NCBI RefSeq assembly: GCF_008629685.1
Contig: NZ_VWSF01000003.1
Span: 284,795 to 348,794, forward strand
Direction: 5' to 3'
Length of the DNA: 64,000 bases
Source of the DNA: Adhaeribacter rhizoryzae
Lineage (GTDB): Bacteria > Bacteroidota > Bacteroidia > Cytophagales > Hymenobacteraceae
A program made the translations under genes and the position numbers. Shown here piece after piece: positions 1 through 64,000 of the stretch. Numbering within the stretch: position 1 is the stretch's first letter; each line of letters begins with the position of its first letter. The notes beneath the pieces are model-generated. The model did no database searches. It saw only the letters and a list, made by a program, of their open reading frames with translations, and had not been told where the DNA came from.

Positions 1-733
1 TGTCTTTCCCACCACCATATATATTAAGCTGCCAGTTTCTATTTTGCCATTTCTCCTTGCTTAATACCTCAAAAATAATGTCCTGCCCTTTCCGGTCTAC
101 GTCAAAACTGGCTACACAGGCAAAATGCACCTTATCTAAAGCAGGAAATTTTATGGGCCCGACATCCTGCAAATTTACCGGATTATCAATTAAACTCACA
201 TTGGGAAGCCTTTTTACTATTTGTTTCATAATAGTATCCAACTGAAGCTGACATATCATAAAAACATTTTTTGCCTTACTAAATAAATTTAATAGTATTC
301 TCCTCTTTTCCTCTGTAAGAACCAGGGTTTCGTTATAATTATGGCAAATTATATAATAAGGCTTATTTACCGATAAAAGATATCTTTGAAAATTAGCCAT
401 TTCTGTAATCTCATAAGCACCGCACTGATTAAATACAATAACATCAGGGTCAAAAGCTTTAAGTAATTTTTCTGCCTCTGACTCTTTTACAATGGTATTT
501 TTCAAACGCCTGAGTATACGTACGGTAATAGCAGGGTCATACCCTTTCATGAAATGAGTAGCTGCTCCTAGCCTCGCCAGTTCCTTAATTTTATCCGGTA
601 TATCATTAAAGAAATGCGTAATGGTAAGTACTTCATGCTTTTCGGTTAACGCTTTTTTGGCGGTTTCATACCATAATGCTTCGCTTCCACCCCATGATAC
701 GTGCCCCAAAGTTGAAATGAAAGCTACTTTCAT
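1..733 (-). CDS. Glycosyltransferase family 4 protein (3' end beyond window)
   Basis: The frame opens with ATG at 733 and runs without a stop to the left edge, so only about 244 N-terminal residues are visible. The start reads MKVAFISTLGHVSWGGSE, the glycine-rich N-terminal loop of GT-B fold glycosyltransferases. Near residue 215 the phrase VASFDVDRKGQD resembles the start of the GT4 C-terminal donor-binding domain, which then leaves the window. It probably transfers a sugar from a nucleotide donor to a growing surface glycan on the cytoplasmic side. It is the downstream-most visible gene of the minus-strand polysaccharide cluster. Acceptor and donor cannot be read from the sequence. Confidence 0.8.
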   Translation of the reverse strand, partial: MKVAFISTLGHVSWGGSEALWYETAKKALTEKHEVLTITHFFNDIPDKIKELARLGAATHFMKGYDPAITVRILRRLKNTIVKESEAEKLLKAFDPDVIVFNQCGAYEITEMANFQRYLLSVNKPYYIICHNYNETLVLTEEKRRILLNLFSKAKNVFMICQLQLDTIMKQIVKRLPNVSLIDNPVNLQDVGPIKFPALDKVHFACVASFDVDRKGQDIIFEVLSKEKWQNRNWQLNIYGGGKD

Positions 734-819
734 ATTCCCAATTTATTTTCTTTAACTTTTATGTAAAGTAATTAATGGCTGATTTACTTAATTCCAAAAT
801 CACCAAACCTTTTTGCGCA

Positions 820-1812
820 CTATTTAAGGTTGCTTTTTTTTATTCGTTCCTTAATCCAGTATGCACCATCGTAAAGTGCTGAATGAGGGTTTCCAGAAAA
901 ATAACCATATAAAAAAACCGATTCTAAACCTTGAAAAAATTTATCCTTGAAAAATATATAATACTTTATTTTGTCTTTATTAAGTAAAGCTTTATGCTGA
1001 TTAATAATTTTATTTACATACATGGGGTTTAAGCTAAGCTTACCCCTCTTTTGTAATTCTCTAATATTATTCAGTACCAGTTCTCTTGCTTGTATACGCC
1101 CTAAAAGCATTTTATCGTGTTTCCGAGCCGTGCTCGTATAATGAGCCCTAATAATACCCTGCGCCTCCACAGTAGTATCATAATAAAACTCAAAACCTAA
1201 TAAAGCTGCGCGGTACCAAAAATTCCAGTCTTCAAGGCCATGTAGGCCTTCTACAAAACCGCCTACCTGTTCGTAAACTTTACGTCTGAAAATGACTGAT
1301 GGCGTTAAAAAAAAGTTATCAGCTAGAAGGTTATCTATGATTAGCTCATTTTTGCCCGACACCTGGGTACTGCCAGGTAATTTAAAAAGGCGAAAATTAT
1401 GTTCAGCTTCTCCATTATCCTCAAATATTAAGGCATTACTATAGACCAAATCAATATGAGGACTTGCATCTAATAATTTTACATGCAGAGCCAATTTATC
1501 AGGCTTCAACATATCATCTGCATCCAGGAGCTGAAAATACTCTCCTCTTGCTTTTTTTAAAGCGGCATTTCGGGCTGCCGAAACGCCTTTGTTTTCCTGC
1601 TGAATGTAAATAATCCGTTCATCCATTTTAACATAACCAGCAACCACCTCTTTTGTGTTGTCCTTAGAACCATCATCCACAATAATACATTCCCAATTAG
1701 TGTAGGTTTGTGCTCTAAGACTTTCCAATGCATCACTAATAAACCTACCATAATTATAACTAGGCATTATAATCGATACTAAAGGATTGATTGCGATGGT
1801 GGTATTCGACAA
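820..1812 (-). CDS. Glycosyltransferase family 2 protein
   Basis: This 330-aa protein has a GT-A fold N-terminus: PLVSIIMPSYNYGRFI, then CIIVDDGSKDNT, and the metal-binding DxD-like ARGEYFQLLDADD near residues 88-100. These are hallmarks of GT2 inverting transferases. The C-terminal third is less conserved and probably recognises the acceptor. The start at 1812 is TTG. The next internal ATG (residue 16) would remove the first beta strand, so the longer form is preferred. It lies in the same direction as the next GT2 gene, with a 54-bp gap. Donor and acceptor sugars are unknown. Confidence 0.85.
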   Translation of the reverse strand: MSNTTIAINPLVSIIMPSYNYGRFISDALESLRAQTYTNWECIIVDDGSKDNTKEVVAGYVKMDERIIYIQQENKGVSAARNAALKKARGEYFQLLDADDMLKPDKLALHVKLLDASPHIDLVYSNALIFEDNGEAEHNFRLFKLPGSTQVSGKNELIIDNLLADNFFLTPSVIFRRKVYEQVGGFVEGLHGLEDWNFWYRAALLGFEFYYDTTVEAQGIIRAHYTSTARKHDKMLLGRIQARELVLNNIRELQKRGKLSLNPMYVNKIINQHKALLNKDKIKYYIFFKDKFFQGLESVFLYGYFSGNPHSALYDGAYWIKERIKKSNLK

Positions 1813-1866
1813 AATGATTATAGAAAAATTATGTATTTATATATTGAAGTATGCAGAATATTTATA

Positions 1867-2655
1867 TCAGAAATTTATATTGGATAACAGACCAATCTTT
1901 TTAAGTACGTTAATCATTCTAGATGTCTTAACATGGGCCACAACATTATTGGCTTTGACAAACTCATCAAACAAAATTTTGGAGAAGTCTTTTGTAATAA
2001 CGTTAAATTTTTCTTCCTCAACCCAATTTTTATTTAACGGGTTACTACTAATTCCATCTTCAGTAAAGTTAGATATCAGAACATCAATTTTACGGTAAGA
2101 ACATTTATACTTAAGAATTGCTTCCATAAAAAATTTCCAGTCAGAAACAATTTTTAAATTTTCATCGTAACAGCCTACTTTTTCAAACAAAGATTTTTTA
2201 ATAAAGGTCGCCGGATGGGGTAATGAACTATCAAGAAAATGACTAAATGTAAGATGAGAAGGATACTTTCCTAAGCTTTTTTCTTGGCCTTTTATGAAAG
2301 TACATCCTCCATAAACAATATCTTCATTAAAACCAACATAAGCAACATTACCTAGTACCGAATCGTCTACTAAGGTATCTCCAGAATTTAAAAACAATAA
2401 ATAATCACCATTGGCCCTTGCAATACCTTTATTCATAGCGTTATAGATTCCCTTATCTGGCTCACTTACCCAAAAATCTATATTCCCTGAATATTGATTT
2501 ATGACTTCAACACTATTATCCGTAGAACCGCCATCAATAATAATATACTCTCTATTTAAGTAATTCTGCGTAATAACACTCTCAATAGTTTGTTTTAACC
2601 CTAAATAATTATTAAAATTAATTGTTATTATTGAAATCTTGACTTCATTATTCAT
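1867..2655 (-). CDS. Glycosyltransferase family 2 protein
   Basis: This 262-aa GT-A glycosyltransferase starts with KISIITINFNNYLGLKQTI, followed by YIIIDGGSTDNS and ANGDYLLFLNSGD (nucleotide and metal binding). The GG-STDNS and NSGD forms are typical of the WcaE-like branch of GT2 enzymes that build exopolysaccharide or O-antigen. The ATG at 2655 is clear. It sits in the run of minus-strand glycan genes about 46 bp downstream of the wecE-like gene. The specific linkage cannot be predicted. Confidence 0.85.
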   Translation of the reverse strand: MNNEVKISIITINFNNYLGLKQTIESVITQNYLNREYIIIDGGSTDNSVEVINQYSGNIDFWVSEPDKGIYNAMNKGIARANGDYLLFLNSGDTLVDDSVLGNVAYVGFNEDIVYGGCTFIKGQEKSLGKYPSHLTFSHFLDSSLPHPATFIKKSLFEKVGCYDENLKIVSDWKFFMEAILKYKCSYRKIDVLISNFTEDGISSNPLNKNWVEEEKFNVITKDFSKILFDEFVKANNVVAHVKTSRMINVLKKIGLLSNINF

Positions 2656-2701
2656 AGGTTTACAATAAATCTAAATTTCCTCGTCCGTAATCAATGCTCC
2701 A

Positions 2702-3829
2702 TTAATCTTGTAAATGTTTCTTTATTAGATTACATATATAATCAACTTGTGATTCTGTAAGCTCAAAGAACATAGGCAGTCTAACCAAACAATTAGTATA
2801 CTTATTTGAATTAGTTAGTATTCTGCCATCATGCTTTGAACTGTAGAAATGGCTTGACTCCAGAGATAAATAATGGAAAACCGATAAAACGCCATTATCT
2901 TTTAAATATTTTATTAAACCCGTTCTTTGCTCCAAATTTTGGCAGATTAAATAAAACATATGAGCATTATTTGTACCATAATCTGGTAAATATGGTAAAT
3001 CGATTCCTTTCTGAGGAATAATATCTTTTAGATTATGGTAATACCGGTTCCAAATTGCTATACGCTTTTGCTGTATTATATCTAAGTTCTCTATTTGAGC
3101 ATATAAAAATGCGGATATAATTTCTGAAGGTAAAAATGAAGAACCAACATCTACCCAACCATATTTGTCCACTTCACCTCGAAAAAACTGTGAACGGTTG
3201 GTGCCTTTTTCCCGAATTATTTCGGCTCTGGCAATAAAGCGCTCATCATTTATTGCCAACATGCCTCCTTCACCGCTAATTAAATTCTTTGTTTCATGGA
3301 ATGAAAAGGCGGCGAGATGCCCAATACTTCCCAAAGATTTCCCTTTGTAATAGCTGTCAATAGCTTGCGCAGCATCCTCAACCACAAACAAGTTATATTG
3401 GTCAGCTAAAAACATTATTTTGTCCATATCACAAGCTATTCCTGCATAATGAACAGGCACAATAGCTTTAGTCTTAGGTGTAATAAGGGCTTCTATTTTA
3501 TCTGCATCAATATTAGGGTTTTTAGCATTACTATCGGCAAATACTATATTGGCCCCACGCAGAACAAAAGCATTAGCTGTTGATACAAAAGTATAAGCAG
3601 GCATAATTACTTCATCACCTGGCTGAATATCAATTAAGATGGCAGCCATCTCCAGAGCATCGGTGCAGGAAGTTGTTAATAAAGCTTTTTTAAAACCAAA
3701 TTTTTCTTCAAAAAATTGATGGCATCTTTTTGTAAAAATGCCATCTCCAGAAATTTTACCAGATTCAACGGCTTGCTTTATGTATTCTGTTTCTTTTCCG
3801 GTTAAGAATGGTTTATTAAAATCAATCAT
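2702..3829 (-). CDS. wecE: dTDP-4-amino-4,6-dideoxygalactose transaminase (WecE/RffA family)
   Basis: This 375-aa PLP-dependent DegT/DnrJ/EryC1/StrS aminotransferase is recognisably close to enterobacterial WecE along its length. It has the TTSCTDALEMAA and GDEVIMPAYTFVSTANAF motifs, VVEDAAQA (PLP phosphate/ring contacts) and SFHETKN with the Schiff-base lysine near residue 180. EKGTNRSQFFRG is a particularly WecE-like stretch. The family converts dTDP-4-keto-6-deoxyglucose to dTDP-4-amino-4,6-dideoxygalactose (Fuc4N) with glutamate. It overlaps the adjacent acetyltransferase gene by one base, so the two are translationally linked. The pair would make an N-acylated 4-amino-6-deoxy sugar for the polysaccharide; the acylated product is inference. 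Confidence 0.9.
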   Translation of the reverse strand: MIDFNKPFLTGKETEYIKQAVESGKISGDGIFTKRCHQFFEEKFGFKKALLTTSCTDALEMAAILIDIQPGDEVIMPAYTFVSTANAFVLRGANIVFADSNAKNPNIDADKIEALITPKTKAIVPVHYAGIACDMDKIMFLADQYNLFVVEDAAQAIDSYYKGKSLGSIGHLAAFSFHETKNLISGEGGMLAINDERFIARAEIIREKGTNRSQFFRGEVDKYGWVDVGSSFLPSEIISAFLYAQIENLDIIQQKRIAIWNRYYHNLKDIIPQKGIDLPYLPDYGTNNAHMFYLICQNLEQRTGLIKYLKDNGVLSVFHYLSLESSHFYSSKHDGRILTNSNKYTNCLVRLPMFFELTESQVDYICNLIKKHLQD

Positions 3830-4479
3830 TATTTAATCTTTATTAAATCTTTTAAATACTTAGCAGGTGTACCTGCATAAAGGCCTGGTTTATCTATATC
3901 AGAAATTACAACTGTTCCCCCGCCAGTTTGTATATCACTACTTAAATTAACATTATTTATAATTGTTGTACCTATACCCAAAAAGCATCTTTCACCTACA
4001 GTTACAAAGCCCGATATTTTAACACCCGGTGCAAAAAAGCTATTACTTTTAATTACCGAATCGTGTGATATTAAACAACCAATATTGAAAAAAATATTAT
4101 TCTCAACTTGTACGTTTTTATCAAATACGCACCCTGGTAAAATTACTACTCCTTGTCCGATTGTAATAGAATAATCTACATAAGCAAAAGGACTTATGTA
4201 AGTAGCAAAAGGTATGTGCGTTTTAAAGTGATCATATAATTGTTGCCGAAAAAGTAGGTGATTATAACCAATACCCATTATTAATTCGTCAAATACCTTA
4301 GCCTTAAATCCGGAGTCAATAGCTTCTGTAGAACCAAGAACAGGTAAATCGCTAATAATTGCACCTGGTTTCTGATAATCATCATAAAACCCGACAGCTC
4401 TAAAATTATTTGATTGGTTAATGTAATGGGCAATATGCTGCCCCAAAACACCCGCGCCAATTATGGCTATTGTTAGCAT
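3829..4479 (-). CDS. NeuD/PglD-like sugar O/N-acetyltransferase
   Basis: This 216-aa protein has a Rossmann-like N-terminus (IAIIGAGVLGQHIAHYIN) and a left-handed beta-helix C-terminal half built of hexapeptide repeats (for example ITIGQGVVILPGCVF, FFAPGVKISGFVTVGERCFLGIG). This two-domain layout is that of NeuD/PglD acetyltransferases, which use acetyl-CoA to acetylate amino sugars. It overlaps wecE by one base (TAATG-type junction), so its likely substrate is the WecE product, a 4-amino-4,6-dideoxyhexose. The exact acyl group and position are not visible. Confidence 0.8.
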   Translation of the reverse strand: MLTIAIIGAGVLGQHIAHYINQSNNFRAVGFYDDYQKPGAIISDLPVLGSTEAIDSGFKAKVFDELIMGIGYNHLLFRQQLYDHFKTHIPFATYISPFAYVDYSITIGQGVVILPGCVFDKNVQVENNIFFNIGCLISHDSVIKSNSFFAPGVKISGFVTVGERCFLGIGTTIINNVNLSSDIQTGGGTVVISDIDKPGLYAGTPAKYLKDLIKIK

Positions 4480-4529
4480 GCTTAATTCTGGGTTAATTTT
4501 CCTACAGCATAAAAAATGCCTTTTACTCT

Positions 4530-5246
4530 TTATTCATGAATTTTGCCTAGTTCAACAAAACTTTTCATAAACAAAGAAGCATTGGGGCCTTCGTTAAATA
4601 GAAGGTCCAGAATGCTTACGCCGTGTTCAAAGGGTGGAAATAATTGGTGATATTCTTGATAACCTGCATAATTCATCCAGGTTACTTTTATGCCTGCCTC
4701 TTCAAATAAACTTTCATTTAAGTAATCTTTTGCTGCCGGACCAGATACGTATTCTTTTCCTCCGGTCGCTTTTACTAAATTGACCAATCTTTCGGTTTTG
4801 CCATCGCCATAACTATATTGCTCGGAGCTGGTAATTTTGGTTTTAATACCTAACTCATTGCAGATAGCTGTTATAAAAAGTAAATTAATTTGGCTTAAAT
4901 ACGATGTGCTATTTGTTAAATATAAATTCTCAAAAAGTTCTTTATAAAATTTAAAATATGGAGCCTTTGAATAATTTTGTTGGAGTGTACGCCAATGTTT
5001 TATATTCCATTTGGGGTCAAAAACTTTAGTTTCGTTAATTTTTTGTTCTAAGGAATCTTGCTTAACTGGAATTGTAAGCCACTGAACACCATTAGGAGTC
5101 TTAATCTTATTGCGGTTACGCCAATCATTTTTGGTGTATTGCATCTCGTCATAAAGGATAAATTCATCAACCGAATTAATTAAATCGAAGTACCCTTTCC
5201 AGGGAATATAATTGGACTGCAGGATAGCAGTTTTCAGAATGCCCAT
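4530..5246 (-). CDS. WbqC-like family protein
   Basis: This 238-aa protein begins AILQSNYIPWKGYFDLI and contains DEMQYTKNDWRNRNKIK and LTIPVK, the signature pattern of the WbqC family. The family is repeatedly found in O-antigen and capsule clusters beside amino-sugar genes, but its biochemical role is not firmly established. An acyltransferase or sugar-modifying role has been proposed. It sits directly upstream of the acetyltransferase/aminotransferase pair in the same transcription direction, which supports a role in maturing the same amino sugar. Confidence 0.8.
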   Translation of the reverse strand: MGILKTAILQSNYIPWKGYFDLINSVDEFILYDEMQYTKNDWRNRNKIKTPNGVQWLTIPVKQDSLEQKINETKVFDPKWNIKHWRTLQQNYSKAPYFKFYKELFENLYLTNSTSYLSQINLLFITAICNELGIKTKITSSEQYSYGDGKTERLVNLVKATGGKEYVSGPAAKDYLNESLFEEAGIKVTWMNYAGYQEYHQLFPPFEHGVSILDLLFNEGPNASLFMKSFVELGKIHE

Positions 5247-5262
5247 ATATATATGTTACTAG

Positions 5263-7146
5263 TTATATCTTTTCTATGTCCACCAAATCGGCTTTAAACT
5301 CTTTATTTATCCAATATACTCTGCCTGCATCTATCCATTTGTTATCCATTTGCTTTCTTAGAAAATCTTTTTCCCAATGCTGTGGAATATTAATTTGTTT
5401 TGCTACTATTCTAAATTGTGCATTGTTTAAATTTACGTCATTCTTAACTGCCCAAAAGGCAGTATATTTTAATAAACCATTTGATAATGATTTCATATTC
5501 ACATTTGGTCCCATAGTCCTAAATGTCCAATTTACCCAACCTCTACCTGAGTTATAACTACTAGCCATCCCATCACTTGTAACGATAGGTAACCAAACTC
5601 TTTTTATATCATCAATATATTGGACTGCTAGAATATGATTATAATCCCTAAAATGGTAATCCATAAAGACAGCATGGGACGTCAAACCAAACAATGTTCT
5701 ATTGAGACCATTTATAGAATTAAACGAAGCACTTATTTTATTCCTTACCTCACTTAAGTTAATTTTTTTTGAAATATTGATAATACCCCAGGAGTTTAAT
5801 ATACAGACTGACTGAAAGAAAAAACAATAAATAGTAAAGCAAAACGTAAACATTACTTTTAAATCTATTACTCTTAAATTTGAAAGTAACTTAATGTTGT
5901 TATAGTTGGGAGGAATAGTTGGAAATTCCACAGAACAATTATCTTCGTTACAGACCTGCCGAAACCTACTTTTAGCTATATAACTATAAATTAACTCTGA
6001 AATTTGTTTAAATGGTGGAATAACTAAGATAATACTTAATGGCCATAAGAACCATATCCTTCTACATATTTGAACATAGGTTCCCACGCCATTATAAATG
6101 CTTCCTTTATCACCTAAACTATGAATATTCTTCAGAAGCAGTCCATCACTAATATTGAACAACTTTGGTTCTTCATGAGCAAAGGTTTGAACACCTTTAA
6201 AAACAATTTTATTGAATAAATCAAAATGCTTTACAACTATTCTAGTTCGGTTGCATAACGGACATTCCTCATCATAATAAACAACAAGTGATGGATGAGC
6301 AGAAACAAACCTTTTAAAGAATTTTCCCCATTTCTCTGGGAAAATAAGCAAAGTATAAATACTGGTTACGCCCAAAGCAAACCAAGGAATAGGATACGCA
6401 ATTAAAATACCTAAATGTAATCCAATACCTATTATCAGCAATAAAACTCGAAATCTCCTTATCCAAATAAAGAATAAAAAGACCAACTCAAACACAAGAG
6501 TAATATAGCCCAATATCAGGCTAAAATATTTAATATTCAAAATTGGAGTTAAATCAACGTATGTTGCAAAAGGCAAACTAGCCGGCAGCCAAAATCCTAA
6601 ACCACCAAGCCATATTGGTGATGCAACCTTCCAAAAAATTGAATCAAAGTAAACTAGACCTACTCCAATTACCACCGGTATATAATAATTTATGATACTG
6701 GTTTTTGTAGGAGGCTTAAATTCTACTCTCAAAGTTGAATATCTTAACTTTGTTATGAGACGATCTAAAGAAAATGTTTGTGAAACAGGCATAAACATTA
6801 ATAAAAAATTTATACCTGTCATGGAGTAATCTAAATGATATTCAAAGCTTTTAAAAGTTGAAAAAGTAATAAGAGTTAGTACATAATTAATAATCGTTAC
6901 ATATTCCGTAAAAACTCCTAATATTAAACAAATAATAACGCCTATCCATACAATTAGAATAGGCGTAAAATTTACTTCAGATGTTTCTAAATAAGGAATA
7001 GGATCAAAAATAAGATGCCTAAAATAATACATCTGAGCTATTTCACAAAGCAGCACTAATCCATAGAAAATTCTAAAAGCAGCCAGGCCATGAGCGGGTA
7101 CTTCTTGTAAATAAAGCTTTTTAAAACTGCTATAGAGCTTCTTCAT
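5263..7146 (-). CDS. HTTM-domain membrane protein fused to a DCC (DUF393) thiol-oxidoreductase-like domain
   Basis: This 627-aa protein has an N-terminal HTTM-type membrane region (residues about 1-275, starting HGLAAFRIFYGLVLLCEI) with several transmembrane helices, as in vitamin-K-dependent carboxylase relatives. A DCC/DUF393 domain follows from about residue 287 (VVYYDEECPLCNRT), with the characteristic CxxC at C295 and C298. The C-terminal 200 residues contain one further hydrophobic segment and a tail I do not recognise. The gene is very AT-rich. Its stop region overlaps or abuts the glycosyltransferase at 7146, indicating co-transcription. A redox or carboxylation role in the envelope is possible, but no substrate can be named. 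Confidence 0.7.
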   Translation of the reverse strand: MKKLYSSFKKLYLQEVPAHGLAAFRIFYGLVLLCEIAQMYYFRHLIFDPIPYLETSEVNFTPILIVWIGVIICLILGVFTEYVTIINYVLTLITFSTFKSFEYHLDYSMTGINFLLMFMPVSQTFSLDRLITKLRYSTLRVEFKPPTKTSIINYYIPVVIGVGLVYFDSIFWKVASPIWLGGLGFWLPASLPFATYVDLTPILNIKYFSLILGYITLVFELVFLFFIWIRRFRVLLLIIGIGLHLGILIAYPIPWFALGVTSIYTLLIFPEKWGKFFKRFVSAHPSLVVYYDEECPLCNRTRIVVKHFDLFNKIVFKGVQTFAHEEPKLFNISDGLLLKNIHSLGDKGSIYNGVGTYVQICRRIWFLWPLSIILVIPPFKQISELIYSYIAKSRFRQVCNEDNCSVEFPTIPPNYNNIKLLSNLRVIDLKVMFTFCFTIYCFFFQSVCILNSWGIINISKKINLSEVRNKISASFNSINGLNRTLFGLTSHAVFMDYHFRDYNHILAVQYIDDIKRVWLPIVTSDGMASSYNSGRGWVNWTFRTMGPNVNMKSLSNGLLKYTAFWAVKNDVNLNNAQFRIVAKQINIPQHWEKDFLRKQMDNKWIDAGRVYWINKEFKADLVDIEKI

Positions 7147-8450
7147 TAAATTTCTTTGCTTAATTCTAACATTAACCTTTCTAATGAGCTAATGGAAGCA
7201 TTTTCTTCCACTATTTTTATAGCATTAGCTGAGCATGTTTGAAATTCAGTTTCTGTTAAGGAAAGTATGCTTCTTATTGCTCTAGCCAAAGCTGTTGTGT
7301 CACCTAATGGTACTTTAAAACCATTCTTTCCATTTTGAATCATATTATGCAATAAACCCATTTCAAAACCTACCACTGGTGTGCCGCATGCCAGCGCTTC
7401 ATTAACCATCATAGGTCCTGAGTCTTCCAGAGAAGAGCAAATAAAAGCATCGGCTGCCTGGTAAGCTAAAGAAAGTAAGCGTTCATCTTTTATGAAATCA
7501 ATAGGAATTATATCAAATGGTATTTGCTTAACAAGCTCGTTTTCATCTAATTGGTTACCTGCAACAAGTATTTTAATTCTCCCATTCTCTTCATCTGTTT
7601 GAAGCTGGTAAAGCTTTTGTAAGCTTTGTATTAATTCAGAAATTCCTTTCCTCTTTTCACCGGTATATGTGGCACCGCTGAAGATTATTTTAAAATCTTT
7701 TTGAACATGAAATACTTGTTTGGCAATATTTCTGTTAGCATTATTAAATATATTAAAATCAATCAAACCATTAATTAATGGTATGTAATTCTGATTTTTA
7801 AATAAAGAGGATGCTTTCGCCTGATTAAGGGTCCAGCCAGAACCAGCTATTACTTTAATATTACTGGCTTCTATAAAACTTCTTTTAAATAATAAATTTT
7901 GTTTTGCCCTATCTTTATACTTTTCGGTTAATATAGCAGGACAGTTGCTGCAATCCCTTGTATATCCTTTACAATCCCAGGCATAATGACACCCACCGGT
8001 AATTGGTGCCATATCTGTCATAAGCCAATAAACCTGGGCGCCTGTTTCCTTTTGTAATTTATAAGCAAGTTCTGTATTAATAAAACCAGTAACCCACGCT
8101 AAAAGAATAATATCTGGCTTAAATGGTAAAGCATTTAATACGGAAACACTTGATGTAGAAACCTGAGACTCATCAATATTAAAAAAATGATAATTTTTAT
8201 CTAGCAGGAGCTCTTCATTCTTTTGATTATTAGAAAAGATCTTCAATATTCTATTAGAGGCCCTCTTTACAATTGGTTCGGGTTTATTAATTTGAGCAAC
8301 CTGACAAACTAATGAATCTGATTTTGCTTTGTGTTTTACAATTAATTTAGATTCATATCCCAGCTTCTGAATAGCCTTAGCTATTCTGTATGCCGATTCG
8401 CCGGCACCGCCAAAATCATGAGTTGCAAAAACTGCGACCTTTTTACTCAT
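7146..8450 (-). CDS. Glycosyltransferase family 4 protein
   Basis: This 434-aa GT-B enzyme opens with KVAVFATHDFGGAGESAYRI. The C-terminal domain contains FSGATYTGEKRKGISELIQSL and the donor-binding EALACGTPVVGFEMG motif near residues 355-370 (E-x7-E type GT4). A cysteine-rich insert (HYAWDCKGYTRDCSNCPA, about residues 153-170) is seen in a subgroup of exopolysaccharide GT4 enzymes and may bind a metal. The gene overlaps the upstream Wzt-like ATPase by 8 bp and the downstream HTTM gene by one base, so all three probably share one mRNA. Confidence 0.85.
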   Translation of the reverse strand: MSKKVAVFATHDFGGAGESAYRIAKAIQKLGYESKLIVKHKAKSDSLVCQVAQINKPEPIVKRASNRILKIFSNNQKNEELLLDKNYHFFNIDESQVSTSSVSVLNALPFKPDIILLAWVTGFINTELAYKLQKETGAQVYWLMTDMAPITGGCHYAWDCKGYTRDCSNCPAILTEKYKDRAKQNLLFKRSFIEASNIKVIAGSGWTLNQAKASSLFKNQNYIPLINGLIDFNIFNNANRNIAKQVFHVQKDFKIIFSGATYTGEKRKGISELIQSLQKLYQLQTDEENGRIKILVAGNQLDENELVKQIPFDIIPIDFIKDERLLSLAYQAADAFICSSLEDSGPMMVNEALACGTPVVGFEMGLLHNMIQNGKNGFKVPLGDTTALARAIRSILSLTETEFQTCSANAIKIVEENASISSLERLMLELSKEI

Positions 8451-9696
8451 TCAATACTAACCAATTAAGCTTAGGAAAAATAACACCATTATCTACATTA
8501 CCATAAATAGAAAATTCTGACCCTACGTCAATAATTTCGAAAGTTAAACAATCTAAAATTTCAATTACTTTAACATTAGGAATATGTAAGGCAATACTAA
8601 CCTTAAAATTATTAGGTCTTAACAAGTTTATTGGAAGTGTAATTTTATGCTTTTGATAACCAGTTTGCGGATTAATATTTATTTGTTCTGTAAAAATTCT
8701 TCTTTCCTGAAAATCCTGTAAGCCCAAAGAACAAACAAGGCCTCTTTCAGTTGAAACATTTTTTAAATCAAAATATATTGAAATTTCCTGATTATGTGCA
8801 AAGCTGCTACATTCATTTCCCTGTGCATCAACAATACCCGCTTTCAATATTTGAATTGGCTTTTCATCAATATCCACATTAGCATAGGATGATGCATTTT
8901 CGGTATTACTTCTTAAATATTCATTTAGCACCTCTTGAATATCGCCAATTTTATGTAATCCGCCATTTTTCATTAACAACCCTTTGGTACAAAGTTGGGC
9001 TACAGCTCCCATGTTATGGCTTACAAACAAGACTGTTCTTCCGTCATTAACACTTACATCTTTCATTCTACCCAAACATTTCTTTTGAAATTCTGCATCA
9101 CCCACAGCCAACACTTCGTCTACAATTAAAATTTCAGGTTCCAGAAAAGCCGATACAGCAAAGGCTAATCGTACATACATACCGCTACTATAACGTTTTA
9201 CCGGAGTATCAATGTAACGCTCAACTCCAGAGAAGTCAACAATCTCATCAAACTTGCTGCGAATCTCGGCCTTGCTCATACCCAAAATTGCCCCATTTAA
9301 GAAAATATTTTCACGGCCTGTTAATTCTGGGTGAAAACCAGTACCTACTTCAAGCAAGGAAGCAATACGACCATTCACTTTAATTCTTCCAACTGTTGGA
9401 GATGTTACTTTAGAAAGTAATTTTAACAAAGTGGATTTACCGGCTCCGTTACGGCCTATTATTCCTAACACTTCACCAGATTTTACTTCAAAGTTTATAT
9501 CCTTTAAACTCCAAACGTAATCACTATTACCTTTAATTGTACGGTCGTTCGTTTCGCCAATTTTAGCAAAGGGGTCCTCTTTTCCGCGCATTCGGGCCCA
9601 CCAACGGTTAAGGTCATGGCTGAGCGTACCGGTTCCAACTTCTCCTAAGCGGTATAGCTTCCCTAAATTCTCTACTTTAATGGCAATATTACTCAT
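8443..9696 (-). CDS. wzt: Polysaccharide ABC exporter ATPase with Wzt-type C-terminal domain
   Basis: This 417-aa ABC ATPase has Walker A GIIGRNGAGKST near residue 79, signature YSSGMYVRLAFAV and Walker B EILIVDEVLAVGDAEFQ. This subfamily (Wzt, TagH, RfbE) powers export of undecaprenyl-linked glycans. Residues about 265-417 form an extra beta-rich domain like the Wzt C-terminal carbohydrate-binding module, which in E. coli O8/O9a recognises the terminal modification of the chain. It is paired with the permease at 9768-10664. Together they imply an ABC-transporter-dependent glycan, with chain-end recognition inferred from the extra domain. Confidence 0.9.
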   Translation of the reverse strand: MSNIAIKVENLGKLYRLGEVGTGTLSHDLNRWWARMRGKEDPFAKIGETNDRTIKGNSDYVWSLKDINFEVKSGEVLGIIGRNGAGKSTLLKLLSKVTSPTVGRIKVNGRIASLLEVGTGFHPELTGRENIFLNGAILGMSKAEIRSKFDEIVDFSGVERYIDTPVKRYSSGMYVRLAFAVSAFLEPEILIVDEVLAVGDAEFQKKCLGRMKDVSVNDGRTVLFVSHNMGAVAQLCTKGLLMKNGGLHKIGDIQEVLNEYLRSNTENASSYANVDIDEKPIQILKAGIVDAQGNECSSFAHNQEISIYFDLKNVSTERGLVCSLGLQDFQERRIFTEQININPQTGYQKHKITLPINLLRPNNFKVSIALHIPNVKVIEILDCLTFEIIDVGSEFSIYGNVDNGVIFPKLNWLVLNE

Positions 9697-9767
9697 TCAA
9701 TTTTATGAATTGTTGAATTTTTACTTATTATATAATTACAAACTTAAGGCCTTTACTATGATTAAAA

Positions 9768-10664
9768 TTATACCGTATCAGTAAAGCTCTTTTGCACTTT
9801 ATTAAAGGTAATTGTTCCCAAAAATAGAATAACCATCGTTACGGCGGTACTATATCCTAAATAAATCCAGTTAAAGGTACCTGAACCCAGAAATGCAAAG
9901 CGGAAGGTTTCTACAATTGAACTTAAAGGATTAGCCAGAATAATCCATCTATATTCGTCGGAAATGCTTGAAAGAGGGTAAATAACCGGGGTAGCATACA
10001 TAAGTAACTGCACTCCGAAGGTGAGTAACATTGCTAGATCACGGTATTTTGTAGTAAGAGCACTAAAAATCATGCCTAAGCCCAACGATAATAAACCCAT
10101 TATAATGATAAGAAATGGTGTAAGCATTATTAACCAGTTTGGCTGTATGGCGCTACCTTGAATAAGGTAATAAACCCAAACTACAAAAAAGAGGACGAAC
10201 TGAATACCAAATCTTATTAGGTTGGAAATAACTATGGATAATGGCATAGTGAGACGAGGGAAATAAACCTTACCAAATATCTGAGCATTTGTTGTAAATA
10301 CAGTGGATGTAGAGGTTAATGTCTGGGAAAAATAATTCCAGACGGTAACTCCGGCCAGGTAAAACACCATCATAGGTAGTCCATCGGTAGAAAGTTTGGC
10401 TACCCGTCCGAAAATAACTAAGAAGGTTATAGTTGTTAATAAAGGCTGAATAAAAAACCAAATCGGCCCCAGGATAGTTTGTTTGTAAGTAGATACAAAA
10501 TCACGGCGTACAAAAAGCATAACCAGATCGCGATACCGCCAAACATCTTTCAGGCCTAAGTCCAACAAATTAGTACGTGGTTCAATTATTTCCGTCCAGG
10601 ATTCTTTTTCTTCAGATGCAACTTTTTCTAACTCCGGGTTATATAGGGTTTCGGCCTTTTCCAA
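9768..10664 (-). CDS. wzm: ABC-2 type polysaccharide exporter permease
   Basis: This 298-aa protein begins with a cytoplasmic stretch (WTEIIEPRTNLLDLGLKDVW) followed by RYRDLVMLFVRRDFVSTYKQTILGPIWF, the classical entry of Wzm/TagG/KpsM permeases. Six hydrophobic segments follow. It forms the membrane channel with the Wzt-like ATPase encoded 71 bp downstream in the same orientation. About 308 bp of non-coding DNA separates it from the upstream ABC flippase gene, so a promoter may lie there. Confidence 0.9.
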   Translation of the reverse strand: MEKAETLYNPELEKVASEEKESWTEIIEPRTNLLDLGLKDVWRYRDLVMLFVRRDFVSTYKQTILGPIWFFIQPLLTTITFLVIFGRVAKLSTDGLPMMVFYLAGVTVWNYFSQTLTSTSTVFTTNAQIFGKVYFPRLTMPLSIVISNLIRFGIQFVLFFVVWVYYLIQGSAIQPNWLIMLTPFLIIIMGLLSLGLGMIFSALTTKYRDLAMLLTFGVQLLMYATPVIYPLSSISDEYRWIILANPLSSIVETFRFAFLGSGTFNWIYLGYSTAVTMVILFLGTITFNKVQKSFTDTV

Positions 10665-10972
10665 CTATTTTATTAATTAAATTACCAGCACTTTATATTT
10701 TATAAAGAAAAAAATTCTGTAAAACCACTCTTACTGTGTAATTATAGTTTATTAGCAATATGAAATTATATTTAAACACCAAGACAATAACTTTACAAAA
10801 CAGGTGCAAAGGTAGGACATTTTCTTTATATAAAAGTGTCGATACCTAATCTAAATAAAAGTTACACACGCTTACTCTTAAACTAGCCTAAAACTTTAAA
10901 AATTTTAAGCTCCTAATTAACAGGAAATTAACTACTAAATACAATCTTAACATACGTTCAGAAGCTATTAAC
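10665..10972. other. Intergenic spacer
   Basis: AT-rich spacer between the Wzm-like permease and the upstream ABC flippase gene. It probably holds the promoter of the wzm-wzt unit on the minus strand. I see no ORF, RNA gene or clear hairpin in it. Confidence 0.4.
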
Positions 10973-12742
10973 TTAAATCACATTCTTTAGAACTTCGGCG
11001 TATGTCCGTTCAGCTATAATTTCGCCATTAGCTAATTCAAATATTCTATTGCAATCTCGTAGGGTAGTAATCCGATGCGCAATAATGAATATTGTCATAT
11101 CGGTCTGGGATAATTTATCTATAGCCTCACTTACATCACGTTCGGTTAAACTATCCAGTGCACTGGTAGCTTCATCAAGTATTAATACTTGTGAATTCCT
11201 ATACAATGCGCGAGCAATCCCAATACGCTGTTTTTGACCACCAGACAAATTAAAACCACCTTCACCTACTAATGTATTTTCTTTATTAGGCAAGCTTCTA
11301 ACCAATTCATTTAAGGATGCTTGTTCGAGGGCATATTTGAATTTTATAGGGTCAACCTCTGTATCAAAAAGCGTTATATTATCTTTAATAGAAGATTCCA
11401 TTAAAAAAGTGTCTTGCTTTACATAACCAATTAAGCTATACCAAGCTAATTTATTCGTTTCGGTTAATGGTTTTCCATCAATTAAAACTTGACCTTGTTG
11501 CTCTATATAAAAGCGTAAGAGAATATTCATTAAAGTAGTTTTTCCGGAACCGGAAGAACCAATAAAACCTACTTTTTCGCCTTTGCTAATTTTAAAATTA
11601 ACATTTTTTATTGTTGGGGTTAAACTATCCGGAAAAGAGAAAGTTACATTTTTAAAATAAATATGCTGTTTAAATTCAACAGGTTCATATTTTAATTGGT
11701 ACTTTGCATGTCCCTCGTGCTCTTTAAATAGCTGTAATTCATTTATAATATAAGAATTCTGTTTAAGTAATACCAGGGCCGTTAATAACCTATTTACAGA
11801 AGGCATTAGCCTATAAGCGGCAGCGGCAAATAAGCCCACTATGGTAATTAATCTTTCCGGCGAGTTGGAAATAAATATTGTATATAGAAAGATTGTTAAC
11901 ACTCCTAGGATAGCCACCATTTCAATTATTTTTAATGGTATCTGGGAGAAGAGATAAGACTTGGCTTCCAAGCTCTGAACCTTTTTCTGATTCTGGAAAA
12001 AACGGTTCCGAAATTCAAAGATTTTATCTGCCAGCTTTAGTTCAACAAAACCGTTGAAAGTATTACTAATAATTCTTAAAGAAGGTGGGCGCAATTGATT
12101 AATATTTCGCCCAATAATTTCTGATCTATTTTTTAACATTTGGTATGTCCCAATTGCCGAGGGGGCTAATACCAAAAGTAATATTATAAATAGCAGTGGT
12201 TCGTAAATTAGAATACCTAATATTATAACTATAATAATAGCCACCTCCGCAAAAAAGTTAAATATCGGCCTGATAATGCCGGAAACATAGCCTTGCGGCA
12301 GATTTAAAACATTATTAATTAATTTAGCAGAGCCAATATTATTAAAGTCCCAGAATGGTAAATTTAAGTACTTATTAAACTGCCGCTGAATAATAATTAA
12401 CGCAACACCTGCCGTAAATCGCACCTGTTTGTAATTTATCCAGGTAGTAAACAGGTTCTTAAATAGAAAAAATAAAAAAACACAAATTATTAGCGCCAGT
12501 AAAAATATCTTTTCGTTAGGGAAATTAAAAAAATGATAAACCGGGGCTAAATATCTATTTTTAGTTATTAGTTCGGGCGTAGAAGCAGCCATTATTAATG
12601 GCACCAATGAGGCTAATCCAAAAACATCTAATATTGAAGAAAAAATTAAAAGAACAAAAAGAAATATAGCATAACGTTTTTCTTCGACAGTTAGGTAATA
12701 AGAAATACTTTCTAAAGCTTTTTGTACTATTCCTTTACTCAT
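10973..12742 (-). CDS. ABC transporter (membrane plus ATPase), PglK/MsbA-like flippase
   Basis: This 589-aa half-transporter has an N-terminal six-helix membrane domain (residues about 20-320). The C-terminal ATPase carries Walker A GFIGSSGSGKTT (near residue 393), signature NLSGGQKQRIGIARAL and Walker B SQVLILDEATSALDS. The length and fusion match exporters such as MsbA and PglK. In a glycan cluster the likely cargo is a lipid-linked oligosaccharide. It coexists with a Wzm/Wzt pair, so the locus may build more than one glycan, or this protein may move a different lipid-linked precursor. Confidence 0.85.
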   Translation of the reverse strand: MSKGIVQKALESISYYLTVEEKRYAIFLFVLLIFSSILDVFGLASLVPLIMAASTPELITKNRYLAPVYHFFNFPNEKIFLLALIICVFLFFLFKNLFTTWINYKQVRFTAGVALIIIQRQFNKYLNLPFWDFNNIGSAKLINNVLNLPQGYVSGIIRPIFNFFAEVAIIIVIILGILIYEPLLFIILLLVLAPSAIGTYQMLKNRSEIIGRNINQLRPPSLRIISNTFNGFVELKLADKIFEFRNRFFQNQKKVQSLEAKSYLFSQIPLKIIEMVAILGVLTIFLYTIFISNSPERLITIVGLFAAAAYRLMPSVNRLLTALVLLKQNSYIINELQLFKEHEGHAKYQLKYEPVEFKQHIYFKNVTFSFPDSLTPTIKNVNFKISKGEKVGFIGSSGSGKTTLMNILLRFYIEQQGQVLIDGKPLTETNKLAWYSLIGYVKQDTFLMESSIKDNITLFDTEVDPIKFKYALEQASLNELVRSLPNKENTLVGEGGFNLSGGQKQRIGIARALYRNSQVLILDEATSALDSLTERDVSEAIDKLSQTDMTIFIIAHRITTLRDCNRIFELANGEIIAERTYAEVLKNVI

Positions 12743-13042
12743 ATATAAATAAATACTGTCGGCTACTTAAACCTAAATGCAAATGGGTATAAAAATTTTG
12801 TTTGATTTGCATAGCTAATTATTTCTTCCTCTTTGAAGAATTATTGCTTAAAATCTAATAAACAATATATTCAGCAACACATAAAAGTTGATAACTAACC
12901 TAAAAATCGCAATCAAATTAAAGCTTTAACTTGGCTAATTATTTAACAAGGGGCAAAATTACAATTTTAAATTCTTAAAAAAAGTTAAGGAGAAAAGTTA
13001 AAGCCTTTTAGATATTACATGAAGAGATTATAAAAGGGCTAG
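12743..13042. other. Intergenic spacer
   Basis: AT-rich gap of about 300 bp between the FkbM methyltransferase and the ABC flippase gene, both on the minus strand. I see no gene or strong hairpin; a promoter for the flippase gene is plausible. Confidence 0.35.
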
Positions 13043-13918
13043 TTAAGTTGGTAATGAAGAAATGTGGTTAGGGATGAAAAGATAATCATTGCGTTCATAA
13101 CTTAAATTTGTCCATTGTTTTAATTTAATACTGTTTATTTCTTCATACCGTATTATGTTTTGTCCATGCAATATCCGGTATGCTTTATATTTTAATGTTT
13201 TGAAACAATCCATTAGCTGATTAGCTCTTTTTTGGGAATATTCCTGAACATTTTCATTATGATAGTCTAAAACCTCACAAACAATTATTGGTTGGTGCTT
13301 TTGTATGGTTTTTACCATTCCGCTTATAACTTCTAACTCTGCCCCTTCCACATCAATTTTTATAAAGGAGATATGATTTATATTTAAATCCAACTCATCA
13401 AAAACAAATACTGGCACATACTTTATTTCAGCGGCGGCATAGAACCCTGGTCTAAACTCATTATTAATTGACGCACCGGTGTGCTGGCTACTGTTGGAAT
13501 AAAATTTAACAACTGAACTTTGTGAGGAGAGCCCGATAGGTAATATATAAGTATTACTAAAATTATTTGCTTTTATTAGAGTTTCTAAGTAAGAAACACA
13601 AACAGGGTTAGGTTCAAAACCCCAATAAATAATATTTTCATAGCAACTCTTAAATGTTATAAGCGTCTGGCCTACATTTGTGCCAATGTCCAGGAAATCG
13701 CTATGTTCTGGAAGATTCCAGAACAGAAGTAATTTATTAAACCAATTCTCATTTAAACTAATATTAACTTCTCCCACTAAGCCCAATAATGGGATATTAA
13801 AATTCTTTTTATTTAAGGTAAGCCTAAAACTGCGGTTTTTTTTAACCACAAACTTATTAAATCTATAAGCAATAGAATTGTTCATCCTTAGAGCAATTGA
13901 ATTTTGTATCATAAACAT
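13043..13918 (-). CDS. FkbM family methyltransferase
   Basis: This 291-aa protein carries a class I SAM-dependent methyltransferase core. DFLDIGTNVGQTLITF (near residues 76-91) is motif I, YWGFEPNPVCV follows, and FIKIDVEGAELEVISG (near residues 184-199) is the diagnostic FkbM motif. FkbM enzymes methylate hydroxyls, and in polysaccharide loci they often O-methylate sugars, sometimes capping chains. It is the first gene of the minus-strand glycan cluster. A chain-terminating methylation would fit the carbohydrate-binding domain of the Wzt homologue, but that link is inference. Confidence 0.85.
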   Translation of the reverse strand: MFMIQNSIALRMNNSIAYRFNKFVVKKNRSFRLTLNKKNFNIPLLGLVGEVNISLNENWFNKLLLFWNLPEHSDFLDIGTNVGQTLITFKSCYENIIYWGFEPNPVCVSYLETLIKANNFSNTYILPIGLSSQSSVVKFYSNSSQHTGASINNEFRPGFYAAAEIKYVPVFVFDELDLNINHISFIKIDVEGAELEVISGMVKTIQKHQPIIVCEVLDYHNENVQEYSQKRANQLMDCFKTLKYKAYRILHGQNIIRYEEINSIKLKQWTNLSYERNDYLFIPNHISSLPT

Positions 13919-14734
13919 TGAATTTTTAATCTTACCAAATTTATTTTAAGTATTAAACCCTTTTAAAGCTATGGAAATTAAGGTTAAAACCTGGCCGTTG
14001 GATACCATTTTAAATATTTCGATTCATAAGGCCGCTTTATACTTCTTACGAAGCAAAACTCTTTATTACTCCATGATCTTGCAACATTTGGCTAATAGCT
14101 CTGTCGCCTTTTTAAACCATTACACATACAATAAACTCGTAATAAGCTTTTACCTAAATTAGAAAACTGTTTAGCTGGGTAGTTCAATGATTACTGTTAG
14201 TTCCTTAAAGCTTCCATTGCTCTACTGCCTCCTTTAGGCTGGTTAAGACTATTCTATATTTTTTCATCTTTCCCATATTTTAGTTTCCATTATTCAATTC
14301 AACAAGCGGTTAAAATCTGTCTATGGTACTTCTATTTATATGCTACCTTAGCAACTTCCTTTTACATGTCCTAATCGGCCATTCCCAATTCACAGAACAA
14401 TTTACAACCTTATGACTATTAATGATTTATAAATATTAAATTAAGTTTTATAATATTTTTCAAATATAGTGATACCTTATATTATTTTTTCCGTATAATT
14501 AATCAGTCAACGAGCACAAAATTATCTTTAGATCATTATAAATTAATCTTTTGCCTATGGTTATAAAAACTACATAAATACATTCTTCTATTAGGTGTAA
14601 GGACTATAATTCCTTACCAAATGCTCCCCACTCGTATTGCTTTCCTTTTATAGCAAGCTATGAATACTGCCTGAAACAAAGTTATTATGTTTTAACATGC
14701 TCTTAAATCACACAATCAAAATACGGAATTAAAT
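13919..14734. other. Long intergenic region between divergent genes
   Basis: About 816 bp of AT-rich DNA between the FkbM gene (minus) and the lectin/SprB gene (plus). Both promoters should lie here. A short ORF at 13971-14162 has no recognisable features. I see no RNA gene or obvious repeat. Confidence 0.4.
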
Positions 14735-16588
14735 ATGGATAATATTTTTAAGCATTTTTTTAAGTTGCTGACTTTTTTATTATTTACCAATGTGGCTGTG
14801 GCCCAGGACTTATGTGTTCAGATAGCGAATAATGACCAGCTCGGTTCTGTTAATAATAACGTCAGCTTTTCTTTTTCCCTTGAGTCACTGTTAGAGAACG
14901 ATTCCGATGCATTAGATTTAGCCAGCTTTACACAGCCAAACAATGGGACTCTTAGTTTTGATGAAACCACCAAAATGTTTACATATACTCCGGCAGCTGG
15001 CTTTGCAGGACCTGTTAACTTTAACTATACTTTAAAAAGGGCACAAGAAACCCGGTTAGGGCCTCCTCTAATTATTAATGGGGAGGAACACTATTACGAG
15101 CCACTTGAATTTGATTACCGAGCTACCTGGGAAGATGCTATGGCCCAAGCTGCATCTAAATCATATAATGGAAGCAGTGGTTATCTGGCTACCATTACTT
15201 CTGCTGCCGAAAATGAATTTATTCAGGAAATAGTTTCTAAAATTACTTTACGGAACCCTTATGTATGGTTGGGAGCTAATGATAAGGCTGAGGAGGGTGT
15301 TTGGCGTTGGGCAACCGGTCCGGAGGCTGGCATGCTATTCAACTACAATAACTGGGCAAAAGACGAACCAAATGATAAAAGAGGCGAAGATTATCTTGCC
15401 ATTTCAACTGATGGAAAATGGAACGATGTAAGCAATGAAGGGCCTTCTCCTTACTTCCCTTATACCTATTTAGTAGAATACGGCAGTTCTGAAAACTGTA
15501 ATGCTGGTTTAACAGCGTCTGTTTCCTTTTTGCTTAATCCAACTGTGCCTAATGAAGGCAACGGCTGTAATTTAGCATTAACCACCACCACCATGCAGGC
15601 CGAGCCCTGGTGGCCAATGTGGGGTGTAATGAATGGTGCCGGTTCTATTGATTTAACTGTAACGGGCGGTACTGCTCCGTATACCTATAAGTGGAATGCT
15701 GGGGTTACTACCCAGGATATTAGCGCGGCTTCACCGGGTTTATATACCGTAATGGTTACCGATGCGGCTGGTTGCTCTGCCATGACCAGTGTGTATGTGG
15801 GTCATAAAAACAATCCTTTGATATTAACTTCTTCGCATATAGATGCCACTATGGGCGGCGGCATGGATGGGTCAGTTGACTTATCGGTAATTGGTGGCAC
15901 TGGCCCTTATACCTTTGTGTGGAGCAACGGCGCTACTACCGAAGATTTAACGATGGTAGCAGCGGGCACTTATAGCGTAACCGTAATGGATGCCATGGGT
16001 AAACAAGGCATGACCTCGGTGATGGTAGGTGAGCGGGGTATGCCATTAACCCTTTCTATTGTGCATCAGGATGTGATGAAAGTGGGCGGTTACGGCTCCA
16101 TTGATTTAAGCATTATGGGTGGCGTCGCTCCTTATAGTATCTTATGGAATGCCGGATCGCGAAATGAGGATTTACCACAAGTAACACCTGGTATGTATAT
16201 GGTAACCGTAACGGATGCCGTTGGTGCTACTGCTACAGCTTCGGTACATGTAGCTGGCTTTGGTATACCGGCTATAGCCGGCAGAAAAGGAGAACCAGGA
16301 CGGGAAATCAGTCTGAATCCAGTGAAGGAAGTCGGTTTAGCAGCATATCCGAACCCTACTACCGACCGCGCTACAATTTCCTTTAACTTGGCTGAAACAG
16401 GTAATTATACTTTGGATTTGTTTGACATCCGGGGAGCCAAAGTTAAAAATATAGCCAGTGGCAAAGGCCAGGTAGACCAGCAATTATCCGTTGAGCTGAA
16501 TGTGCCATCACAAACCAAAGGCGTTTACTTAATACGGCTAGTTTCGGATAAGCAGGTAATAACCAAAAGGATATTGTTTAAACAATAA
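14735..16588 (+). CDS. Secreted C-type lectin / SprB-repeat protein with T9SS sorting domain
   Basis: This 617-aa protein starts with a signal peptide (MDNIFKHFFKLLTFLLF..AVAQ). A cadherin-like or Ig-like segment with VNNNVSFSFSLESLL and FTYTPAAGFAGPVNF follows (about residues 30-100). A C-type lectin domain covers about 118-250 (YLATITSAAENEF, WLGANDK, YNNWAKDEPND, GKWNDV). Three SprB-type repeats lie at about 275-515, each with a GG..PY..WN/WS core and a YTV/YSVTV..DA end. The last ~80 residues (LAAYPNPTTDRATISF...GVYLIRL) are a type A T9SS C-terminal sorting domain. It should be exported across the outer membrane and anchored or released at the surface, where it may bind glycans or act as an adhesin. 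The SprB repeats are unusually methionine-rich. Confidence 0.85.
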   Translation: MDNIFKHFFKLLTFLLFTNVAVAQDLCVQIANNDQLGSVNNNVSFSFSLESLLENDSDALDLASFTQPNNGTLSFDETTKMFTYTPAAGFAGPVNFNYTLKRAQETRLGPPLIINGEEHYYEPLEFDYRATWEDAMAQAASKSYNGSSGYLATITSAAENEFIQEIVSKITLRNPYVWLGANDKAEEGVWRWATGPEAGMLFNYNNWAKDEPNDKRGEDYLAISTDGKWNDVSNEGPSPYFPYTYLVEYGSSENCNAGLTASVSFLLNPTVPNEGNGCNLALTTTTMQAEPWWPMWGVMNGAGSIDLTVTGGTAPYTYKWNAGVTTQDISAASPGLYTVMVTDAAGCSAMTSVYVGHKNNPLILTSSHIDATMGGGMDGSVDLSVIGGTGPYTFVWSNGATTEDLTMVAAGTYSVTVMDAMGKQGMTSVMVGERGMPLTLSIVHQDVMKVGGYGSIDLSIMGGVAPYSILWNAGSRNEDLPQVTPGMYMVTVTDAVGATATASVHVAGFGIPAIAGRKGEPGREISLNPVKEVGLAAYPNPTTDRATISFNLAETGNYTLDLFDIRGAKVKNIASGKGQVDQQLSVELNVPSQTKGVYLIRLVSDKQVITKRILFKQ

Positions 16589-16617
16589 TGTAGTTGTTTA
16601 TAGCATCTGCAGTTCTG

Positions 16618-16677
16618 AGATAAATTTTACAATAAAGCCCCAGCTAAACAGCTGGGGCTTTATTGTAAAATTTATCT
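16618..16677 (+). terminator. Rho-independent terminator, perfect 28-bp stem
   Basis: Two 28-bp arms (16618-16645 and 16650-16677) are exact reverse complements around a 4-nt AAAC loop. The GC core is GCCCCAGCT / AGCTGGGGC with A/T-rich outer stem. It lies 29 bp past the stop codon of the lectin/SprB gene. Confidence 0.85.
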
Positions 16678-16702
16678 TGCCTTTAAAAGAGTTAATATGT
16701 AA

Positions 16703-16937
16703 TAGGTTATACCAAATAGTAAATATGAACTTCCATAGCAGCACAGCGAAAAGCTTTACCTATCCGTCATTCTGTTAAGAATCTTCTGCATAAGTTGGAT
16801 AAACAGGTAATATACCAAGTCTGAAATTTACCTGTAACGCCTTCTAGGCAGAAGATTCCTCCGGAATGACTGGTTGGGAGGAAAGAATTCATATTATCAG
16901 CTATAGAAGGTTCTTATTACTATCTGGTATTAATCCT
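16703..16937. repeat. MITE/REP-like imperfect inverted-repeat element
   Basis: About 235 bp that can fold on itself. Inner arms at 16766-16789 and 16848-16870 share GTCATTC and AATCTTCTGC in inverted orientation. The outer parts (ATACCAAATAGTAA near 16709 and its complement near 16915-16930) also pair. No ORF is present. Such non-coding palindromic elements are common between genes in Hymenobacteraceae. Copy number cannot be judged from one window. Confidence 0.5.
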
Positions 16938-17177
16938 TATTAACAATTGTAGGTTAAAGCTTGTCTTACATCGGGGTAAAAGTTCATTCCTTTTAATTTT
17001 TAAAAAATTAATCTTTCACAATAATACATACTTTGTTTTGTTTGCGCACAAATTCAAGGTTCATTAGGCCTTTGCTGTAACATAATCTTTATTTATTGCA
17101 GCTTTTAACTGCCTATGGTAATTCTTCTTAACCGAATTTTAACTATTTGGTAATGACCCACCTTTTTTAAAATCTTT

Positions 17178-17210
17178 TACAATGCGGTAGTGTACTAATA
17201 GTAAGGATGG
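17178..17210 (+). repeat. Target duplication plus left terminal inverted repeat of IS1-family element
   Basis: TACAATGC (17178-17185) is the target duplication. The left inverted repeat follows at 17186-17210 and ends GTAAGGATGG. Confidence 0.85.
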
Positions 17211-17275
17211 GAAAAAAAGAGAAAAGACAATGAGGAGCAATTAACGTAAAATAGAAGTCGCCAAACCTATATTTT

Positions 17276-17545
17276 ATGAACAATTGTCCTCATTGCTGGA
17301 GTGTAAAGATAGTAAAGAATGGAAAAAGCTGTTACGGCAAGCAGAACTATAAATGCCGGGGTTGTAAAAGACAAGCCGTGGAGAGAGTACCAACAGCAAG
17401 CCTGCAGCAAGAAGAACTACTGAAACGATTACTGCTGGAAAGACTGTCGCTGCGGGCCATCGGGCGAATACTACAGGTAAGCTTAGGTTGGCTCCCGCAT
17501 CAAACAGCGGTGGCAGCAAGTGCCCCAGCACTTACCGGTAGGTAA
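17276..17545 (+). CDS. insA: IS1-family transposase, InsA-like N-terminal ORF
   Basis: This 89-aa ORF begins MNNCPHCWSVKIVKNGK and contains CRGCKR, forming the CxxC...CxxC zinc-finger of IS1 InsA. A helix-turn-helix-like stretch (LLERLSLRAIGRILQVS) follows. The reading frame continues in the overlapping ORF at 17520-17996, whose frame is open from 17487. The junction needs a +1 (or -2) shift, whereas classical IS1 uses a programmed -1 shift. A CCC run at 17493-17495 is a possible site of a one-base indel. Activity of this copy is therefore uncertain. Confidence 0.75.
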   Translation: MNNCPHCWSVKIVKNGKSCYGKQNYKCRGCKRQAVERVPTASLQQEELLKRLLLERLSLRAIGRILQVSLGWLPHQTAVAASAPALTGR

Positions 17546-17996
17546 GCTGGAGCAAGCAGAAATAGTGTTGTACTGCCTGGAAGCCGATGAAATGTGGAGT
17601 TATGTAGGAGCCAAAGATTGTCCGGTATGGTTGTGGCTGGCCGTAGAAAGAAGAACGGGATTAGTCGTAGGCTTTCATATAGGAGAAAGAAATCAGGAGA
17701 GTGCGCTGGGATTATGGCTGAGCATACCGCCAGCTTTGAGAGAAAAAGCGTTGGTGTTTACCGATGATTTAGCGGCTTATGCAGCCGTGTTCCAGAAAGG
17801 GCAACACCAGACAGAAGGCAAGAAGCAGACCACTAAAATAGAGCGTTTGAACAACACCTTGCGCCAGCGTTGTAGTAGATTGGTAAGGAAAACACTTTCT
17901 TTCTCTAAATCCTGGCAGAACCACTTTGAAGCTATTCGCTTTTTACTCGTTAACCTTAATTTGCAAAAATTGGCAAATAAGCCATCCTTACTTTAA
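17520..17996 (+). CDS. insB: IS1-family transposase, InsB-like catalytic ORF
   Basis: The annotated start is GTG, but the frame is open upstream to 17487 (reading RIKQRWQQVPQHL), so the real product is probably a fusion with InsA made by frameshifting. The 158-aa part carries the IS1 DDE catalytic region: CLEADEMWSYVG (first D), VFTDDLAAY (second D) and TTKIERLNNTLRQRC (E). It ends five codons before the right inverted repeat. The gene is complete at its 3' end. Confidence 0.8.
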   Translation: MPQHLPVGKLEQAEIVLYCLEADEMWSYVGAKDCPVWLWLAVERRTGLVVGFHIGERNQESALGLWLSIPPALREKALVFTDDLAAYAAVFQKGQHQTEGKKQTTKIERLNNTLRQRCSRLVRKTLSFSKSWQNHFEAIRFLLVNLNLQKLANKPSLL

Positions 17997-18014
17997 ATAC
18001 ACTACCTACAATGC
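17982..18014 (-). repeat. Right terminal inverted repeat plus target duplication of IS1-family element
   Basis: The inverted copy of the left end lies at 17982-18006, followed by the second TACAATGC target duplication at 18007-18014. Confidence 0.85.
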
Positions 18015-18351
18015 AGTGTTTACATTTTTTTATAAAAATTAATGCCATGCTGAGTTACCATCAATTTCCCCAGCAGTCTAGGGCATAAATTATATAATTG
18101 ATAAATACATTTGCTTTTAGCTTAAATCAATAAAATCTTCAAAACAAATTTAAATCTTAATATTGAAATTATATTACTCAATGCTGTGGCTAAATCACCC
18201 TTTCACATCTGCCCTTAAGTACTTTCGGGTAGTTTTATAGTTGGTAACAGGGATACTTCACTTTCTTCTATTTCGGTTTACCTTAATGCAAACTTATTAT
18301 AGGATAAGACAACTTGAAGATAAAAGAAAAGTTGGTTATTCGCATGATAAT

Positions 18352-18555
18352 TTACCTTCTCTCTAAATGAGCCACTATTTGAATTATCTGCTTATTTGGA
18401 AGATCTATTGTTTGAAGATGTGCTATGGTATTAACATGGTATCCTTCTTTAATATATTCTTCAAATTTATCAGTAAGGTCCAGATTATACAGAGAAGCGC
18501 TTGGATGCCAAGCCCCTGCCCCCATTTCAAATCCAATGGTTATTATCTTTTGCAT
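18352..18555 (-). CDS. Small hypothetical protein
   Basis: This 67-aa ORF opens with ATG and has an ordinary soluble composition (ITIGFEMGAGAWHPSASLYN, then DLTDKFEEYIKEGYHVNTI). It does not look like a shadow frame, since nothing else is encoded here. I do not recognise a family. About 345 bp of featureless AT-rich DNA separates it from the IS1-family element. It could be a stand-alone small gene or the remnant of a larger one. Confidence 0.4.
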   Translation of the reverse strand: MQKIITIGFEMGAGAWHPSASLYNLDLTDKFEEYIKEGYHVNTIAHLQTIDLPNKQIIQIVAHLERR

Positions 18556-18849
18556 GCCCTAATGTACGGGCTAAGCTGCTCAGAAATTATTTTTTTCCAT
18601 TAAGTTAATGTTAAATATTACTTTTTAACCCTTTAAAACTCTCTGTATCTAGAAGAACAGTTGATATGATTGTATACCACCTAAAAAGCTAAAAGTATTA
18701 AATAGCTCAGTGTAGGATACATCCCTTAGAAACAGAAACTCTCATCAGTCATAAAAATCTAAAAAAGAAATTTCTGCTAATTCCTAATATGCCACTCTTC
18801 AGGGTTTCTTAAATAATATTTGCTATAATTGCAGATTTTTTTTAATTCT

Positions 18850-19788
18850 TTAGGTAGTTACAGCCTGAAAAACAGATTCAGTCTCGTATACTTTCCGGAT
18901 ACCAGTTTCTAAATCGATGGTATACCGCCACCCCCAAGAGGCTAATTTACTTACATCCATAAGTTTACGTGGTGTACCATCTGGTTTAGTAGCATCCCAC
19001 ACAATTTTCCCTTCGTAACCTACCACCCGCTGAATCAGCTCGGCTAGTTCTATTATAGATACATCTTCGCCGGTACCGATATTTACCAGGCCCGGTTCGT
19101 TGTAGTTTTGCATGAGGTAATAGCAGGCATCCGCTAAATCGTCGGCGTGCAGGAACTCGCGTTTAGGGGTACCGCTGCCCCACACGGTTACGGTGGACTG
19201 GTTAGTAATTTTAGCTTCGTGCATTTTGCGCAGCAAAGCCGGCAATACGTGCGAGTTGTTCAGGTCGTAGTTATCGTTGGGGCCGTACAGGTTAGTAGGC
19301 ATTATCGAAATAAAATTACAACCATACTGACTCCGGTACGCATCGCACATTTTAATACCGGCAATTTTGGCAATGGCGTAAGGCTCGTTGGTGGGCTCCA
19401 GTTCGCCGGTTAGCAAATATTCTTCTTTTAAAGGTTGCGGGGCCAGCTTCGGGTAAATGCACGAAGAACCCAAAAACAACAGTTTCTTCACGCCGCTTAA
19501 ATAACTCTGGTGAATCACGTTGTTCTGAATCATCAGGTTATCGTAAATAAATTCGGCACGGTACACGTTGTTAGCCTGGATGCCGCCTACTTTGGCGGCG
19601 GCCAGAAATACATAGTCCGGCTTTTCTGCCTCAAAAAAAGCTTTAACGGCCAGAGTATCCCGTAAATCCAGTTCTTTAGAAGTTCGGAAAATAAAATTAG
19701 TAAATCCTTCGGCTTTTAGTTTCCGGTGAATGGCCGAACCAACCATGCCGCGATGGCCGGCAATATATATAAGCGCTTCTTTTTCCAT
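18850..19788 (-). CDS. fcl: GDP-L-fucose synthase
   Basis: This 312-aa SDR enzyme has the NADP-binding [16 protein letters not shown] at residues 8-23. The catalytic triad region shows [16 protein letters not shown] and [12 protein letters not shown] (YxxxK). This is the GDP-4-keto-6-deoxymannose 3,5-epimerase-4-reductase (WcaG/Fcl) pattern, and length is as expected. It lies downstream of gmd in the same direction with a 75-bp spacer that contains a hairpin. The pair completes GDP-L-fucose synthesis from GDP-mannose for surface glycans. Confidence 0.95.
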
Positions 19789-19820
19789 GTAATATTAACC
19801 TTGCGGTTTGCTGTATTTAG

Positions 19821-19860
19821 ATTAAAAACCCGGTTCCTTTTAGGAAACCGGGTTTTTAAT
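19821..19860 (-). terminator. Hairpin between gmd and fcl
   Basis: ATTAAAAACCCGG and CCGGGTTTTTAAT arms with a short AT loop form a near-perfect stem flanked by A and T runs. It directly follows the gmd stop codon, so it may attenuate or end gmd transcripts before fcl. Confidence 0.6.
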
Positions 19861-19863
19861 TAA

Positions 19864-20982
19864 TTATTCGTGATAGTTGAATATTTTATGACCGCCCTCC
19901 ATTAAGTAGGCATCGCGTTTAAACAACGCTACGTCGGCTTCGATCATATCTTTTACCAGGGCTGGCAAATCGTATTTGGGCTCCCAGTTTAATTTGGTTT
20001 TAGATTTGGTTGGGTCGCCGATTAATAATTCTACTTCGGTTGGCCGGAAATAAGCCGGGTCAACGGCAATTATTTCTTTACCAATAGGTAACTGGTATTC
20101 CGGGTTAGTACAACTCACCACTTTGGCGGTTTCGGTGGCACCTTCGCCCTCAAAAGCTAATTTAATGCCTAGTTCGGCAAAAGTCATGCGCACAAAATCG
20201 CGGACGGTGGTGGTAATACCGGTGGCAATTACGTAATCTTCGGGTGTATCCTGCTGCAAAATCAACCACATGGCTTCTACGTAGTCTTTGGCGTGTCCCC
20301 AGTCACGACGGGCATCCAGGTTACCCAGGTAAATTTTATCTTGTAAGCCCATGGCAATACGGGCAGCGCCCCGGGTAATTTTACGGGTTACAAAGGTTTC
20401 GCCGCGTAACGGCGATTCGTGGTTAAACAAAATACCATTGCAGGCATACATGTTATAAGCCTCGCGGTAGTTTACGGTAATCCAGTAGCCGTAAATTTTG
20501 GCTACGGCGTACGGCGAACGCGGGTAAAAAGGCGTTTTTTCGGATTGCGGTACTTCCTGCACCAAACCGTACAGCTCGGAAGTAGAAGCCTGGTAAATCC
20601 GGGTTTTTTCGGTGAGGCCTAGAATCCGGACGGCTTCCAAGATGCGCAAAGTACCCAGGCCATCAACGTTGGCGGTATATTCCGGGGTATCGAAGCTTAC
20701 CTTCACGTGCGACATGGCACCCAGGTTGTAAATTTCGTCGGGCTGTACTTCCTGGATAATGCGGATAATATTGGTAGAATCGGTTAAATCGCCGTAATGC
20801 AATTTAAAACGAACGTTGTTCTCGTGTAAATCCTGGTATAAATGGTCGATGCGGTCGGTGTTAAAAAGCGAAGTTCTTCTTTTTACGCCGTGTACTTCAT
20901 AACCTTTCTCCAAAAGCAATTCAGATAAATAAGCTCCATCCTGACCGGTAACACCGGTTATTAAAGCAACCTTTTTTTTCAT
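19864..20982 (-). CDS. gmd: GDP-mannose 4,6-dehydratase
   Basis: This 372-aa protein begins [20 protein letters not shown], the Rossmann motif of Gmd. It has [27 protein letters not shown] (catalytic region) and [12 protein letters not shown] (YxxxK), all in family order. It converts GDP-D-mannose to GDP-4-keto-6-deoxy-D-mannose, the substrate of the neighbouring fcl product. Full length. About 500 bp of non-coding DNA upstream probably holds the promoter for gmd-fcl. Confidence 0.96.
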
Positions 20983-21486
20983 TTAATTTTTATAATCAAT
21001 TATAATTTTATCTTTTTAAAAGCTACCCGAGCTTTTAAGTTTGCTGCCCGGTTAGTTAAATAATTATATAGCAAAATAACAATATAATTTTAACACAAAA
21101 AACAAATAATATTAATTTATTTATAACCCGGTGCTTTTACCCCAATATTCGACTAAACAATAAGCTATATCATTCTTAGATTTTCCTTTAATAGCTTATA
21201 AGTTGCAAAATACCTTCTTTTAACCAAGAATTAATAAAAAAAATTTTATTTTTTATCTGTCTGGTAGCAAAATTCATATTTTTTACATAGAAGTTGTTTC
21301 TTATTTCTGTTTCGCATAGTATCTGGTGCTATTGGGGCTATTATTAAAGCTTATGTTTAAGTTGATACCAGAATACTTTTACTGAGACGCTTCGCTAATC
21401 ATTAGTTGCTTCGATTCTCAAATGCGCAGGCATATTTAATTACGGCATAATAGCAGATAAGCTTGGCTTAATATATGTGTAGGTTT
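20983..21486. other. Intergenic spacer upstream of gmd
   Basis: About 500 bp of AT-rich DNA between gmd and the next minus-strand gene. Presumably it carries the gmd promoter. I see no ORF, RNA or strong repeat. Confidence 0.4.
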
Positions 21487-22596
21487 TTAATATTGATTAA
21501 AAAAATGCCTAATCTCGGAGCAAATATAAGCTACTTTCTCCTGATCGAGACCCGGCCAGAGGGGCAAACTTAAACCGGTTTCCGCCAGGGTATTGGCAAT
21601 CGGGAACGCCTCGGGCGCAAAACCCAGGTGCTGGTAAGCCTCTTGCCGGTGCGGCGGGATAGGGTAATGCAGGGCCGTACCAATGCCTTTTGCAGTTAGG
21701 TAGTTTTGTAAGGCATCCCGGCGACTAGACCGAACCATAAAAATATGGTAAACGTGCGTAGCACCTGGCGCTACCGCCGGCAATACCAGGTCCGGAATAT
21801 TACTTAATTCGGCATAGTACTGCGCGGCAATGTCTTGCCTCTCTCTGTTCCATTTATTTAACCACAGTAGCTTCTGGCTTAAAATAGCGGCTTGTAGTTC
21901 ATCTAAACGGGAGTTAAGCCCTATTTCTGTATGGTGATACTTTTCAGCGGAGCCATAGTTGCGGAGGATACGGGCCTTTTCGGCCAGCTCAGGGTTGTTG
22001 GTAGTAAGGGCGCCGGCATCGCCCAGTGCACCCAAGTTTTTAATTGGGTAGAAACTGGTGGCATTTAGCTGACCAAAACTACCGGTCAGTCGGCCTTTAA
22101 ATGTGGCACCCTGGGCCTGCGCGTTATCTTCAATTACCAGTAGATTGTATTCGGCCGCCAGTTGCATGATAACATCCATGTTGCAAGCCTGGCCATACAA
22201 ATGAACCGGCATAATAGCTTTGGTGCGGGTAGTAATAGCTGCCCTAATATTTTCCGGATTTATATTGTAAGTAATAGGGTCCGGCTCGACGGGCACAATA
22301 ATAGCTCCCCCTGCCGAAACAGCTAACCAGGTAGCCATAAAGGTATGGGAAGGCACTATTACTTCATCGCCGGGGCCAATATTTAAAACTTTTAAAGCAA
22401 TTTGCAGCGCATCAAAGCCATTGCCTACGCCTACACAATACTGCGTACCCGAAAAATCAGCATAAGCTGCTTCAAATTTTTGTAAATATTTTCCCAATAT
22501 ATACCATTGCGCATCAAATACTTCGGTGATGGCTTGCAGTACCGGTTCCCGGATAAGTTTATGCTGCGCTTCAAAGGAATAATAAGGTATGTGCAA
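21487..22596 (-). CDS. DegT/DnrJ/EryC1/StrS sugar aminotransferase (FdtB/QdtB-like)
   Basis: This 369-aa PLP enzyme shows [44 protein letters not shown] and [17 protein letters not shown], where the lysine forms the Schiff base. The [14 protein letters not shown] form is typical of 3-amino-3,6-dideoxyhexose transaminases (FdtB/QdtB group). It would aminate a nucleotide-linked keto sugar. No matching 3,4-ketoisomerase is visible in the window, so the substrate is uncertain. It is flanked by two large spacers and may be a monocistronic unit. Confidence 0.85.
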
Positions 22597-22911
22597 GGTT
22601 GTATTGAAGCTTAGGGTAGATGGAAAATATCTATTACGCCCTTTCGGAGCTTTTTCAGGTCTTATAAACTAATGCTTGTTCTTTTCGATGGGCTTCACCC
22701 ATCGCTGACGTATTACGCCCCGCTGGGGCTGATTTGTTTTAAAATTTTGGTGGCTATGCTGTCAGGCAAAATATTCTCTATAGTTTATTTAACTTAACGC
22801 TTGGCCCTTCTCTTAAAAAGCAATTAAAAGCAATGCCTTTCCGCAGAATCTAGCAGAAAGGCATTGTTTGTTTTAGAAAGCAAAACCAAATTTTTTCCGG
22901 TTTGATAATAT
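22597..22911. repeat. Intergenic segment with repeated hairpins
   Basis: The spacer contains GATGGG-CTTCA-CCCATC (22687-22703) and GCCCC-GCT-GGGGC (22727-22739). The second hairpin's ATTACGCCC context also occurs in variant form at 22634-22642. This looks like a compact intergenic repeat family rather than a gene. Whether it recurs elsewhere needs a genome search. Confidence 0.4.
22831..22866 (-). terminator. Terminator hairpin after the SDR gene
   Basis: CAATGCCTTTC (22831-22841) pairs with GAAAGGCATTG (22856-22866). It lies 45 bp beyond the stop of the minus-strand SDR gene and has T-rich sequence on both sides, so it may act in either direction. Confidence 0.6.
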
Positions 22912-23865
22912 TTAGCTCTGCAGCACTTCAATTTTCTCTTTGAAATATTCAAGGGTGCGGCGCAGACCTTCGGCACGGGAAACCTGGGGCTCCCAGCCTA
23001 ATATTTCTTTGGCTTTGGCAATATTCGGGCGGCGTTTTTGTGGGTCGTCTTTTGGTAAAGGCTGGTAACCTAAATTAAGTGGCACCCCGGTTAAGTTGCA
23101 AATTTCTTCGGCAAACTCCTTAATGGTAATCTCATCGGGGTTACCAATATTTACTGGCAACGGATAATCGCTGAACAGCAAACGGTAAATGCCTTCAATT
23201 AAATCATCCACATAGCAGAAAGAACGGGTTTGCGAACCATCACCGAAAATAGAAAGCTCCTCCCCTCTTAAAGCCTGGCTCAGGAAAGCCGGCAATACCC
23301 GGCCATCGTCCAGGCGCATGCGCGGACCGTAAGTGTTAAATATGCGCACAATGCGGGTTTCCAGGCCATGGTGCGTGTGGTACGCCATGGTTATGGCTTC
23401 CTGGAAACGCTTGGCTTCGTCGTAGCAGCCGCGCGGCCCCACCGGGTTTACGTTGCCCCAATATTCTTCTACCTGCGGGTGAATTTCAGGATCGCCGTAA
23501 ACTTCAGAAGTAGAAGCAATGAGCATGCGGGCACCTTTAACACGGGCCAAACCTAATAAATTATGCGTACCCAGCGAACCTACTTTTAAAGTTTGGATCG
23601 GAATCTGCAAATAATCGATGGGACTGGCCGGTGAGGCGAAATGCAGAATGTAATCCAGTTTACCGGGCACATGCACGTATTTGGAAACATCGTGGTGGTA
23701 AAACTCGAAGTTCGGCAGCTTAAATAAATGCTCGATGTTGGCCAGGTTGCCGGTAATCAGGTTATCCATGGCAATAACATGGTAACCTTCGTTAATAAAG
23801 CGGTCGCAGAGGTGCGACCCTAAAAAGCCGGCCCCGCCGGTAATTAATATGCGTTTCTGAGTCAT
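22912..23865 (-). CDS. UDP-glucuronate decarboxylase-like SDR (UDP-xylose synthase family)
   Basis: This 317-aa extended SDR begins [19 protein letters not shown]. It contains [26 protein letters not shown] and [12 protein letters not shown] (YxxxK), then [19 protein letters not shown]. This set matches UDP-glucuronic acid decarboxylase (UXS), which forms UDP-xylose with NAD. It is immediately upstream of the ugd stop with only a 7-bp gap, so the two enzymes form a UDP-glucose to UDP-glucuronate to UDP-xylose route. Only the final product identity is inferred. Confidence 0.9.
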
Positions 23866-23872
23866 TTGGTAT

Positions 23873-25219
23873 TTAAGCTAGGTCTATTGCTGAGTGATAA
23901 TGGGGTTTTACACCAATGCCGTAATAAGTAAAGCCGGCTTCTTCCATTCCTTTAATATCGTAAATATTACGGCCGTCAAAAATAATATTATCTTTCATTA
24001 AGCGTGCTATTACTTTAAAGTTCGGCGACCGGAACTCGGGCCACTCGGTTACTACCAATAAAGCATCTGCATCAATTAAAGCATCGTACTGGTCTTTAGC
24101 ATATTCAACTTTATCGCCCAAAATATGCTGCGCTTCTTTCATGGCTACCGGGTCGTAAGCTTTTACTTTGCCGCCGGCCTCAATTATTTTGTCGATTAAT
24201 ACCAAAGAAGGCGCTTCGCGCATGTCGTCGGTTTTGGGTTTAAAAGATAAGCCCCAGATGGCAAAGGTTTTGCCGGTAATATCGCCTTCGAAATGCTTTT
24301 GAATTTTATTAAATAAAACCGATTTCTGGTTTTCGTTTACCGACTCTACCGATTTTAAAATCTGCATTTCGTAGCCATTCTCGGCGGCGGTTTTAATCAG
24401 GGCTTTTACGTCTTTCGGGAAACACGAACCACCGTAACCAATACCGGGGTAAATAAATTTATTGCCTATGCGGGCATCGCTGCCAATACCTTTGCGCACC
24501 ATGTTTACATCGGCACCCATTATTTCGCAAAGGTTGGCAATATCGTTCATAAAGCTGATTTTGGTAGCCAGCATGGAGTTGGCGGCGTACTTAGTCATTT
24601 CGGCCGATGGAATATCCATGAAAATAATGGGGTGGCCGTTCAGCAGGAAAGGCTTGTAAACCTTGGTCATAAGATCTTCGGCCCGCTCCGATTCTACACC
24701 AATTACAATACGATCCGGTTTCAGGAAGTCTTCGATGGCGGCACCTTCTTTTAAGAATTCGGGGTTAGAAGCTACATCAAACTCCAGGGGTTCTTCGCGC
24801 AATATAATTTCTTCTTCAATAGCGGCCCGCACTTTCCGCGCGGTACCTACGGGCACGGTGCTCTTGGTTACTACCACCATGTAATTATTCATGTGCCGGC
24901 CAATGCTGCGGGCTACAGCCAGTACGTATTTTAAATCGGCGCTGCCGTCTTCGCCTGGCGGGGTACCTACGGCAATAAAAGCTACATCGGCATCCTTAAT
25001 GCTGGTGGCAATATCGTCGGAGAAATGCAGACGCTCCTGGCGGGTATTCCGCAGCACCATTTCTTCGAGGCCAGGTTCGTAAATGGGCAGAATACCGTTT
25101 TTCAGGTTTTCTATTTTTTTGGTATCAATATCAATACAGGTAACGTCCATACCTACTTCGGCGAGGCAGGTTCCGGTAACCAAACCCACATAGCCGGTTC
25201 CAACAATGGCAATTTTCAT
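23873..25219 (-). CDS. ugd: UDP-glucose 6-dehydrogenase
   Basis: This 448-aa protein has the NAD-binding [16 protein letters not shown] start, [27 protein letters not shown] and the catalytic [12 protein letters not shown] with C266. It oxidises UDP-glucose to UDP-glucuronate with two NAD. Length is as expected for the family. It is transcribed first in a two-gene unit with the UXS-like gene 7 bp downstream, which fits the pathway order. Confidence 0.96.
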
Positions 25220-25329
25220 AAATATTTATTTATATATATTGTTTAATATTTAATACGTACAAAAATAGAAGTTAGTTAGAAAAATAAAAACAAATATAGA
25301 TAAATATTTAAAAATCAAGTTATTGTAAA

Positions 25330-27234
25330 TTATACAAGATGTTTTTTATACCAATGCTGAAACACAATTAAGGCCCAGATACGGGCATGAATATCTTCGG
25401 GATTCCGCGAAAATATTTTGGCTTTTAATTTCCGGATTTCGTCTACGTTAAATATTCCCTGCTCTTGGATAAACTGGTCCGATAATAAATCATCGGTAAT
25501 AAGAGGCCGCAATTCGTTCTGAAACCATTTAAGCAGCGGTACTTCAAAGCCGTGTTTGGGTCGGTTGTATAATTCTGCGGGCAGCATGGGCCGGAAAGCA
25601 TCCTGCACCAGCTTCTTTTTCATTTTATTATCTATTTTAGATGATTGCGGCAGCGAGAAAGCAAAATTCACTACTTTATAATCCAGGAAAGGCGTGCGTA
25701 CTTCCAGGCTGTTGGCCATCGACATTAAATCTACTTTCGTGAGCATGTCGTTGGGCAACACCAGTTGCATATCGGTATACAGCACTTCGTTAATATCACC
25801 GTCCTGGTGAATATGTTGCAGAATACGTTTTTTGCGCTTTTTGTAAACACCTTTGGCCATTAATTGCCGGCTCTTTTTAGTTAATAATTGCCGGGCTTCG
25901 TCTTCATCGGCAAAAGTAGCCCAGTTGTAGTAGCGGTCTTTAGCCGAGGCCATCATGCCTTCGGAAAAACGCTGAAACTGCCGTACTTTATTACCAATAG
26001 CAGAATTGCGGGATTTAGGCAAAAGATCCCAAAGCGGACCTAAACCTGTAACCATTTCGGCCATAAAACCACCCTGCCGCACTTTGTAATCGCCCATGTG
26101 CTTGTTGTAGCCGGCAAATAATTCGTCGGCGCCATCGCCCGATAAAGCTACGGTAACCTGCTGGCGGGTATATTTACTTAATATATATACTGCTAAAGCC
26201 GACGAATCGGCGAAAGGCTCGTCTATATAATCGAGTACCTGGAAAAGATGATCGTATAAATCCTGGTTGGTGAGCGAAAATACCGTGTGGTTGGTTTTAT
26301 ATTTATCGGCAACCAATTTGGCATAATGGGTTTCGTCGAAAAAAGGTTCGTCTTTGTAGCCAATGGAGAACGTATTCAGCTTATCGGTGTGCCGCGAAGC
26401 CAACGCCACAATAACCGAAGAATCGATACCGCCGCTCAGGAAAGCGCCCAAGGGCACATCCGCAATCATCCGGCGTTGCACCGAAGCATCGAGCAACTCT
26501 ACTAATTTTTGCTGCTGCTGTTCGTAATTTAGCGGGTTGTTTTTAACTTTCTTTTTATCGTACGGAATGCGGTACCAGGCTTTTTTCAGCACCTTGCCAT
26601 TCTTAATATATAAGTAATGGCCAGGCTCCAGTTTTTTTACCCCTTTAATAATAGAAGCTGGCCCGGGTATATAGTTAAACTGTAAATATTGGTACAGCGA
26701 TACGTAATCTATTTTGCGGTTAATGCCAAACGCCAGCATGGCCTTCATTTCGGAAGCAAACAACAGCTTGTCTTCGTCTTTGTAAACGAGCAAGGGTTTT
26801 ACGCCCATGCGGTCACGGGCAATAAATAAAGAATCTTCTTCTTTGTCGTAAATGGCAAAGGCAAAAAAACCGTTCAGGCGTTTCAGAAACTTGCGGCCTT
26901 CTTTAATGTATAATTTTAACAGCACTTCGGTATCGGTGCCGGAAAAAAAGCTGTAGCCGCTGGCTTTTAATTTTTGTTTGAGTTGCGGGAAGTTGAATAT
27001 TTCGCCGTTGAACACAATGCTGTAACGCCCCGACTCGTCGGTCATGGGTTGCGCACCGTCGGCGGTTAAATCCAGAATAGCCAGGCGGCGGTGCCCCAAT
27101 CCGCATTTATCAAAATAAAAATGCCCTTGCGAATCAGGACCTCTGGTTTCGATGGCATCCGTAGATGCTTTTAATTTATCTAAATAATCGCGACCAATGT
27201 CGCTGAACGCATAAATACCGGAAATTCCACACAT
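25330..27234 (-). CDS. asnB: Asparagine synthase (glutamine-hydrolysing)
   Basis: This 634-aa protein begins MCGISGIYAF, exposing the Cys2 nucleophile of the class II glutamine amidotransferase domain (about residues 1-210). The synthetase domain has SGGIDSSVIVAL (ATP-binding PP-loop, near residue 266) and SGDGADELFAGY. The ~630-residue form is the type often found inside exopolysaccharide loci, where it may amidate sugar uronates instead of aspartate. It lies next to ugd, which makes a uronate, so either role is possible. Confidence 0.9.
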   Translation of the reverse strand: MCGISGIYAFSDIGRDYLDKLKASTDAIETRGPDSQGHFYFDKCGLGHRRLAILDLTADGAQPMTDESGRYSIVFNGEIFNFPQLKQKLKASGYSFFSGTDTEVLLKLYIKEGRKFLKRLNGFFAFAIYDKEEDSLFIARDRMGVKPLLVYKDEDKLLFASEMKAMLAFGINRKIDYVSLYQYLQFNYIPGPASIIKGVKKLEPGHYLYIKNGKVLKKAWYRIPYDKKKVKNNPLNYEQQQQKLVELLDASVQRRMIADVPLGAFLSGGIDSSVIVALASRHTDKLNTFSIGYKDEPFFDETHYAKLVADKYKTNHTVFSLTNQDLYDHLFQVLDYIDEPFADSSALAVYILSKYTRQQVTVALSGDGADELFAGYNKHMGDYKVRQGGFMAEMVTGLGPLWDLLPKSRNSAIGNKVRQFQRFSEGMMASAKDRYYNWATFADEDEARQLLTKKSRQLMAKGVYKKRKKRILQHIHQDGDINEVLYTDMQLVLPNDMLTKVDLMSMANSLEVRTPFLDYKVVNFAFSLPQSSKIDNKMKKKLVQDAFRPMLPAELYNRPKHGFEVPLLKWFQNELRPLITDDLLSDQFIQEQGIFNVDEIRKLKAKIFSRNPEDIHARIWALIVFQHWYKKHLV

Positions 27235-27647
27235 ATTGGCCGTAAATTTAAAAACATATCCTGTATTAACTCTAAATAATGTTGGCTTTTCGGGCCGGTA
27301 GCAAAGTTCATCTGCAAAAATTATAATATACCAGCTTCGGCAAAGAGCAGCAAATATTTATTCTGCAACTACCTACCGCGGTTTACCTGTTATGCCTTAC
27401 ACCCGAATCAGCACACGCATTTAAACTACCGATTGTTACATTTTAAATTTTAGACTAACTTATAAAAAGGCAAATTTCTGCTGTTTCAGGTCTGAAACAA
27501 AGGCGTAAAGTAGTTGTTTTGGCGAATGCAAAAGAAAGCTTTTGGTAATCAAAGGATTAAGAAAAAAAAGAGCCTTTTTCCGGTAGAACCCTTTTTTAAA
27601 AACCTGCTTTCCCTTAAATTCATCCTTCCATCATTATTTTTTCGCTT
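27235..27647. other. Divergent promoter region
   Basis: About 413 bp between asnB (minus) and the NlpC/P60 gene (plus). Both promoters should lie here. No ORF or RNA gene is evident. Confidence 0.4.
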
Positions 27648-28268
27648 ATGACTTGGCGTTCGTTATACCCTATTCTGAAGCTAATGTTGTCTTGCCTGGC
27701 CTTGTGCCTGATGGTATCTTGTAAAAAATCTTTCACTGGTTTTCGGTCCGGCATGGTTTCAAATAGCCCTTACGCCGATACCGACCAACGGGTATTAGAA
27801 CGCGAGTTTAAGAAGCAGGAAAAAATGGTTATCCGGGCGCAGCGACGCGCCGAAAAACTAGCCTTTACCCGGCCCAATAAAAAAATACAAAAAGTAATTC
27901 GTACGGCGCGTTCTTACCGGGGTACCCCCTACCGCTGGGGCGGCACCACCCGCATCGGCATGGATTGTTCGGGTTTATTATGCACTTCTTTTAAAGCCAT
28001 TAACGTAGATTTACCCCGCACCTCTAACGAACAAAGCGAATTTGGCCGGCGGGTCAGGCCAAAAGAATTAAAACCCGGCGATTTGGTATTCTTTGGCGCC
28101 TCGGCCAACAGCCGCCAGATTACGCACGTGGGCATGGTAACCGATGTAAAAGGCCGCGACGAAGTTTTCTTTATTCATGCCTCTACCAGCCTGGGCGTAA
28201 AAGAAGATAACTTATACTCAAACTATTATCAGAAAATATTCATCAAAGCGGTTCGTCCCAGAATCTAA
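27648..28268 (+). CDS. NlpC/P60 (C40) peptidase lipoprotein
   Basis: This 206-aa protein has a hydrophobic N-terminus ending in a lipobox-like LMVSC, with Cys25 the likely lipidation site. After a basic linker, the NlpC/P60 domain spans about residues 80-205. The catalytic Cys is in MDCSGLLC, and the His lies in THVGMVTD. Such enzymes cleave D-Glu-mDAP peptide bonds in peptidoglycan. It is probably anchored to a membrane and active on the cell wall. The gene stands alone between asnB and the receptor gene. Confidence 0.9.
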   Translation: MTWRSLYPILKLMLSCLALCLMVSCKKSFTGFRSGMVSNSPYADTDQRVLEREFKKQEKMVIRAQRRAEKLAFTRPNKKIQKVIRTARSYRGTPYRWGGTTRIGMDCSGLLCTSFKAINVDLPRTSNEQSEFGRRVRPKELKPGDLVFFGASANSRQITHVGMVTDVKGRDEVFFIHASTSLGVKEDNLYSNYYQKIFIKAVRPRI

Positions 28269-28576
28269 TTTTCCCTATCTTTGCCGGCGTAAATGCCTAT
28301 TTTTTTATTATTCTAATTTTATACTGATTTTGTTAATTATTTTTTAACAAAACTTTAGATACTTTAGATTATTTTTGTGGAGCCAAGTAGCAATATTGCA
28401 GGCAGGTAAAAAATATTTGCCTTTGCATTAAACCTTTGTATAAAGGCTAACTCATTTGGTTACAATTAAATAGATAAAAACATAGTTGCCAAAAAATCGT
28501 TTTTACACCTGTACCCTGTTTAGAAACCCAATTATTTCCTTTTTCACATATACAAACAAACAACAAACAACCCTTT
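28269..28576. promoter_or_regulatory. Leader and probable promoter of the TonB-dependent receptor gene
   Basis: About 308 bp without a gene. TATTTTTG at 28370-28377 matches the Bacteroidota -7 consensus TAnnTTTG exactly, but I see no good -33 TTG at standard spacing. If used, it gives a leader of about 200 nt ending in an A/C-rich stretch before the start codon. Confidence 0.3.
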
Positions 28577-31500
28577 ATGAAGAAGTTCATACTTACTACA
28601 GTTATTCTGTTGCTGGGTGCGATTAGCTTGTACGCACAGGTAACAACCAGTAGTATTACCGGTTCGGTCAGGGATAATAGTGGGGAGCCCCTGATTGGCG
28701 CCACTGTTAAAGCAACCCACCAGCCTTCCGGTACCGTTTATGGTACCACTACCAACACCGATGGCCGTTTCCAAATCCAGAACATGCGGATTGGCGGCCC
28801 CTACGCCGTAGAAGTAAGTTATATTGGCTACCAAAACCAGACTTACAATAATATTGCTTTGTCTTTAGGTGTACCTTACTCTTTAGATGCCCGGATTTCG
28901 GAGGGTGGTACTGCGCTGGCCGAAGTAGTAATAAATGCCAATCGTTCCGAAGTTTTTAATGCTACCAAAACCGGCGCGGCTACCAATATTGGCACCGAGC
29001 AACTTAACAACCTGCCTACCGTTACCCGCAGCCTCGAAGATTTTACCCGCCTTACGCCACAAGCCAATGGTGTGGGTTTTGCCGGCCGCGATAACCGTTA
29101 CAACAATATTCAGATAGATGGTGCCAACTTTAACAACGCTTTTGGTACCAGTTCCAGCGATTTATTGCCCGGTGGCAGTACCCGCCCGGTTTCGATTGAT
29201 GCTATTGAAGAAATTCAGGTAAATATTGCCCCTTACGACGTGCGCCAGTCGGGTTTTACCGGCGCCGGCATAAACGCGATTACCCGTAGCGGTACCAACA
29301 CTTACACCGGTTCGGCTTATACTTTTTACCGGAACCAGGATTTAAGAGGTACCCAAGTAGGCAGACGGGAATTGCCTGCGCAACCCGATAATAGCACCAT
29401 TACTTACGGTGCTCGGTTTGGCGGACCGATTATCAAAAACAAATTATTCTTCTTTGGTAACCTGGAGCGGGAAAAAGAAATATTTCCGGGGGTAACCTGG
29501 ATCGCTAACCGTCCCGGCGCTACGGGCAACGTAGCCAGAACCACCGCCGTTGATTTAGAAAGAGTGCGTCAACATTTAATTAATACTTATAACTATGACC
29601 CAGGCGCTTACGAAAATTACGCCAACGAATTCGAAAACAAGAGCACGCGTTTCTTAACCCGCCTGGACTGGAATATTAGCCAAAACCACCGGTTTACCAC
29701 CCGTTTTAATTACGCCGAAGGTACCAGCGACCAAACCGTAAACGCAACCTCTGCGCCTAACCCGCGTGGCAGCTCCGCCCGTATCGGCCCCAATGCTTTG
29801 GCTTTCCAGAATGCCAATTACGGCTTTTTAAATAAAGTATGGTCGCTTACCGGCGAATTAAACAGTACCCTTTCTTCCCGTATTTCAAACCAAATTTTAG
29901 CCACTTACAGCTTTAACCAGGCTACCCGTACTACTCCCGGCGGTCTTTTCCCGTTTGTTGATATCTGGCAAGGCGGCGACAATTACATTAGCTTTGGTAC
30001 CGAGCTATTCTCGGCGGCCAACGACCTGATTAACGATAATTATACCTTTATTGATAACTTTACCTACCAGGCCGGTAAGCACACTTTAACCGCCGGTGCC
30101 AGCTACGAACTAATTAAATACGGTAACCTTTTCTTACGGAATGCTTCTTCTTATTACCGTTATCCGTCCGTAGATGCGTTCATCAATAACGAGCAGCCCA
30201 CATCTTTTGGTTTGTCTTATGCTTATCCGGGCCAGGACCCGTACACCCGCGTTAGCTTTGGCTTAGGTGGTTTGTATTTACAGGATAAATATTCTTTCAA
30301 CAACCAACTAGACGTAACTTTTGGTATCCGGGGCGAATTACCACTTTACCTGAACGATATTGGTACTAACCCCCAAATAGATAAATTGGAACTGCTGGAT
30401 CAGGATGGCAACCCAACCACTTACAAAAGCGGTACCTGGCCAAAATCAAGAATAATGTGGTCGCCGCGGGTTGGTTTTAACTACGATGTATTGGGCGATG
30501 GTACTTTTAAACTACGCGGCGGTACCGGTATTTTTGCCGGCCGGATTCCGTTTGTTTACTTAACCAACATGCCTGGTGCTACCGGTTTAATCACGAATAC
30601 TTTAGACCCAGCGCCGAGCAGCGCATTGCCAAATATCCGGTTTAACCCCGACCCTACTTACTGGTTGAACAACGGTCCGGAAAATGTATTTTTAAAATCG
30701 CCGGCCGGTGGAACTCCCAGCACCATTGCCCTGGTGGACGAAGATTTCAGAATGCCGCAAATCTGGCGGAGCAGCTTAGGCGTGGATTACACCATACCGG
30801 GTACACCATTGGTAGCTACCACCGATTTATTGTATACCAAAGATATTAAAGGTATTTACCAGTTTAATGCCAACCGGAAACCCGCTGCGGGCCAAATGAA
30901 TTACGCCGGCGATAACCGCGATTTCTGGAATGGCAGTGCCAATGCACTTTATAATAATGCTACCGGGCCTTTTGCCACCGTATTATCTAACACCAATAAA
31001 GGCTATTCTTTAGCGGCTACCGTTGGGCTTTCGTTACCTAGCCAAACTGGTTTCTTTGGGTCTATCTATTATACTTATACCGATGCCCGGGATATTACCG
31101 GTAACCCTGGTTCTACTGCTTCTTCTGTTTGGCAAAGCAATTATTCTGTAAACGATGCCAACGAGCAATTATTAGGTATTTCGGAATTTGCCATTCCGCA
31201 CCGGATTGTTGGTAATATTTCTTATCGCCAAGAATATTTAAACCATTTAGGTACCACCGTTTCTTTATTCTATAATGGTGCGCACCAAGGTCGTTTTTCT
31301 TACACCACCAACGGCGACTTGAACAAAGACGGCGTATCGCTGGATTTATTATACATCCCGCAAAATGGATCTGAGCTTAATTTTGCCACTAGAACGGTAA
31401 ACCGCGTAACCTTTACCGCCGAAGAGCAACGGGCTGCTTATGACGAATTTGTGAAAAACAGCAAACAGTTAAGCAATGCCAAAGGCGACTATGTACTGCG

Positions 31501-31864
31501 GAATAATGGCTTAATGCCATGGTTAAACCGTTTCGATTTCCGGTTGCTGCAAGATGTATTTACCAATATTGGCGAACGCCGGAACACCTTACAAGTAAGT
31601 TTCGATGTTCAGAATGCTGGTAACCTGGTTGGAAATTTCTTTAACCTGCCGTGGGGTATTGCGCAGCAATTAAACGGTGGTTCTAATTTTAACTATCCGT
31701 TATTAAATGTTGCCAGCGTAAACGCCGAAGGTATTCCTACTTTTAACATGATAACCGTGGTAAACGAACAAGGCCAAACCGTATTGCCAACTAAGCCTTT
31801 CCGGAATACTTTTAACAATACTACTACCTGGCGGATGCAATTGGGCTTACGTTACAGCTTCTAA
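28577..31864 (+). CDS. TonB-dependent receptor, Oar-like
   Basis: This 1095-aa outer-membrane protein has a signal peptide (MKKFILTTVILLLGAISLYAQ) and a carboxypeptidase-regulatory-like domain (about 22-110, SITGSVRDNSGEPLIGATV). A plug domain follows (about 130-250, NIQIDGANFNNAF, DAIEEIQVNIAPYDVRQSGFTGAGIN), then a large beta barrel. It ends in WRMQLGLRYSF, a terminal-Phe beta-signal for BAM insertion. The plug resembles Oar-type receptors. The ligand is not evident, and there is no adjacent SusD gene, which argues against a classical glycan-uptake pair. A strong terminator follows. Confidence 0.92.
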   Translation: MKKFILTTVILLLGAISLYAQVTTSSITGSVRDNSGEPLIGATVKATHQPSGTVYGTTTNTDGRFQIQNMRIGGPYAVEVSYIGYQNQTYNNIALSLGVPYSLDARISEGGTALAEVVINANRSEVFNATKTGAATNIGTEQLNNLPTVTRSLEDFTRLTPQANGVGFAGRDNRYNNIQIDGANFNNAFGTSSSDLLPGGSTRPVSIDAIEEIQVNIAPYDVRQSGFTGAGINAITRSGTNTYTGSAYTFYRNQDLRGTQVGRRELPAQPDNSTITYGARFGGPIIKNKLFFFGNLEREKEIFPGVTWIANRPGATGNVARTTAVDLERVRQHLINTYNYDPGAYENYANEFENKSTRFLTRLDWNISQNHRFTTRFNYAEGTSDQTVNATSAPNPRGSSARIGPNALAFQNANYGFLNKVWSLTGELNSTLSSRISNQILATYSFNQATRTTPGGLFPFVDIWQGGDNYISFGTELFSAANDLINDNYTFIDNFTYQAGKHTLTAGASYELIKYGNLFLRNASSYYRYPSVDAFINNEQPTSFGLSYAYPGQDPYTRVSFGLGGLYLQDKYSFNNQLDVTFGIRGELPLYLNDIGTNPQIDKLELLDQDGNPTTYKSGTWPKSRIMWSPRVGFNYDVLGDGTFKLRGGTGIFAGRIPFVYLTNMPGATGLITNTLDPAPSSALPNIRFNPDPTYWLNNGPENVFLKSPAGGTPSTIALVDEDFRMPQIWRSSLGVDYTIPGTPLVATTDLLYTKDIKGIYQFNANRKPAAGQMNYAGDNRDFWNGSANALYNNATGPFATVLSNTNKGYSLAATVGLSLPSQTGFFGSIYYTYTDARDITGNPGSTASSVWQSNYSVNDANEQLLGISEFAIPHRIVGNISYRQEYLNHLGTTVSLFYNGAHQGRFSYTTNGDLNKDGVSLDLLYIPQNGSELNFATRTVNRVTFTAEEQRAAYDEFVKNSKQLSNAKGDYVLRNNGLMPWLNRFDFRLLQDVFTNIGERRNTLQVSFDVQNAGNLVGNFFNLPWGIAQQLNGGSNFNYPLLNVASVNAEGIPTFNMITVVNEQGQTVLPTKPFRNTFNNTTTWRMQLGLRYSF

Positions 31865-31881
31865 TCTGCTATTTGCCCTAT

Positions 31882-31919
31882 AATAAAAAAACCCGCAGCC
31901 TACTGCGGGTTTTTTTATT
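31882..31919 (+). terminator. Terminator of the TonB-dependent receptor gene
   Basis: Perfect 17-bp inverted repeat (31882-31898 and 31903-31919) with a GC core CCCGCAG / CTGCGGG, a CCTA loop and a run of seven T. It lies 18 bp after the stop codon. Confidence 0.9.
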
Positions 31920-32004
31920 TAAAATATTTTTGGGCAGGTATTAGAACTTTAAAAAAATTATTTTACTTTTGCATCACTATCGCAAACGGCAATAGAAACA
32001 AACC

Positions 32005-32079
<75 letters not shown>

Positions 32080-32091
32080 CCCTCATTATCA

Positions 32092-32127
32092 GGCACTTAT
32101 AAGGTAAAACTTGTAAGTGCCTTTTTT
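32092..32127 (+). terminator. Terminator after tRNA-Ala
   Basis: GGCACTTATAAG (32092-32103) pairs with CTTGTAAGTGCC (32110-32121) with one wobble, followed by six T. Confidence 0.8.
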
Positions 32128-32128
32128 G

Positions 32129-32150
32129 TTCGCAAACAATTCGCAAACAA
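32129..32150 (+). repeat. Tandem 11-bp direct repeat near the att-like scar
   Basis: TTCGCAAACAA occurs twice head to tail (32129-32139 and 32140-32150). It lies between tRNA-Ala and the tRNA-Arg fragment. Short direct repeats in this position can be recombinase arm-binding sites, but that is inference. Confidence 0.5.
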
Positions 32151-32347
32151 CTAATTGATGATGTTTCATTCTCTTCTTTAGAATAATAGTAATTCCAATT
32201 ACGATGTAAGTACTTGACATTACAGAACCAGCAAATAATAAAAGGTACTTGATCCAATAAGGACTTAAAAGGAGTTTTAAATATAACCAAGGAAAAGGAT
32301 ATTCTCCTCCCTTAAAGGTCAGTGGACAACTCATAGCAGTAGATAAA

Positions 32348-32390
32348 ACTACGAATCAGAAGGTTTGGGGTTCGACTCCCTACGCGACCA
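32348..32390 (+). pseudogene. 3' fragment of tRNA-Arg (ACG): putative attachment-site scar
   Basis: The 43 nt from ACTACGAATCAGAAGG through TACGCGACCA equal the anticodon loop (CTACGAA, anticodon ACG), variable loop, T arm and 3' acceptor strand of a Bacteroidota tRNA-Arg. The 5' half is absent: the sequence before it (GTAGATAAA) cannot pair with TCAGA. Fragments like this arise when an integrative element recombines into the 3' half of a tRNA gene. A matching terminator follows at 32403-32439. The intact tRNA-Arg is not in this window. Confidence 0.75.
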
Positions 32391-32402
32391 CAGCTAATTT
32401 CT

Positions 32403-32439
32403 AAAAGCCCCTAAGAATCAAAACCTTAAGGGCTTTTTT
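32403..32439 (+). terminator. Terminator after the tRNA-Arg fragment
   Basis: AAAAGCCCCTAAG (32403-32415) pairs with CTTAAGGGCTTTT (32425-32437) with one G-U type mismatch, and ends in a T run. It probably was the natural terminator of the tRNA-Arg gene. Confidence 0.75.
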
Positions 32440-32641
32440 GTTTTTAAAACGTACATATTTACGTACAGCTTTCTAAAACTTTAAATATCGTGATTACTAC
32501 CCAAAGGATTTTTTTTGTAGGTACTTAATTTCTTCTGTGCTACATTGGAAATTATTTTTTAGGCACTAGTTGTTGATCCATGCAAAAGAACCTATTCAAA
32601 AATATTATAAAATCAAATATCATGACTTCCTTCGGGAGCAC

Positions 32642-32681
32642 AAAAAAGGCCTCAAGACTTATTCTTAAGGCCTTTTTCATT
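32642..32681 (-). terminator. Terminator at the end of the BREX-type operon
   Basis: AAAAAAGGCCTCAAG and CTTAAGGCCTTTTT arms form a stem with A and T runs on both sides. It lies about 34 bp beyond the stop of the last operon gene (cysteine desulfurase). Confidence 0.7.
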
Positions 32682-32714
32682 TAGTTCATACATATCTCGG
32701 ACACTAAATTAGTT

Positions 32715-33878
32715 TTAACCTATTCCTAATTTAGCCCCAAGCCTTTTAAGTTCTAAAACTTGTTTTATAATCAAACTACTTGCCTGAGAAATATCACTGC
32801 GAGAGGAAAACCGACCTAAACCAATTCTGATAGTAGAACGAGCATCGGAACGGGAAAGTCCTATGGAAATCAGTGTAGATGAAGGTTCAATGGTGCCGGC
32901 ATCGCAGGCAGAGCCGGTGCTTAGGGCTAAACTAGGCAAGCGTGCAAGTAATGCATCTGCCTCAAGCTCAGGAAAGGTTATACTAGAATTATTGGGTAAC
33001 CTATTTTGAAGGTCTCCATTACGAAAGGATTCAGGAATGGCTGATAACATTAAATTCTCAAACTCATCTCTTAACACAGCAAGGTGAGCGTTTTCATCTT
33101 GTTGCAGTTCATTACAACGAGCACAAGCTGCGCCTAAACCAACAATACCTGGAACATTGGGGGTACCAGAGCGCCAACCACGTTCTTGACCACCGCCGTA
33201 AGCCAAAGGCTCCATCTGGGTACGACGAGGATTGCGAACAATCAAAGCACCAATTCCCTGTGGTCCATAAAGCTTATGTCCACTAAGCGAGAGCATATCT
33301 ACACCCCAAGCCATTATGTTCACTGGTATTTTACCAACAGCCTGAGCAGCATCGGTATGCATTATTGCACCAGCAGCATGGGCTAATTGGCTTAACTCCG
33401 AAATGGGTTGGATGGTGCCTATTTCACCGTTAGCAGCTTGAATGGAAACCAAAAGGGTTTCAGAGTTAATAGCATTTCTAGCAAAGTCCACTTTCACTTT
33501 TCCGTCGCTATTTACTGGTATGGTTACGACTTCAAAACCTTCACGGGCAAGTTGCTTTCCAGGATTAATAATTGCTTTATGTTCAATGGCAGAAATGACA
33601 ATTCTGCGGCGGGAATTAGTCAATTTAGCAGCGCGGGCATAACCAAGCAGTGCTAAGTTATTTGCTTCTGTAGCGCCACTGGTAAAAATCACCTCCCCAG
33701 GCTGGGCACCTATAAGTACTGCAACCTGCTCCCGTGACTGCTGAACTGCATCAAAAGTACGCATGCCTGCCTTATGTAGGGATGAAGGATTACCGAATTG
33801 AGAGGTAAAATAAGGCAACATCGCTTCAAGTACTTGCGGATCACAAGGTGTACTTGCGTGGTGGTCAAGGTAGATCAT
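32715..33878 (-). CDS. Cysteine desulfurase (IscS/DndA-like) of the phosphorothioation-type BREX operon
   Basis: This 387-aa PLP enzyme starts MIYLDHHASTPCDPQVLEAM. It has TSGATEANNLAL, the PLP-linked lysine in SLSGHKLYGPQG (K202) and the persulfide-forming cysteine in STGSACDAG (C325). This family releases sulfur from L-cysteine as an enzyme persulfide. It ends the BREX-type operon, 14 bp after brxL, and the operon also encodes a PAPS-reductase-family protein. Dedicated desulfurases of this kind (DndA, SspA) feed sulfur to DNA phosphorothioation. A role in DNA sulfur modification is inferred from that context; a housekeeping Fe-S role is the alternative. Confidence 0.88.
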   Translation of the reverse strand: MIYLDHHASTPCDPQVLEAMLPYFTSQFGNPSSLHKAGMRTFDAVQQSREQVAVLIGAQPGEVIFTSGATEANNLALLGYARAAKLTNSRRRIVISAIEHKAIINPGKQLAREGFEVVTIPVNSDGKVKVDFARNAINSETLLVSIQAANGEIGTIQPISELSQLAHAAGAIMHTDAAQAVGKIPVNIMAWGVDMLSLSGHKLYGPQGIGALIVRNPRRTQMEPLAYGGGQERGWRSGTPNVPGIVGLGAACARCNELQQDENAHLAVLRDEFENLMLSAIPESFRNGDLQNRLPNNSSITFPELEADALLARLPSLALSTGSACDAGTIEPSSTLISIGLSRSDARSTIRIGLGRFSSRSDISQASSLIIKQVLELKRLGAKLGIG

Positions 33879-33892
33879 AATAGGTGAAATCG

Positions 33893-35314
33893 CTATTCAG
33901 ATAGTACAGGAACAATGGCTCTGTCAAACTTACGATATTCTCCTCCTTGATTATAAAGTAAATTCCAAACCCCCTGTCTTAAACGGATGGCTGGTTCCAA
34001 ACAATGTAAATAAAATTCAGAAAGTGTTGGTTGAGTATGGGGAAAAAGAAGCTTCAAATAGCCACTGGCAAGCGTAGTTACTGCTTCTTTATTCCGATGA
34101 TAGGCTTTATCACCTAAATCTACATTTCGGGCACAGTAAATATCCGAAGCTGAATGATGGTTACGTAAGGCTAATAATATATCACCAAAATAATCAGCTT
34201 TAAGGCCAAAGCCTAAGGCAAAGCTGTTCTGTTCAAGTTTAGGAATCTGCCATCCGGGTATAAGCCCCTTAATACGTTCAATAAATGCTGTTTCCTGTAA
34301 AAAAGGTGGTAACTCACGTGTTATAGGATCATTAGCTGGTTTCGATTGTGAATCAAGTGTGATGTTAGCCAACAGTACAAAACTGCAATCAGAAGCAAAT
34401 TCATGGAGACCACCACGGGTGATTCTACCATTTGCCATATAACCTTTAAGTCCACCAACTATTTCAGCAGGACTCTCAAATTTGAGTGTTTGTACTTCGT
34501 CTAGTACCACAACCGAGTAACGGGTTAACAAGCCACCTTGTCCATTAGTATTGTTTACAAACAAAACTGCTGGCGATACATTTCCTCCGCTTATTAATCG
34601 CACCTGAGGTGAAATATTCTCATAAACGTAGCTCTTGCCAGTACCACGAGGAGCAAGCTCAATCATATGGGCATGTTTCTGTACTAGCGGTATAAGACGT
34701 GCTAATACTAACATTTGCTGTTCAGGGGTATAAAAATCTGGATTGTAACCCATAGAACGTAAGAGAACAGCACGCCACTCTTCAATTGTAAAATTAGCCC
34801 TGGCAGCACTCCAATCATCTAAATTGGCATCAGCTTGCATTGGGCGAAAGTTCGTTATGACTACTCCTTGGCCAGTGAGGTAGACAAGCTCTACTACACC
34901 CCACATTCCATGTTTGAGTAATTGTGGATTTTGTTTAATGATATCTTCCCCAATACGTCCATCAAAAATCCCTATCATAGCAAGACGGGCATTTCTAACT
35001 GCTTTATTCTGACCGAGTGTTACATCAATCTGAACACGTGTAAGGATTTTAACTCTTTCTCCAGCTAAAAGGCGGTTGCGAATAGCATTTCCTTCATCTG
35101 CTTTTGGAATGACACGAGATGCCCAGTCTTGTACCTTAGTTGCGTCTGCAGAGCTAAGCTCTCCCTGACCAGGAACTATTGTCTCAAGTACCCACTCTGC
35201 TACATAACCTGGAACGCCCCGGTTCTTAAGTCCAGAAGCTGCCAAACGGCGTTTATCTATCGCGGCATTGGTAAATACACGATCTATTTTAGTTTCTAAA
35301 TTCTCGAACTCCAT
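33893..35314 (-). CDS. brxL: BrxL-like AAA+ protein (short form)
   Basis: This 473-aa protein has a central AAA+ module: Walker A APRGTGKSYV (K227), Walker B SVVVLDEVQ (about 267-275) and a sensor-like stretch with FVLLANITLD. The N-terminal part (about 1-200) carries the YVAEWVLE and NFRPMQADANLDDW segments seen in the ~470-aa BrxL family. The Lon-type C-terminal protease domain of longer BrxL proteins is missing: only about 150 residues follow the ATPase core and show no Ser-Lys dyad motif. BrxL of type 1 systems is reported to form DNA-binding rings needed for phage exclusion. It lies 36 bp downstream of pglZ. Confidence 0.85.
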   Translation of the reverse strand: MEFENLETKIDRVFTNAAIDKRRLAASGLKNRGVPGYVAEWVLETIVPGQGELSSADATKVQDWASRVIPKADEGNAIRNRLLAGERVKILTRVQIDVTLGQNKAVRNARLAMIGIFDGRIGEDIIKQNPQLLKHGMWGVVELVYLTGQGVVITNFRPMQADANLDDWSAARANFTIEEWRAVLLRSMGYNPDFYTPEQQMLVLARLIPLVQKHAHMIELAPRGTGKSYVYENISPQVRLISGGNVSPAVLFVNNTNGQGGLLTRYSVVVLDEVQTLKFESPAEIVGGLKGYMANGRITRGGLHEFASDCSFVLLANITLDSQSKPANDPITRELPPFLQETAFIERIKGLIPGWQIPKLEQNSFALGFGLKADYFGDILLALRNHHSASDIYCARNVDLGDKAYHRNKEAVTTLASGYLKLLFPHTQPTLSEFYLHCLEPAIRLRQGVWNLLYNQGGEYRKFDRAIVPVLSE

Positions 35315-35350
35315 AAATACTAAATTGGTGAAAAATGAACACCATGTAAT

Positions 35351-37708
35351 TTATATTAAATCATCAAGCGGATTTGAGCTGGTCTGCCTTAAATCATTGT
35401 TTCGTAAATCAGCAGTTAAAACAAACGAATGCAGCTCACCATCTGGTGTTTCAAATATAGCAGTTACAATCGTTTTTTCGGCTTGAGCAGTATCAGGCCA
35501 GCGAGGCAATTCAACTGTTTTCTTTAACTTATTTAATCCAGGCAATAATTCATCAAATTCTATAACCAAGCCTTCTAGGCGGGGAATATCAATTTCAATT
35601 TTGCGTAAACGACCTGGGCGCGAACTACTATTAACTAAGCTTAATTCTGCTTTACCAGGACGATTAGAACGAGATTCTCCAATTAATGAACCACCAACTA
35701 AGAAAGCGGCTAAGTTACTTTGCAATTCAATCCAAGGCACAACTACTTCTTCGGGCCAGGCACCACCATGTGGGAAGATGTCTGTCCCGCCTCGCATGTT
35801 ACCAGTGTGATTAACAATTTTGAAAGAGGCATCTGAGCGAGCTATGGCTACCCAATCTGGTAATTTGTAGGGGTCAGGGTCCAGCCAACGCACTGAATCT
35901 GTATCAACAGCTTCTTCTGGTCTAGGAATAGGCTTGATAGTCGGTGGAGTTGCTCTGAAAGCAGCCCTGCCGTGGCCTGTAAAACCAGATATAGGTTCCA
36001 GTATGCGTGGACTCTCGCTTAGAAGGCGACCATGATCAGTGGTGATAAGAACGCGTACTGACGTATTTGTCGGTACAGAAGCAACAGCTTCACAAATACT
36101 ATCTGCTAGCCCAGCTAGCGAACCTTTGGCTTGATTTCTAATAGTCTGAGCACTACCTGGATTATGGTAAATGGAATCTGGTTGCGGTGGTTGCCACACT
36201 AAAACTTGACCAGCTTGAGCTGTTTGTACTGCTTCGGCTAGGTTATCAATACCACGTATGTCTGCAGGTGGTGCAGGTTGTTGAGCAAAATATTTAGTCT
36301 TAGCAGCTTCAGTAAATTCCAAAGGTACTGCCCATCTCACCGCCCGTTTCGTGTGAGATGTAATTGTAGGTACTAAGCCAAAACAAGGAGTAGCAGCGGC
36401 AAGACTTAGCCGCCCAGCTGCTTGATTTAGAATATTTTGTTGTAGTGTTAGAGCATCGCCCCATCCTAAACCATCAGCTATAACCCACAAAACGATTTCA
36501 TCAGATGAAGGCTTCTGGAGCGCTCCTTTAGCCCAGTACTGCTGCTGATAATGAGCAGGTTTACCTACTAACTTAAGTGGGTACGTTTCTAAAAACCAAT
36601 CGCTGAAAGCTTCTGCCAGTTTCTGAACTTTATCTTTAGCTTCTAGATTACTGTTGTGACTTGCTTGCCACAACCGGTAAGGTAAATAATATTGGGTTAC
36701 CCATTGTAAAACGGAGGATGGCTCAGTAGGTGGGTAAGGAGGAACAGGAGGTGGAACCAACTTACGTAGCGTTGTCACTATAGAATTAGTGGCAACCGAA
36801 CTCCGTTCTAATTCTGACACCAAGCGCTCAGTAGCTGCTTGAGTAAATGCAGGGGATTGCAACTGTTGAACTAAAACATTCAACGCTACTAATCTAATTT
36901 CCGGTCGCTGTGCTTTACTGGTTTGTAATTGCCACCAAGAAAGAGCAACTTGATCTTGGGCGTTAACGGGTGCACCACTCAAAATACCAACAACTTGCTG
37001 ATTAAAAGCACTATAAGCATTAGCCATCCATGATGTAACAGGTAATGGAAATTGCTTTGCCCATGCAAGGGCTGGGGCAAGTGATGATGAAGCTGTGGGA
37101 GCTTCGTATCCAATCCAAGTAGTTAGGATAGTTTGGGCCTCTGCTGGTGATGTTGGAAAAAGAGCAGCGGCATCTGGAAAGCTTAAATACCAGGCAGCTA
37201 GCACAGTTTTAACTAAAGGTAATTGGTGTGCCGGAAATGTGGATGGTTGAGCCGCCAACCATGATAGCCAATGAGCTGCGTGCTTGGACAGTTCAGTGGC
37301 TGCGGGATGAAGGGGTAGTTCTTGCCAATGGGGAGAAAAACTAGGATATAGTTCTTCTAACAAAACCTCTAAAGTAGGCAATTTTGCAGTGGTAGCTGTA
37401 GACAAGTCAGCTAGCACCTGACGGGCCTGGATTTCTGAGAGTGAAGGGCACAGCTCCATTAGTTGCATTGTTGGAGAGGTGCAAGTTTCTGTTTGACCAC
37501 CAAGAGCTTGCCACCATTTATAAGCCCAATTGCAACGGTCTACGCCACGGATGATTATTTTAGGGGCAATTACATGGGTCTTAACCTGTGCTGCAACCCG
37601 CAGCCAGGCTACATCGGTATCTACCACCATATAACCGGTAGGTACAGGGGCATCACCAGCTGGGTCAAGCAGTAGTGCGTTAGATATTTGGGAAGAGGTT
37701 TGAGACAT
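35351..37708 (-). CDS. pglZ: PglZ-domain alkaline-phosphatase-superfamily protein
   Basis: This 785-aa protein has the PglZ core in its second half. VLWVIADGLGWGDAL (about 406-420) is the metal/nucleophile region, and VRVLITTDHGR (about 551-561) is the second metal site. The N-terminal 390 residues are alpha-helical and variable, as usual in PglZ proteins. The last ~120 residues look beta-rich. PglZ is the one component shared by all BREX types and is used to recognise them. Its stop-start spacing to the 1456-aa ATPase gene is one base, so the pair is tightly coupled. Confidence 0.9.
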   Translation of the reverse strand: MSQTSSQISNALLLDPAGDAPVPTGYMVVDTDVAWLRVAAQVKTHVIAPKIIIRGVDRCNWAYKWWQALGGQTETCTSPTMQLMELCPSLSEIQARQVLADLSTATTAKLPTLEVLLEELYPSFSPHWQELPLHPAATELSKHAAHWLSWLAAQPSTFPAHQLPLVKTVLAAWYLSFPDAAALFPTSPAEAQTILTTWIGYEAPTASSSLAPALAWAKQFPLPVTSWMANAYSAFNQQVVGILSGAPVNAQDQVALSWWQLQTSKAQRPEIRLVALNVLVQQLQSPAFTQAATERLVSELERSSVATNSIVTTLRKLVPPPVPPYPPTEPSSVLQWVTQYYLPYRLWQASHNSNLEAKDKVQKLAEAFSDWFLETYPLKLVGKPAHYQQQYWAKGALQKPSSDEIVLWVIADGLGWGDALTLQQNILNQAAGRLSLAAATPCFGLVPTITSHTKRAVRWAVPLEFTEAAKTKYFAQQPAPPADIRGIDNLAEAVQTAQAGQVLVWQPPQPDSIYHNPGSAQTIRNQAKGSLAGLADSICEAVASVPTNTSVRVLITTDHGRLLSESPRILEPISGFTGHGRAAFRATPPTIKPIPRPEEAVDTDSVRWLDPDPYKLPDWVAIARSDASFKIVNHTGNMRGGTDIFPHGGAWPEEVVVPWIELQSNLAAFLVGGSLIGESRSNRPGKAELSLVNSSSRPGRLRKIEIDIPRLEGLVIEFDELLPGLNKLKKTVELPRWPDTAQAEKTIVTAIFETPDGELHSFVLTADLRNNDLRQTSSNPLDDLI

Positions 37709-37709
37709 C

Positions 37710-40700
37710 TTAATCAGCTGTTACATAAGTTTCCTGCTCAAGCAGTTGTCTCAAGCGCGCTACACAACTTTTTCTTTGCTCTACATCCTTTATTTGACTA
37801 AAACGGAAAGCAATATCCTCTACTTGGTCAGCATCCAAACGCTTTTGAAGTGCTTTCTCAAGGCGTTCCCGCCGTTTTATTTCTTCTTTGGGTAAGAAAT
37901 GAAACGCGCTATCCATTGCAGTTTGCAACTCCTTGTAAATTTTGGCAGGAGGCTCACTTTCGTCTTTTTGCTCATTGCGCGTAATAAGATCATTTAAAGT
38001 ATCGATAGCAACTTGCACATGCTCCTTAAACTTATCCTCTACCGCTTGTCTTGCCTCTAATACAAAAGATTTTTGGTTTTCTGTACTTCCTTCAATTAAC
38101 CTTAATTTTTCATATTTTTTAAGAAGCTTTTGGAGCTCACTGTTATTTTCTGGAGTATCGTCACTCAAATCTGTGATATCATCCATAATTTTACCCCAGA
38201 TTTCGCACCATTTTAGCGCTTGGGAATATTTAGTAGCCTCTGGCTCCGTATTAAGGTAATTATCATGCTGCCGCTGAAGAGTACTTGTAAGGGTACTAAT
38301 CTCTTTAGCTAAAACTTTGATAGATTTTCCTTCTCTTTCTGGTAGATCGCTTGCCTTAATATAGTAAGAAGTTAGATTTTCCTCAAGCTCCTTAATACGA
38401 CATTGAATAGTTTCAAGCGTGGATTGTTTCGCAGCACTACCTTTTTCAGAATGTACATTGCGCGAAGTAATCTCTTCTAGTGCTGCCCTTAATTCTCCTA
38501 AGTTTTTAAGCTTCTCCACTTCCTTAAGACGAGCTAAGAAGTCACTATCTAACTCCTCTCCTTTAAGGCGATCCCTTTCTTTTTGGATTGTTAACATAGC
38601 TTCTTCTACCCTAAAGATCCCAATTTCATCAGTAAGGCTGTTTAAGTAACTTTTAGTAGAGAAGAGTTTAATTTCACTTTCCTTACATTTATTCAGCGTA
38701 TTAATTTGCAGTGGAGAAGTATAAATATTACATATTTGGATTGTTAGTGTTCGTAGTTTGTTTAATAATTGCGCTTCTACTTGCCCCGAGTGTCCTGAAT
38801 TGAATGATTGTACAGAAACTTGAGGCGGACCACTCCGAACATAGGTCAAATGCTTTACTAGAGTCTGAATTGTATCTGGATGTGCATTGGTTAAGGCTGG
38901 CAGTTCTTCAGTTATTCTATTCAACTGGGAGTGGTAGTCACGAATATTCTGAATAGCAGCGGTTAGCTGAGATACGGTTTCGATGGTTTGTTCTCGTAGT
39001 TCAGGATCACTGCCCTCATTATTAGCATAATCCTGGAGTTCAGCTAACCTTGTTTCTGCTTCTGAATATTCAAGATTTTTATGGTCCTGCCATTCCCGGA
39101 GAATCTGTTCAATATGAACCTTTACAGCCCCTTGGTCCTCACGAGCAGCATGTAAGTCAAGTGGACCTAGTAGTGTGGAGATAACCCTTTCAAAGTTGGT
39201 TTCAGTGGTAAACCATTCCTCACCAGAAAGGCGCTGGCGAGTAACACCATGGTAGAAGTGAAGGGTACGGCGGTGTCGGCCAGCCCAGGCGCAAAATAAC
39301 AGCCCTAAAGCATAATAATCATATCCATAGGGTGCGTTAAGTAATTTCAGCAGGGGCGCCCGCAGAGAAACGCGCTCATCCGGGTTAGTACCAACCGGTA
39401 CTGCCCCTTCTAACACTTGCCAGCCACGCTGTACCACATCTAGTCGTGGATCAACTACGCGTAAGCCAGCATCCACAACACCCCAGGTATTAGGTGTATC
39501 ACGTAAAACTTTGTCGTAAACTTTTCTCGCAGGTGCACCTGCTGAGCTTCTTGTATTTTCATCCCAGTCGTTAAACTTGTCGCGCCGCAAAAAGTCACAG
39601 GCTGTCCATACTCCTCTTCGATAATTAGTACCTGTCGATAAATCATCTAAATAAGGTGCACGCCAGCCATAAGCAGGGCCATAACATGCTTTGAGTATCG
39701 CGCTCAAAGATGGTGTGGGATTTGTTGAAAATATGGCGTTTACTGTAGGGGCATAAACGCTTGGAACTTTATAATCAATAATTCTCCTTTCCTCGCTACG
39801 GAGTTTTTCTATTTCTAATTTTCGTTGCTCTGCCGTCTGTGCTTGTATTTGCTCAATAGCCTTTTCTCCTAAATCTGCACGGGTTTGGGCTCCCCAGCCA
39901 TCAAGTACTTGTTGCTGTGCTAAGGCACGCAATAAACCATTGTGAGGTTGTTGTGGTAGGACAAGGACTGCGGGTGGCGGATACGCGGGGTCTAAGTCTT
40001 GTATTACTGCATCAAAATCAGCTTGAGCATGGGTCCGGAGCCATGCTACCTCTTCATCAATATTTCCTACAGGCCGAATAACATATCCTCGGCGTACACT
40101 AGTATCTAGCCAAGTTCCTTCTGTATTGAGCTGGTAGCGGCGAATTAATTGACGAAGGTAGGCACGGGACCATAAAACACAAGGTATTATATATACGGGA
40201 GCTGCCCAATCAATGGCATTCCCAAGCGCCACCTCTTCAGAATAGTTAAGTGTATGGAGCTGTTTAAGTAAAGCATTCGCAAAATCAACCGAATCAAGTA
40301 CGAGCTGATCTGTTTCTAAGGCAAGCGTTCGGCTTGCTTTCATCCCATCTTGGCCTAAGCTCCAAAATAAATATTTCTTGCCAGCAGGATCATACTGAAT
40401 ACGACCATCAGCGGCCAATTCCCGCAGCGCTTGTTCAACTTCAGTACGTGAATGGCCACAAAGGGCAGAAATAATACCTTCATGATCAGTTAGGCCAGTC
40501 CCAATGGCAAGGTTAGCCGTTTCGCGCACAAACATGGCGGCTAAAACATCGTCCTTCAAATGGGTAGATTCAGGCATCTTTAACTGAGGCAATGCGGCTC
40601 CAGCTAACCTTAATGCATTTTGGTACCTGTTCCAATCTTCGTCGTTCTTTGCCAATGATTCTTTGAAATAAGCTACTAATTGAGTGGCTGGAATAAATTG

Positions 40701-42080
40701 CAGGGTACCATTTGTGGTAAGAGCGGGATAATCTGCAAAGCGGCGATATGCCTCCTGCACAAAACCCAAGCTGGGCCGGGCTGATACAGTTTCACGGATT
40801 CCTAAAGTACAGAGCAGCGCAGTAGTAAGCGGATGCAAAGGATAGCACTCATAACCAAGTTGTTTTTGAACTTGTTGTGGTGTCCAGCTTGCGTAACGTG
40901 CCCGAAATAGTAGCTTTGTCATGTCTACAGCAGCATCAAGTTCTGCTTCAGCACTTGGGTTAGAATCTAGAATAGCACTAAGATGTTCCTGTTCTTGTTG
41001 AAGAAAATCACCCAAAACAGCTTCTAGCGGCGAAACAAGTACCTTACGCTGAGGATCTGGAAAACGGGTTAGCTCTCGGTTCACTTCATCTAATCTTGCC
41101 GAGCCTGCGCCCATGGCCCGCTTGGCTATACCTTCAGGCTTAGCCTGTGTAAAGGCTACAATGGCGGCTCTACTTTGTAAACCAGCAACGGCTTCGAGTA
41201 AATTCTGTAGCGGCTGATTTTTGCTGAGCAAATCATATTCATTAGCATAGTCTTGAATAAAACGACCGAATTCATCAAAAAGAATAAGTAACCCAGCAAA
41301 TGGTTTACCCTCACCGCAATATCTTTCAACTACACTTTCTATTACTTGCTTAGGGCCAAGCATATCACCAAAAGCAGGCGGAAACCCGGTTACATGGTGC
41401 ACCATTTGACTTAACTGTTCACGGTACTGGCCTCTGCGTGAAATAAGGTCATCGCGCAAATCCTGTAGGGTAAGTGGCGGGGTAAGTGTTTGCAAAAAGG
41501 CAGTTGCTTTTTCAACGTCAGCTTGCTTAGCAGAGAGCGCCTCCAGCCCCTCCTCGGCGGGCTTGAACCACAAGCCTAGGTCTTCATCTCTGGTGATTGG
41601 ATTTGCTTTAAACGCTTTTTCAAGGCCCCGTACTACTCCTTGAGCTATAGTAATTGTATCATTTCCGAAAAGAGTCAAAACCAAGTATGGTTGGCGTTCT
41701 TCTTTAAAATTTTTAAGTCCTATGTAATCGCCTTTTGCATGCTTTATGGCTTCAAGCACCGCATTTACCTCTGGTGAACCAGCGGGCTTTCCAAAAAAGT
41801 TGGCTAGGGCTAAAGCTAAATGTGACTTACCGTGACCATAGATGGCCTCCCAAAGATGACGGTTTCCCAGCTTTGCAATCTCGTCAGATTCGAATCCAAA
41901 ACGTAAAGTATTTAGAGCATCCAGAGAGGGCAACTCTTCCCCTATCTTTTGGCGAGTCCAGGAGTAAGAACCAGCAAGCCGGGTATTGTTAGAGTGTGCT
42001 GGGTACCAAGCCAAAGCTACATCACTTACAAAAGCAGCCTGGGGATTTTCTTTTGTGATTTGACGTATAGTGTAAGTCAT
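37710..42080 (-). CDS. Large P-loop ATPase, BrxC/PglY-like
   Basis: This 1456-aa protein has an N-terminal P-loop, LWEAIYGHGKSHLALAL (K85), and a Walker B GLLILFDEFGRFI near 263-274. Residues 640-760 resemble a winged-helix or lid region, and the C-terminal quarter (about 1130-1440) is rich in charged heptad-like helices suggesting coiled coils. Size, motif spacing and linkage to PglZ match the BrxC/PglY group of giant ATPases. It lies directly upstream of pglZ. I cannot tell BrxC from PglY by sequence alone, so no symbol is given. A second, unrelated-looking large ATPase is encoded in the same operon (44820-48197). Confidence 0.8.
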   Translation of the reverse strand: MTYTIRQITKENPQAAFVSDVALAWYPAHSNNTRLAGSYSWTRQKIGEELPSLDALNTLRFGFESDEIAKLGNRHLWEAIYGHGKSHLALALANFFGKPAGSPEVNAVLEAIKHAKGDYIGLKNFKEERQPYLVLTLFGNDTITIAQGVVRGLEKAFKANPITRDEDLGLWFKPAEEGLEALSAKQADVEKATAFLQTLTPPLTLQDLRDDLISRRGQYREQLSQMVHHVTGFPPAFGDMLGPKQVIESVVERYCGEGKPFAGLLILFDEFGRFIQDYANEYDLLSKNQPLQNLLEAVAGLQSRAAIVAFTQAKPEGIAKRAMGAGSARLDEVNRELTRFPDPQRKVLVSPLEAVLGDFLQQEQEHLSAILDSNPSAEAELDAAVDMTKLLFRARYASWTPQQVQKQLGYECYPLHPLTTALLCTLGIRETVSARPSLGFVQEAYRRFADYPALTTNGTLQFIPATQLVAYFKESLAKNDEDWNRYQNALRLAGAALPQLKMPESTHLKDDVLAAMFVRETANLAIGTGLTDHEGIISALCGHSRTEVEQALRELAADGRIQYDPAGKKYLFWSLGQDGMKASRTLALETDQLVLDSVDFANALLKQLHTLNYSEEVALGNAIDWAAPVYIIPCVLWSRAYLRQLIRRYQLNTEGTWLDTSVRRGYVIRPVGNIDEEVAWLRTHAQADFDAVIQDLDPAYPPPAVLVLPQQPHNGLLRALAQQQVLDGWGAQTRADLGEKAIEQIQAQTAEQRKLEIEKLRSEERRIIDYKVPSVYAPTVNAIFSTNPTPSLSAILKACYGPAYGWRAPYLDDLSTGTNYRRGVWTACDFLRRDKFNDWDENTRSSAGAPARKVYDKVLRDTPNTWGVVDAGLRVVDPRLDVVQRGWQVLEGAVPVGTNPDERVSLRAPLLKLLNAPYGYDYYALGLLFCAWAGRHRRTLHFYHGVTRQRLSGEEWFTTETNFERVISTLLGPLDLHAAREDQGAVKVHIEQILREWQDHKNLEYSEAETRLAELQDYANNEGSDPELREQTIETVSQLTAAIQNIRDYHSQLNRITEELPALTNAHPDTIQTLVKHLTYVRSGPPQVSVQSFNSGHSGQVEAQLLNKLRTLTIQICNIYTSPLQINTLNKCKESEIKLFSTKSYLNSLTDEIGIFRVEEAMLTIQKERDRLKGEELDSDFLARLKEVEKLKNLGELRAALEEITSRNVHSEKGSAAKQSTLETIQCRIKELEENLTSYYIKASDLPEREGKSIKVLAKEISTLTSTLQRQHDNYLNTEPEATKYSQALKWCEIWGKIMDDITDLSDDTPENNSELQKLLKKYEKLRLIEGSTENQKSFVLEARQAVEDKFKEHVQVAIDTLNDLITRNEQKDESEPPAKIYKELQTAMDSAFHFLPKEEIKRRERLEKALQKRLDADQVEDIAFRFSQIKDVEQRKSCVARLRQLLEQETYVTAD

Positions 42081-42131
42081 AAATTGCCAATGTAAGTGTT
42101 AACTAGGAATGATTATATTTAAAGTGAAATT

Positions 42132-42626
42132 TTAAGATTCTAAAAGTAAATAGCGTAGAGGCCCCCATGTAGAGTCAGGATCTGCAGGGCCAAAACGTTT
42201 AAGTAACTTTGAGGGCAAAGCTATAATTAGTGGAGGCCGGTAAGAAGCAGTGCCATGCAAGCGCTGCCAGAAAGCACTACGTTCGGTTTCTGATAACTTA
42301 GCCAGTAATACATCAATACCCCACACCCAAATACCAGGATGAGTGGGGTCCGGATCTTCTGGGCTTGGAAGCAAGCTCAATGCGTAGTCGAGCAGGAGAG
42401 CGGAGCTTAGGCTAACATGGCCATGGGCTTGGCATCTGTCAGCTACGTATAATCCTAAGTGATGGGCACGGAGGTCCAGGGTTTGAACCCAATTTTCAGG
42501 GGCAGCAAAATATTCAGGAGAATTCAGCACTACTAGGGCTGTCCGAATTCGGGGAGCTGCAGGGCCACGCAACCCTCCGGTAAGCAAACGAAGTGGCAAT
42601 GGAGGATGGGCTATTATAGTTGTCAT
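42132..42626 (-). CDS. Small protein of the BREX-type operon, unknown function
   Basis: This 164-aa protein is leucine- and proline-rich with IWVWGIDVLLAKLSETERSAFWQRLHG in its second half (residues 98-124). That phrase looks like the Walker-B-and-following part of a degenerate small P-loop protein, as in BrxF, but no Walker A motif is present, so I do not assign it. It is 51 bp upstream of the 1456-aa ATPase gene. It lies between two confident operon genes in the same direction, and its length is conserved-looking, not a shadow of another frame. A structural or adaptor role is possible. Confidence 0.6.
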   Translation of the reverse strand: MTTIIAHPPLPLRLLTGGLRGPAAPRIRTALVVLNSPEYFAAPENWVQTLDLRAHHLGLYVADRCQAHGHVSLSSALLLDYALSLLPSPEDPDPTHPGIWVWGIDVLLAKLSETERSAFWQRLHGTASYRPPLIIALPSKLLKRFGPADPDSTWGPLRYLLLES

Positions 42627-42644
42627 ACTTGGGTAATGAGGGAA

Positions 42645-43718
42645 CTAAGCATAAAGAGCTGTCCAAAGTGGTTCTTTATCAGTCCAACGGCGCAAAATCT
42701 GAGGCGGGTCAAAACGTCGCTGACGCTGAACCAAGCCAAGTTGAGGAGCAGCTAACTCGGCTAATTTTGCATTGAAACCATCTACTCCCAGTAACAGTAA
42801 CTTCGGCAAGTTACTTTTAGTTAGTTGTTCCTCATCAATGGAAGCTGAACTTGGGAAATTAGCCTGCCAATAATCTGCTAAAATACAAGCGAAAGCATTT
42901 GTAGGTATGGTTTGGGGAGTACGAACCATATAACTATTCTTCTCTGGCCCTTCTAAAATACCCAATTTAACTAACCCATCATTGGCAGAATAACTACCCA
43001 ATAATGAAGTTGCAGCCACTTCATAAGTACCAAAAGCAAGTTGCTTTTCTCCGGCTTCTATACTAGCAGAAAAAATGAATTCAGCAATTTCCTTTTTATT
43101 TAATGCATTACCAATAAGAAAGCGGTTGGCAATTGTTTTACCCCAAAATTCAGGGCCTAATTCATGTTCAACAGAAATAAAATAGTGTAAAAGCCACTGT
43201 GTCTCAATTCGACTTAAACTTGGGTCGTTATCATAAACGATATACCCAAAATTTGTGATTTCACCATTCCTTTTAATTAACCCGCTGCCTCGTGCATAAT
43301 TTAAATTAGCAATTACTTGATTTTGGCCAAGGGTTGTATATTCTTTTAGAAATGTCTCTGTTGGGATTGATAGTTTGTTTTTTTCTGAAGAAATAAATGC
43401 ACTCAAAATTTGGCTTAAACCTGAACGGCTCATTCTAAAACTTTCTGAGAAAGAAGTTTTTAGTTTTTGACTACCAGCTTCAGCATTCGGGCTATTTTGA
43501 TTATTCAGTATTAACATAATCGTGCTTGTTATATCACAAAGGCTATTATCATTATTGATTAAAATCCAAACATCATCTGAAAAATAAGCATACTCAATGT
43601 TTTCTATGATCCGCTTACTACCACCTCCAGAAGTTGTTAAAATATTGTATCCTGTTTCCCTATTTGGAAGAACCTTATGATTCCAGAAATAGGAGCCTCG
43701 AAGATGAAAGAATGGCAA
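42645..43718 (-). CDS. DUF4007-like protein, surviving ORF of a damaged gene
   Basis: The 357-aa ORF uses a TTG start, but coding-like sequence extends upstream to 43947 (see the pseudogene entry). Its first ~70 residues finish a sulfur-binding-like domain (LPFFHLRGSYFWNH). Residues about 120-330 resemble the intact DUF4007 protein of the same operon: LGQNQVIANLNYARGSGL, then ITNFGYIVYDNDPSLSRI followed by TQWLLHYF, against LGVGKNMVVAIRHWLL and DPYLEDPATLWILHW. It is thus a fused sulfur-reader plus DUF4007-type protein. Whether the truncated ORF is still made is unknown. It lies 18 bp upstream of the 164-aa gene. Confidence 0.65.
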   Translation of the reverse strand: MPFFHLRGSYFWNHKVLPNRETGYNILTTSGGGSKRIIENIEYAYFSDDVWILINNDNSLCDITSTIMLILNNQNSPNAEAGSQKLKTSFSESFRMSRSGLSQILSAFISSEKNKLSIPTETFLKEYTTLGQNQVIANLNYARGSGLIKRNGEITNFGYIVYDNDPSLSRIETQWLLHYFISVEHELGPEFWGKTIANRFLIGNALNKKEIAEFIFSASIEAGEKQLAFGTYEVAATSLLGSYSANDGLVKLGILEGPEKNSYMVRTPQTIPTNAFACILADYWQANFPSSASIDEEQLTKSNLPKLLLLGVDGFNAKLAELAAPQLGLVQRQRRFDPPQILRRWTDKEPLWTALYA

Positions 43719-43947
43719 GCTTACTTGTGCCCAATCTTCTGGACTTGCGTATTCAGAAAAGCGTTAATTGAAAGCTTCAGTTAATTCAGAACTAAAATAA
43801 ATTTTTATTTTGGGTAATATATTTATTTTTAATTAAATCTAATACAGCTAACAAAAAAATTAATTTGTGCGGTTTTTCGCGGCTAGCTAACACATAGCGT
43901 TTTAGGGTAAACAGCTCATTTTTTAATTTAGATAGTGCTTCCATCAT
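43719..43947 (-). pseudogene. Broken 5' end encoding a sulfur-binding-domain-like N-terminus
   Basis: An ATG at 43947, 3 bp past the brxP stop, opens a frame of 51 codons ending at TAG 43794-43792. Its product (MMEALSKLKNELFTLKRY, then REKPHKLIFLLAVLDLI) matches the start of the phosphorothioate-sulfur-binding domain found in many HNH endonucleases. One base over, at the A4 run 43794-43797, the match continues (SSELTEAFN). It stops at TAA 43766-43764, then resumes (RFSEYASPEDWAQVSLP) into the ORF that starts at 43718. So the gene carries one frameshift and one nonsense codon. Either could be a sequencing error, but not easily both. Confidence 0.7.
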
Positions 43948-43950
43948 GAA

Positions 43951-44778
43951 CTATAGGTGACAAATATTGCAGCCGTTTTCACTGTCGTCATCCTCTCCTA
44001 ATAAGTCAACAAGCAATGGATTAGATTTTTTACGAGCTTGTTTCCGTTCATTAAAGTCAGCCATAATTTTAGCTGTTCTTTCTGGTTCGGATAACTCATC
44101 CAAGCTTTCCTTTTGATTCCAAGTATAGCGTCGACCAGATTCCTCATCATACTTTTCAAAGGCTTTTGCCTTTTCGAATAAGTCTGGATGCCTTTCTTTC
44201 AAGCCTACCCACTCATTTCGCTGCTGGTAGAAGCAGAAATAACAACCAGAACGTGAGCGCCACTCATAATATTTAGGCAGTCCAAGCCCACTATCATTCA
44301 GAATTTGCATGATATCATCATAATCTAATCCATCGTCTTTAAAAGGTAGAATTGGTATTATATTTGGCTTACTTGAAATATACCCAGAGCGGTTTTCATC
44401 TGCCCGAATTCCAACATATGAATAAACTAGATCATCACCTACAAAATCTTCAAAAGGCTTAATTTTAAGTACTCGGGTACACCATCGAGTACGGGCATCT
44501 GGTAACATATTATTCCATAAATCCAAAAAATGCTGAAAAGGTCTGTCTGGATTAAGTCGTTCAATTCTCTTACCTAACTGTGCTTCCAGCAAAGCTAAGT
44601 AATCATAGGTTTCAGGTAATTCTTCACCCGTATCAGCAAAGGCATACTCCATTTCGGGCACTTTGTCACGCATATATAAAGCCAAGGCGGTGGAATCCTT
44701 TCCGCCAGAAAGACATAGAATGTGGCGCACCTTTTGTCCTTCCGGATGGCGCGGGCCGGTATAGTTGGGAAGATTCAT
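43951..44778 (-). CDS. brxP: PAPS-reductase/DndC-like ATP-pyrophosphatase (BrxP)
   Basis: This 275-aa protein has the PP-loop LCLSGGKDSTALAL (residues 21-34) of adenylyl-transferring PAPS-reductase relatives. RTRWCTRVLKIKP (Cys near 99) and SGCYFCFYQQRNEW (CxxC near 162-165) match the cysteines that hold an Fe-S cluster in DndC-type enzymes. The C-terminus ends in GCNICHL, an extra CxxC. Such proteins activate the DNA backbone for sulfur insertion in phosphorothioation. A PAPS-reductase-like gene replacing the PglX methylase defines type 4 BREX. Published work has linked type 4 BREX genes to DNA phosphorothioation in Bacteroides. Here it pairs naturally with the cysteine desulfurase of the same operon. 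Confidence 0.88.
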   Translation of the reverse strand: MNLPNYTGPRHPEGQKVRHILCLSGGKDSTALALYMRDKVPEMEYAFADTGEELPETYDYLALLEAQLGKRIERLNPDRPFQHFLDLWNNMLPDARTRWCTRVLKIKPFEDFVGDDLVYSYVGIRADENRSGYISSKPNIIPILPFKDDGLDYDDIMQILNDSGLGLPKYYEWRSRSGCYFCFYQQRNEWVGLKERHPDLFEKAKAFEKYDEESGRRYTWNQKESLDELSEPERTAKIMADFNERKQARKKSNPLLVDLLGEDDDSENGCNICHL

Positions 44779-44819
44779 ATAATTAACTTGGTAAATATAT
44801 AAAAAAATAAATATAAATA

Positions 44820-47800
44820 CTACGCTTGATTCTCTTCTAATGAATCAAGCCATTCTAACACGGCAGCTCGTACCACGTGAGTTGGTGGGCGCTGGCCATT
44901 AGCGGGTTTGGCAATTTGGTCAAACTGCACCAACAATTGTTTTACTTGCTTGCGCTCCAATGCGGTAACGGATGGCCTCGCAGGAGCCATCGCTGGTGTA
45001 GTTCCATTCCAAACAGCTTGCAAAGCCGCACCGAAGGGCGCAGCATAGCTAGGAAAATTAGTCACATCACTATCACGCCAGAGGTTTGGCGGGCGGTTAG
45101 CCACAAGCGCAAGCACCCGCTCCAGATCAGCGGAAGGATTTTGGACATCTGTGAAACGGTTTACAAATGGGCTTAAAAAAGGTGGTAATGTGCGAGCTGG
45201 CAAAGCTTGAACCCGCTGGTGCAGGTCCAACCAACTATCTTCGCCACCTGGTAAGCCGCAGGCCTGAAGTAAATAATCCCTGGCTTGGTCACGGGCAGTA
45301 GGATAAGCTGCTGCCCATGCCTGTAATGCCTGGTTGAGCTGCGTAAAAAAATCTTCCACCTGCTTCTGTTCCGCAGGTGCATCGGCTAACCAGGATGGTA
45401 ATCCAAGAGCAGCCGGAGCGGATTGGAACAGTAAAAATTCGGGAGCACTTGCCTTCTGGAAAGCCTCACGTAAGGCGAGGGCTGCAGCGGGCAAATGACG
45501 TGTCTGCTGGGTGAATTCAGGTAAGCTTGCTTGCATCCGAAGTAAACGGCGCACTACTGGCACAAGCTGGGGCTTAACGCCAGTTGCATTAGCAATACGC
45601 TCTACTACCGCTAACCGGGCTCCGGCAACCCGGCTATCCGCCAAGGCAAACATATCCGGCCGGCGCAGCAATAATTCCCAATCAGCTTCTTTTTCCTCGG
45701 CTAAAAATTGCCCCTCCCGATAAAGTGAAGTATCACCTTCCCGCACACGGCGGAATGCTGCTACCAATACCGGCAGAACCCCATCGGTAAGGCCATGGGG
45801 TGCAGCTCGTAAGTGGCTATAAAGACTAGGCAATGGCAAAGGCTCAGTGGCGTTAAACACTTGGTCCTCGATGGCTTTCCATGCAGGAACAAGATTGAAA
45901 GGGTCTGATTCGTCTGCTTGTTTAGGTGAGCGCCAAGCCCATACACCATTTTCGGTCCGGTAGTGAATACCCGTAGCTAAAAGCATAGATGCATACATAG
46001 CAAATTCTGGTGGAAAGCCTGTAAATCCCAAGCGCTCCTGGTGCCCTTGACTAAGCATGGCTTTTACCAATAAACTGCGAGCCGCAGCCCCAGCAGAGGA
46101 CAATTGGCGGCGGTTAAGTATCTCGTTACGCAGAATAGCAGTATTAGGAAATGTACTATCAGCAAGTTGAGATAATTGACGGCTAAAGGCACCGGCATTA
46201 GCAAAGGCTTTTACTTCGCCATTCCAAAACCAAGTTGCAGCCATTGTAGGGGTTTCAGTAGGTTCTGCCATGCTACTATCTCCTCCTAAGGCAGGTCCAT
46301 AAAGGCGGCCCCATTCACTACGGAAGAGCATTTCGGCCTCGTAGCGCCTCAATGCTAACTCCCTGCGACCGGCCCTGTCTCCTGCTAGTGCTGTTATGGT
46401 ATCCGCTACTACGCGAGAAGCAGCTAAGTAATAGGCAGCTTCCCGTAATCCTTCTGTTTCCAAAGCTACTCCAACAAGAAGGTTTGGCTGGTTCAATCTT
46501 TGAGCATCTTTTTCCGCAAGATCTTGCGCTTGTTGGTTCGGAGCCAAGCAAAGTATAACCGTTAAGTCCGAAGAGAGCTGGTTAGTCCTATTAATTAAAT
46601 CCGCAGGTCGAACCACTTCCACGCCAACCGGACGTAGGGTGCCAGTGCGGAACGAGTGCCGCCGCGCTATCAAACGAGGGAGCTGAAACAGAGTTTGATC
46701 GGAAGTAGCTAGAAGCAGAACATCACCTGATAATGAGGCACGAGCAGCATTCAGTTCTGCATCAATATCAACATCACCAACTTCCCAAAGGCGGTAACTA
46801 TTCCGCGCACGGCTATACACAATAAGTGAGCGGCGCTCCAATTCAGTTAAAGCTTCTACCGCATCTACTCCAGGCCCCAAAGCGGCGGCTAGTACAGTGC
46901 GGGAAGCCGACAGGCGGGGCTCACGTAGCCAGTTTAAGAGAGCAATACATTTCAGGACTTTTACAGCTAAGAAGCTAAGAGCAGGCTCTTTGTTTATTGC
47001 TTGACTTACTAGCTCTACAGCCTCAAGCCATGTTCGGGCAGTTGGACCAGTATAATGAGTTAAAAGTACATCCCGTCCATAATCAAAAAGCGTATCTAAA
47101 GGGAAAAATGCAGGATTAGCAGGATCGTAGATCTGTTCGTTTAGAAATTGTCCTAACGCTCCATTTTCCTGTCCCTCCAGAAAATTAAAAATGCTTCGGT
47201 GACTTTGGCCAGCCCGCCGGAATAAGGCTGGCACAGCTAATAGGGTAACCGGATGTAAAGGGTAAGCAGCGCGGGCGAGCTGTTCAAATCGGTTGGCAAA
47301 GCCAACAGGAAGAAACTGGCTTTGATGATTTATAACAGGTTCAAGCTGGGCTGAAAAAGTACCATTAAGGTGTAAATTCGGATCATGGTAAAGTGCACGC
47401 CCAATAAGATCCATTCGTTCTACGTCTGAAGGAAAAAGGGGTAATTGGCGAAAACGCTGAGCTACTTTTGACCACTCTGCTTGTTGTGTTCGGCCGAGTC
47501 TGTAAGCATAAGCCTCAACATTTTGGTGCAATATGATTAGCACCCATAATTGGGTACCCTCTGGTGCCCTTGATGCAGCTTCTGCCAGTTCCTGAAGTAC
47601 AAATACATCACCTGCTTGGGAGTGCCCAGCTGCATGCTCAAGGAATTTGCCTGCTTCATCCACTAACAGTAATAGACCTTCATGAACTCCGGCAGCAGCT
47701 ACCGCTTGACCTGATGCTAAATAAGCGTTAGCCAAAGCTCGTGGATTAGGTTTCATTTCGGCCGAAAGTAAAGCTGGCGGCAGAGTTGGGGAGCCAGGAG

Positions 47801-48197
47801 CAGTTTCGAGTGCTAGGCGTAAGGCAGCTAATAACGCAGGTCCTATTGCTGCACGGGACCCCACTAGCGGTACCGGCAAAAGCTTTGGTACATCTGGCAA
47901 GTTATCTGGTAGTTTTACGTTAAGCTTAAATTGTGGATCAGACACAAGCCTTGCTAGGAAAGTCGCGAAAGCACTTTTACCAGCCCCATAAGGTCCAATA
48001 AGAGAAAGTGCCCGGTCAGCAGGTGTATGCTGTGCCCGAAGCACACCATTCAGAGCTTCAAGAGCAGAAGGAGTAAGAAAATAATTTTCAGGTGTAGTTG
48101 CTTGGGTAGCAAGGTCCCGCTCCAAATGAACCGACCGGCCAAAACGTGGCCGAACGGAAATTACATCAGATAGCGTTTGGGTAATTATATTAGACAT
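44820..48197 (-). CDS. Large P-loop ATPase of the BREX-type operon (second large ATPase)
   Basis: This 1125-aa protein has Walker A SLIGPYGAGKSAFATFLARL (K74) and Walker B EGLLLLVDEAGKFLEHA near 173-189. Motifs around 225-240 (LWVLIILHQNVEAY) resemble a sensor segment. The C-terminal half is helical without recognisable enzymatic motifs. It is distantly like BrxC-type ATPases, but its motifs differ from those of the 1456-aa neighbour. Two giant ATPases in one operon suggest a two-motor assembly. It is 41 bp upstream of brxP, and the DUF4007 gene starts it off 6 bp upstream. Function beyond ATP binding is inference. Confidence 0.8.
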   Translation of the reverse strand: MSNIITQTLSDVISVRPRFGRSVHLERDLATQATTPENYFLTPSALEALNGVLRAQHTPADRALSLIGPYGAGKSAFATFLARLVSDPQFKLNVKLPDNLPDVPKLLPVPLVGSRAAIGPALLAALRLALETAPGSPTLPPALLSAEMKPNPRALANAYLASGQAVAAAGVHEGLLLLVDEAGKFLEHAAGHSQAGDVFVLQELAEAASRAPEGTQLWVLIILHQNVEAYAYRLGRTQQAEWSKVAQRFRQLPLFPSDVERMDLIGRALYHDPNLHLNGTFSAQLEPVINHQSQFLPVGFANRFEQLARAAYPLHPVTLLAVPALFRRAGQSHRSIFNFLEGQENGALGQFLNEQIYDPANPAFFPLDTLFDYGRDVLLTHYTGPTARTWLEAVELVSQAINKEPALSFLAVKVLKCIALLNWLREPRLSASRTVLAAALGPGVDAVEALTELERRSLIVYSRARNSYRLWEVGDVDIDAELNAARASLSGDVLLLATSDQTLFQLPRLIARRHSFRTGTLRPVGVEVVRPADLINRTNQLSSDLTVILCLAPNQQAQDLAEKDAQRLNQPNLLVGVALETEGLREAAYYLAASRVVADTITALAGDRAGRRELALRRYEAEMLFRSEWGRLYGPALGGDSSMAEPTETPTMAATWFWNGEVKAFANAGAFSRQLSQLADSTFPNTAILRNEILNRRQLSSAGAAARSLLVKAMLSQGHQERLGFTGFPPEFAMYASMLLATGIHYRTENGVWAWRSPKQADESDPFNLVPAWKAIEDQVFNATEPLPLPSLYSHLRAAPHGLTDGVLPVLVAAFRRVREGDTSLYREGQFLAEEKEADWELLLRRPDMFALADSRVAGARLAVVERIANATGVKPQLVPVVRRLLRMQASLPEFTQQTRHLPAAALALREAFQKASAPEFLLFQSAPAALGLPSWLADAPAEQKQVEDFFTQLNQALQAWAAAYPTARDQARDYLLQACGLPGGEDSWLDLHQRVQALPARTLPPFLSPFVNRFTDVQNPSADLERVLALVANRPPNLWRDSDVTNFPSYAAPFGAALQAVWNGTTPAMAPARPSVTALERKQVKQLLVQFDQIAKPANGQRPPTHVVRAAVLEWLDSLEENQA

Positions 48198-48203
48198 AAA
48201 GGG

Positions 48204-49190
48204 TTACGCTAGATTAGGTGCAGCGACATAATGGTGGCGCAACAGGGATAAAGATTTAAGTGGTCCGTCAGAAGTTTTTATAACCTGGCGGACCAATGGA
48301 GTATCTTCAAAACGCAGGACTCCAGAGGTGAGCTCTTCGAGCTGGTCGAGGTAAGCCAGCGTGGAATCTTCATCAAGCTTGAAAACAACGCCTGGGGACC
48401 CCTCTGCATTAACAATATCGCGTACAGCTATGGTATAATTATTTAAATAATTCAATTGCCAGAATTCAATTAAAGCCCAGGCGAAAACAGAAGGTGGCAG
48501 ACTTGGCTTAGGGCCAATGGCAAAGGTCAGCTGTTGATTACCACCAAAGCCAGACCGGACCAATCCCAACTCTCGTAAAGGGCAATCGAGACCATCTTCT
48601 GCATTTTGGCCCCGGTCGGAAGGGGCTAAATAAGTTTGAATAAAAACATTCACATCACGTTCTACCGTTTCCTGAGAGGAGGTTTTAGCGCTAATGGCAC
48701 GGGCTGCAATGCTTACAGCATTAGCAAGAGAGGTGCTAGTCCACTCCCATTCTCGAAAAATATTAAATGCGAAAGCCCACGTAAAGGCAATTGAGCCGGG
48801 ACCACAGAGATTCCAATGAAGAATCCAAAGGGTAGCTGGATCTTCCAGATAGGGATCCACACCATCATCAGCGAGTAAAAAGTCACCTAGTTCAGTAGGT
48901 TGTAAATCGACCCCTCGATCTGTAAGAGAGTTTGCTAATTTGGTCACTAATAACCAATGACGAATTGCCACAACCATATTTTTGCCCACTCCTAACTTTA
49001 CAAGAGCGTCCTCATCTGCGAAAATATGTAAATTGGTTCGAAGCTCATCAATTCCTTTTTTTAACCAGGACGAACGGAGGGCAAAAGTTTGGTGACCTGT
49101 AAAGCTCGGAGCCTTCATTAGTAAGTCTCTTCCCGGAGAGGCTATTTTAGATGGTTTAATGATTGAGTTAGCTTGCGCCGGATTTTGCAT
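48204..49190 (-). CDS. DUF4007 family protein, first gene of the BREX-type operon
   Basis: This 328-aa protein carries FTGHQTFALRSSWLKKG (residues 30-46), the DUF4007 signature, then LGVGKNMVVAIRHWL and DPYLEDPATLWILHW. DUF4007 genes are known neighbours of DNA phosphorothioation and PAPS-reductase genes, but the molecular role is unclear. The region looks like a helical DNA- or protein-binding module. An ATG at residue 25 (position 49118) just before the signature could be the true start; the 24 preceding residues look unstructured. It opens the operon, with the large ATPase gene 6 bp downstream. Confidence 0.85.
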   Translation of the reverse strand: MQNPAQANSIIKPSKIASPGRDLLMKAPSFTGHQTFALRSSWLKKGIDELRTNLHIFADEDALVKLGVGKNMVVAIRHWLLVTKLANSLTDRGVDLQPTELGDFLLADDGVDPYLEDPATLWILHWNLCGPGSIAFTWAFAFNIFREWEWTSTSLANAVSIAARAISAKTSSQETVERDVNVFIQTYLAPSDRGQNAEDGLDCPLRELGLVRSGFGGNQQLTFAIGPKPSLPPSVFAWALIEFWQLNYLNNYTIAVRDIVNAEGSPGVVFKLDEDSTLAYLDQLEELTSGVLRFEDTPLVRQVIKTSDGPLKSLSLLRHHYVAAPNLA

Positions 49191-49199
49191 TGAATAATA

Positions 49200-49412
49200 T
49201 TATTTGAATAAAGAAGCACTACATTTTGCTGGAAGTTCGTAAAGAAAAACCAAAATAGCCTCCATTTCTATTTGTTTTTTTCTTATTAATTTATGGTTTA
49301 TTAGCTTTATTACATAACCAATTGTGTGGCTTGAATTTACCAATGCTTGGGATGCAAATGGCTTGAAAAAATTCGAATTATTAATTTCTAAAAACGTATA
49401 GTATTTCGACAT
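49200..49412 (-). CDS. Small hypothetical ORF upstream of the DUF4007 gene
   Basis: A 70-aa ATG-started ORF (MSKYYTFLEINNSNFFKPFA, later KLIRKKQIEMEAILVFLYEL) ends 9 bp before the start of the DUF4007 gene. Spacing and strand fit a leader peptide gene or the first gene of the operon. No family is recognised, and it may be a fortuitous ORF in a leader region. Confidence 0.35.
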   Translation of the reverse strand: MSKYYTFLEINNSNFFKPFASQALVNSSHTIGYVIKLINHKLIRKKQIEMEAILVFLYELPAKCSASLFK

Positions 49413-49699
49413 AATATGCCAGGGGACCTTATGTAAACAAGTAATCGCAAATTTTTAAAAGACACCTTCAGTGAATTGGAGCTGCTGAGGTATGTAATAT
49501 GCTTTGGACACCATCCATGATTACTACTACCAATACTAGAAAACCGGTGTAGTGGTCATTGCAGTCCAACTTGAAACATTCCACAGACAATACTAAAGGA
49601 CAACCACTCATTCTATTCCTAAAAGGCCGGTCTACCCAATATAACCTTCATAAGTTAAATTTAAATGAATAATTTAGACTTGGGAAAATATCAAAGATT
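49413..49699. other. Spacer between the BREX-type operon and the Hsp70/helicase cassette, with a umuC-like scrap
   Basis: This 287-bp stretch should hold the promoter of the BREX-type operon. At 49538-49561 on the plus strand it matches 21 of 24 bases of the umuC gene near 61928-61951 (AGAAAAC.GGTGTAGTGGT). The reading is YYYQY-stop-KTGVVVI. It looks like a degraded umuC fragment left by recombination. Confidence 0.45.
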
Positions 49700-51406
49700 T
49701 TATTCATTTTGACTATTACTTCTAGGTTCTGGAACGGTAACTAATTCCAATGTTTCACCTAGTATAGAGTCATTCTTATCTGTAGCTTTTGACATTTGCC
49801 CCTTTTTTGCAGAATTAATACTGGGCTGCTTTTCTGATTTCTTTTTATCCGTCTTTGATGCAGGTTTAACTTTTTGTTCTTTACCTAGTAAAGTCTCTTG
49901 CTGAATAGATTCACTTGCTTCAGTTACTATTATAGGGACCCCTGATTGAACATCACTTTGATTAAGCTCTCGTGCTGAACCAGCGAATGTTAAGTCTAAT
50001 TGCTCAATAGTCTTTATTTTTCCTACTCTTGATTCTTTTTTTGTTTTTGGAGAAACAGACTTACCCCGTTCCTTAAGAAGGGCCTTCTTAACCGTCCGGT
50101 CCTCCTTTAAAATTTCTAATTCAGGTGTTAAAGTCTGTTCCTGCATTCGAACATCATCTGCAGAAATGGTATGTTCCGTAAATTGTTGAGTTGTTTGCCC
50201 TATCTCGGTGGCAGTATTTATTGATATTACTTGATGTTCCATTTGCTGGGGTACACTAGCAGTTGGAGTGGCTTCATCTATTTCTTTACCTTCAGTAAGG
50301 TCTTTATTTATTAAACTTTCCTCTTTCTCATTACCATTTAGGCGCTTTGTATCGATTTCTGGAGCTTTAAAAAATGCCTTTACCGCAGGTAATTGAGGCT
50401 GTGCTTGGTAAATATCCAGGTTAAGTATATTGTAATATTCATCATAAAACGTTTTGAACTTAAAGAAAGCACCCAACAAAATTATAGCTGCTTTAAATTC
50501 TAGGGGAAAGGTGGTTTTAGCATAAGAGAAAGCTGGGGAGCCTTTAATAGCAGTAAAACTTTCAGCATTTCTTATTTCTTCTTTTAAGAATAAGAAAAGT
50601 GGCGCCAATACATAAAGTTTAAGCTCACCAAATTGAGATTTAGATTTATATCCAGCCGCCAATGGGTCATTTTCTATCTTTTCAACAATTTTTTCAAAAT
50701 TTAATTTTTGGTTTAATGAAAAAAGTTGAGTTAGCAGGTTATGTAGTTTGCTGCCCTCAAAAGCTATTTCTTTGGAATAAGCAAATAATTGCCCCGCATC
50801 AAAAAAGTAACCAATTCGTTCTTTTGGAAAATAGTCGTACCGTTCGTAAGTAAGCAAGTATGCCCAGTACTCTTCATCTTCTAGCTCGCTCGCTTTTTTG
50901 CCTTTGCTTCTTAAGTCTAAACCATGAAATATTTTTTCAGGTCCTATAAGTGCTAAAACTTGGTCTTTATCAGTGGCCTCATCAAGGTAAATTTCCCAAA
51001 GCGCTTCAATCCCCTTGAGGCATTCTTGTTTAATTATAAATTCTTCGGCTATTGCCAGACTGGACTCAAACAAAGGTTCTCCCAAAACAATCCGATCATC
51101 TATCTTTTGAGAAATAGATAACTTAGCATGTTTAGAAAGCGGATAAACAGTAGTTAATTGTTGTATTTCAAACTTAGTATTACCTGGTTTTAATTCGCCT
51201 TCCTGTTGTAAATGGAGTATTACATATTCCTCATCATACTCGAAGGGGGTAATTTGGCTGAGAAGCTTTAGAAGTTCATCCTTTTGAGATTGCTGTATTG
51301 CTCCTTCAAAAGGTATAAGTAGTGCATCTGGCACAAAGGTATATCCAAATCTGTAGAATAGGGTAAATTGTTGCCTTAATACAGGCGTTAAGAAATGATT
51401 TCTCAT
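49700..51406 (-). CDS. 568-aa protein of unknown function in the Hsp70/helicase cassette
   Basis: The first ~330 residues look like a folded domain (HFLTPVLRQQFTLFYRFGYT, EYDEEYVILHLQQEG) with no motif I recognise. From about residue 350 the sequence becomes low-complexity and rich in K, E, S, T and Q, probably disordered. There is no signal peptide, membrane segment or zinc-finger pattern. It is the last gene of the cassette, 8 bp after the helicase gene, in the same direction. A DNA- or protein-binding partner of the helicase is a reasonable guess only. Confidence 0.6.
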   Translation of the reverse strand: MRNHFLTPVLRQQFTLFYRFGYTFVPDALLIPFEGAIQQSQKDELLKLLSQITPFEYDEEYVILHLQQEGELKPGNTKFEIQQLTTVYPLSKHAKLSISQKIDDRIVLGEPLFESSLAIAEEFIIKQECLKGIEALWEIYLDEATDKDQVLALIGPEKIFHGLDLRSKGKKASELEDEEYWAYLLTYERYDYFPKERIGYFFDAGQLFAYSKEIAFEGSKLHNLLTQLFSLNQKLNFEKIVEKIENDPLAAGYKSKSQFGELKLYVLAPLFLFLKEEIRNAESFTAIKGSPAFSYAKTTFPLEFKAAIILLGAFFKFKTFYDEYYNILNLDIYQAQPQLPAVKAFFKAPEIDTKRLNGNEKEESLINKDLTEGKEIDEATPTASVPQQMEHQVISINTATEIGQTTQQFTEHTISADDVRMQEQTLTPELEILKEDRTVKKALLKERGKSVSPKTKKESRVGKIKTIEQLDLTFAGSARELNQSDVQSGVPIIVTEASESIQQETLLGKEQKVKPASKTDKKKSEKQPSINSAKKGQMSKATDKNDSILGETLELVTVPEPRSNSQNE

Positions 51407-51414
51407 AGCTAAAA

Positions 51415-52587
51415 TTAAAAGTCAAAGTCGCTAACTGTCTTTTGTGGATTTTTAGGTTTTAAAAGGTTAGCAATATTAATTTCGGTACAATCATTTTTAA
51501 ATTTGTCGAGGAAATCATGGGTGTACCCAAAATAGGTAAAGTATAAGTTCTTTCTACTGCGGGTCATTGCTACCATAAATAAGGTTTCTACCTTATTAGA
51601 CCCTATATAAAGGCTGCTATTCACGAAAGGAATAAACACATTGTCAAAATCTAATCCCTTAGAGCTATGGTAGGTCATGATAATAATATCTCTGTTTACT
51701 TCTGCGTCGGTTAAAGAGCCATTTCCATTACCAATATATTGAGCTTTTATGCCATTGCTTTTGAGATGCCTATTCATTTTTCCAAAGTCTGGTTTACCAT
51801 AATAATTGTTTACTACATTCCAGACTGGCTTATTCTCAGACGCGAGAAGTTCGTTTACAAACTTAATTATAAGCTTTGCTGTAGGAATAAGGATGGCACA
51901 CGTATCACCTATACTAGCTCCATTTTTTGCTTCTTTGTACACATACTTTATTTCTTCTTCCGTAGAAGAAGCCTCGCATATTCGAATATTCACGTCAACT
52001 TTGGTTAAGTCTCTTTTAGCACCCCAAATATTTATAGAAGGCAGAATCTTTTGCACAGCTACAATAATAGACCGGGTTAAGCGGTGTATGGTATTAAGCA
52101 TGAAAGGGCGTGCCTTAATAAGATCCCCTATACTATCGGGGTCTACTGTTGCATCACGCCATTTAGGGTCCTGGTCGTAAATGGACTGGTTGGAATCTCC
52201 AGCAACAATAACTTTCTTAGCTCTTGTTTGCATGGCATAAAGTACCCGTGATGGAAGGTCCTGTACCTCATCGCAAAACAGATAGTCATAGAAATCATGC
52301 CGCTTATCTACAAATTCATAATAAGTCATAACAGGAACTTTGTTAGAAATCCCCAGTTCTCTTAATCCTGCCTCAAACATATCTTTGAGAGAATGTGTGA
52401 AGACTATAATGGCAGCCTTGGCATTTGGCTCTTTTCTTAATATGTCCCGGAGAGAGTGGACCAGCAGAACAGATTTCCCACTTCCGGCAAATCCTTTAAT
52501 CCAAATGTTACCTACCTTCCTTGACTCTGTATTGACAAAATCCCGCTGATCGGGATCTAATTGGTCTTCTCTAATCATCCAGGCCAT
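51415..52587 (-). CDS. Minimal UvrD/Rep-like SF1 DNA helicase
   Basis: This 390-aa protein holds the SF1A helicase motifs in order: I GFAGSGKS (32-39), II CDEVQD (105-110), III AGDSNQSIY (129-137), V MTYHSSKGLDFDNVFIP (304-320) and VI VAMTRSRKNLYF (339-350). It lacks the large 1B/2B insertions of UvrD and PcrA, so it is much shorter than housekeeping helicases. It sits 8 bp from the 568-aa gene and 11 bp from the Hsp70-like gene. Small SF1 helicases in defence systems (for example GajB) often act as the nucleic-acid sensor or motor. Confidence 0.88.
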   Translation of the reverse strand: MAWMIREDQLDPDQRDFVNTESRKVGNIWIKGFAGSGKSVLLVHSLRDILRKEPNAKAAIIVFTHSLKDMFEAGLRELGISNKVPVMTYYEFVDKRHDFYDYLFCDEVQDLPSRVLYAMQTRAKKVIVAGDSNQSIYDQDPKWRDATVDPDSIGDLIKARPFMLNTIHRLTRSIIVAVQKILPSINIWGAKRDLTKVDVNIRICEASSTEEEIKYVYKEAKNGASIGDTCAILIPTAKLIIKFVNELLASENKPVWNVVNNYYGKPDFGKMNRHLKSNGIKAQYIGNGNGSLTDAEVNRDIIIMTYHSSKGLDFDNVFIPFVNSSLYIGSNKVETLFMVAMTRSRKNLYFTYFGYTHDFLDKFKNDCTEINIANLLKPKNPQKTVSDFDF

Positions 52588-52598
52588 ATTATTTTTAA

Positions 52599-55028
52599 TT
52601 AAACTTTTTTAAGTTTGTTTTCTACTGCGGTTTGGGTAAGGTTTTCTGAATTGTAGAGCGAATCACCTTTAAATCTTGGTGCAGCCTCTCTTACCTGCTG
52701 AGCAAAATCTTTCATATTCAGTTTCTCAGCAGCTGATGATAGCCAACCATAATTGTTTCGGGATAATTGATTTGTATCATATTCCTTCTTCCAGATATCA
52801 AAGGCTTTCTGTATCATCTTAACTCCTTCAGGATTTCCCTCCGTTTTATACAAAGAGCCTAGTTCATATAAGCTGTGTGGTTTCTCGGGGTCTAGTTCGA
52901 TTGATTCCTCTAATATCTCTTTAAATTTTAGTTGGTCTTTATGTTTTAGCTTATAAGCATAATTGAAAGCAACTGTAGCATCTTTATCCTTTTCAAATGC
53001 TTGCTCATAATACTCTAATGCCTTGTCATCATAACCTGCACTTGAATAAAGAACCCCTAAATAATTAAAATTAGAATTTTGGGGATATAGTTGATTTAAT
53101 AATTCAAGTGTCTCTGCGGCCCGTAAATAATTTTCTACCCTCTCATAAGCTTTAAAAAGAACCTTAAGTCCATCTTTAGTGGGTTTGCCCCCATTCATTT
53201 CAGCCTCTACGTTAGCTTGCCTCTCAGCTTTAAGCACAATACGTTCTTCAGCGGTAAGGTCCTTGTTGGCAAATGGGTTGATAGGTTCTACAATTACCAT
53301 TTGTCCGGCAGCGGATGCTCTGGCATGCAGAACTTTATCTGAATTAACCTCCAGCTCAAGCCGTACTGCGGTATTTTTCTTAAAACCTAGCGGGTCGCCA
53401 CTTACTATTTTTATATTATAAAGCAATTTGCTGGTATTTCCCAAGCACACAGGGAGCTCAATGGCTTGCTGGCCATCTGTGTGGGTTACCAGATCATCAA
53501 TTACAATCAGGTCGCAAGGTATAGTGGTACCAGCCCTTAATATTACTTTCGGGGTTTCGTCTTTTGTAATAACCAATATAGGCTCACTCGTTATAGGTTG
53601 AATAATGTTTTTGTTAAAACCATTATAAACTAAAGAGTGGATAGCAGCACCTGCAGATACATGTGTTTGCAAGTCATTTGGAATTAATAATTCTGACTCA
53701 GGAAAATAATCTTTTAAAGAAGCCTGGATATAAGGGTTTTTAGAGCTTCCTCCTATAAAAAGTACATAATCAACATCATTTTTAGGAAGGTTAGCTTTGT
53801 TAAGGGCGCTGTAAATAGGGTTGTAGACACTGATAAATTCATCCTGACCAATTCCTTTTGTGGTCGATCTTTGATTTCCGACCTTGGTGAAGACAGCCAT
53901 TGCATCGGCGAATTGTTTATATGTTAACTTAGGTTCCGTTAAGGTTAATAGTCCTTTGCTGGTGTCAATTTCTATAGAATAACCAAGAGATACGGTAGTG
54001 GTACTGACCGCAGTAGCCGGAAGTATTCTCTCAGACATTTGCAAGCCAACCGTATTACAAATCATTATTTTTAGCTGTTCTGCTGCTTTGAGCAGCTTAG
54101 GTACAAGACTTTTGTTAATTTCAGGTGTTCTGAAATCCTTTTTCGTTAAACCATTCTCTATCCAAAGCTGTGGTAATAGATATTCCAGCACTAAGTACCG
54201 GTCAATGTCGTCACCACCCAACTTCTCAAACTTTGAAATTGATAGGTTTTTAGAATAGATTCCCTGGTGGTCTTTACCAATTTCCAAAATAGAAACATCA
54301 CAAGTTCCCGCACCAAAGTCAAAAACCAAAACATTTAAATTATAATTATCGGGCAATTTCAACGCTTGGCCTGTGGCTGAAGATTGTTGCACATAGCTTA
54401 GGAATGCTGCGTTAGGCTCGTCTATCAAAGCTTGTTTGTTGACCGATATGCCATTTTGCTCAAGGGCCTGCACCAATTCTTTCCTTTGGTTCGCTTCAAA
54501 AGATGCTGGTATACTTACTGCATATTGTATATGAGTAGGCAAGTTTTTACTTGCTATATACCTGTCTATCTGAGCTTTTAGATAGGTAAAAAATACTTTC
54601 GCTGCATCTTTTGGTGTTTGGATGGTATACTTGCTACTCTTATTCAGTTCGCTGTTAAAGTATTTTGGACCTAAATCTTCACCAAGCTCCATTTTAAAGG
54701 AATACCAAACATTAACACCTTTTTTTAACACATATTTTAAGTCTGATGCTCCTTCACCTACTAAAAGCTGTTCGTTATACCACGCAACCACCGTTGGTAT
54801 TTTCTCCGAGGACATAACTGTGCCATCAACAAGCTTCTGATTAAGCCAGATTGCTTCAGTACTTAAACCTTTTTCTCCGCTGCCTAAAGTAGCTATTGTG
54901 ACAACAGTAGTGGATGTTCCAAAATCTATACCGATGAAAGTCTTATTAGATAAGTTAACACTAGGTGTTGATAGGTTGTCATATTTTAGAGCTGGAAATA
55001 GACTTTGTACTGATATATTAGTTGGCAT
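52599..55028 (-). CDS. Hsp70/DnaK-like ATPase with C-terminal TPR region
   Basis: An Hsp70-fold ATPase: phosphate-1 FIGIDFGTSTTVV (31-43), connect IDEPNAAFLSY, phosphate-2 VLVFDFGAGTCDVSI (233-247) and adenosine YVLFIGGSSKNPYIQA. A beta-sandwich-like part with a VVIDD-type linker follows. From about residue 635 to 790 it has TPR-like helical repeats (YLRAAETLELLNQLYPQNSNF, then YDDKALEYYEQAFEKDKDA) instead of the usual DnaK lid. The start is the ATG at 55028 (809 aa); a TTG at 55076 would add 16 residues. It leads the three-gene cassette. A recruiting or sensing role by the TPR is inference. Confidence 0.85.
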   Translation of the reverse strand: MPTNISVQSLFPALKYDNLSTPSVNLSNKTFIGIDFGTSTTVVTIATLGSGEKGLSTEAIWLNQKLVDGTVMSSEKIPTVVAWYNEQLLVGEGASDLKYVLKKGVNVWYSFKMELGEDLGPKYFNSELNKSSKYTIQTPKDAAKVFFTYLKAQIDRYIASKNLPTHIQYAVSIPASFEANQRKELVQALEQNGISVNKQALIDEPNAAFLSYVQQSSATGQALKLPDNYNLNVLVFDFGAGTCDVSILEIGKDHQGIYSKNLSISKFEKLGGDDIDRYLVLEYLLPQLWIENGLTKKDFRTPEINKSLVPKLLKAAEQLKIMICNTVGLQMSERILPATAVSTTTVSLGYSIEIDTSKGLLTLTEPKLTYKQFADAMAVFTKVGNQRSTTKGIGQDEFISVYNPIYSALNKANLPKNDVDYVLFIGGSSKNPYIQASLKDYFPESELLIPNDLQTHVSAGAAIHSLVYNGFNKNIIQPITSEPILVITKDETPKVILRAGTTIPCDLIVIDDLVTHTDGQQAIELPVCLGNTSKLLYNIKIVSGDPLGFKKNTAVRLELEVNSDKVLHARASAAGQMVIVEPINPFANKDLTAEERIVLKAERQANVEAEMNGGKPTKDGLKVLFKAYERVENYLRAAETLELLNQLYPQNSNFNYLGVLYSSAGYDDKALEYYEQAFEKDKDATVAFNYAYKLKHKDQLKFKEILEESIELDPEKPHSLYELGSLYKTEGNPEGVKMIQKAFDIWKKEYDTNQLSRNNYGWLSSAAEKLNMKDFAQQVREAAPRFKGDSLYNSENLTQTAVENKLKKV

Positions 55029-55577
55029 GTGATAAAAATATGGATGCTTAAGGGAAGGTTGATGCTTCAGTAGCAAATATTAATTTACTGCTGAAAAAAA
55101 CAGTTTACTCTTTTAAGATAGTTAATATAGGTATTTCGAGTTTATGGACTGAGAACCTTTAAATAGGAAATTAATCATAAAATAAACAAATTTTTTTATT
55201 ATTATTAATTAGCTATACTTAATACTTCCACTTAATTCAATAGCCTATCACCAGAGCGTTCAGGCAAAAGCTTTTCAGAAGCAGGTATATTATTATCGTA
55301 AATACATCAAATATCAATACCCTCCGGGCGAGTTGGGGCACTTACCGGATTTCCGTGGATGCAATTGAAAAAAAAGCCAGCAATAATTTACTTACTGCCT
55401 TGCCGGACCAGTTACAAGTAACGCTGTAATCTAAAGCAGATACTGGTCCCACGCAGTAATATTGTACCTGATAAAGTTAGACTTTAGGATTATCTCTATT
55501 TTATGTATAGTTTAGGTAAGCTAAGCTTATTATCAAACTAATAAGGTATCTTTAGATACACTATTAATTTCTAGCCT
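55029..55577. other. Spacer at the right end of the defence island
   Basis: About 550 bp between the Hsp70-like gene (minus) and the S9 peptidase gene (plus). It holds both promoters and the nuclease remnant at about 55259-55429. No tRNA fragment or clear direct repeat matching the left end was found. Confidence 0.4.
55259..55429 (+). pseudogene. Remnant of a DNA/RNA non-specific endonuclease (NucA family), C-terminal part
   Basis: One frame ending at TAA 55427-55429 reads IIIVNTSNINTLRASWGTY followed by RISVDAIEKKASNNLLTALP. This matches the C-terminal part of NucA/NucG-type nucleases, where VN-PN-NT, WG-YR, SVDAIE and LLS-LP occur in the same order. There is no start or upstream catalytic region, and a stop codon lies in frame near 55241. 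It is therefore a decayed fragment, lying between the Hsp70-like gene and the peptidase gene. Confidence 0.6.
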
Positions 55578-58043
55578 ATGAAATTTCTACCCAATCTTTA
55601 TTTGCGGCAAAGTCTTGTTTTTTGGCTATTCCTGGTCGCACCGGTTGTTCCTATACTGGCTCAGGAGGTAAACACCTACCAGACCCCTCCTAAACCACTG
55701 GCAGACTTGGTGACTGTGCCCCCCACGCCAAGAGTAAGTGTTTCGGATAAGACCCAGGTCATGCTCATCCTGGAACAGGCTGCTGCTCCTTCTATTGCCG
55801 AACTAGCGCAACCCGAACTTAGACTGGCGGGGTTACGAATGAACCCGGCCAACAATGGCCCTACCCGGACCCGCTATATTACCGGCATAAAAATCAAAAA
55901 ACTTTCGGGCAAAGAGGAAGTGGCTTTGAAAGGATTACCTGCCCAGCCCCAAATTAGCAATGTGCAGTGGTCGCCGGACGAAACCAGGTTTGCGTTTACC
56001 AATGCTACTGATAACCAGATTGAACTTTACCTGGCCGATGTAGCCACTGCTACCGCTCGGAAAGTAGGCAACCTTGCCCTGAATAGTGTATTGGGTTCAC
56101 CTTTCTATTGGGTATCCGATGGGAAGAGCCTTATTGTAAAAACTATTCCAGCCGGCCGGCCCCCCACTGTTACGCCCAGCCGCGTGCCCGCTGGCCCCAC
56201 TACGCAGGAGAACCTGGGCCGCAAATCCCAGGCACCCACTTACCAGGATTTATTGAAGAACCCTTCCGACGAGCAACAGTTTATTTACTATGCCACCAGC
56301 CAAATCATGCGGGTAGGTTTAGATGGTCAAGCTACCCCTATTGGCAAGCCCGGCATTATTGCCTCCGCGGACCCTTCGCCGGATGGGAAGTACGTGTTGG
56401 TGGAGACCTTCCACACGCCTTTTTCCTACTTGGTGCCGGTGTACCGGTTTCCGCTTATAACCGAGGTTTACACCATAGCTGGCGCGCTTGTTAAAACCCT
56501 GAACGATTCTCCATTACAGGATTATATTCCCTACACCCCCGATGGTGCGCCTACCGGCCCCCGGGATTTTAACTGGCGGGCGGATGCGCCGGCTTCCGTG
56601 TACTACACCGTAGCCCAGGACAAAGGAGACCCGAAGGTGAAAGTGGACATCCGGGATAAGGTGTATCTGGTGGAGGTGCCTTTTACGGGTGAACCAAAAG
56701 AAATTTACGCTGCCCAGTACCGGTTCGAGAACTTTGCCTGGGGGAGCGAAACTGTAGCCTTAGCGCACGAGCAATGGTGGCAAACCCGGAAAGCCATCAC
56801 GAAAGTAGTTAACCCGGGTACCTGGCAAGCGACTACCCTTTTTGACCGCTCGTATGAAGACCGCTACACCGACCCGGGAGAACCCGATATGAAGCACAAC
56901 CAATTTGGCCGTCCGGTTCTCAACTTACTGGCCAATGACCAGGTGCTGATGCTTAACAACCTGGGCGCATCACCCGAGGGTGACAGACCGTTTGTCAGTT
57001 TGTTAAACCTGAAGACCAAGCAAGCCAAACAACTATGGCGTTCAGCGGCGCCTTACCTGGAACGTCCTATTTCGGTACTCGATGCCGGCAAGCAGGTAAT
57101 CTTAACCACCCGCGAAACTCCCAGCGAGAACCCGAACTATTTCATGCGCAGCCTGAAAGGCCGCAGCAAGCCGGTGCAAGTGACTAGCTTTGCCCATCCT
57201 TACCCACAACTCAAAAACGTGCAAAAACAACAACTCCGTTACAAGCGGGCGGACGGGGTAGAGTTAACCGCCATGTTATACCTGCCGGCTGGTTACAAAA
57301 AAAGTCAGGGACCTTTACCTACTTTTCTGTGGGCTTACCCAGCTGAATTTAAAAGTAAAGATGCGGCGGGCCAGGTATCCGGTTCTCCTTACCAGTTTAA
57401 CCGGATTAGTTATTGGGGAGCCGCCGCCTTTGTAACCATGGGCTACGCTATTCTGGATAACGCCAGCATTCCGATTGTAGGGGAAGGTGACAAAGAACCA
57501 AATGATACCTACGTAGAACAATTAGTATCCAGTGCGAAAGCTGCTGTTGAAGAAGGCGTTCGTTTAGGGGTAGTAGATTCTACCCGGATAGGTGTGGGTG
57601 GTCATTCTTACGGGGCATTCATGACGGCTAATCTCTTATCCTACAGCCGCATGTTCAAAGCCGGGATTGCCCGCAGTGGTGCTTACAACCGGACCTTGAC
57701 GCCTTTTGGCTTCCAGAATGAACAGCGTACTTACTGGCAGGCACCTGAGGTATATAATAGAATGTCCCCTTTTATGAATGCCGATAAGATGAAAACGCCC
57801 TTGCTGCTTATCCACGGGGAAGCGGATAACAATACCGGTACTTACCCCATCCAATCCGAACGTTACTTTAATGCCCTAAAAGGCTTTGGGGCCACCACCC
57901 GGCTGGTGCTACTGCCTTACGAAAGCCACGGCTATACGGCCAAAGAATCCCTGCTGCACATGCTCTACGAAATGAATACCTGGTTAGACCGGTACGTGAA
58001 GAATGCCAAGACAAATGCCACGTTAACAGGACAGGCAAAATAG
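55578..58043 (+). CDS. Secreted S9 family (prolyl oligopeptidase / glutamyl endopeptidase-like) peptidase
   Basis: This 821-aa protein has a signal peptide (LRQSLVFWLFLVAPVVPILAQ). A long beta-propeller-like region is followed by an alpha/beta-hydrolase domain. The nucleophile is S677 in GVGGHSYGAFM; the acid lies in LLIHGEADNNTG and the histidine in YESHGYTAKESL. Among S9 enzymes the N-terminal PPKPLADLV start and this spacing fit the Bacteroidota group annotated as glutamyl endopeptidase. It is likely periplasmic or surface-exposed, for peptide degradation. A terminator-like hairpin follows at 58081-58111. Confidence 0.9.
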   Translation: MKFLPNLYLRQSLVFWLFLVAPVVPILAQEVNTYQTPPKPLADLVTVPPTPRVSVSDKTQVMLILEQAAAPSIAELAQPELRLAGLRMNPANNGPTRTRYITGIKIKKLSGKEEVALKGLPAQPQISNVQWSPDETRFAFTNATDNQIELYLADVATATARKVGNLALNSVLGSPFYWVSDGKSLIVKTIPAGRPPTVTPSRVPAGPTTQENLGRKSQAPTYQDLLKNPSDEQQFIYYATSQIMRVGLDGQATPIGKPGIIASADPSPDGKYVLVETFHTPFSYLVPVYRFPLITEVYTIAGALVKTLNDSPLQDYIPYTPDGAPTGPRDFNWRADAPASVYYTVAQDKGDPKVKVDIRDKVYLVEVPFTGEPKEIYAAQYRFENFAWGSETVALAHEQWWQTRKAITKVVNPGTWQATTLFDRSYEDRYTDPGEPDMKHNQFGRPVLNLLANDQVLMLNNLGASPEGDRPFVSLLNLKTKQAKQLWRSAAPYLERPISVLDAGKQVILTTRETPSENPNYFMRSLKGRSKPVQVTSFAHPYPQLKNVQKQQLRYKRADGVELTAMLYLPAGYKKSQGPLPTFLWAYPAEFKSKDAAGQVSGSPYQFNRISYWGAAAFVTMGYAILDNASIPIVGEGDKEPNDTYVEQLVSSAKAAVEEGVRLGVVDSTRIGVGGHSYGAFMTANLLSYSRMFKAGIARSGAYNRTLTPFGFQNEQRTYWQAPEVYNRMSPFMNADKMKTPLLLIHGEADNNTGTYPIQSERYFNALKGFGATTRLVLLPYESHGYTAKESLLHMLYEMNTWLDRYVKNAKTNATLTGQAK

Positions 58044-58080
58044 GTATAGGTTGTTATTTTTTTCTTTAAGATTACTTATC

Positions 58081-58111
58081 AAAGCCCTGGCACATCCAAG
58101 CCGGGGCTTTC
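58081..58111 (+). terminator. Terminator of the S9 peptidase gene
   Basis: AAAGCCCTGGC pairs with GCCGGGGCTTT (one mismatch), followed by a short T/C-rich stretch 38 bp past the stop. Confidence 0.65.
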
Positions 58112-58169
58112 TTATTGCCTAGACTTCATTAGTTAAGTTGAAGAAATCTACCAATTACTGCTCGGCCGA

Positions 58170-58301
58170 TTAACTAATTACATCCGATAAGTCCACCAAA
58201 TCCAAATAAGGCTCCAGGCATTGTTGGCACTTGAATGTTCGCACTTTAACAATATGATTCTGCACCTGGTCAAACCAGACCTCGGCAAAGAATTTACCCA
58301 T
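58170..58301 (-). CDS. Small CxxC protein
   Basis: A 43-aa ORF with ATG at 58301 reads MGKFFAEVWFDQVQNHIVKV and contains KCQQCLEPYLDLVDLSD. The CxxC pair could bind zinc or act as a redox site, but only two cysteines are present. It lies 11 bp after the stop of the minus-strand membrane-protein gene, so it could be its downstream operon partner. It is too short for confident assignment. Confidence 0.45.
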   Translation of the reverse strand: MGKFFAEVWFDQVQNHIVKVRTFKCQQCLEPYLDLVDLSDVIS

Positions 58302-58312
58302 ATAGTAAACTA

Positions 58313-58786
58313 TTAAGGTTGGCTAGGATATGGATTATTATCAGCAGGAATAAATTCTTTTGGCCTTATAATTTGAAATGCTATTTGGGGATTCTTGGTA
58401 GCTAACCATTGAAAAAGTTCTTCGGCTTTACCAACCCTGTGGGGACTAGGTAATTCAACCTTCTTATTATCTACATAAACCCATAGTTTTAAAGCTTTAT
58501 TATGGGTAAAGACCATCTTGCTTATTTCTGAATAATTTACTCTAACCTCCTTTTTAAAGAGACCTTCTTTTAGGAGCAGAAATGAATCCTGGAACCCGAC
58601 AACTGAGTCAAAAATGGTAAAATACTGCCGAAAGAAAAGGAATAGTATAGTTATTATTCCGGCATCCATTAACGCTACCATTCCAAACTCAAATTGGCTT
58701 TGGAGGTAACTTACTATAAGGCTGTTAAGAATTATAAATAAGAAAAATGTTTTCCAATTTCCCTTGGAGAATTTAAATCTGGTCAT
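58313..58786 (-). CDS. Small membrane protein with PH-like domain, unknown function
   Basis: This 157-aa protein starts with two transmembrane segments (KTFFLFIILNSLIVSYL; ALMDAGIITILFLFF). A cytosolic domain of about 90 residues follows (LLLKEGLFKKEVRVNYSEI, later ALKLWVYVDNKKVEL) that resembles bacterial PH or YcxB-like folds. No enzymatic motif is visible. It is transcribed away from the SRAP gene. Function is unknown. Confidence 0.6.
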   Translation of the reverse strand: MTRFKFSKGNWKTFFLFIILNSLIVSYLQSQFEFGMVALMDAGIITILFLFFRQYFTIFDSVVGFQDSFLLLKEGLFKKEVRVNYSEISKMVFTHNKALKLWVYVDNKKVELPSPHRVGKAEELFQWLATKNPQIAFQIIRPKEFIPADNNPYPSQP

Positions 58787-59047
58787 CCTTTCGCTCCTTT
58801 ACCATTTAAACAGAAAAGATAAATACTTTATTTTATTAATGCACAAACCAAAATCTTTCTTCCTATTCAATTAATTGTCATCTTACTAAATTACTTATTT
58901 ATTATCTCCTAGTTACCAGAATTGTATTATCAGTAAACAAATAAAATGTAGAAGCAGGTGCCTGTTTGCTTCACTAAAAACCCTCTCTTTCCGTAACCTT
59001 TTTTATAGAATTATTATAAGTACGATTATACTGTAAAAAATAATTAT

Positions 59048-59746
59048 ATGTGCGGACGTTACTCCTTGGTTAAAAAGAGCATTCCCAAAGAACACCGATA
59101 TGCGGCTAAGTTTGCTGGCATTGAACCGGAGCCTACATACAATGCGGCCCCTTCCCAACTACTGGCTGTTATACCAGCTGCCACGGATATAGCCCAGTTC
59201 TTTTCCTGGGGTTTGCTGCCGAGTTGGGCCAAAGATGCAAAGATGCACCGCCCCATTAATGCCCGGGCTGAAACGCTGACCACCAACGGCATGTTTCGGA
59301 ATCTGCTCTCCCGCAAGCGCTGCCTGGTACCCGCCGATGGCTTTTATGAATGGCAAGTACAAACCCAACCGCAGACGGATATGTTTGGCAATCCCCAAGC
59401 CAGCAAAGGCAAACCTAAGAAGCAACCTTTTCGGATTGCCTTGAAGAATGAGGAGCTGTTCAGCTTTGCCGGCTTGTATGACTCCTGGGTAGATAAAAGC
59501 AGTGGTGAAGAAATCAAAACCTTTACCATCATCACCACTGAGGCCAATGAACTGGTCAAACCCATTCACGACAGAATGCCCGTTATTCTCACGCCGGAAG
59601 CCGAAGAACTGTGGTTGAACGAACAGGAGAAAGACGTAAAAGACTTGCTTAAGCCCTATGATGCAGACAAAATGAAAGCCTTCCCCATTTCTAATCTCAT
59701 CAATTCTCCCACCAACAACAGCCCGGAGGTGCTAAATTCGTTATAG
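59048..59746 (+). CDS. SOS response-associated peptidase (SRAP; YedK/HMCES family)
   Basis: This 232-aa protein begins MCGRYSLVKK, exposing Cys2. It contains RPINARAETL, LVPADGFYEW and KPIHDRMPVIL, the conserved SRAP residues (Cys2, Asn, Glu, His). YedK/HMCES proteins form covalent crosslinks with abasic sites in single-stranded DNA and protect them. It stands close to umuDC and an XRE regulator, so it may share damage control. A weak AGTA-N6-TACT dyad lies upstream at 59019-59032, but I cannot show that it is an operator. Confidence 0.93.
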   Translation: MCGRYSLVKKSIPKEHRYAAKFAGIEPEPTYNAAPSQLLAVIPAATDIAQFFSWGLLPSWAKDAKMHRPINARAETLTTNGMFRNLLSRKRCLVPADGFYEWQVQTQPQTDMFGNPQASKGKPKKQPFRIALKNEELFSFAGLYDSWVDKSSGEEIKTFTIITTEANELVKPIHDRMPVILTPEAEELWLNEQEKDVKDLLKPYDADKMKAFPISNLINSPTNNSPEVLNSL

Positions 59747-59814
59747 GAACTACCATTAATTTTCGCCCAAGAATCTGTTGGTATCTGGTCTAACGTTTTA
59801 TGGTATTGACTTAG

Positions 59815-60270
59815 TTAAGCCCTGGCAAAAGCTACTGGATTACCATCCGCATCGGCAAAAAGAGCCCCTTGGATATATGGTCTTTCACCTTTACCCTGTT
59901 TTAGATACAGCCGATGAAACTCCACCCAGAAAGCAGCATCATACCCCAAATACTGCTGTTCTATTATGCTATTTTGCGCCTTATAGACAACCTTCTCAAT
60001 CTGGTGCTCCATAATTTGGCCATTATTAGGCAGCCGTTTCATCACCTCCAAAAGCTGGTCTATTTTTTCTTCCCGGCTGCTGGCGGGCAGTTCAACCACA
60101 TCAGCGAAAATTTCTACTGCTAAGCGCTCGCTGATAGATTCGGGAATAGGTAACTCACCATTTTCGTAATGGCTAATTATCTTTTCGTCTGCTAAGCCTA
60201 AGAAAGTAGCCATTTGCAACAAAGACAAACACTTTTTTTTGCGGAATGCTCTAAATTGTTCTTTTTTCAT
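59815..60270 (-). CDS. XRE-family helix-turn-helix regulator
   Basis: This 151-aa protein starts with an XRE helix-turn-helix (residues about 5-55: FRKKKCLSLLQMATFLGLAD, then KIISHYENGELPIPESI). The C-terminal ~90 residues are unknown. It lacks the S24 peptidase domain of LexA or CI repressors. It is transcribed divergently from umuD across a 176-bp spacer that contains two similar dyads. It is a likely local repressor, but the target is inferred. Confidence 0.8.
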   Translation of the reverse strand: MKKEQFRAFRKKKCLSLLQMATFLGLADEKIISHYENGELPIPESISERLAVEIFADVVELPASSREEKIDQLLEVMKRLPNNGQIMEHQIEKVVYKAQNSIIEQQYLGYDAAFWVEFHRLYLKQGKGERPYIQGALFADADGNPVAFARA

Positions 60271-60318
60271 AGTCGTAGTTATGGTTAACTGATAAGCATT
60301 GATTCTGAATAATATAAA

Positions 60319-60333
60319 GCTAATATCTATAGC
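60319..60333. promoter_or_regulatory. Putative operator dyad 1 (GCTA-N7-TAGC)
   Basis: GCTAATATCTATAGC lies 49 bp upstream of the XRE regulator start, in the divergent spacer. The same half-sites and 7-nt gap occur again at 60422-60436, and a weaker version GCTA-N7-TTAA is at 60359-60373. Confidence 0.4.
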
Positions 60334-60421
60334 AAATAAATAGTAAATGAAAATAATTGCTAATAAATATTAATATTAATTTCTCTTATATATGGCTTTT
60401 TTGTTCTTAAGTTTCGTATTT

Positions 60422-60436
60422 GCTAAATATTTTAGC
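60422..60436. promoter_or_regulatory. Putative operator dyad 2 (GCTA-N7-TAGC)
   Basis: GCTAAATATTTTAGC is a perfect inverted repeat with three central bases and ends 10 bp before the umuD ATG. A protein bound here would block transcription or translation initiation of umuDC. Confidence 0.4.
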
Positions 60437-60446
60437 TTATATAACT

Positions 60447-60902
60447 ATGAAAAACGCGCCTCCTTTACTCGTGGATACTTCCGGTGTGAAGTTCCTGCCT
60501 ATTAGTTTAGACAGCTCTTTGCTTTTGCCGCTGTATGGTTCCAGGATTTCGGCTGGCTTCCCCAGTCCCGCCGAAGATTACCTTGAACTTAGAATTAGTA
60601 TAGGCGAGTTAATTACCAGTAACCCCACCAGTACTTTCTTTGTCCAGGTGCACGGCGACTCCATGCAGGATGCCAAAATCTATGAGGGCGATATTTTAGC
60701 CGTGGATAGGTCTGTTAAAGCCCAATCCGGGGATGTAGTAGTGGCTAAGGTATACAATGAGTTTACGGTTAAGCGGCTTATAATCAAAGGCCAGAAATAT
60801 TATCTGGTACCCGAGAATAAGAAGTATCAACCTTTGGTGATAACTGAAGAGATGGGCTTTGAGGTTTGGGGGAAAGTAGTTACGGTGCTGCATAAACTAT
60901 AA
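60447..60902 (+). CDS. umuD: UmuD-like S24 peptidase / Pol V subunit
   Basis: A longer frame begins with a TTG at 60420, but the ATG at 60447 is preferred, because the upstream nine codons look non-coding and overlap an operator-like dyad. The 151-aa product has the A36-G37 cleavage site in RISAGFPSP, the catalytic Ser72 in GDSM and Lys109 in FTVKRL, as in UmuD/LexA. RecA-assisted self-cleavage gives UmuD', which joins UmuC in error-prone Pol V. The umuC gene starts 4 bp downstream. Confidence 0.93.
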   Translation: MKNAPPLLVDTSGVKFLPISLDSSLLLPLYGSRISAGFPSPAEDYLELRISIGELITSNPTSTFFVQVHGDSMQDAKIYEGDILAVDRSVKAQSGDVVVAKVYNEFTVKRLIIKGQKYYLVPENKKYQPLVITEEMGFEVWGKVVTVLHKL

Positions 60903-60906
60903 GCCC

Positions 60907-62181
60907 ATGACCAACTTATTTGCTTTGGTGGATTGCAATAACTTTTATGTGCGTTGCGAGACCCTTTTTAGGCCGGACTTATTAGGTAAACCGGTTGTAG
61001 TGCTGAGTAATAATGATGGCTGCGTGATTTCCCGCTCCCAGGAAGTTAAAGATTTAGGCATTAAGATGGGAACGCCTTTCTTTGTGATGAAGGAGTTAAT
61101 CCAGCAGCAAGGTATTACTTACTTTTCCAGCAACTACGAACTCTACGGCGATATGAGCCTGCGGGTCGTGGAAACCTTACGTACCTTCAGTCCCAATGTA
61201 GAGGTTTATTCGGTGGATGAATCTTTCTTGGACTTAGGAGACTTTAAGTTTATAGACCTGCCGGCATATGCCCGCAACATCAAAGAAACCCTCTACCAGA
61301 ACTTAGGCCTACCCGTCTGCGTGGGGGTTGCGCCTACCAAAACCTTAGCCAAGATTGCGAACCGGCTTGCCAAGAAATCAAAGAAAGCAGAAGGTTGTTT
61401 AATCCTGACGGACCCTTACCACATCGAAGAAGCCTTAAAACGAACGGCAGTGGAGGATGTCTGGGGAGTAGGCCGTCAATATGCTAAGTTCCTGGAGAGT
61501 GCTGGGATTAAAACGGCTTATGAACTACGAAATACGACAGATGCCTGGATAAAAAAGCATTGCAGCGTGGTGATGCTGCGCACCGTGAAAGAACTCCGGG
61601 GAGAACCCTGTGTAGACCTGGAGTTAAACCCGGCCGATAAACAAAACATCTGCACCAGCCGTAGCTTTGGTAAACCAGTAGCTGAATTCGATGCCTTACT
61701 GGAGGCAACTACCAGTTATGCCGCTAAATGTGCCTATAAGCTGCGTAAACAAAACAGTTGCGCGAAAGAACTAGTTGTCTTTGTTACCACCAACCGCTTT
61801 GCCGATACCATCCAGTATTTTAACAGCCAAAAGATAAAGCTGCCCACAGCTACTAACAGTGACCTGGAATTAATCCGGTATACCAGACAGGCCTTGGAAA
61901 GCATTTATAAGCCTGGGTATCAGTACAAGAAAACTGGTGTAGTGGTAATGGACATCGTGCCAGAAAAGAACGTACAACTAAATCTGCTGGATACGACCGA
62001 CCACGCTAAAGAACAAACCCTCATGCATTTTCTGGATGACCTTACGGCCAAGTTTGGAAAAGATACGGTGAAAGTGGCTTGCCAGGGTACGAAGCAGAAG
62101 AAAGGCTGGAACCTGAACCGGGAATTTCTTTCCCCCTGCTATACTACCAGGTTTCAAGATATACTGACAATAATTATATAA
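60907..62181 (+). CDS. umuC: UmuC-like Y-family DNA polymerase (Pol V catalytic subunit)
   Basis: This 424-aa protein starts FALVDCNNFYVRCETLFRP, with catalytic Asp in the first motif, and has YSVDESFLDL (second catalytic motif). Helix-hairpin-helix-like regions and the UmuC C-terminal RFQDILTI end follow. It inserts nucleotides opposite DNA lesions with UmuD'. It starts 4 bp after umuD and is co-transcribed. Full length for the family. Confidence 0.95.
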   Translation: MTNLFALVDCNNFYVRCETLFRPDLLGKPVVVLSNNDGCVISRSQEVKDLGIKMGTPFFVMKELIQQQGITYFSSNYELYGDMSLRVVETLRTFSPNVEVYSVDESFLDLGDFKFIDLPAYARNIKETLYQNLGLPVCVGVAPTKTLAKIANRLAKKSKKAEGCLILTDPYHIEEALKRTAVEDVWGVGRQYAKFLESAGIKTAYELRNTTDAWIKKHCSVVMLRTVKELRGEPCVDLELNPADKQNICTSRSFGKPVAEFDALLEATTSYAAKCAYKLRKQNSCAKELVVFVTTNRFADTIQYFNSQKIKLPTATNSDLELIRYTRQALESIYKPGYQYKKTGVVVMDIVPEKNVQLNLLDTTDHAKEQTLMHFLDDLTAKFGKDTVKVACQGTKQKKGWNLNREFLSPCYTTRFQDILTIII

Positions 62182-62845
62182 GGCTATCTCTTGAAAGAAA
62201 AAATAAAAGACCAACAGCAAAGTAATAGTATTATATAATTATTTTAGCAAGATATAAAAGTCATAATACTTAATTGATTATTAATAATTGTAAAATATTT
62301 TTATAAACATTTTAATTAATAATTTTAAAATACCTAAATATAGGTATGGATAAATATTAAATATCCCTCTATATTGCCACTTTCATGCATTCAGAAACTT
62401 AACCATTGAAGTGAGCAACTCTTTTTCAAGCCTATTAATTTATTACCTCAAGAAAGTACATCCTAGTTAAAGTACATCCTAGTTTTAGCTGTCTATCTTA
62501 ACCTTGGTCTATGGCTCCGCTTTTTATGCCGTAGGGTACTATTCTTTTGTGCTTTCAAAAAATCTAAACCTAAATATTTTTATAACACATGGAACACTTC
62601 AACGAAAATTTAAAACGGTACTATCCTGAAAATTCTAATAAAGTAAGGTCTATTGGTTTAACGTGCAGGAGTCCTAATAAATCTAATACAATAGCAATAG
62701 GCCTTTCTTGTCTATTTTTTTAATAATAAGGGCAAGCTGCTCATAAAGCTTTAAGCATGCGGTGCAGCTTCCAGCTAAGATTAACTCAATCTAAAAGGAG
62801 CAATTTTTCAAATCTTAAATCAATATTAATTTAGTTAGATACTAC
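62182..62845. other. Intergenic region before the RCC1-repeat gene
   Basis: About 664 bp of AT-rich DNA with no convincing ORF. It contains a tandem 16-bp repeat at 62453-62484. It presumably includes the promoter of the RCC1-repeat gene. Confidence 0.4.
62453..62484 (+). repeat. Perfect 16-bp tandem duplication
   Basis: AAAGTACATCCTAGTT occurs twice in direct tandem (62453-62468 and 62469-62484). Confidence 0.8.
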
Positions 62846-64000
62846 ATGAAAATAAAATTTATACCCATATCTCAATTCCTTAACCTAAATATTAACAATA
62901 CATTACCCTCTATTTTACTATCCCTAGTTTGTTTTCTTACCTTAAGCCAATCACTTTTTGCCCAGTCATTAGCACAAGGAGGAGGAGGTGTTAGCTTTAG
63001 CTCCTTAGTTGTCACAGCAGATGGCAGAACCTTCACTTGGGGAGGGGAATCTGATGTACAATTAGGAAATGGAACTATAGGTAATAGTACCACCCCTATT
63101 GACATATCAGCTTATGGGGACCTTGCTGGGAAAACTATTGTGAAAATAGCCAGCGGTCGTTGGAATTCCCTAGCACTTGATTCTGATGGTAGTGTTTATG
63201 CTTGGGGAAAAAATAGTCTAGTGGGTTTAACGAGCGGTAATAATGTAGAAAGTGACAAACTGCCCCGGAAAGTGGATGGGCTTTCTGATATTATTGCTAT
63301 TGCCGTAGGCTTTGAACACTCTCTGGCCCTTAAATCTGATGGTACAGTTTATGCCTGGGGATATAGTTCAAAAGGAGAGTTGGGGAACGGCCTTACTTAT
63401 CAAAACAATAATCCCTATTATCCTTATTATTATAGTTTTTACCCAGTGCAAGTGAAGGACCTTGCCGGGGTTACCGCAATAGCAGCGGGTGCCTGGACTT
63501 CTTATGCCGTTAAATCAGACGGTACCGTTTATGCCTGGGGTTATCATACTGGCAATTTATTAGAAGATGGTACTTATGGTAATAGCTCCGTGCCGGTCAT
63601 GGTAAATGGAATCAATGGAGTTACGGCCATAACAGCTGGCCCTGACAACATTCTGGCTCTTAAATCTGACGGAACAGTATATAAATGGGGATACCTAAGC
63701 GAAGTTGGAAGTAATCCATTAGCATTTGGCAGAGTGCCGGAACAAGTTCCTGGTTTAACAGATATTATTAAAATAGCATCCGGCACCTACCATGACTTGG
63801 CCGCTAAATCAGATGGAACTGTTTATGCGTGGGGTAATGGTAGTAGTGGTCAATTAGGGGACGGAATTGTTTACAATGGGCCCGACGTTTATGGCAGTGC
63901 AGTGCCAGTGTTAGTTAAAAATCTAACAGGAGTTGTTGATATTGCTGCTGGCTTTACCCACTCTCTTGCCATCAAGGGAGATGGCAAAATGTATGCTTGG
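62846..64000 (+). CDS. Secreted RCC1-repeat protein (3' end beyond window)
   Basis: The ATG at 62846 opens a frame that runs 385 codons to the right edge without a stop. A signal peptide (LLSLVCFLTLSQSLFAQ) follows a short N-terminus. The rest is RCC1-type beta-propeller repeats with the phrase DG-VYAWG recurring (for example DSDGSVYAWGKN, KSDGTVYAWGYS), each about 55-65 residues. Such proteins in Bacteroidota are usually exported and surface-located, often by T9SS. The C-terminal sorting domain, if any, is outside the window. Confidence 0.85.
   Translation, partial: MKIKFIPISQFLNLNINNTLPSILLSLVCFLTLSQSLFAQSLAQGGGGVSFSSLVVTADGRTFTWGGESDVQLGNGTIGNSTTPIDISAYGDLAGKTIVKIASGRWNSLALDSDGSVYAWGKNSLVGLTSGNNVESDKLPRKVDGLSDIIAIAVGFEHSLALKSDGTVYAWGYSSKGELGNGLTYQNNNPYYPYYYSFYPVQVKDLAGVTAIAAGAWTSYAVKSDGTVYAWGYHTGNLLEDGTYGNSSVPVMVNGINGVTAITAGPDNILALKSDGTVYKWGYLSEVGSNPLAFGRVPEQVPGLTDIIKIASGTYHDLAAKSDGTVYAWGNGSSGQLGDGIVYNGPDVYGSAVPVLVKNLTGVVDIAAGFTHSLAIKGDGKMYAW

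What the first reader, a model, noticed from the sequence alone, without database searches (positions are those of the whole stretch)
49700..55028. Hsp70-like ATPase, minimal SF1 helicase and an unknown protein: candidate undescribed defence cassette
Three genes on one strand are spaced 8-11 bp apart: an Hsp70-fold ATPase whose lid is replaced by a TPR-like region, a 390-aa helicase with all SF1 motifs but no large inserts, and a 568-aa protein with a folded N-part and disordered tail. None has a housekeeping neighbour, and the set lies between a type 4 BREX-like operon and gene debris. I do not recognise this trio as a named defence system. A chaperone-like sensor coupled to a DNA motor would be an unusual defence logic.
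Basis: partly seen in the sequence, partly recalled or inferred. Interest (0 to 1): 0.85.

Follow-up and report, generated by a model that had tools for sequence, protein, structure and literature searches.

The report
Chaperone and helicase defence gene trio
Three neighbouring bacterial genes (an Hsp70-like chaperone, a very small helicase and a fast-changing third protein) are found together in distantly related bacteria, often beside anti-virus genes, and look like an undescribed immune system in which the chaperone part can be swapped for a different kind of chaperone.

Summary
The three genes are real, intact, co-oriented and 11 and 8 bp apart. The trio is conserved: among 11 full-length helicase relatives from one scan, a recognisable third gene follows in 10 of 10 testable, and a chaperone precedes in 10 of 10 testable (Hsp70-TPR in 9, a ClpB-like Hsp100 in 1). 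It is rare: 7 full-length copies in 390 genomes of the order. Strong matches to defence families lie nearby in 11 of 20 loci. No PADLOC, Pfam, NCBIfam or PHROGs model matches the window's third protein. The Hsp70 has lost the DnaK catalytic-lysine position in 15 of 15, though a basic residue stands three positions on. The modelled third protein resembles a DarT-like ADP-ribosyltransferase domain followed, weakly, by an ADP-ribosylhydrolase-like helical domain, without an invariant catalytic triad. Best reading: a mobile defence cassette in which a chaperone gates a small helicase held by a pseudo-ART/ARH sensor. Linkage and context are shown; mechanism is inferred; activity against phage is untested.

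The parts
52599..55028 (-). Gene 1: Hsp70-TPR protein, 809 aa from ATG
   Evidence: Pfam HSP70 1e-29; alignment with own DnaK L114
53601..54947 (-). Hsp70 nucleotide-binding domain (about residues 28-476); D8, T11, E171, D194, T199, D201 equivalents kept
   Evidence: domain borders set by motif
54744..54746 (-). Ser95, aligned with DnaK catalytic Lys70; Lys98 stands three residues on
53280..53600 (-). beta substrate-binding domain (about residues 477-583), after an altered linker (IQPITSEP in place of the DnaK LLLDVTP)
52602..53279 (-). TPR-like C-terminal part in place of the lid (about residues 584-809)
   Evidence: sub-cut-off TPR matches, NCBIfam TPR-type matches, alignment
52638..52655 (-). 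conserved C-terminal motif, aromatic-x-x-x-N-L (residues 792-797), candidate docking peptide
   Evidence: by eye in the listing: 13 of 14 trio Hsp70s, absent in L016; L124 has a form one residue longer
51415..52587 (-). Gene 2: minimal SF1 (UvrD/GajB-like) helicase, 390 aa
52471..52494 (-). helicase Walker A (residues 32-39)
52258..52272 (-). helicase Walker B DEVQD (residues 106-110)
49700..51406 (-). Gene 3: third protein, 568 aa
51056..51406 (-). third protein residues 1-117: ART (DarT)-like alpha/beta domain
50402..51055 (-). third protein residues 118-335: all-helical domain, weakly ARH-like; Gly312 kept in 18 of 18
49703..50401 (-). third protein residues 336-568: low-confidence, fast-changing tail
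32715..49190 (-). context, not part of the trio: type-4-BREX/Ssp-like operon

Best explanation
A horizontally moving three-gene anti-phage (or anti-mobile-element) cassette. Proposed working: the third protein, built from a DarT-like ADP-ribosyltransferase-fold domain and an ADP-ribosylhydrolase-like helical domain that have probably lost catalysis, is the recognition part and holds the small helicase in check; the chaperone (Hsp70-TPR, or in one locus a ClpB-like Hsp100) remodels or releases that complex when infection is sensed; the freed helicase then acts on invading nucleic acid, blocking its replication or opening it for nucleases. SHOWN: the conserved gene order, rarity and wide taxonomic scatter, defence-rich neighbourhoods, intact helicase motifs, intact Walker motifs in the Hsp100, fast change of the third protein. 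INFERRED: defence function, ART/ARH ancestry of the third protein, its inactivity, all physical contacts, and the order of events.
Confidence: 0.42

Rival explanations
1. The third protein (or, where present, the HEPN-like or methyltransferase-like piece fused to the Hsp70) is an active effector, a toxin-like ADP-ribosyltransferase or hydrolase, and the chaperone keeps it folded or silent: a chaperone-controlled toxin system.
For: ART-like fold rows; charged positions are often kept in the N-domain (basic at 11, 19, 101 and 105 in 15-16 of 18; Glu60 in 13 of 18); Antarctobacter Hsp70 carries a weak HEPN_Swt1 match, E 0.0015, 19.3 bits against a cut-off of 27.5.
Against: No His, Arg or Glu of the N-domain is kept in all or in 80% of the 18 sequences as a single residue type; HEPN piece seen in only one locus (L006).
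Confidence: 0.2
2. An accessory module of neighbouring restriction, BREX/Ssp or DISARM-like systems rather than a stand-alone system.
For: R-M, BREX/Ssp or DISARM-like genes near the trio in 8 of 20 loci, directly adjoining in some (L007 type IIG 30 bp upstream, L016, L089).
Against: The neighbouring systems are of unrelated kinds (type I, type IIG, Ssp/BREX, DrmD-like), and the trio also occurs with AbiE, with a Mokosh-like gene or with IS elements only; in the window about 500 bp separate it from SspB.
Confidence: 0.17
3. A DNA-repair, replication or element-maintenance module of mobile islands and plasmids, not immunity.
For: UvrD-like helicase; two plasmid copies; recalled, from no call: DnaK and Clp chaperones remodel replication-initiation and helicase-loader proteins of phages and plasmids.
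Against: Rare and scattered even within one order: 7 full-length copies in 390 genomes; association with defence genes.
Confidence: 0.15
4. Chance neighbours on one strand.
For: None beyond the rarity of the trio.
Against: Conserved order in 10 of 10 testable loci across phyla.
Confidence: 0.01

Closest known systems
CoCoNuT type III (CnuD Hsp70-like, CnuH SF1 helicase, CnuE effector), PMC11090510 (passages seen)
   Same: A predicted defence system that pairs an Hsp70-like protein with an SF1 helicase; its authors also infer weak ATP hydrolysis for the Hsp70-like part.
   Different: CoCoNuTs are built on an McrB-like GTPase and a UPF1-like helicase with a large insertion after Walker A; the window shows no McrB-type gene among the neighbours scanned and its helicase is minimal and UvrD/GajB-like.
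Gabija (GajAB)
   Same: The helicase matches GajB models (PADLOC PDLC00122 1.3e-17; solved GajB chains 2e-15).
   Different: No OLD nuclease GajA; instead a chaperone and an unmatched third protein.
DarTG and ART-ARH pairs
   Different: No sequence match, no invariant catalytic triad, and both parts would lie in one chain beside a helicase and a chaperone.
bNACHT25 with DnaJ (PMC12169576, start of abstract in search listing only)
   Same: A chaperone-machinery protein takes part in phage sensing.
   Different: There the chaperone is the housekeeping DnaJ; here a dedicated Hsp70 or Hsp100 is encoded in the cassette.
PADLOC candidate PDC-M61 (PDC-M61B)
   Same: Weak hit of the Hsp70 (window 0.0017; L016 7.9e-7; L006 2.4e-6).
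   Different: Only a stretch of 60-80 residues around the phosphate-2 motif; no match of the other two genes to PDC-M61 was seen.

Membership tests
CoCoNuT type II/III | McrB-like (NxD) GTPase gene in the operon | tested here: not met
   None among the window neighbours scanned with Pfam/PADLOC between 32.7 and 58.0 kb; not tested one by one in the other loci
CoCoNuT type II/III | UPF1-like SF1 helicase with large helical insertion after Walker A | tested here: not met
   390 aa; Walker A at 32-39, Walker B at 106-110; the 18 PDB rows at E <= 1e-5 are UvrD/PcrA/Rep/GajB/HelD-type and AddA- or F-box-helicase entries, none UPF1
CoCoNuT type II/III | Hsp70-like protein (CnuD or fused) | tested here: met
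   Pfam HSP70
Gabija | GajB-like SF1 helicase | tested here: inconclusive
   Significant but partial match, general UvrD similarity
Gabija | GajA OLD-type nuclease partner | tested here: not met
   Third protein 0 families; Hsp70 not GajA; no GajA hit among window neighbours scanned
Hsp70 (DnaK) | Nucleotide-binding domain with phosphate motifs | tested here: met
   Six catalytic/nucleotide positions kept in 14 of 14; N13 and G197 equivalents are changed in 14 of 14
Hsp70 (DnaK) | Catalytic lysine (DnaK K70) | tested here: not met
   Replaced in 14 of 14 and in L124; Lys or Arg three residues on in all of these might stand in
Hsp70 (DnaK) | Alpha-helical lid | tested here: not met
   TPR-like sequence in its place
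DarT / ADP-ribosyltransferase | ART fold | tested here: inconclusive
DarT / ADP-ribosyltransferase | Catalytic Glu and NAD-site Arg/His | tested here: inconclusive
   No single His/Arg/Glu kept in 80% of 18; no structural superposition of sites was possible
ARH/DraG ADP-ribosylhydrolase | ARH fold in the third protein | tested here: inconclusive
Known defence system in PADLOC | Model matches to all three proteins | tested here: not met
   Third protein 0 families at E <= 0.01

The most novel reading that the evidence does not exclude
A new kind of immune system in which an ATP-driven chaperone, interchangeably Hsp70-type or Hsp100-type, licenses a minimal helicase held by a fused, catalytically dead ADP-ribosyltransferase/ADP-ribosylhydrolase pair that has become an infection sensor (for example of ADP-ribosylated or phage-altered nucleic acid, or of NAD-derived ligands). 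The same core (small helicase plus pseudo-ART/ARH partner) would underlie a wider group of cassettes whose first gene varies (Hsp70, ClpB-like, methyltransferase-like, NERD protein).
Probability: 0.25. Interest if true: 0.9.

Novelty: categorically new. Interest (0 to 1): 0.72.

Why it matters
If it defends, it would be a system with its own dedicated chaperone as control element, and the Hsp70/Hsp100 exchange would make the question 'what does a chaperone do in an immune system' directly testable by swapping one gene. It would also give a role to ADP-ribosylation folds as sensors rather than enzymes. The module lies in a defence-rich stretch, is small (5.3 kb) and can be moved whole into a laboratory host. 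The label 'categorically new' refers to the gene set: none of the named systems that I compared has it; the parts are of known superfamilies.

Tried and rejected
CoCoNuT and Gabija membership: rejected on defining features (see Membership tests). Hypnos as a name for an Hsp70 system: a recalled name, the search found nothing relevant. Phage carriage: 1 of 50,697 phage records has a 28% match to the helicase (not followed); 3 viral-contig relatives belong to the sister type. Plasmids: third protein 0, helicase 1, Hsp70 2 at E <= 1e-30 of 72,556 records. A hidden HEPN-type reading upstream of the window's Hsp70: stops in all three - strand frames between 55.08 and 55.58 kb. Promoters/terminators: 18 and 5 found against 20.4 and 4.7 in shuffles, so no evidence. 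Homology of the third protein with the sister partner by profile: not significant. Sister partner against PDB sequences: no ARH entry among 3 matches at E <= 10. Third protein of L006 and L124: not recognised by the third-protein models. L023 (Hydrogenedentota): Hsp70 and helicase pair without an adjoining third gene, keeps the DnaK lysine; left out of the trio counts. Prevalence in the order of L013: 1 of 295, itself. Papers: eight searches, listings only except the passages read; none of the listed papers appeared to describe this trio, but preprints and subscription papers are mostly not held.
Full report
OBSERVATION. The three genes are as described: - strand, 52599-55028, 51415-52587 and 49700-51406, with gaps of 11 and 8 bp. 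The first is Hsp70 with TPR-like sequence in place of the lid, the second a 390-aa SF1 helicase, the third has no match in PADLOC, Pfam, NCBIfam or PHROGs at E <= 0.01 nor in PDB sequences at E <= 1 with a 12-sequence profile. The upstream neighbour is an S9 peptidase, not debris. Downstream, about 500 bp on, starts a type-4-BREX/Ssp-like operon: SspB, SspC/BrxC, SspD (PAPS reductase), a second DUF4007 protein, a 164-aa and a 1456-aa protein without match, PglZ, BrxL, SspA/DndA.

LINKAGE. A scan of genome contigs with the helicase alignment returned 80 loci; the eleven best, L007-L017, match it over nearly its whole length at E <= 1e-54. A third gene that is recognisable by sequence follows in 10 of 10 where the contig goes on (L007 ends): seven by pairwise search and L015, L016, L017 with a profile trained without them (5e-32, 4.5e-19, 4e-10 among 1245 ORFs; best non-member 0.027). 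A chaperone precedes in 10 of 10 where the contig reaches back (L010 does not): Hsp70 in nine (in L009 read as two frames, in L014 cut by the contig) and in L013 a ClpB-like double AAA+ protein with two intact Walker A/B pairs. The order also holds in L006 (plasmid of Antarctobacter, between IS elements), L087, L089, L107, L108, in L109 (Hsp70 cut) and in L110 (Hsp70 followed by the helicase start at a contig end), and in a divergent form on a Persicobacter plasmid, L124 (helicase profile E 1.1e-35). The third proteins of L006 and L124 are not recognised by sequence. In the twelve loci where I measured a distance, the chaperone-helicase gap is 1 to 13 bp; the helicase-third gap is 2 to 14 bp in 11 of 12, and 53 bp in L017.

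SPREAD. 4 of 204 genomes of the family have a third-protein relative; 7 of 390 of the order have a full-length helicase, two more only a contig-end piece or a weak sister-type match; 2 of 395 of the phylum plus one weak sister-type match; 1 of 295 in the order of L013. Hosts are Bacteroidota, one alphaproteobacterial plasmid, and MAG contigs named Methylomonas (L017) and Gracilibacteria (L015), for which binning errors cannot be excluded. L010 (Vicingaceae MAG) and L011 (Polaribacter) are 94% identical in helicase and third core, although the families differ. The trio is AT-richer than its flanks in 8 of 9 loci (not L011), and in the window GC3 is 26-36% against 46-54% in the genes at 17.5-31.9 kb and 56% in the peptidase; genes at 0.8-14 kb are AT-rich too. 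This fits horizontal transfer.

DEFENCE CONTEXT. I scanned neighbours against PADLOC. Strong matches lie near the trio in 11 of 20 loci: window (BREX/Ssp), L007 and L009 (type IIG), L016 (partial type IIG match; DruE-like), L087 (DrmD), L089 (HsdM, HsdS), L010 (AbiEi, AbiEii), L011 (MkoA-like), L012 (HsdR and PDC-S68), L013 (PDC-S02), L108 (type IIG). Nine loci gave none among what I scanned one by one; several of them are short contigs. Eight of the eleven are R-M, BREX/Ssp or DISARM-like. A crude pooled comparison: 102 neighbour ORFs of the 20 loci match 187 PADLOC families at E <= 1e-20, against 40 families for 121 ORFs around 10 generic UvrD genes, where the 25 listed are all helicase models hit by 9 members, that is by the UvrD genes themselves. 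The control was not matched by taxon, and 15 control and 162 trio families were not listed, so I use it only as support.

HSP70. Aligned with the genome's own DnaK (L114), the position of the catalytic lysine (K70, numbering recalled) is S, A, Y or F in 14 of 14 trio Hsp70s, and Y in L124. D8, T11, E171, D194, T199 and D201 equivalents are kept in 14 of 14; N13 and G197 equivalents are changed in 14 of 14. Several of these proteins are close relatives, so they are not 14 independent events. The linker is altered, and a C-terminal aromatic-x-x-x-N-L motif is visible in 13 of 14 (not L016), possibly a docking peptide.

MECHANISM AND NOVELTY. Two unrelated remodelling ATPases in one slot suggest that the first gene acts on a protein partner; the helicase has no nuclease and no insert; the fast-changing third protein is the best candidate for recognition. 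From this I infer a chaperone-gated helicase. Precedents that I recall, from no call: DnaK/DnaJ freeing DnaB from lambda P, and DnaK or ClpA activating plasmid P1 RepA. Closest described: CoCoNuT type III (PMC11090510, passages), which fails on the GTPase and the helicase type; Gabija, which lacks the chaperone. Eight paper searches listed nothing that appeared to describe this trio. Defence activity remains untested.

Noticed in passing
window 37710-42080, 42132-42626: 1456-aa protein inside the BREX/Ssp operon without any PADLOC (E <= 0.01) or Pfam (E <= 0.001) match, and a 164-aa protein likewise without match.
   Followed up: no
window 42645-43718: Second, divergent DUF4007/SspB-like protein in the same operon (Pfam 27.4 bits against a cut-off of 27).
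   Followed up: no
L016 25-17086: Eight co-oriented genes: type IIG-like, 373 aa, a diverged helicase relative, 208 aa (AlkB-like by eye only), methyltransferase-like-Hsp70 fusion, helicase, third protein, DruE-like helicase.
   Followed up: partly
L013 3929-10763: A ThiF/E1-like gene (Pfam 3.1e-30) overlaps the start of the ClpB-like gene that replaces the Hsp70, then helicase and third protein.
   Followed up: partly
L018 1-8244: Trio remnant (helicase end and third protein at the contig start) followed by a sister cassette: methyltransferase-like gene, short helicase, 735-aa partner.
   Followed up: partly
L009 5538-7979: Hsp70 read in two frames (168 and 619 aa), so the copy may be broken or mis-sequenced; described only.
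   Followed up: no
L006 5118-7997: Hsp70 with an N-terminal extension weakly like HEPN_Swt1 (E 0.0015, below cut-off) with the motif RNRHAH.
   Followed up: partly
L020 and L041: Short-helicase relatives of about 635 aa directly after genes of 2365 and 2211 aa; another possible arrangement of this helicase type.
   Followed up: no
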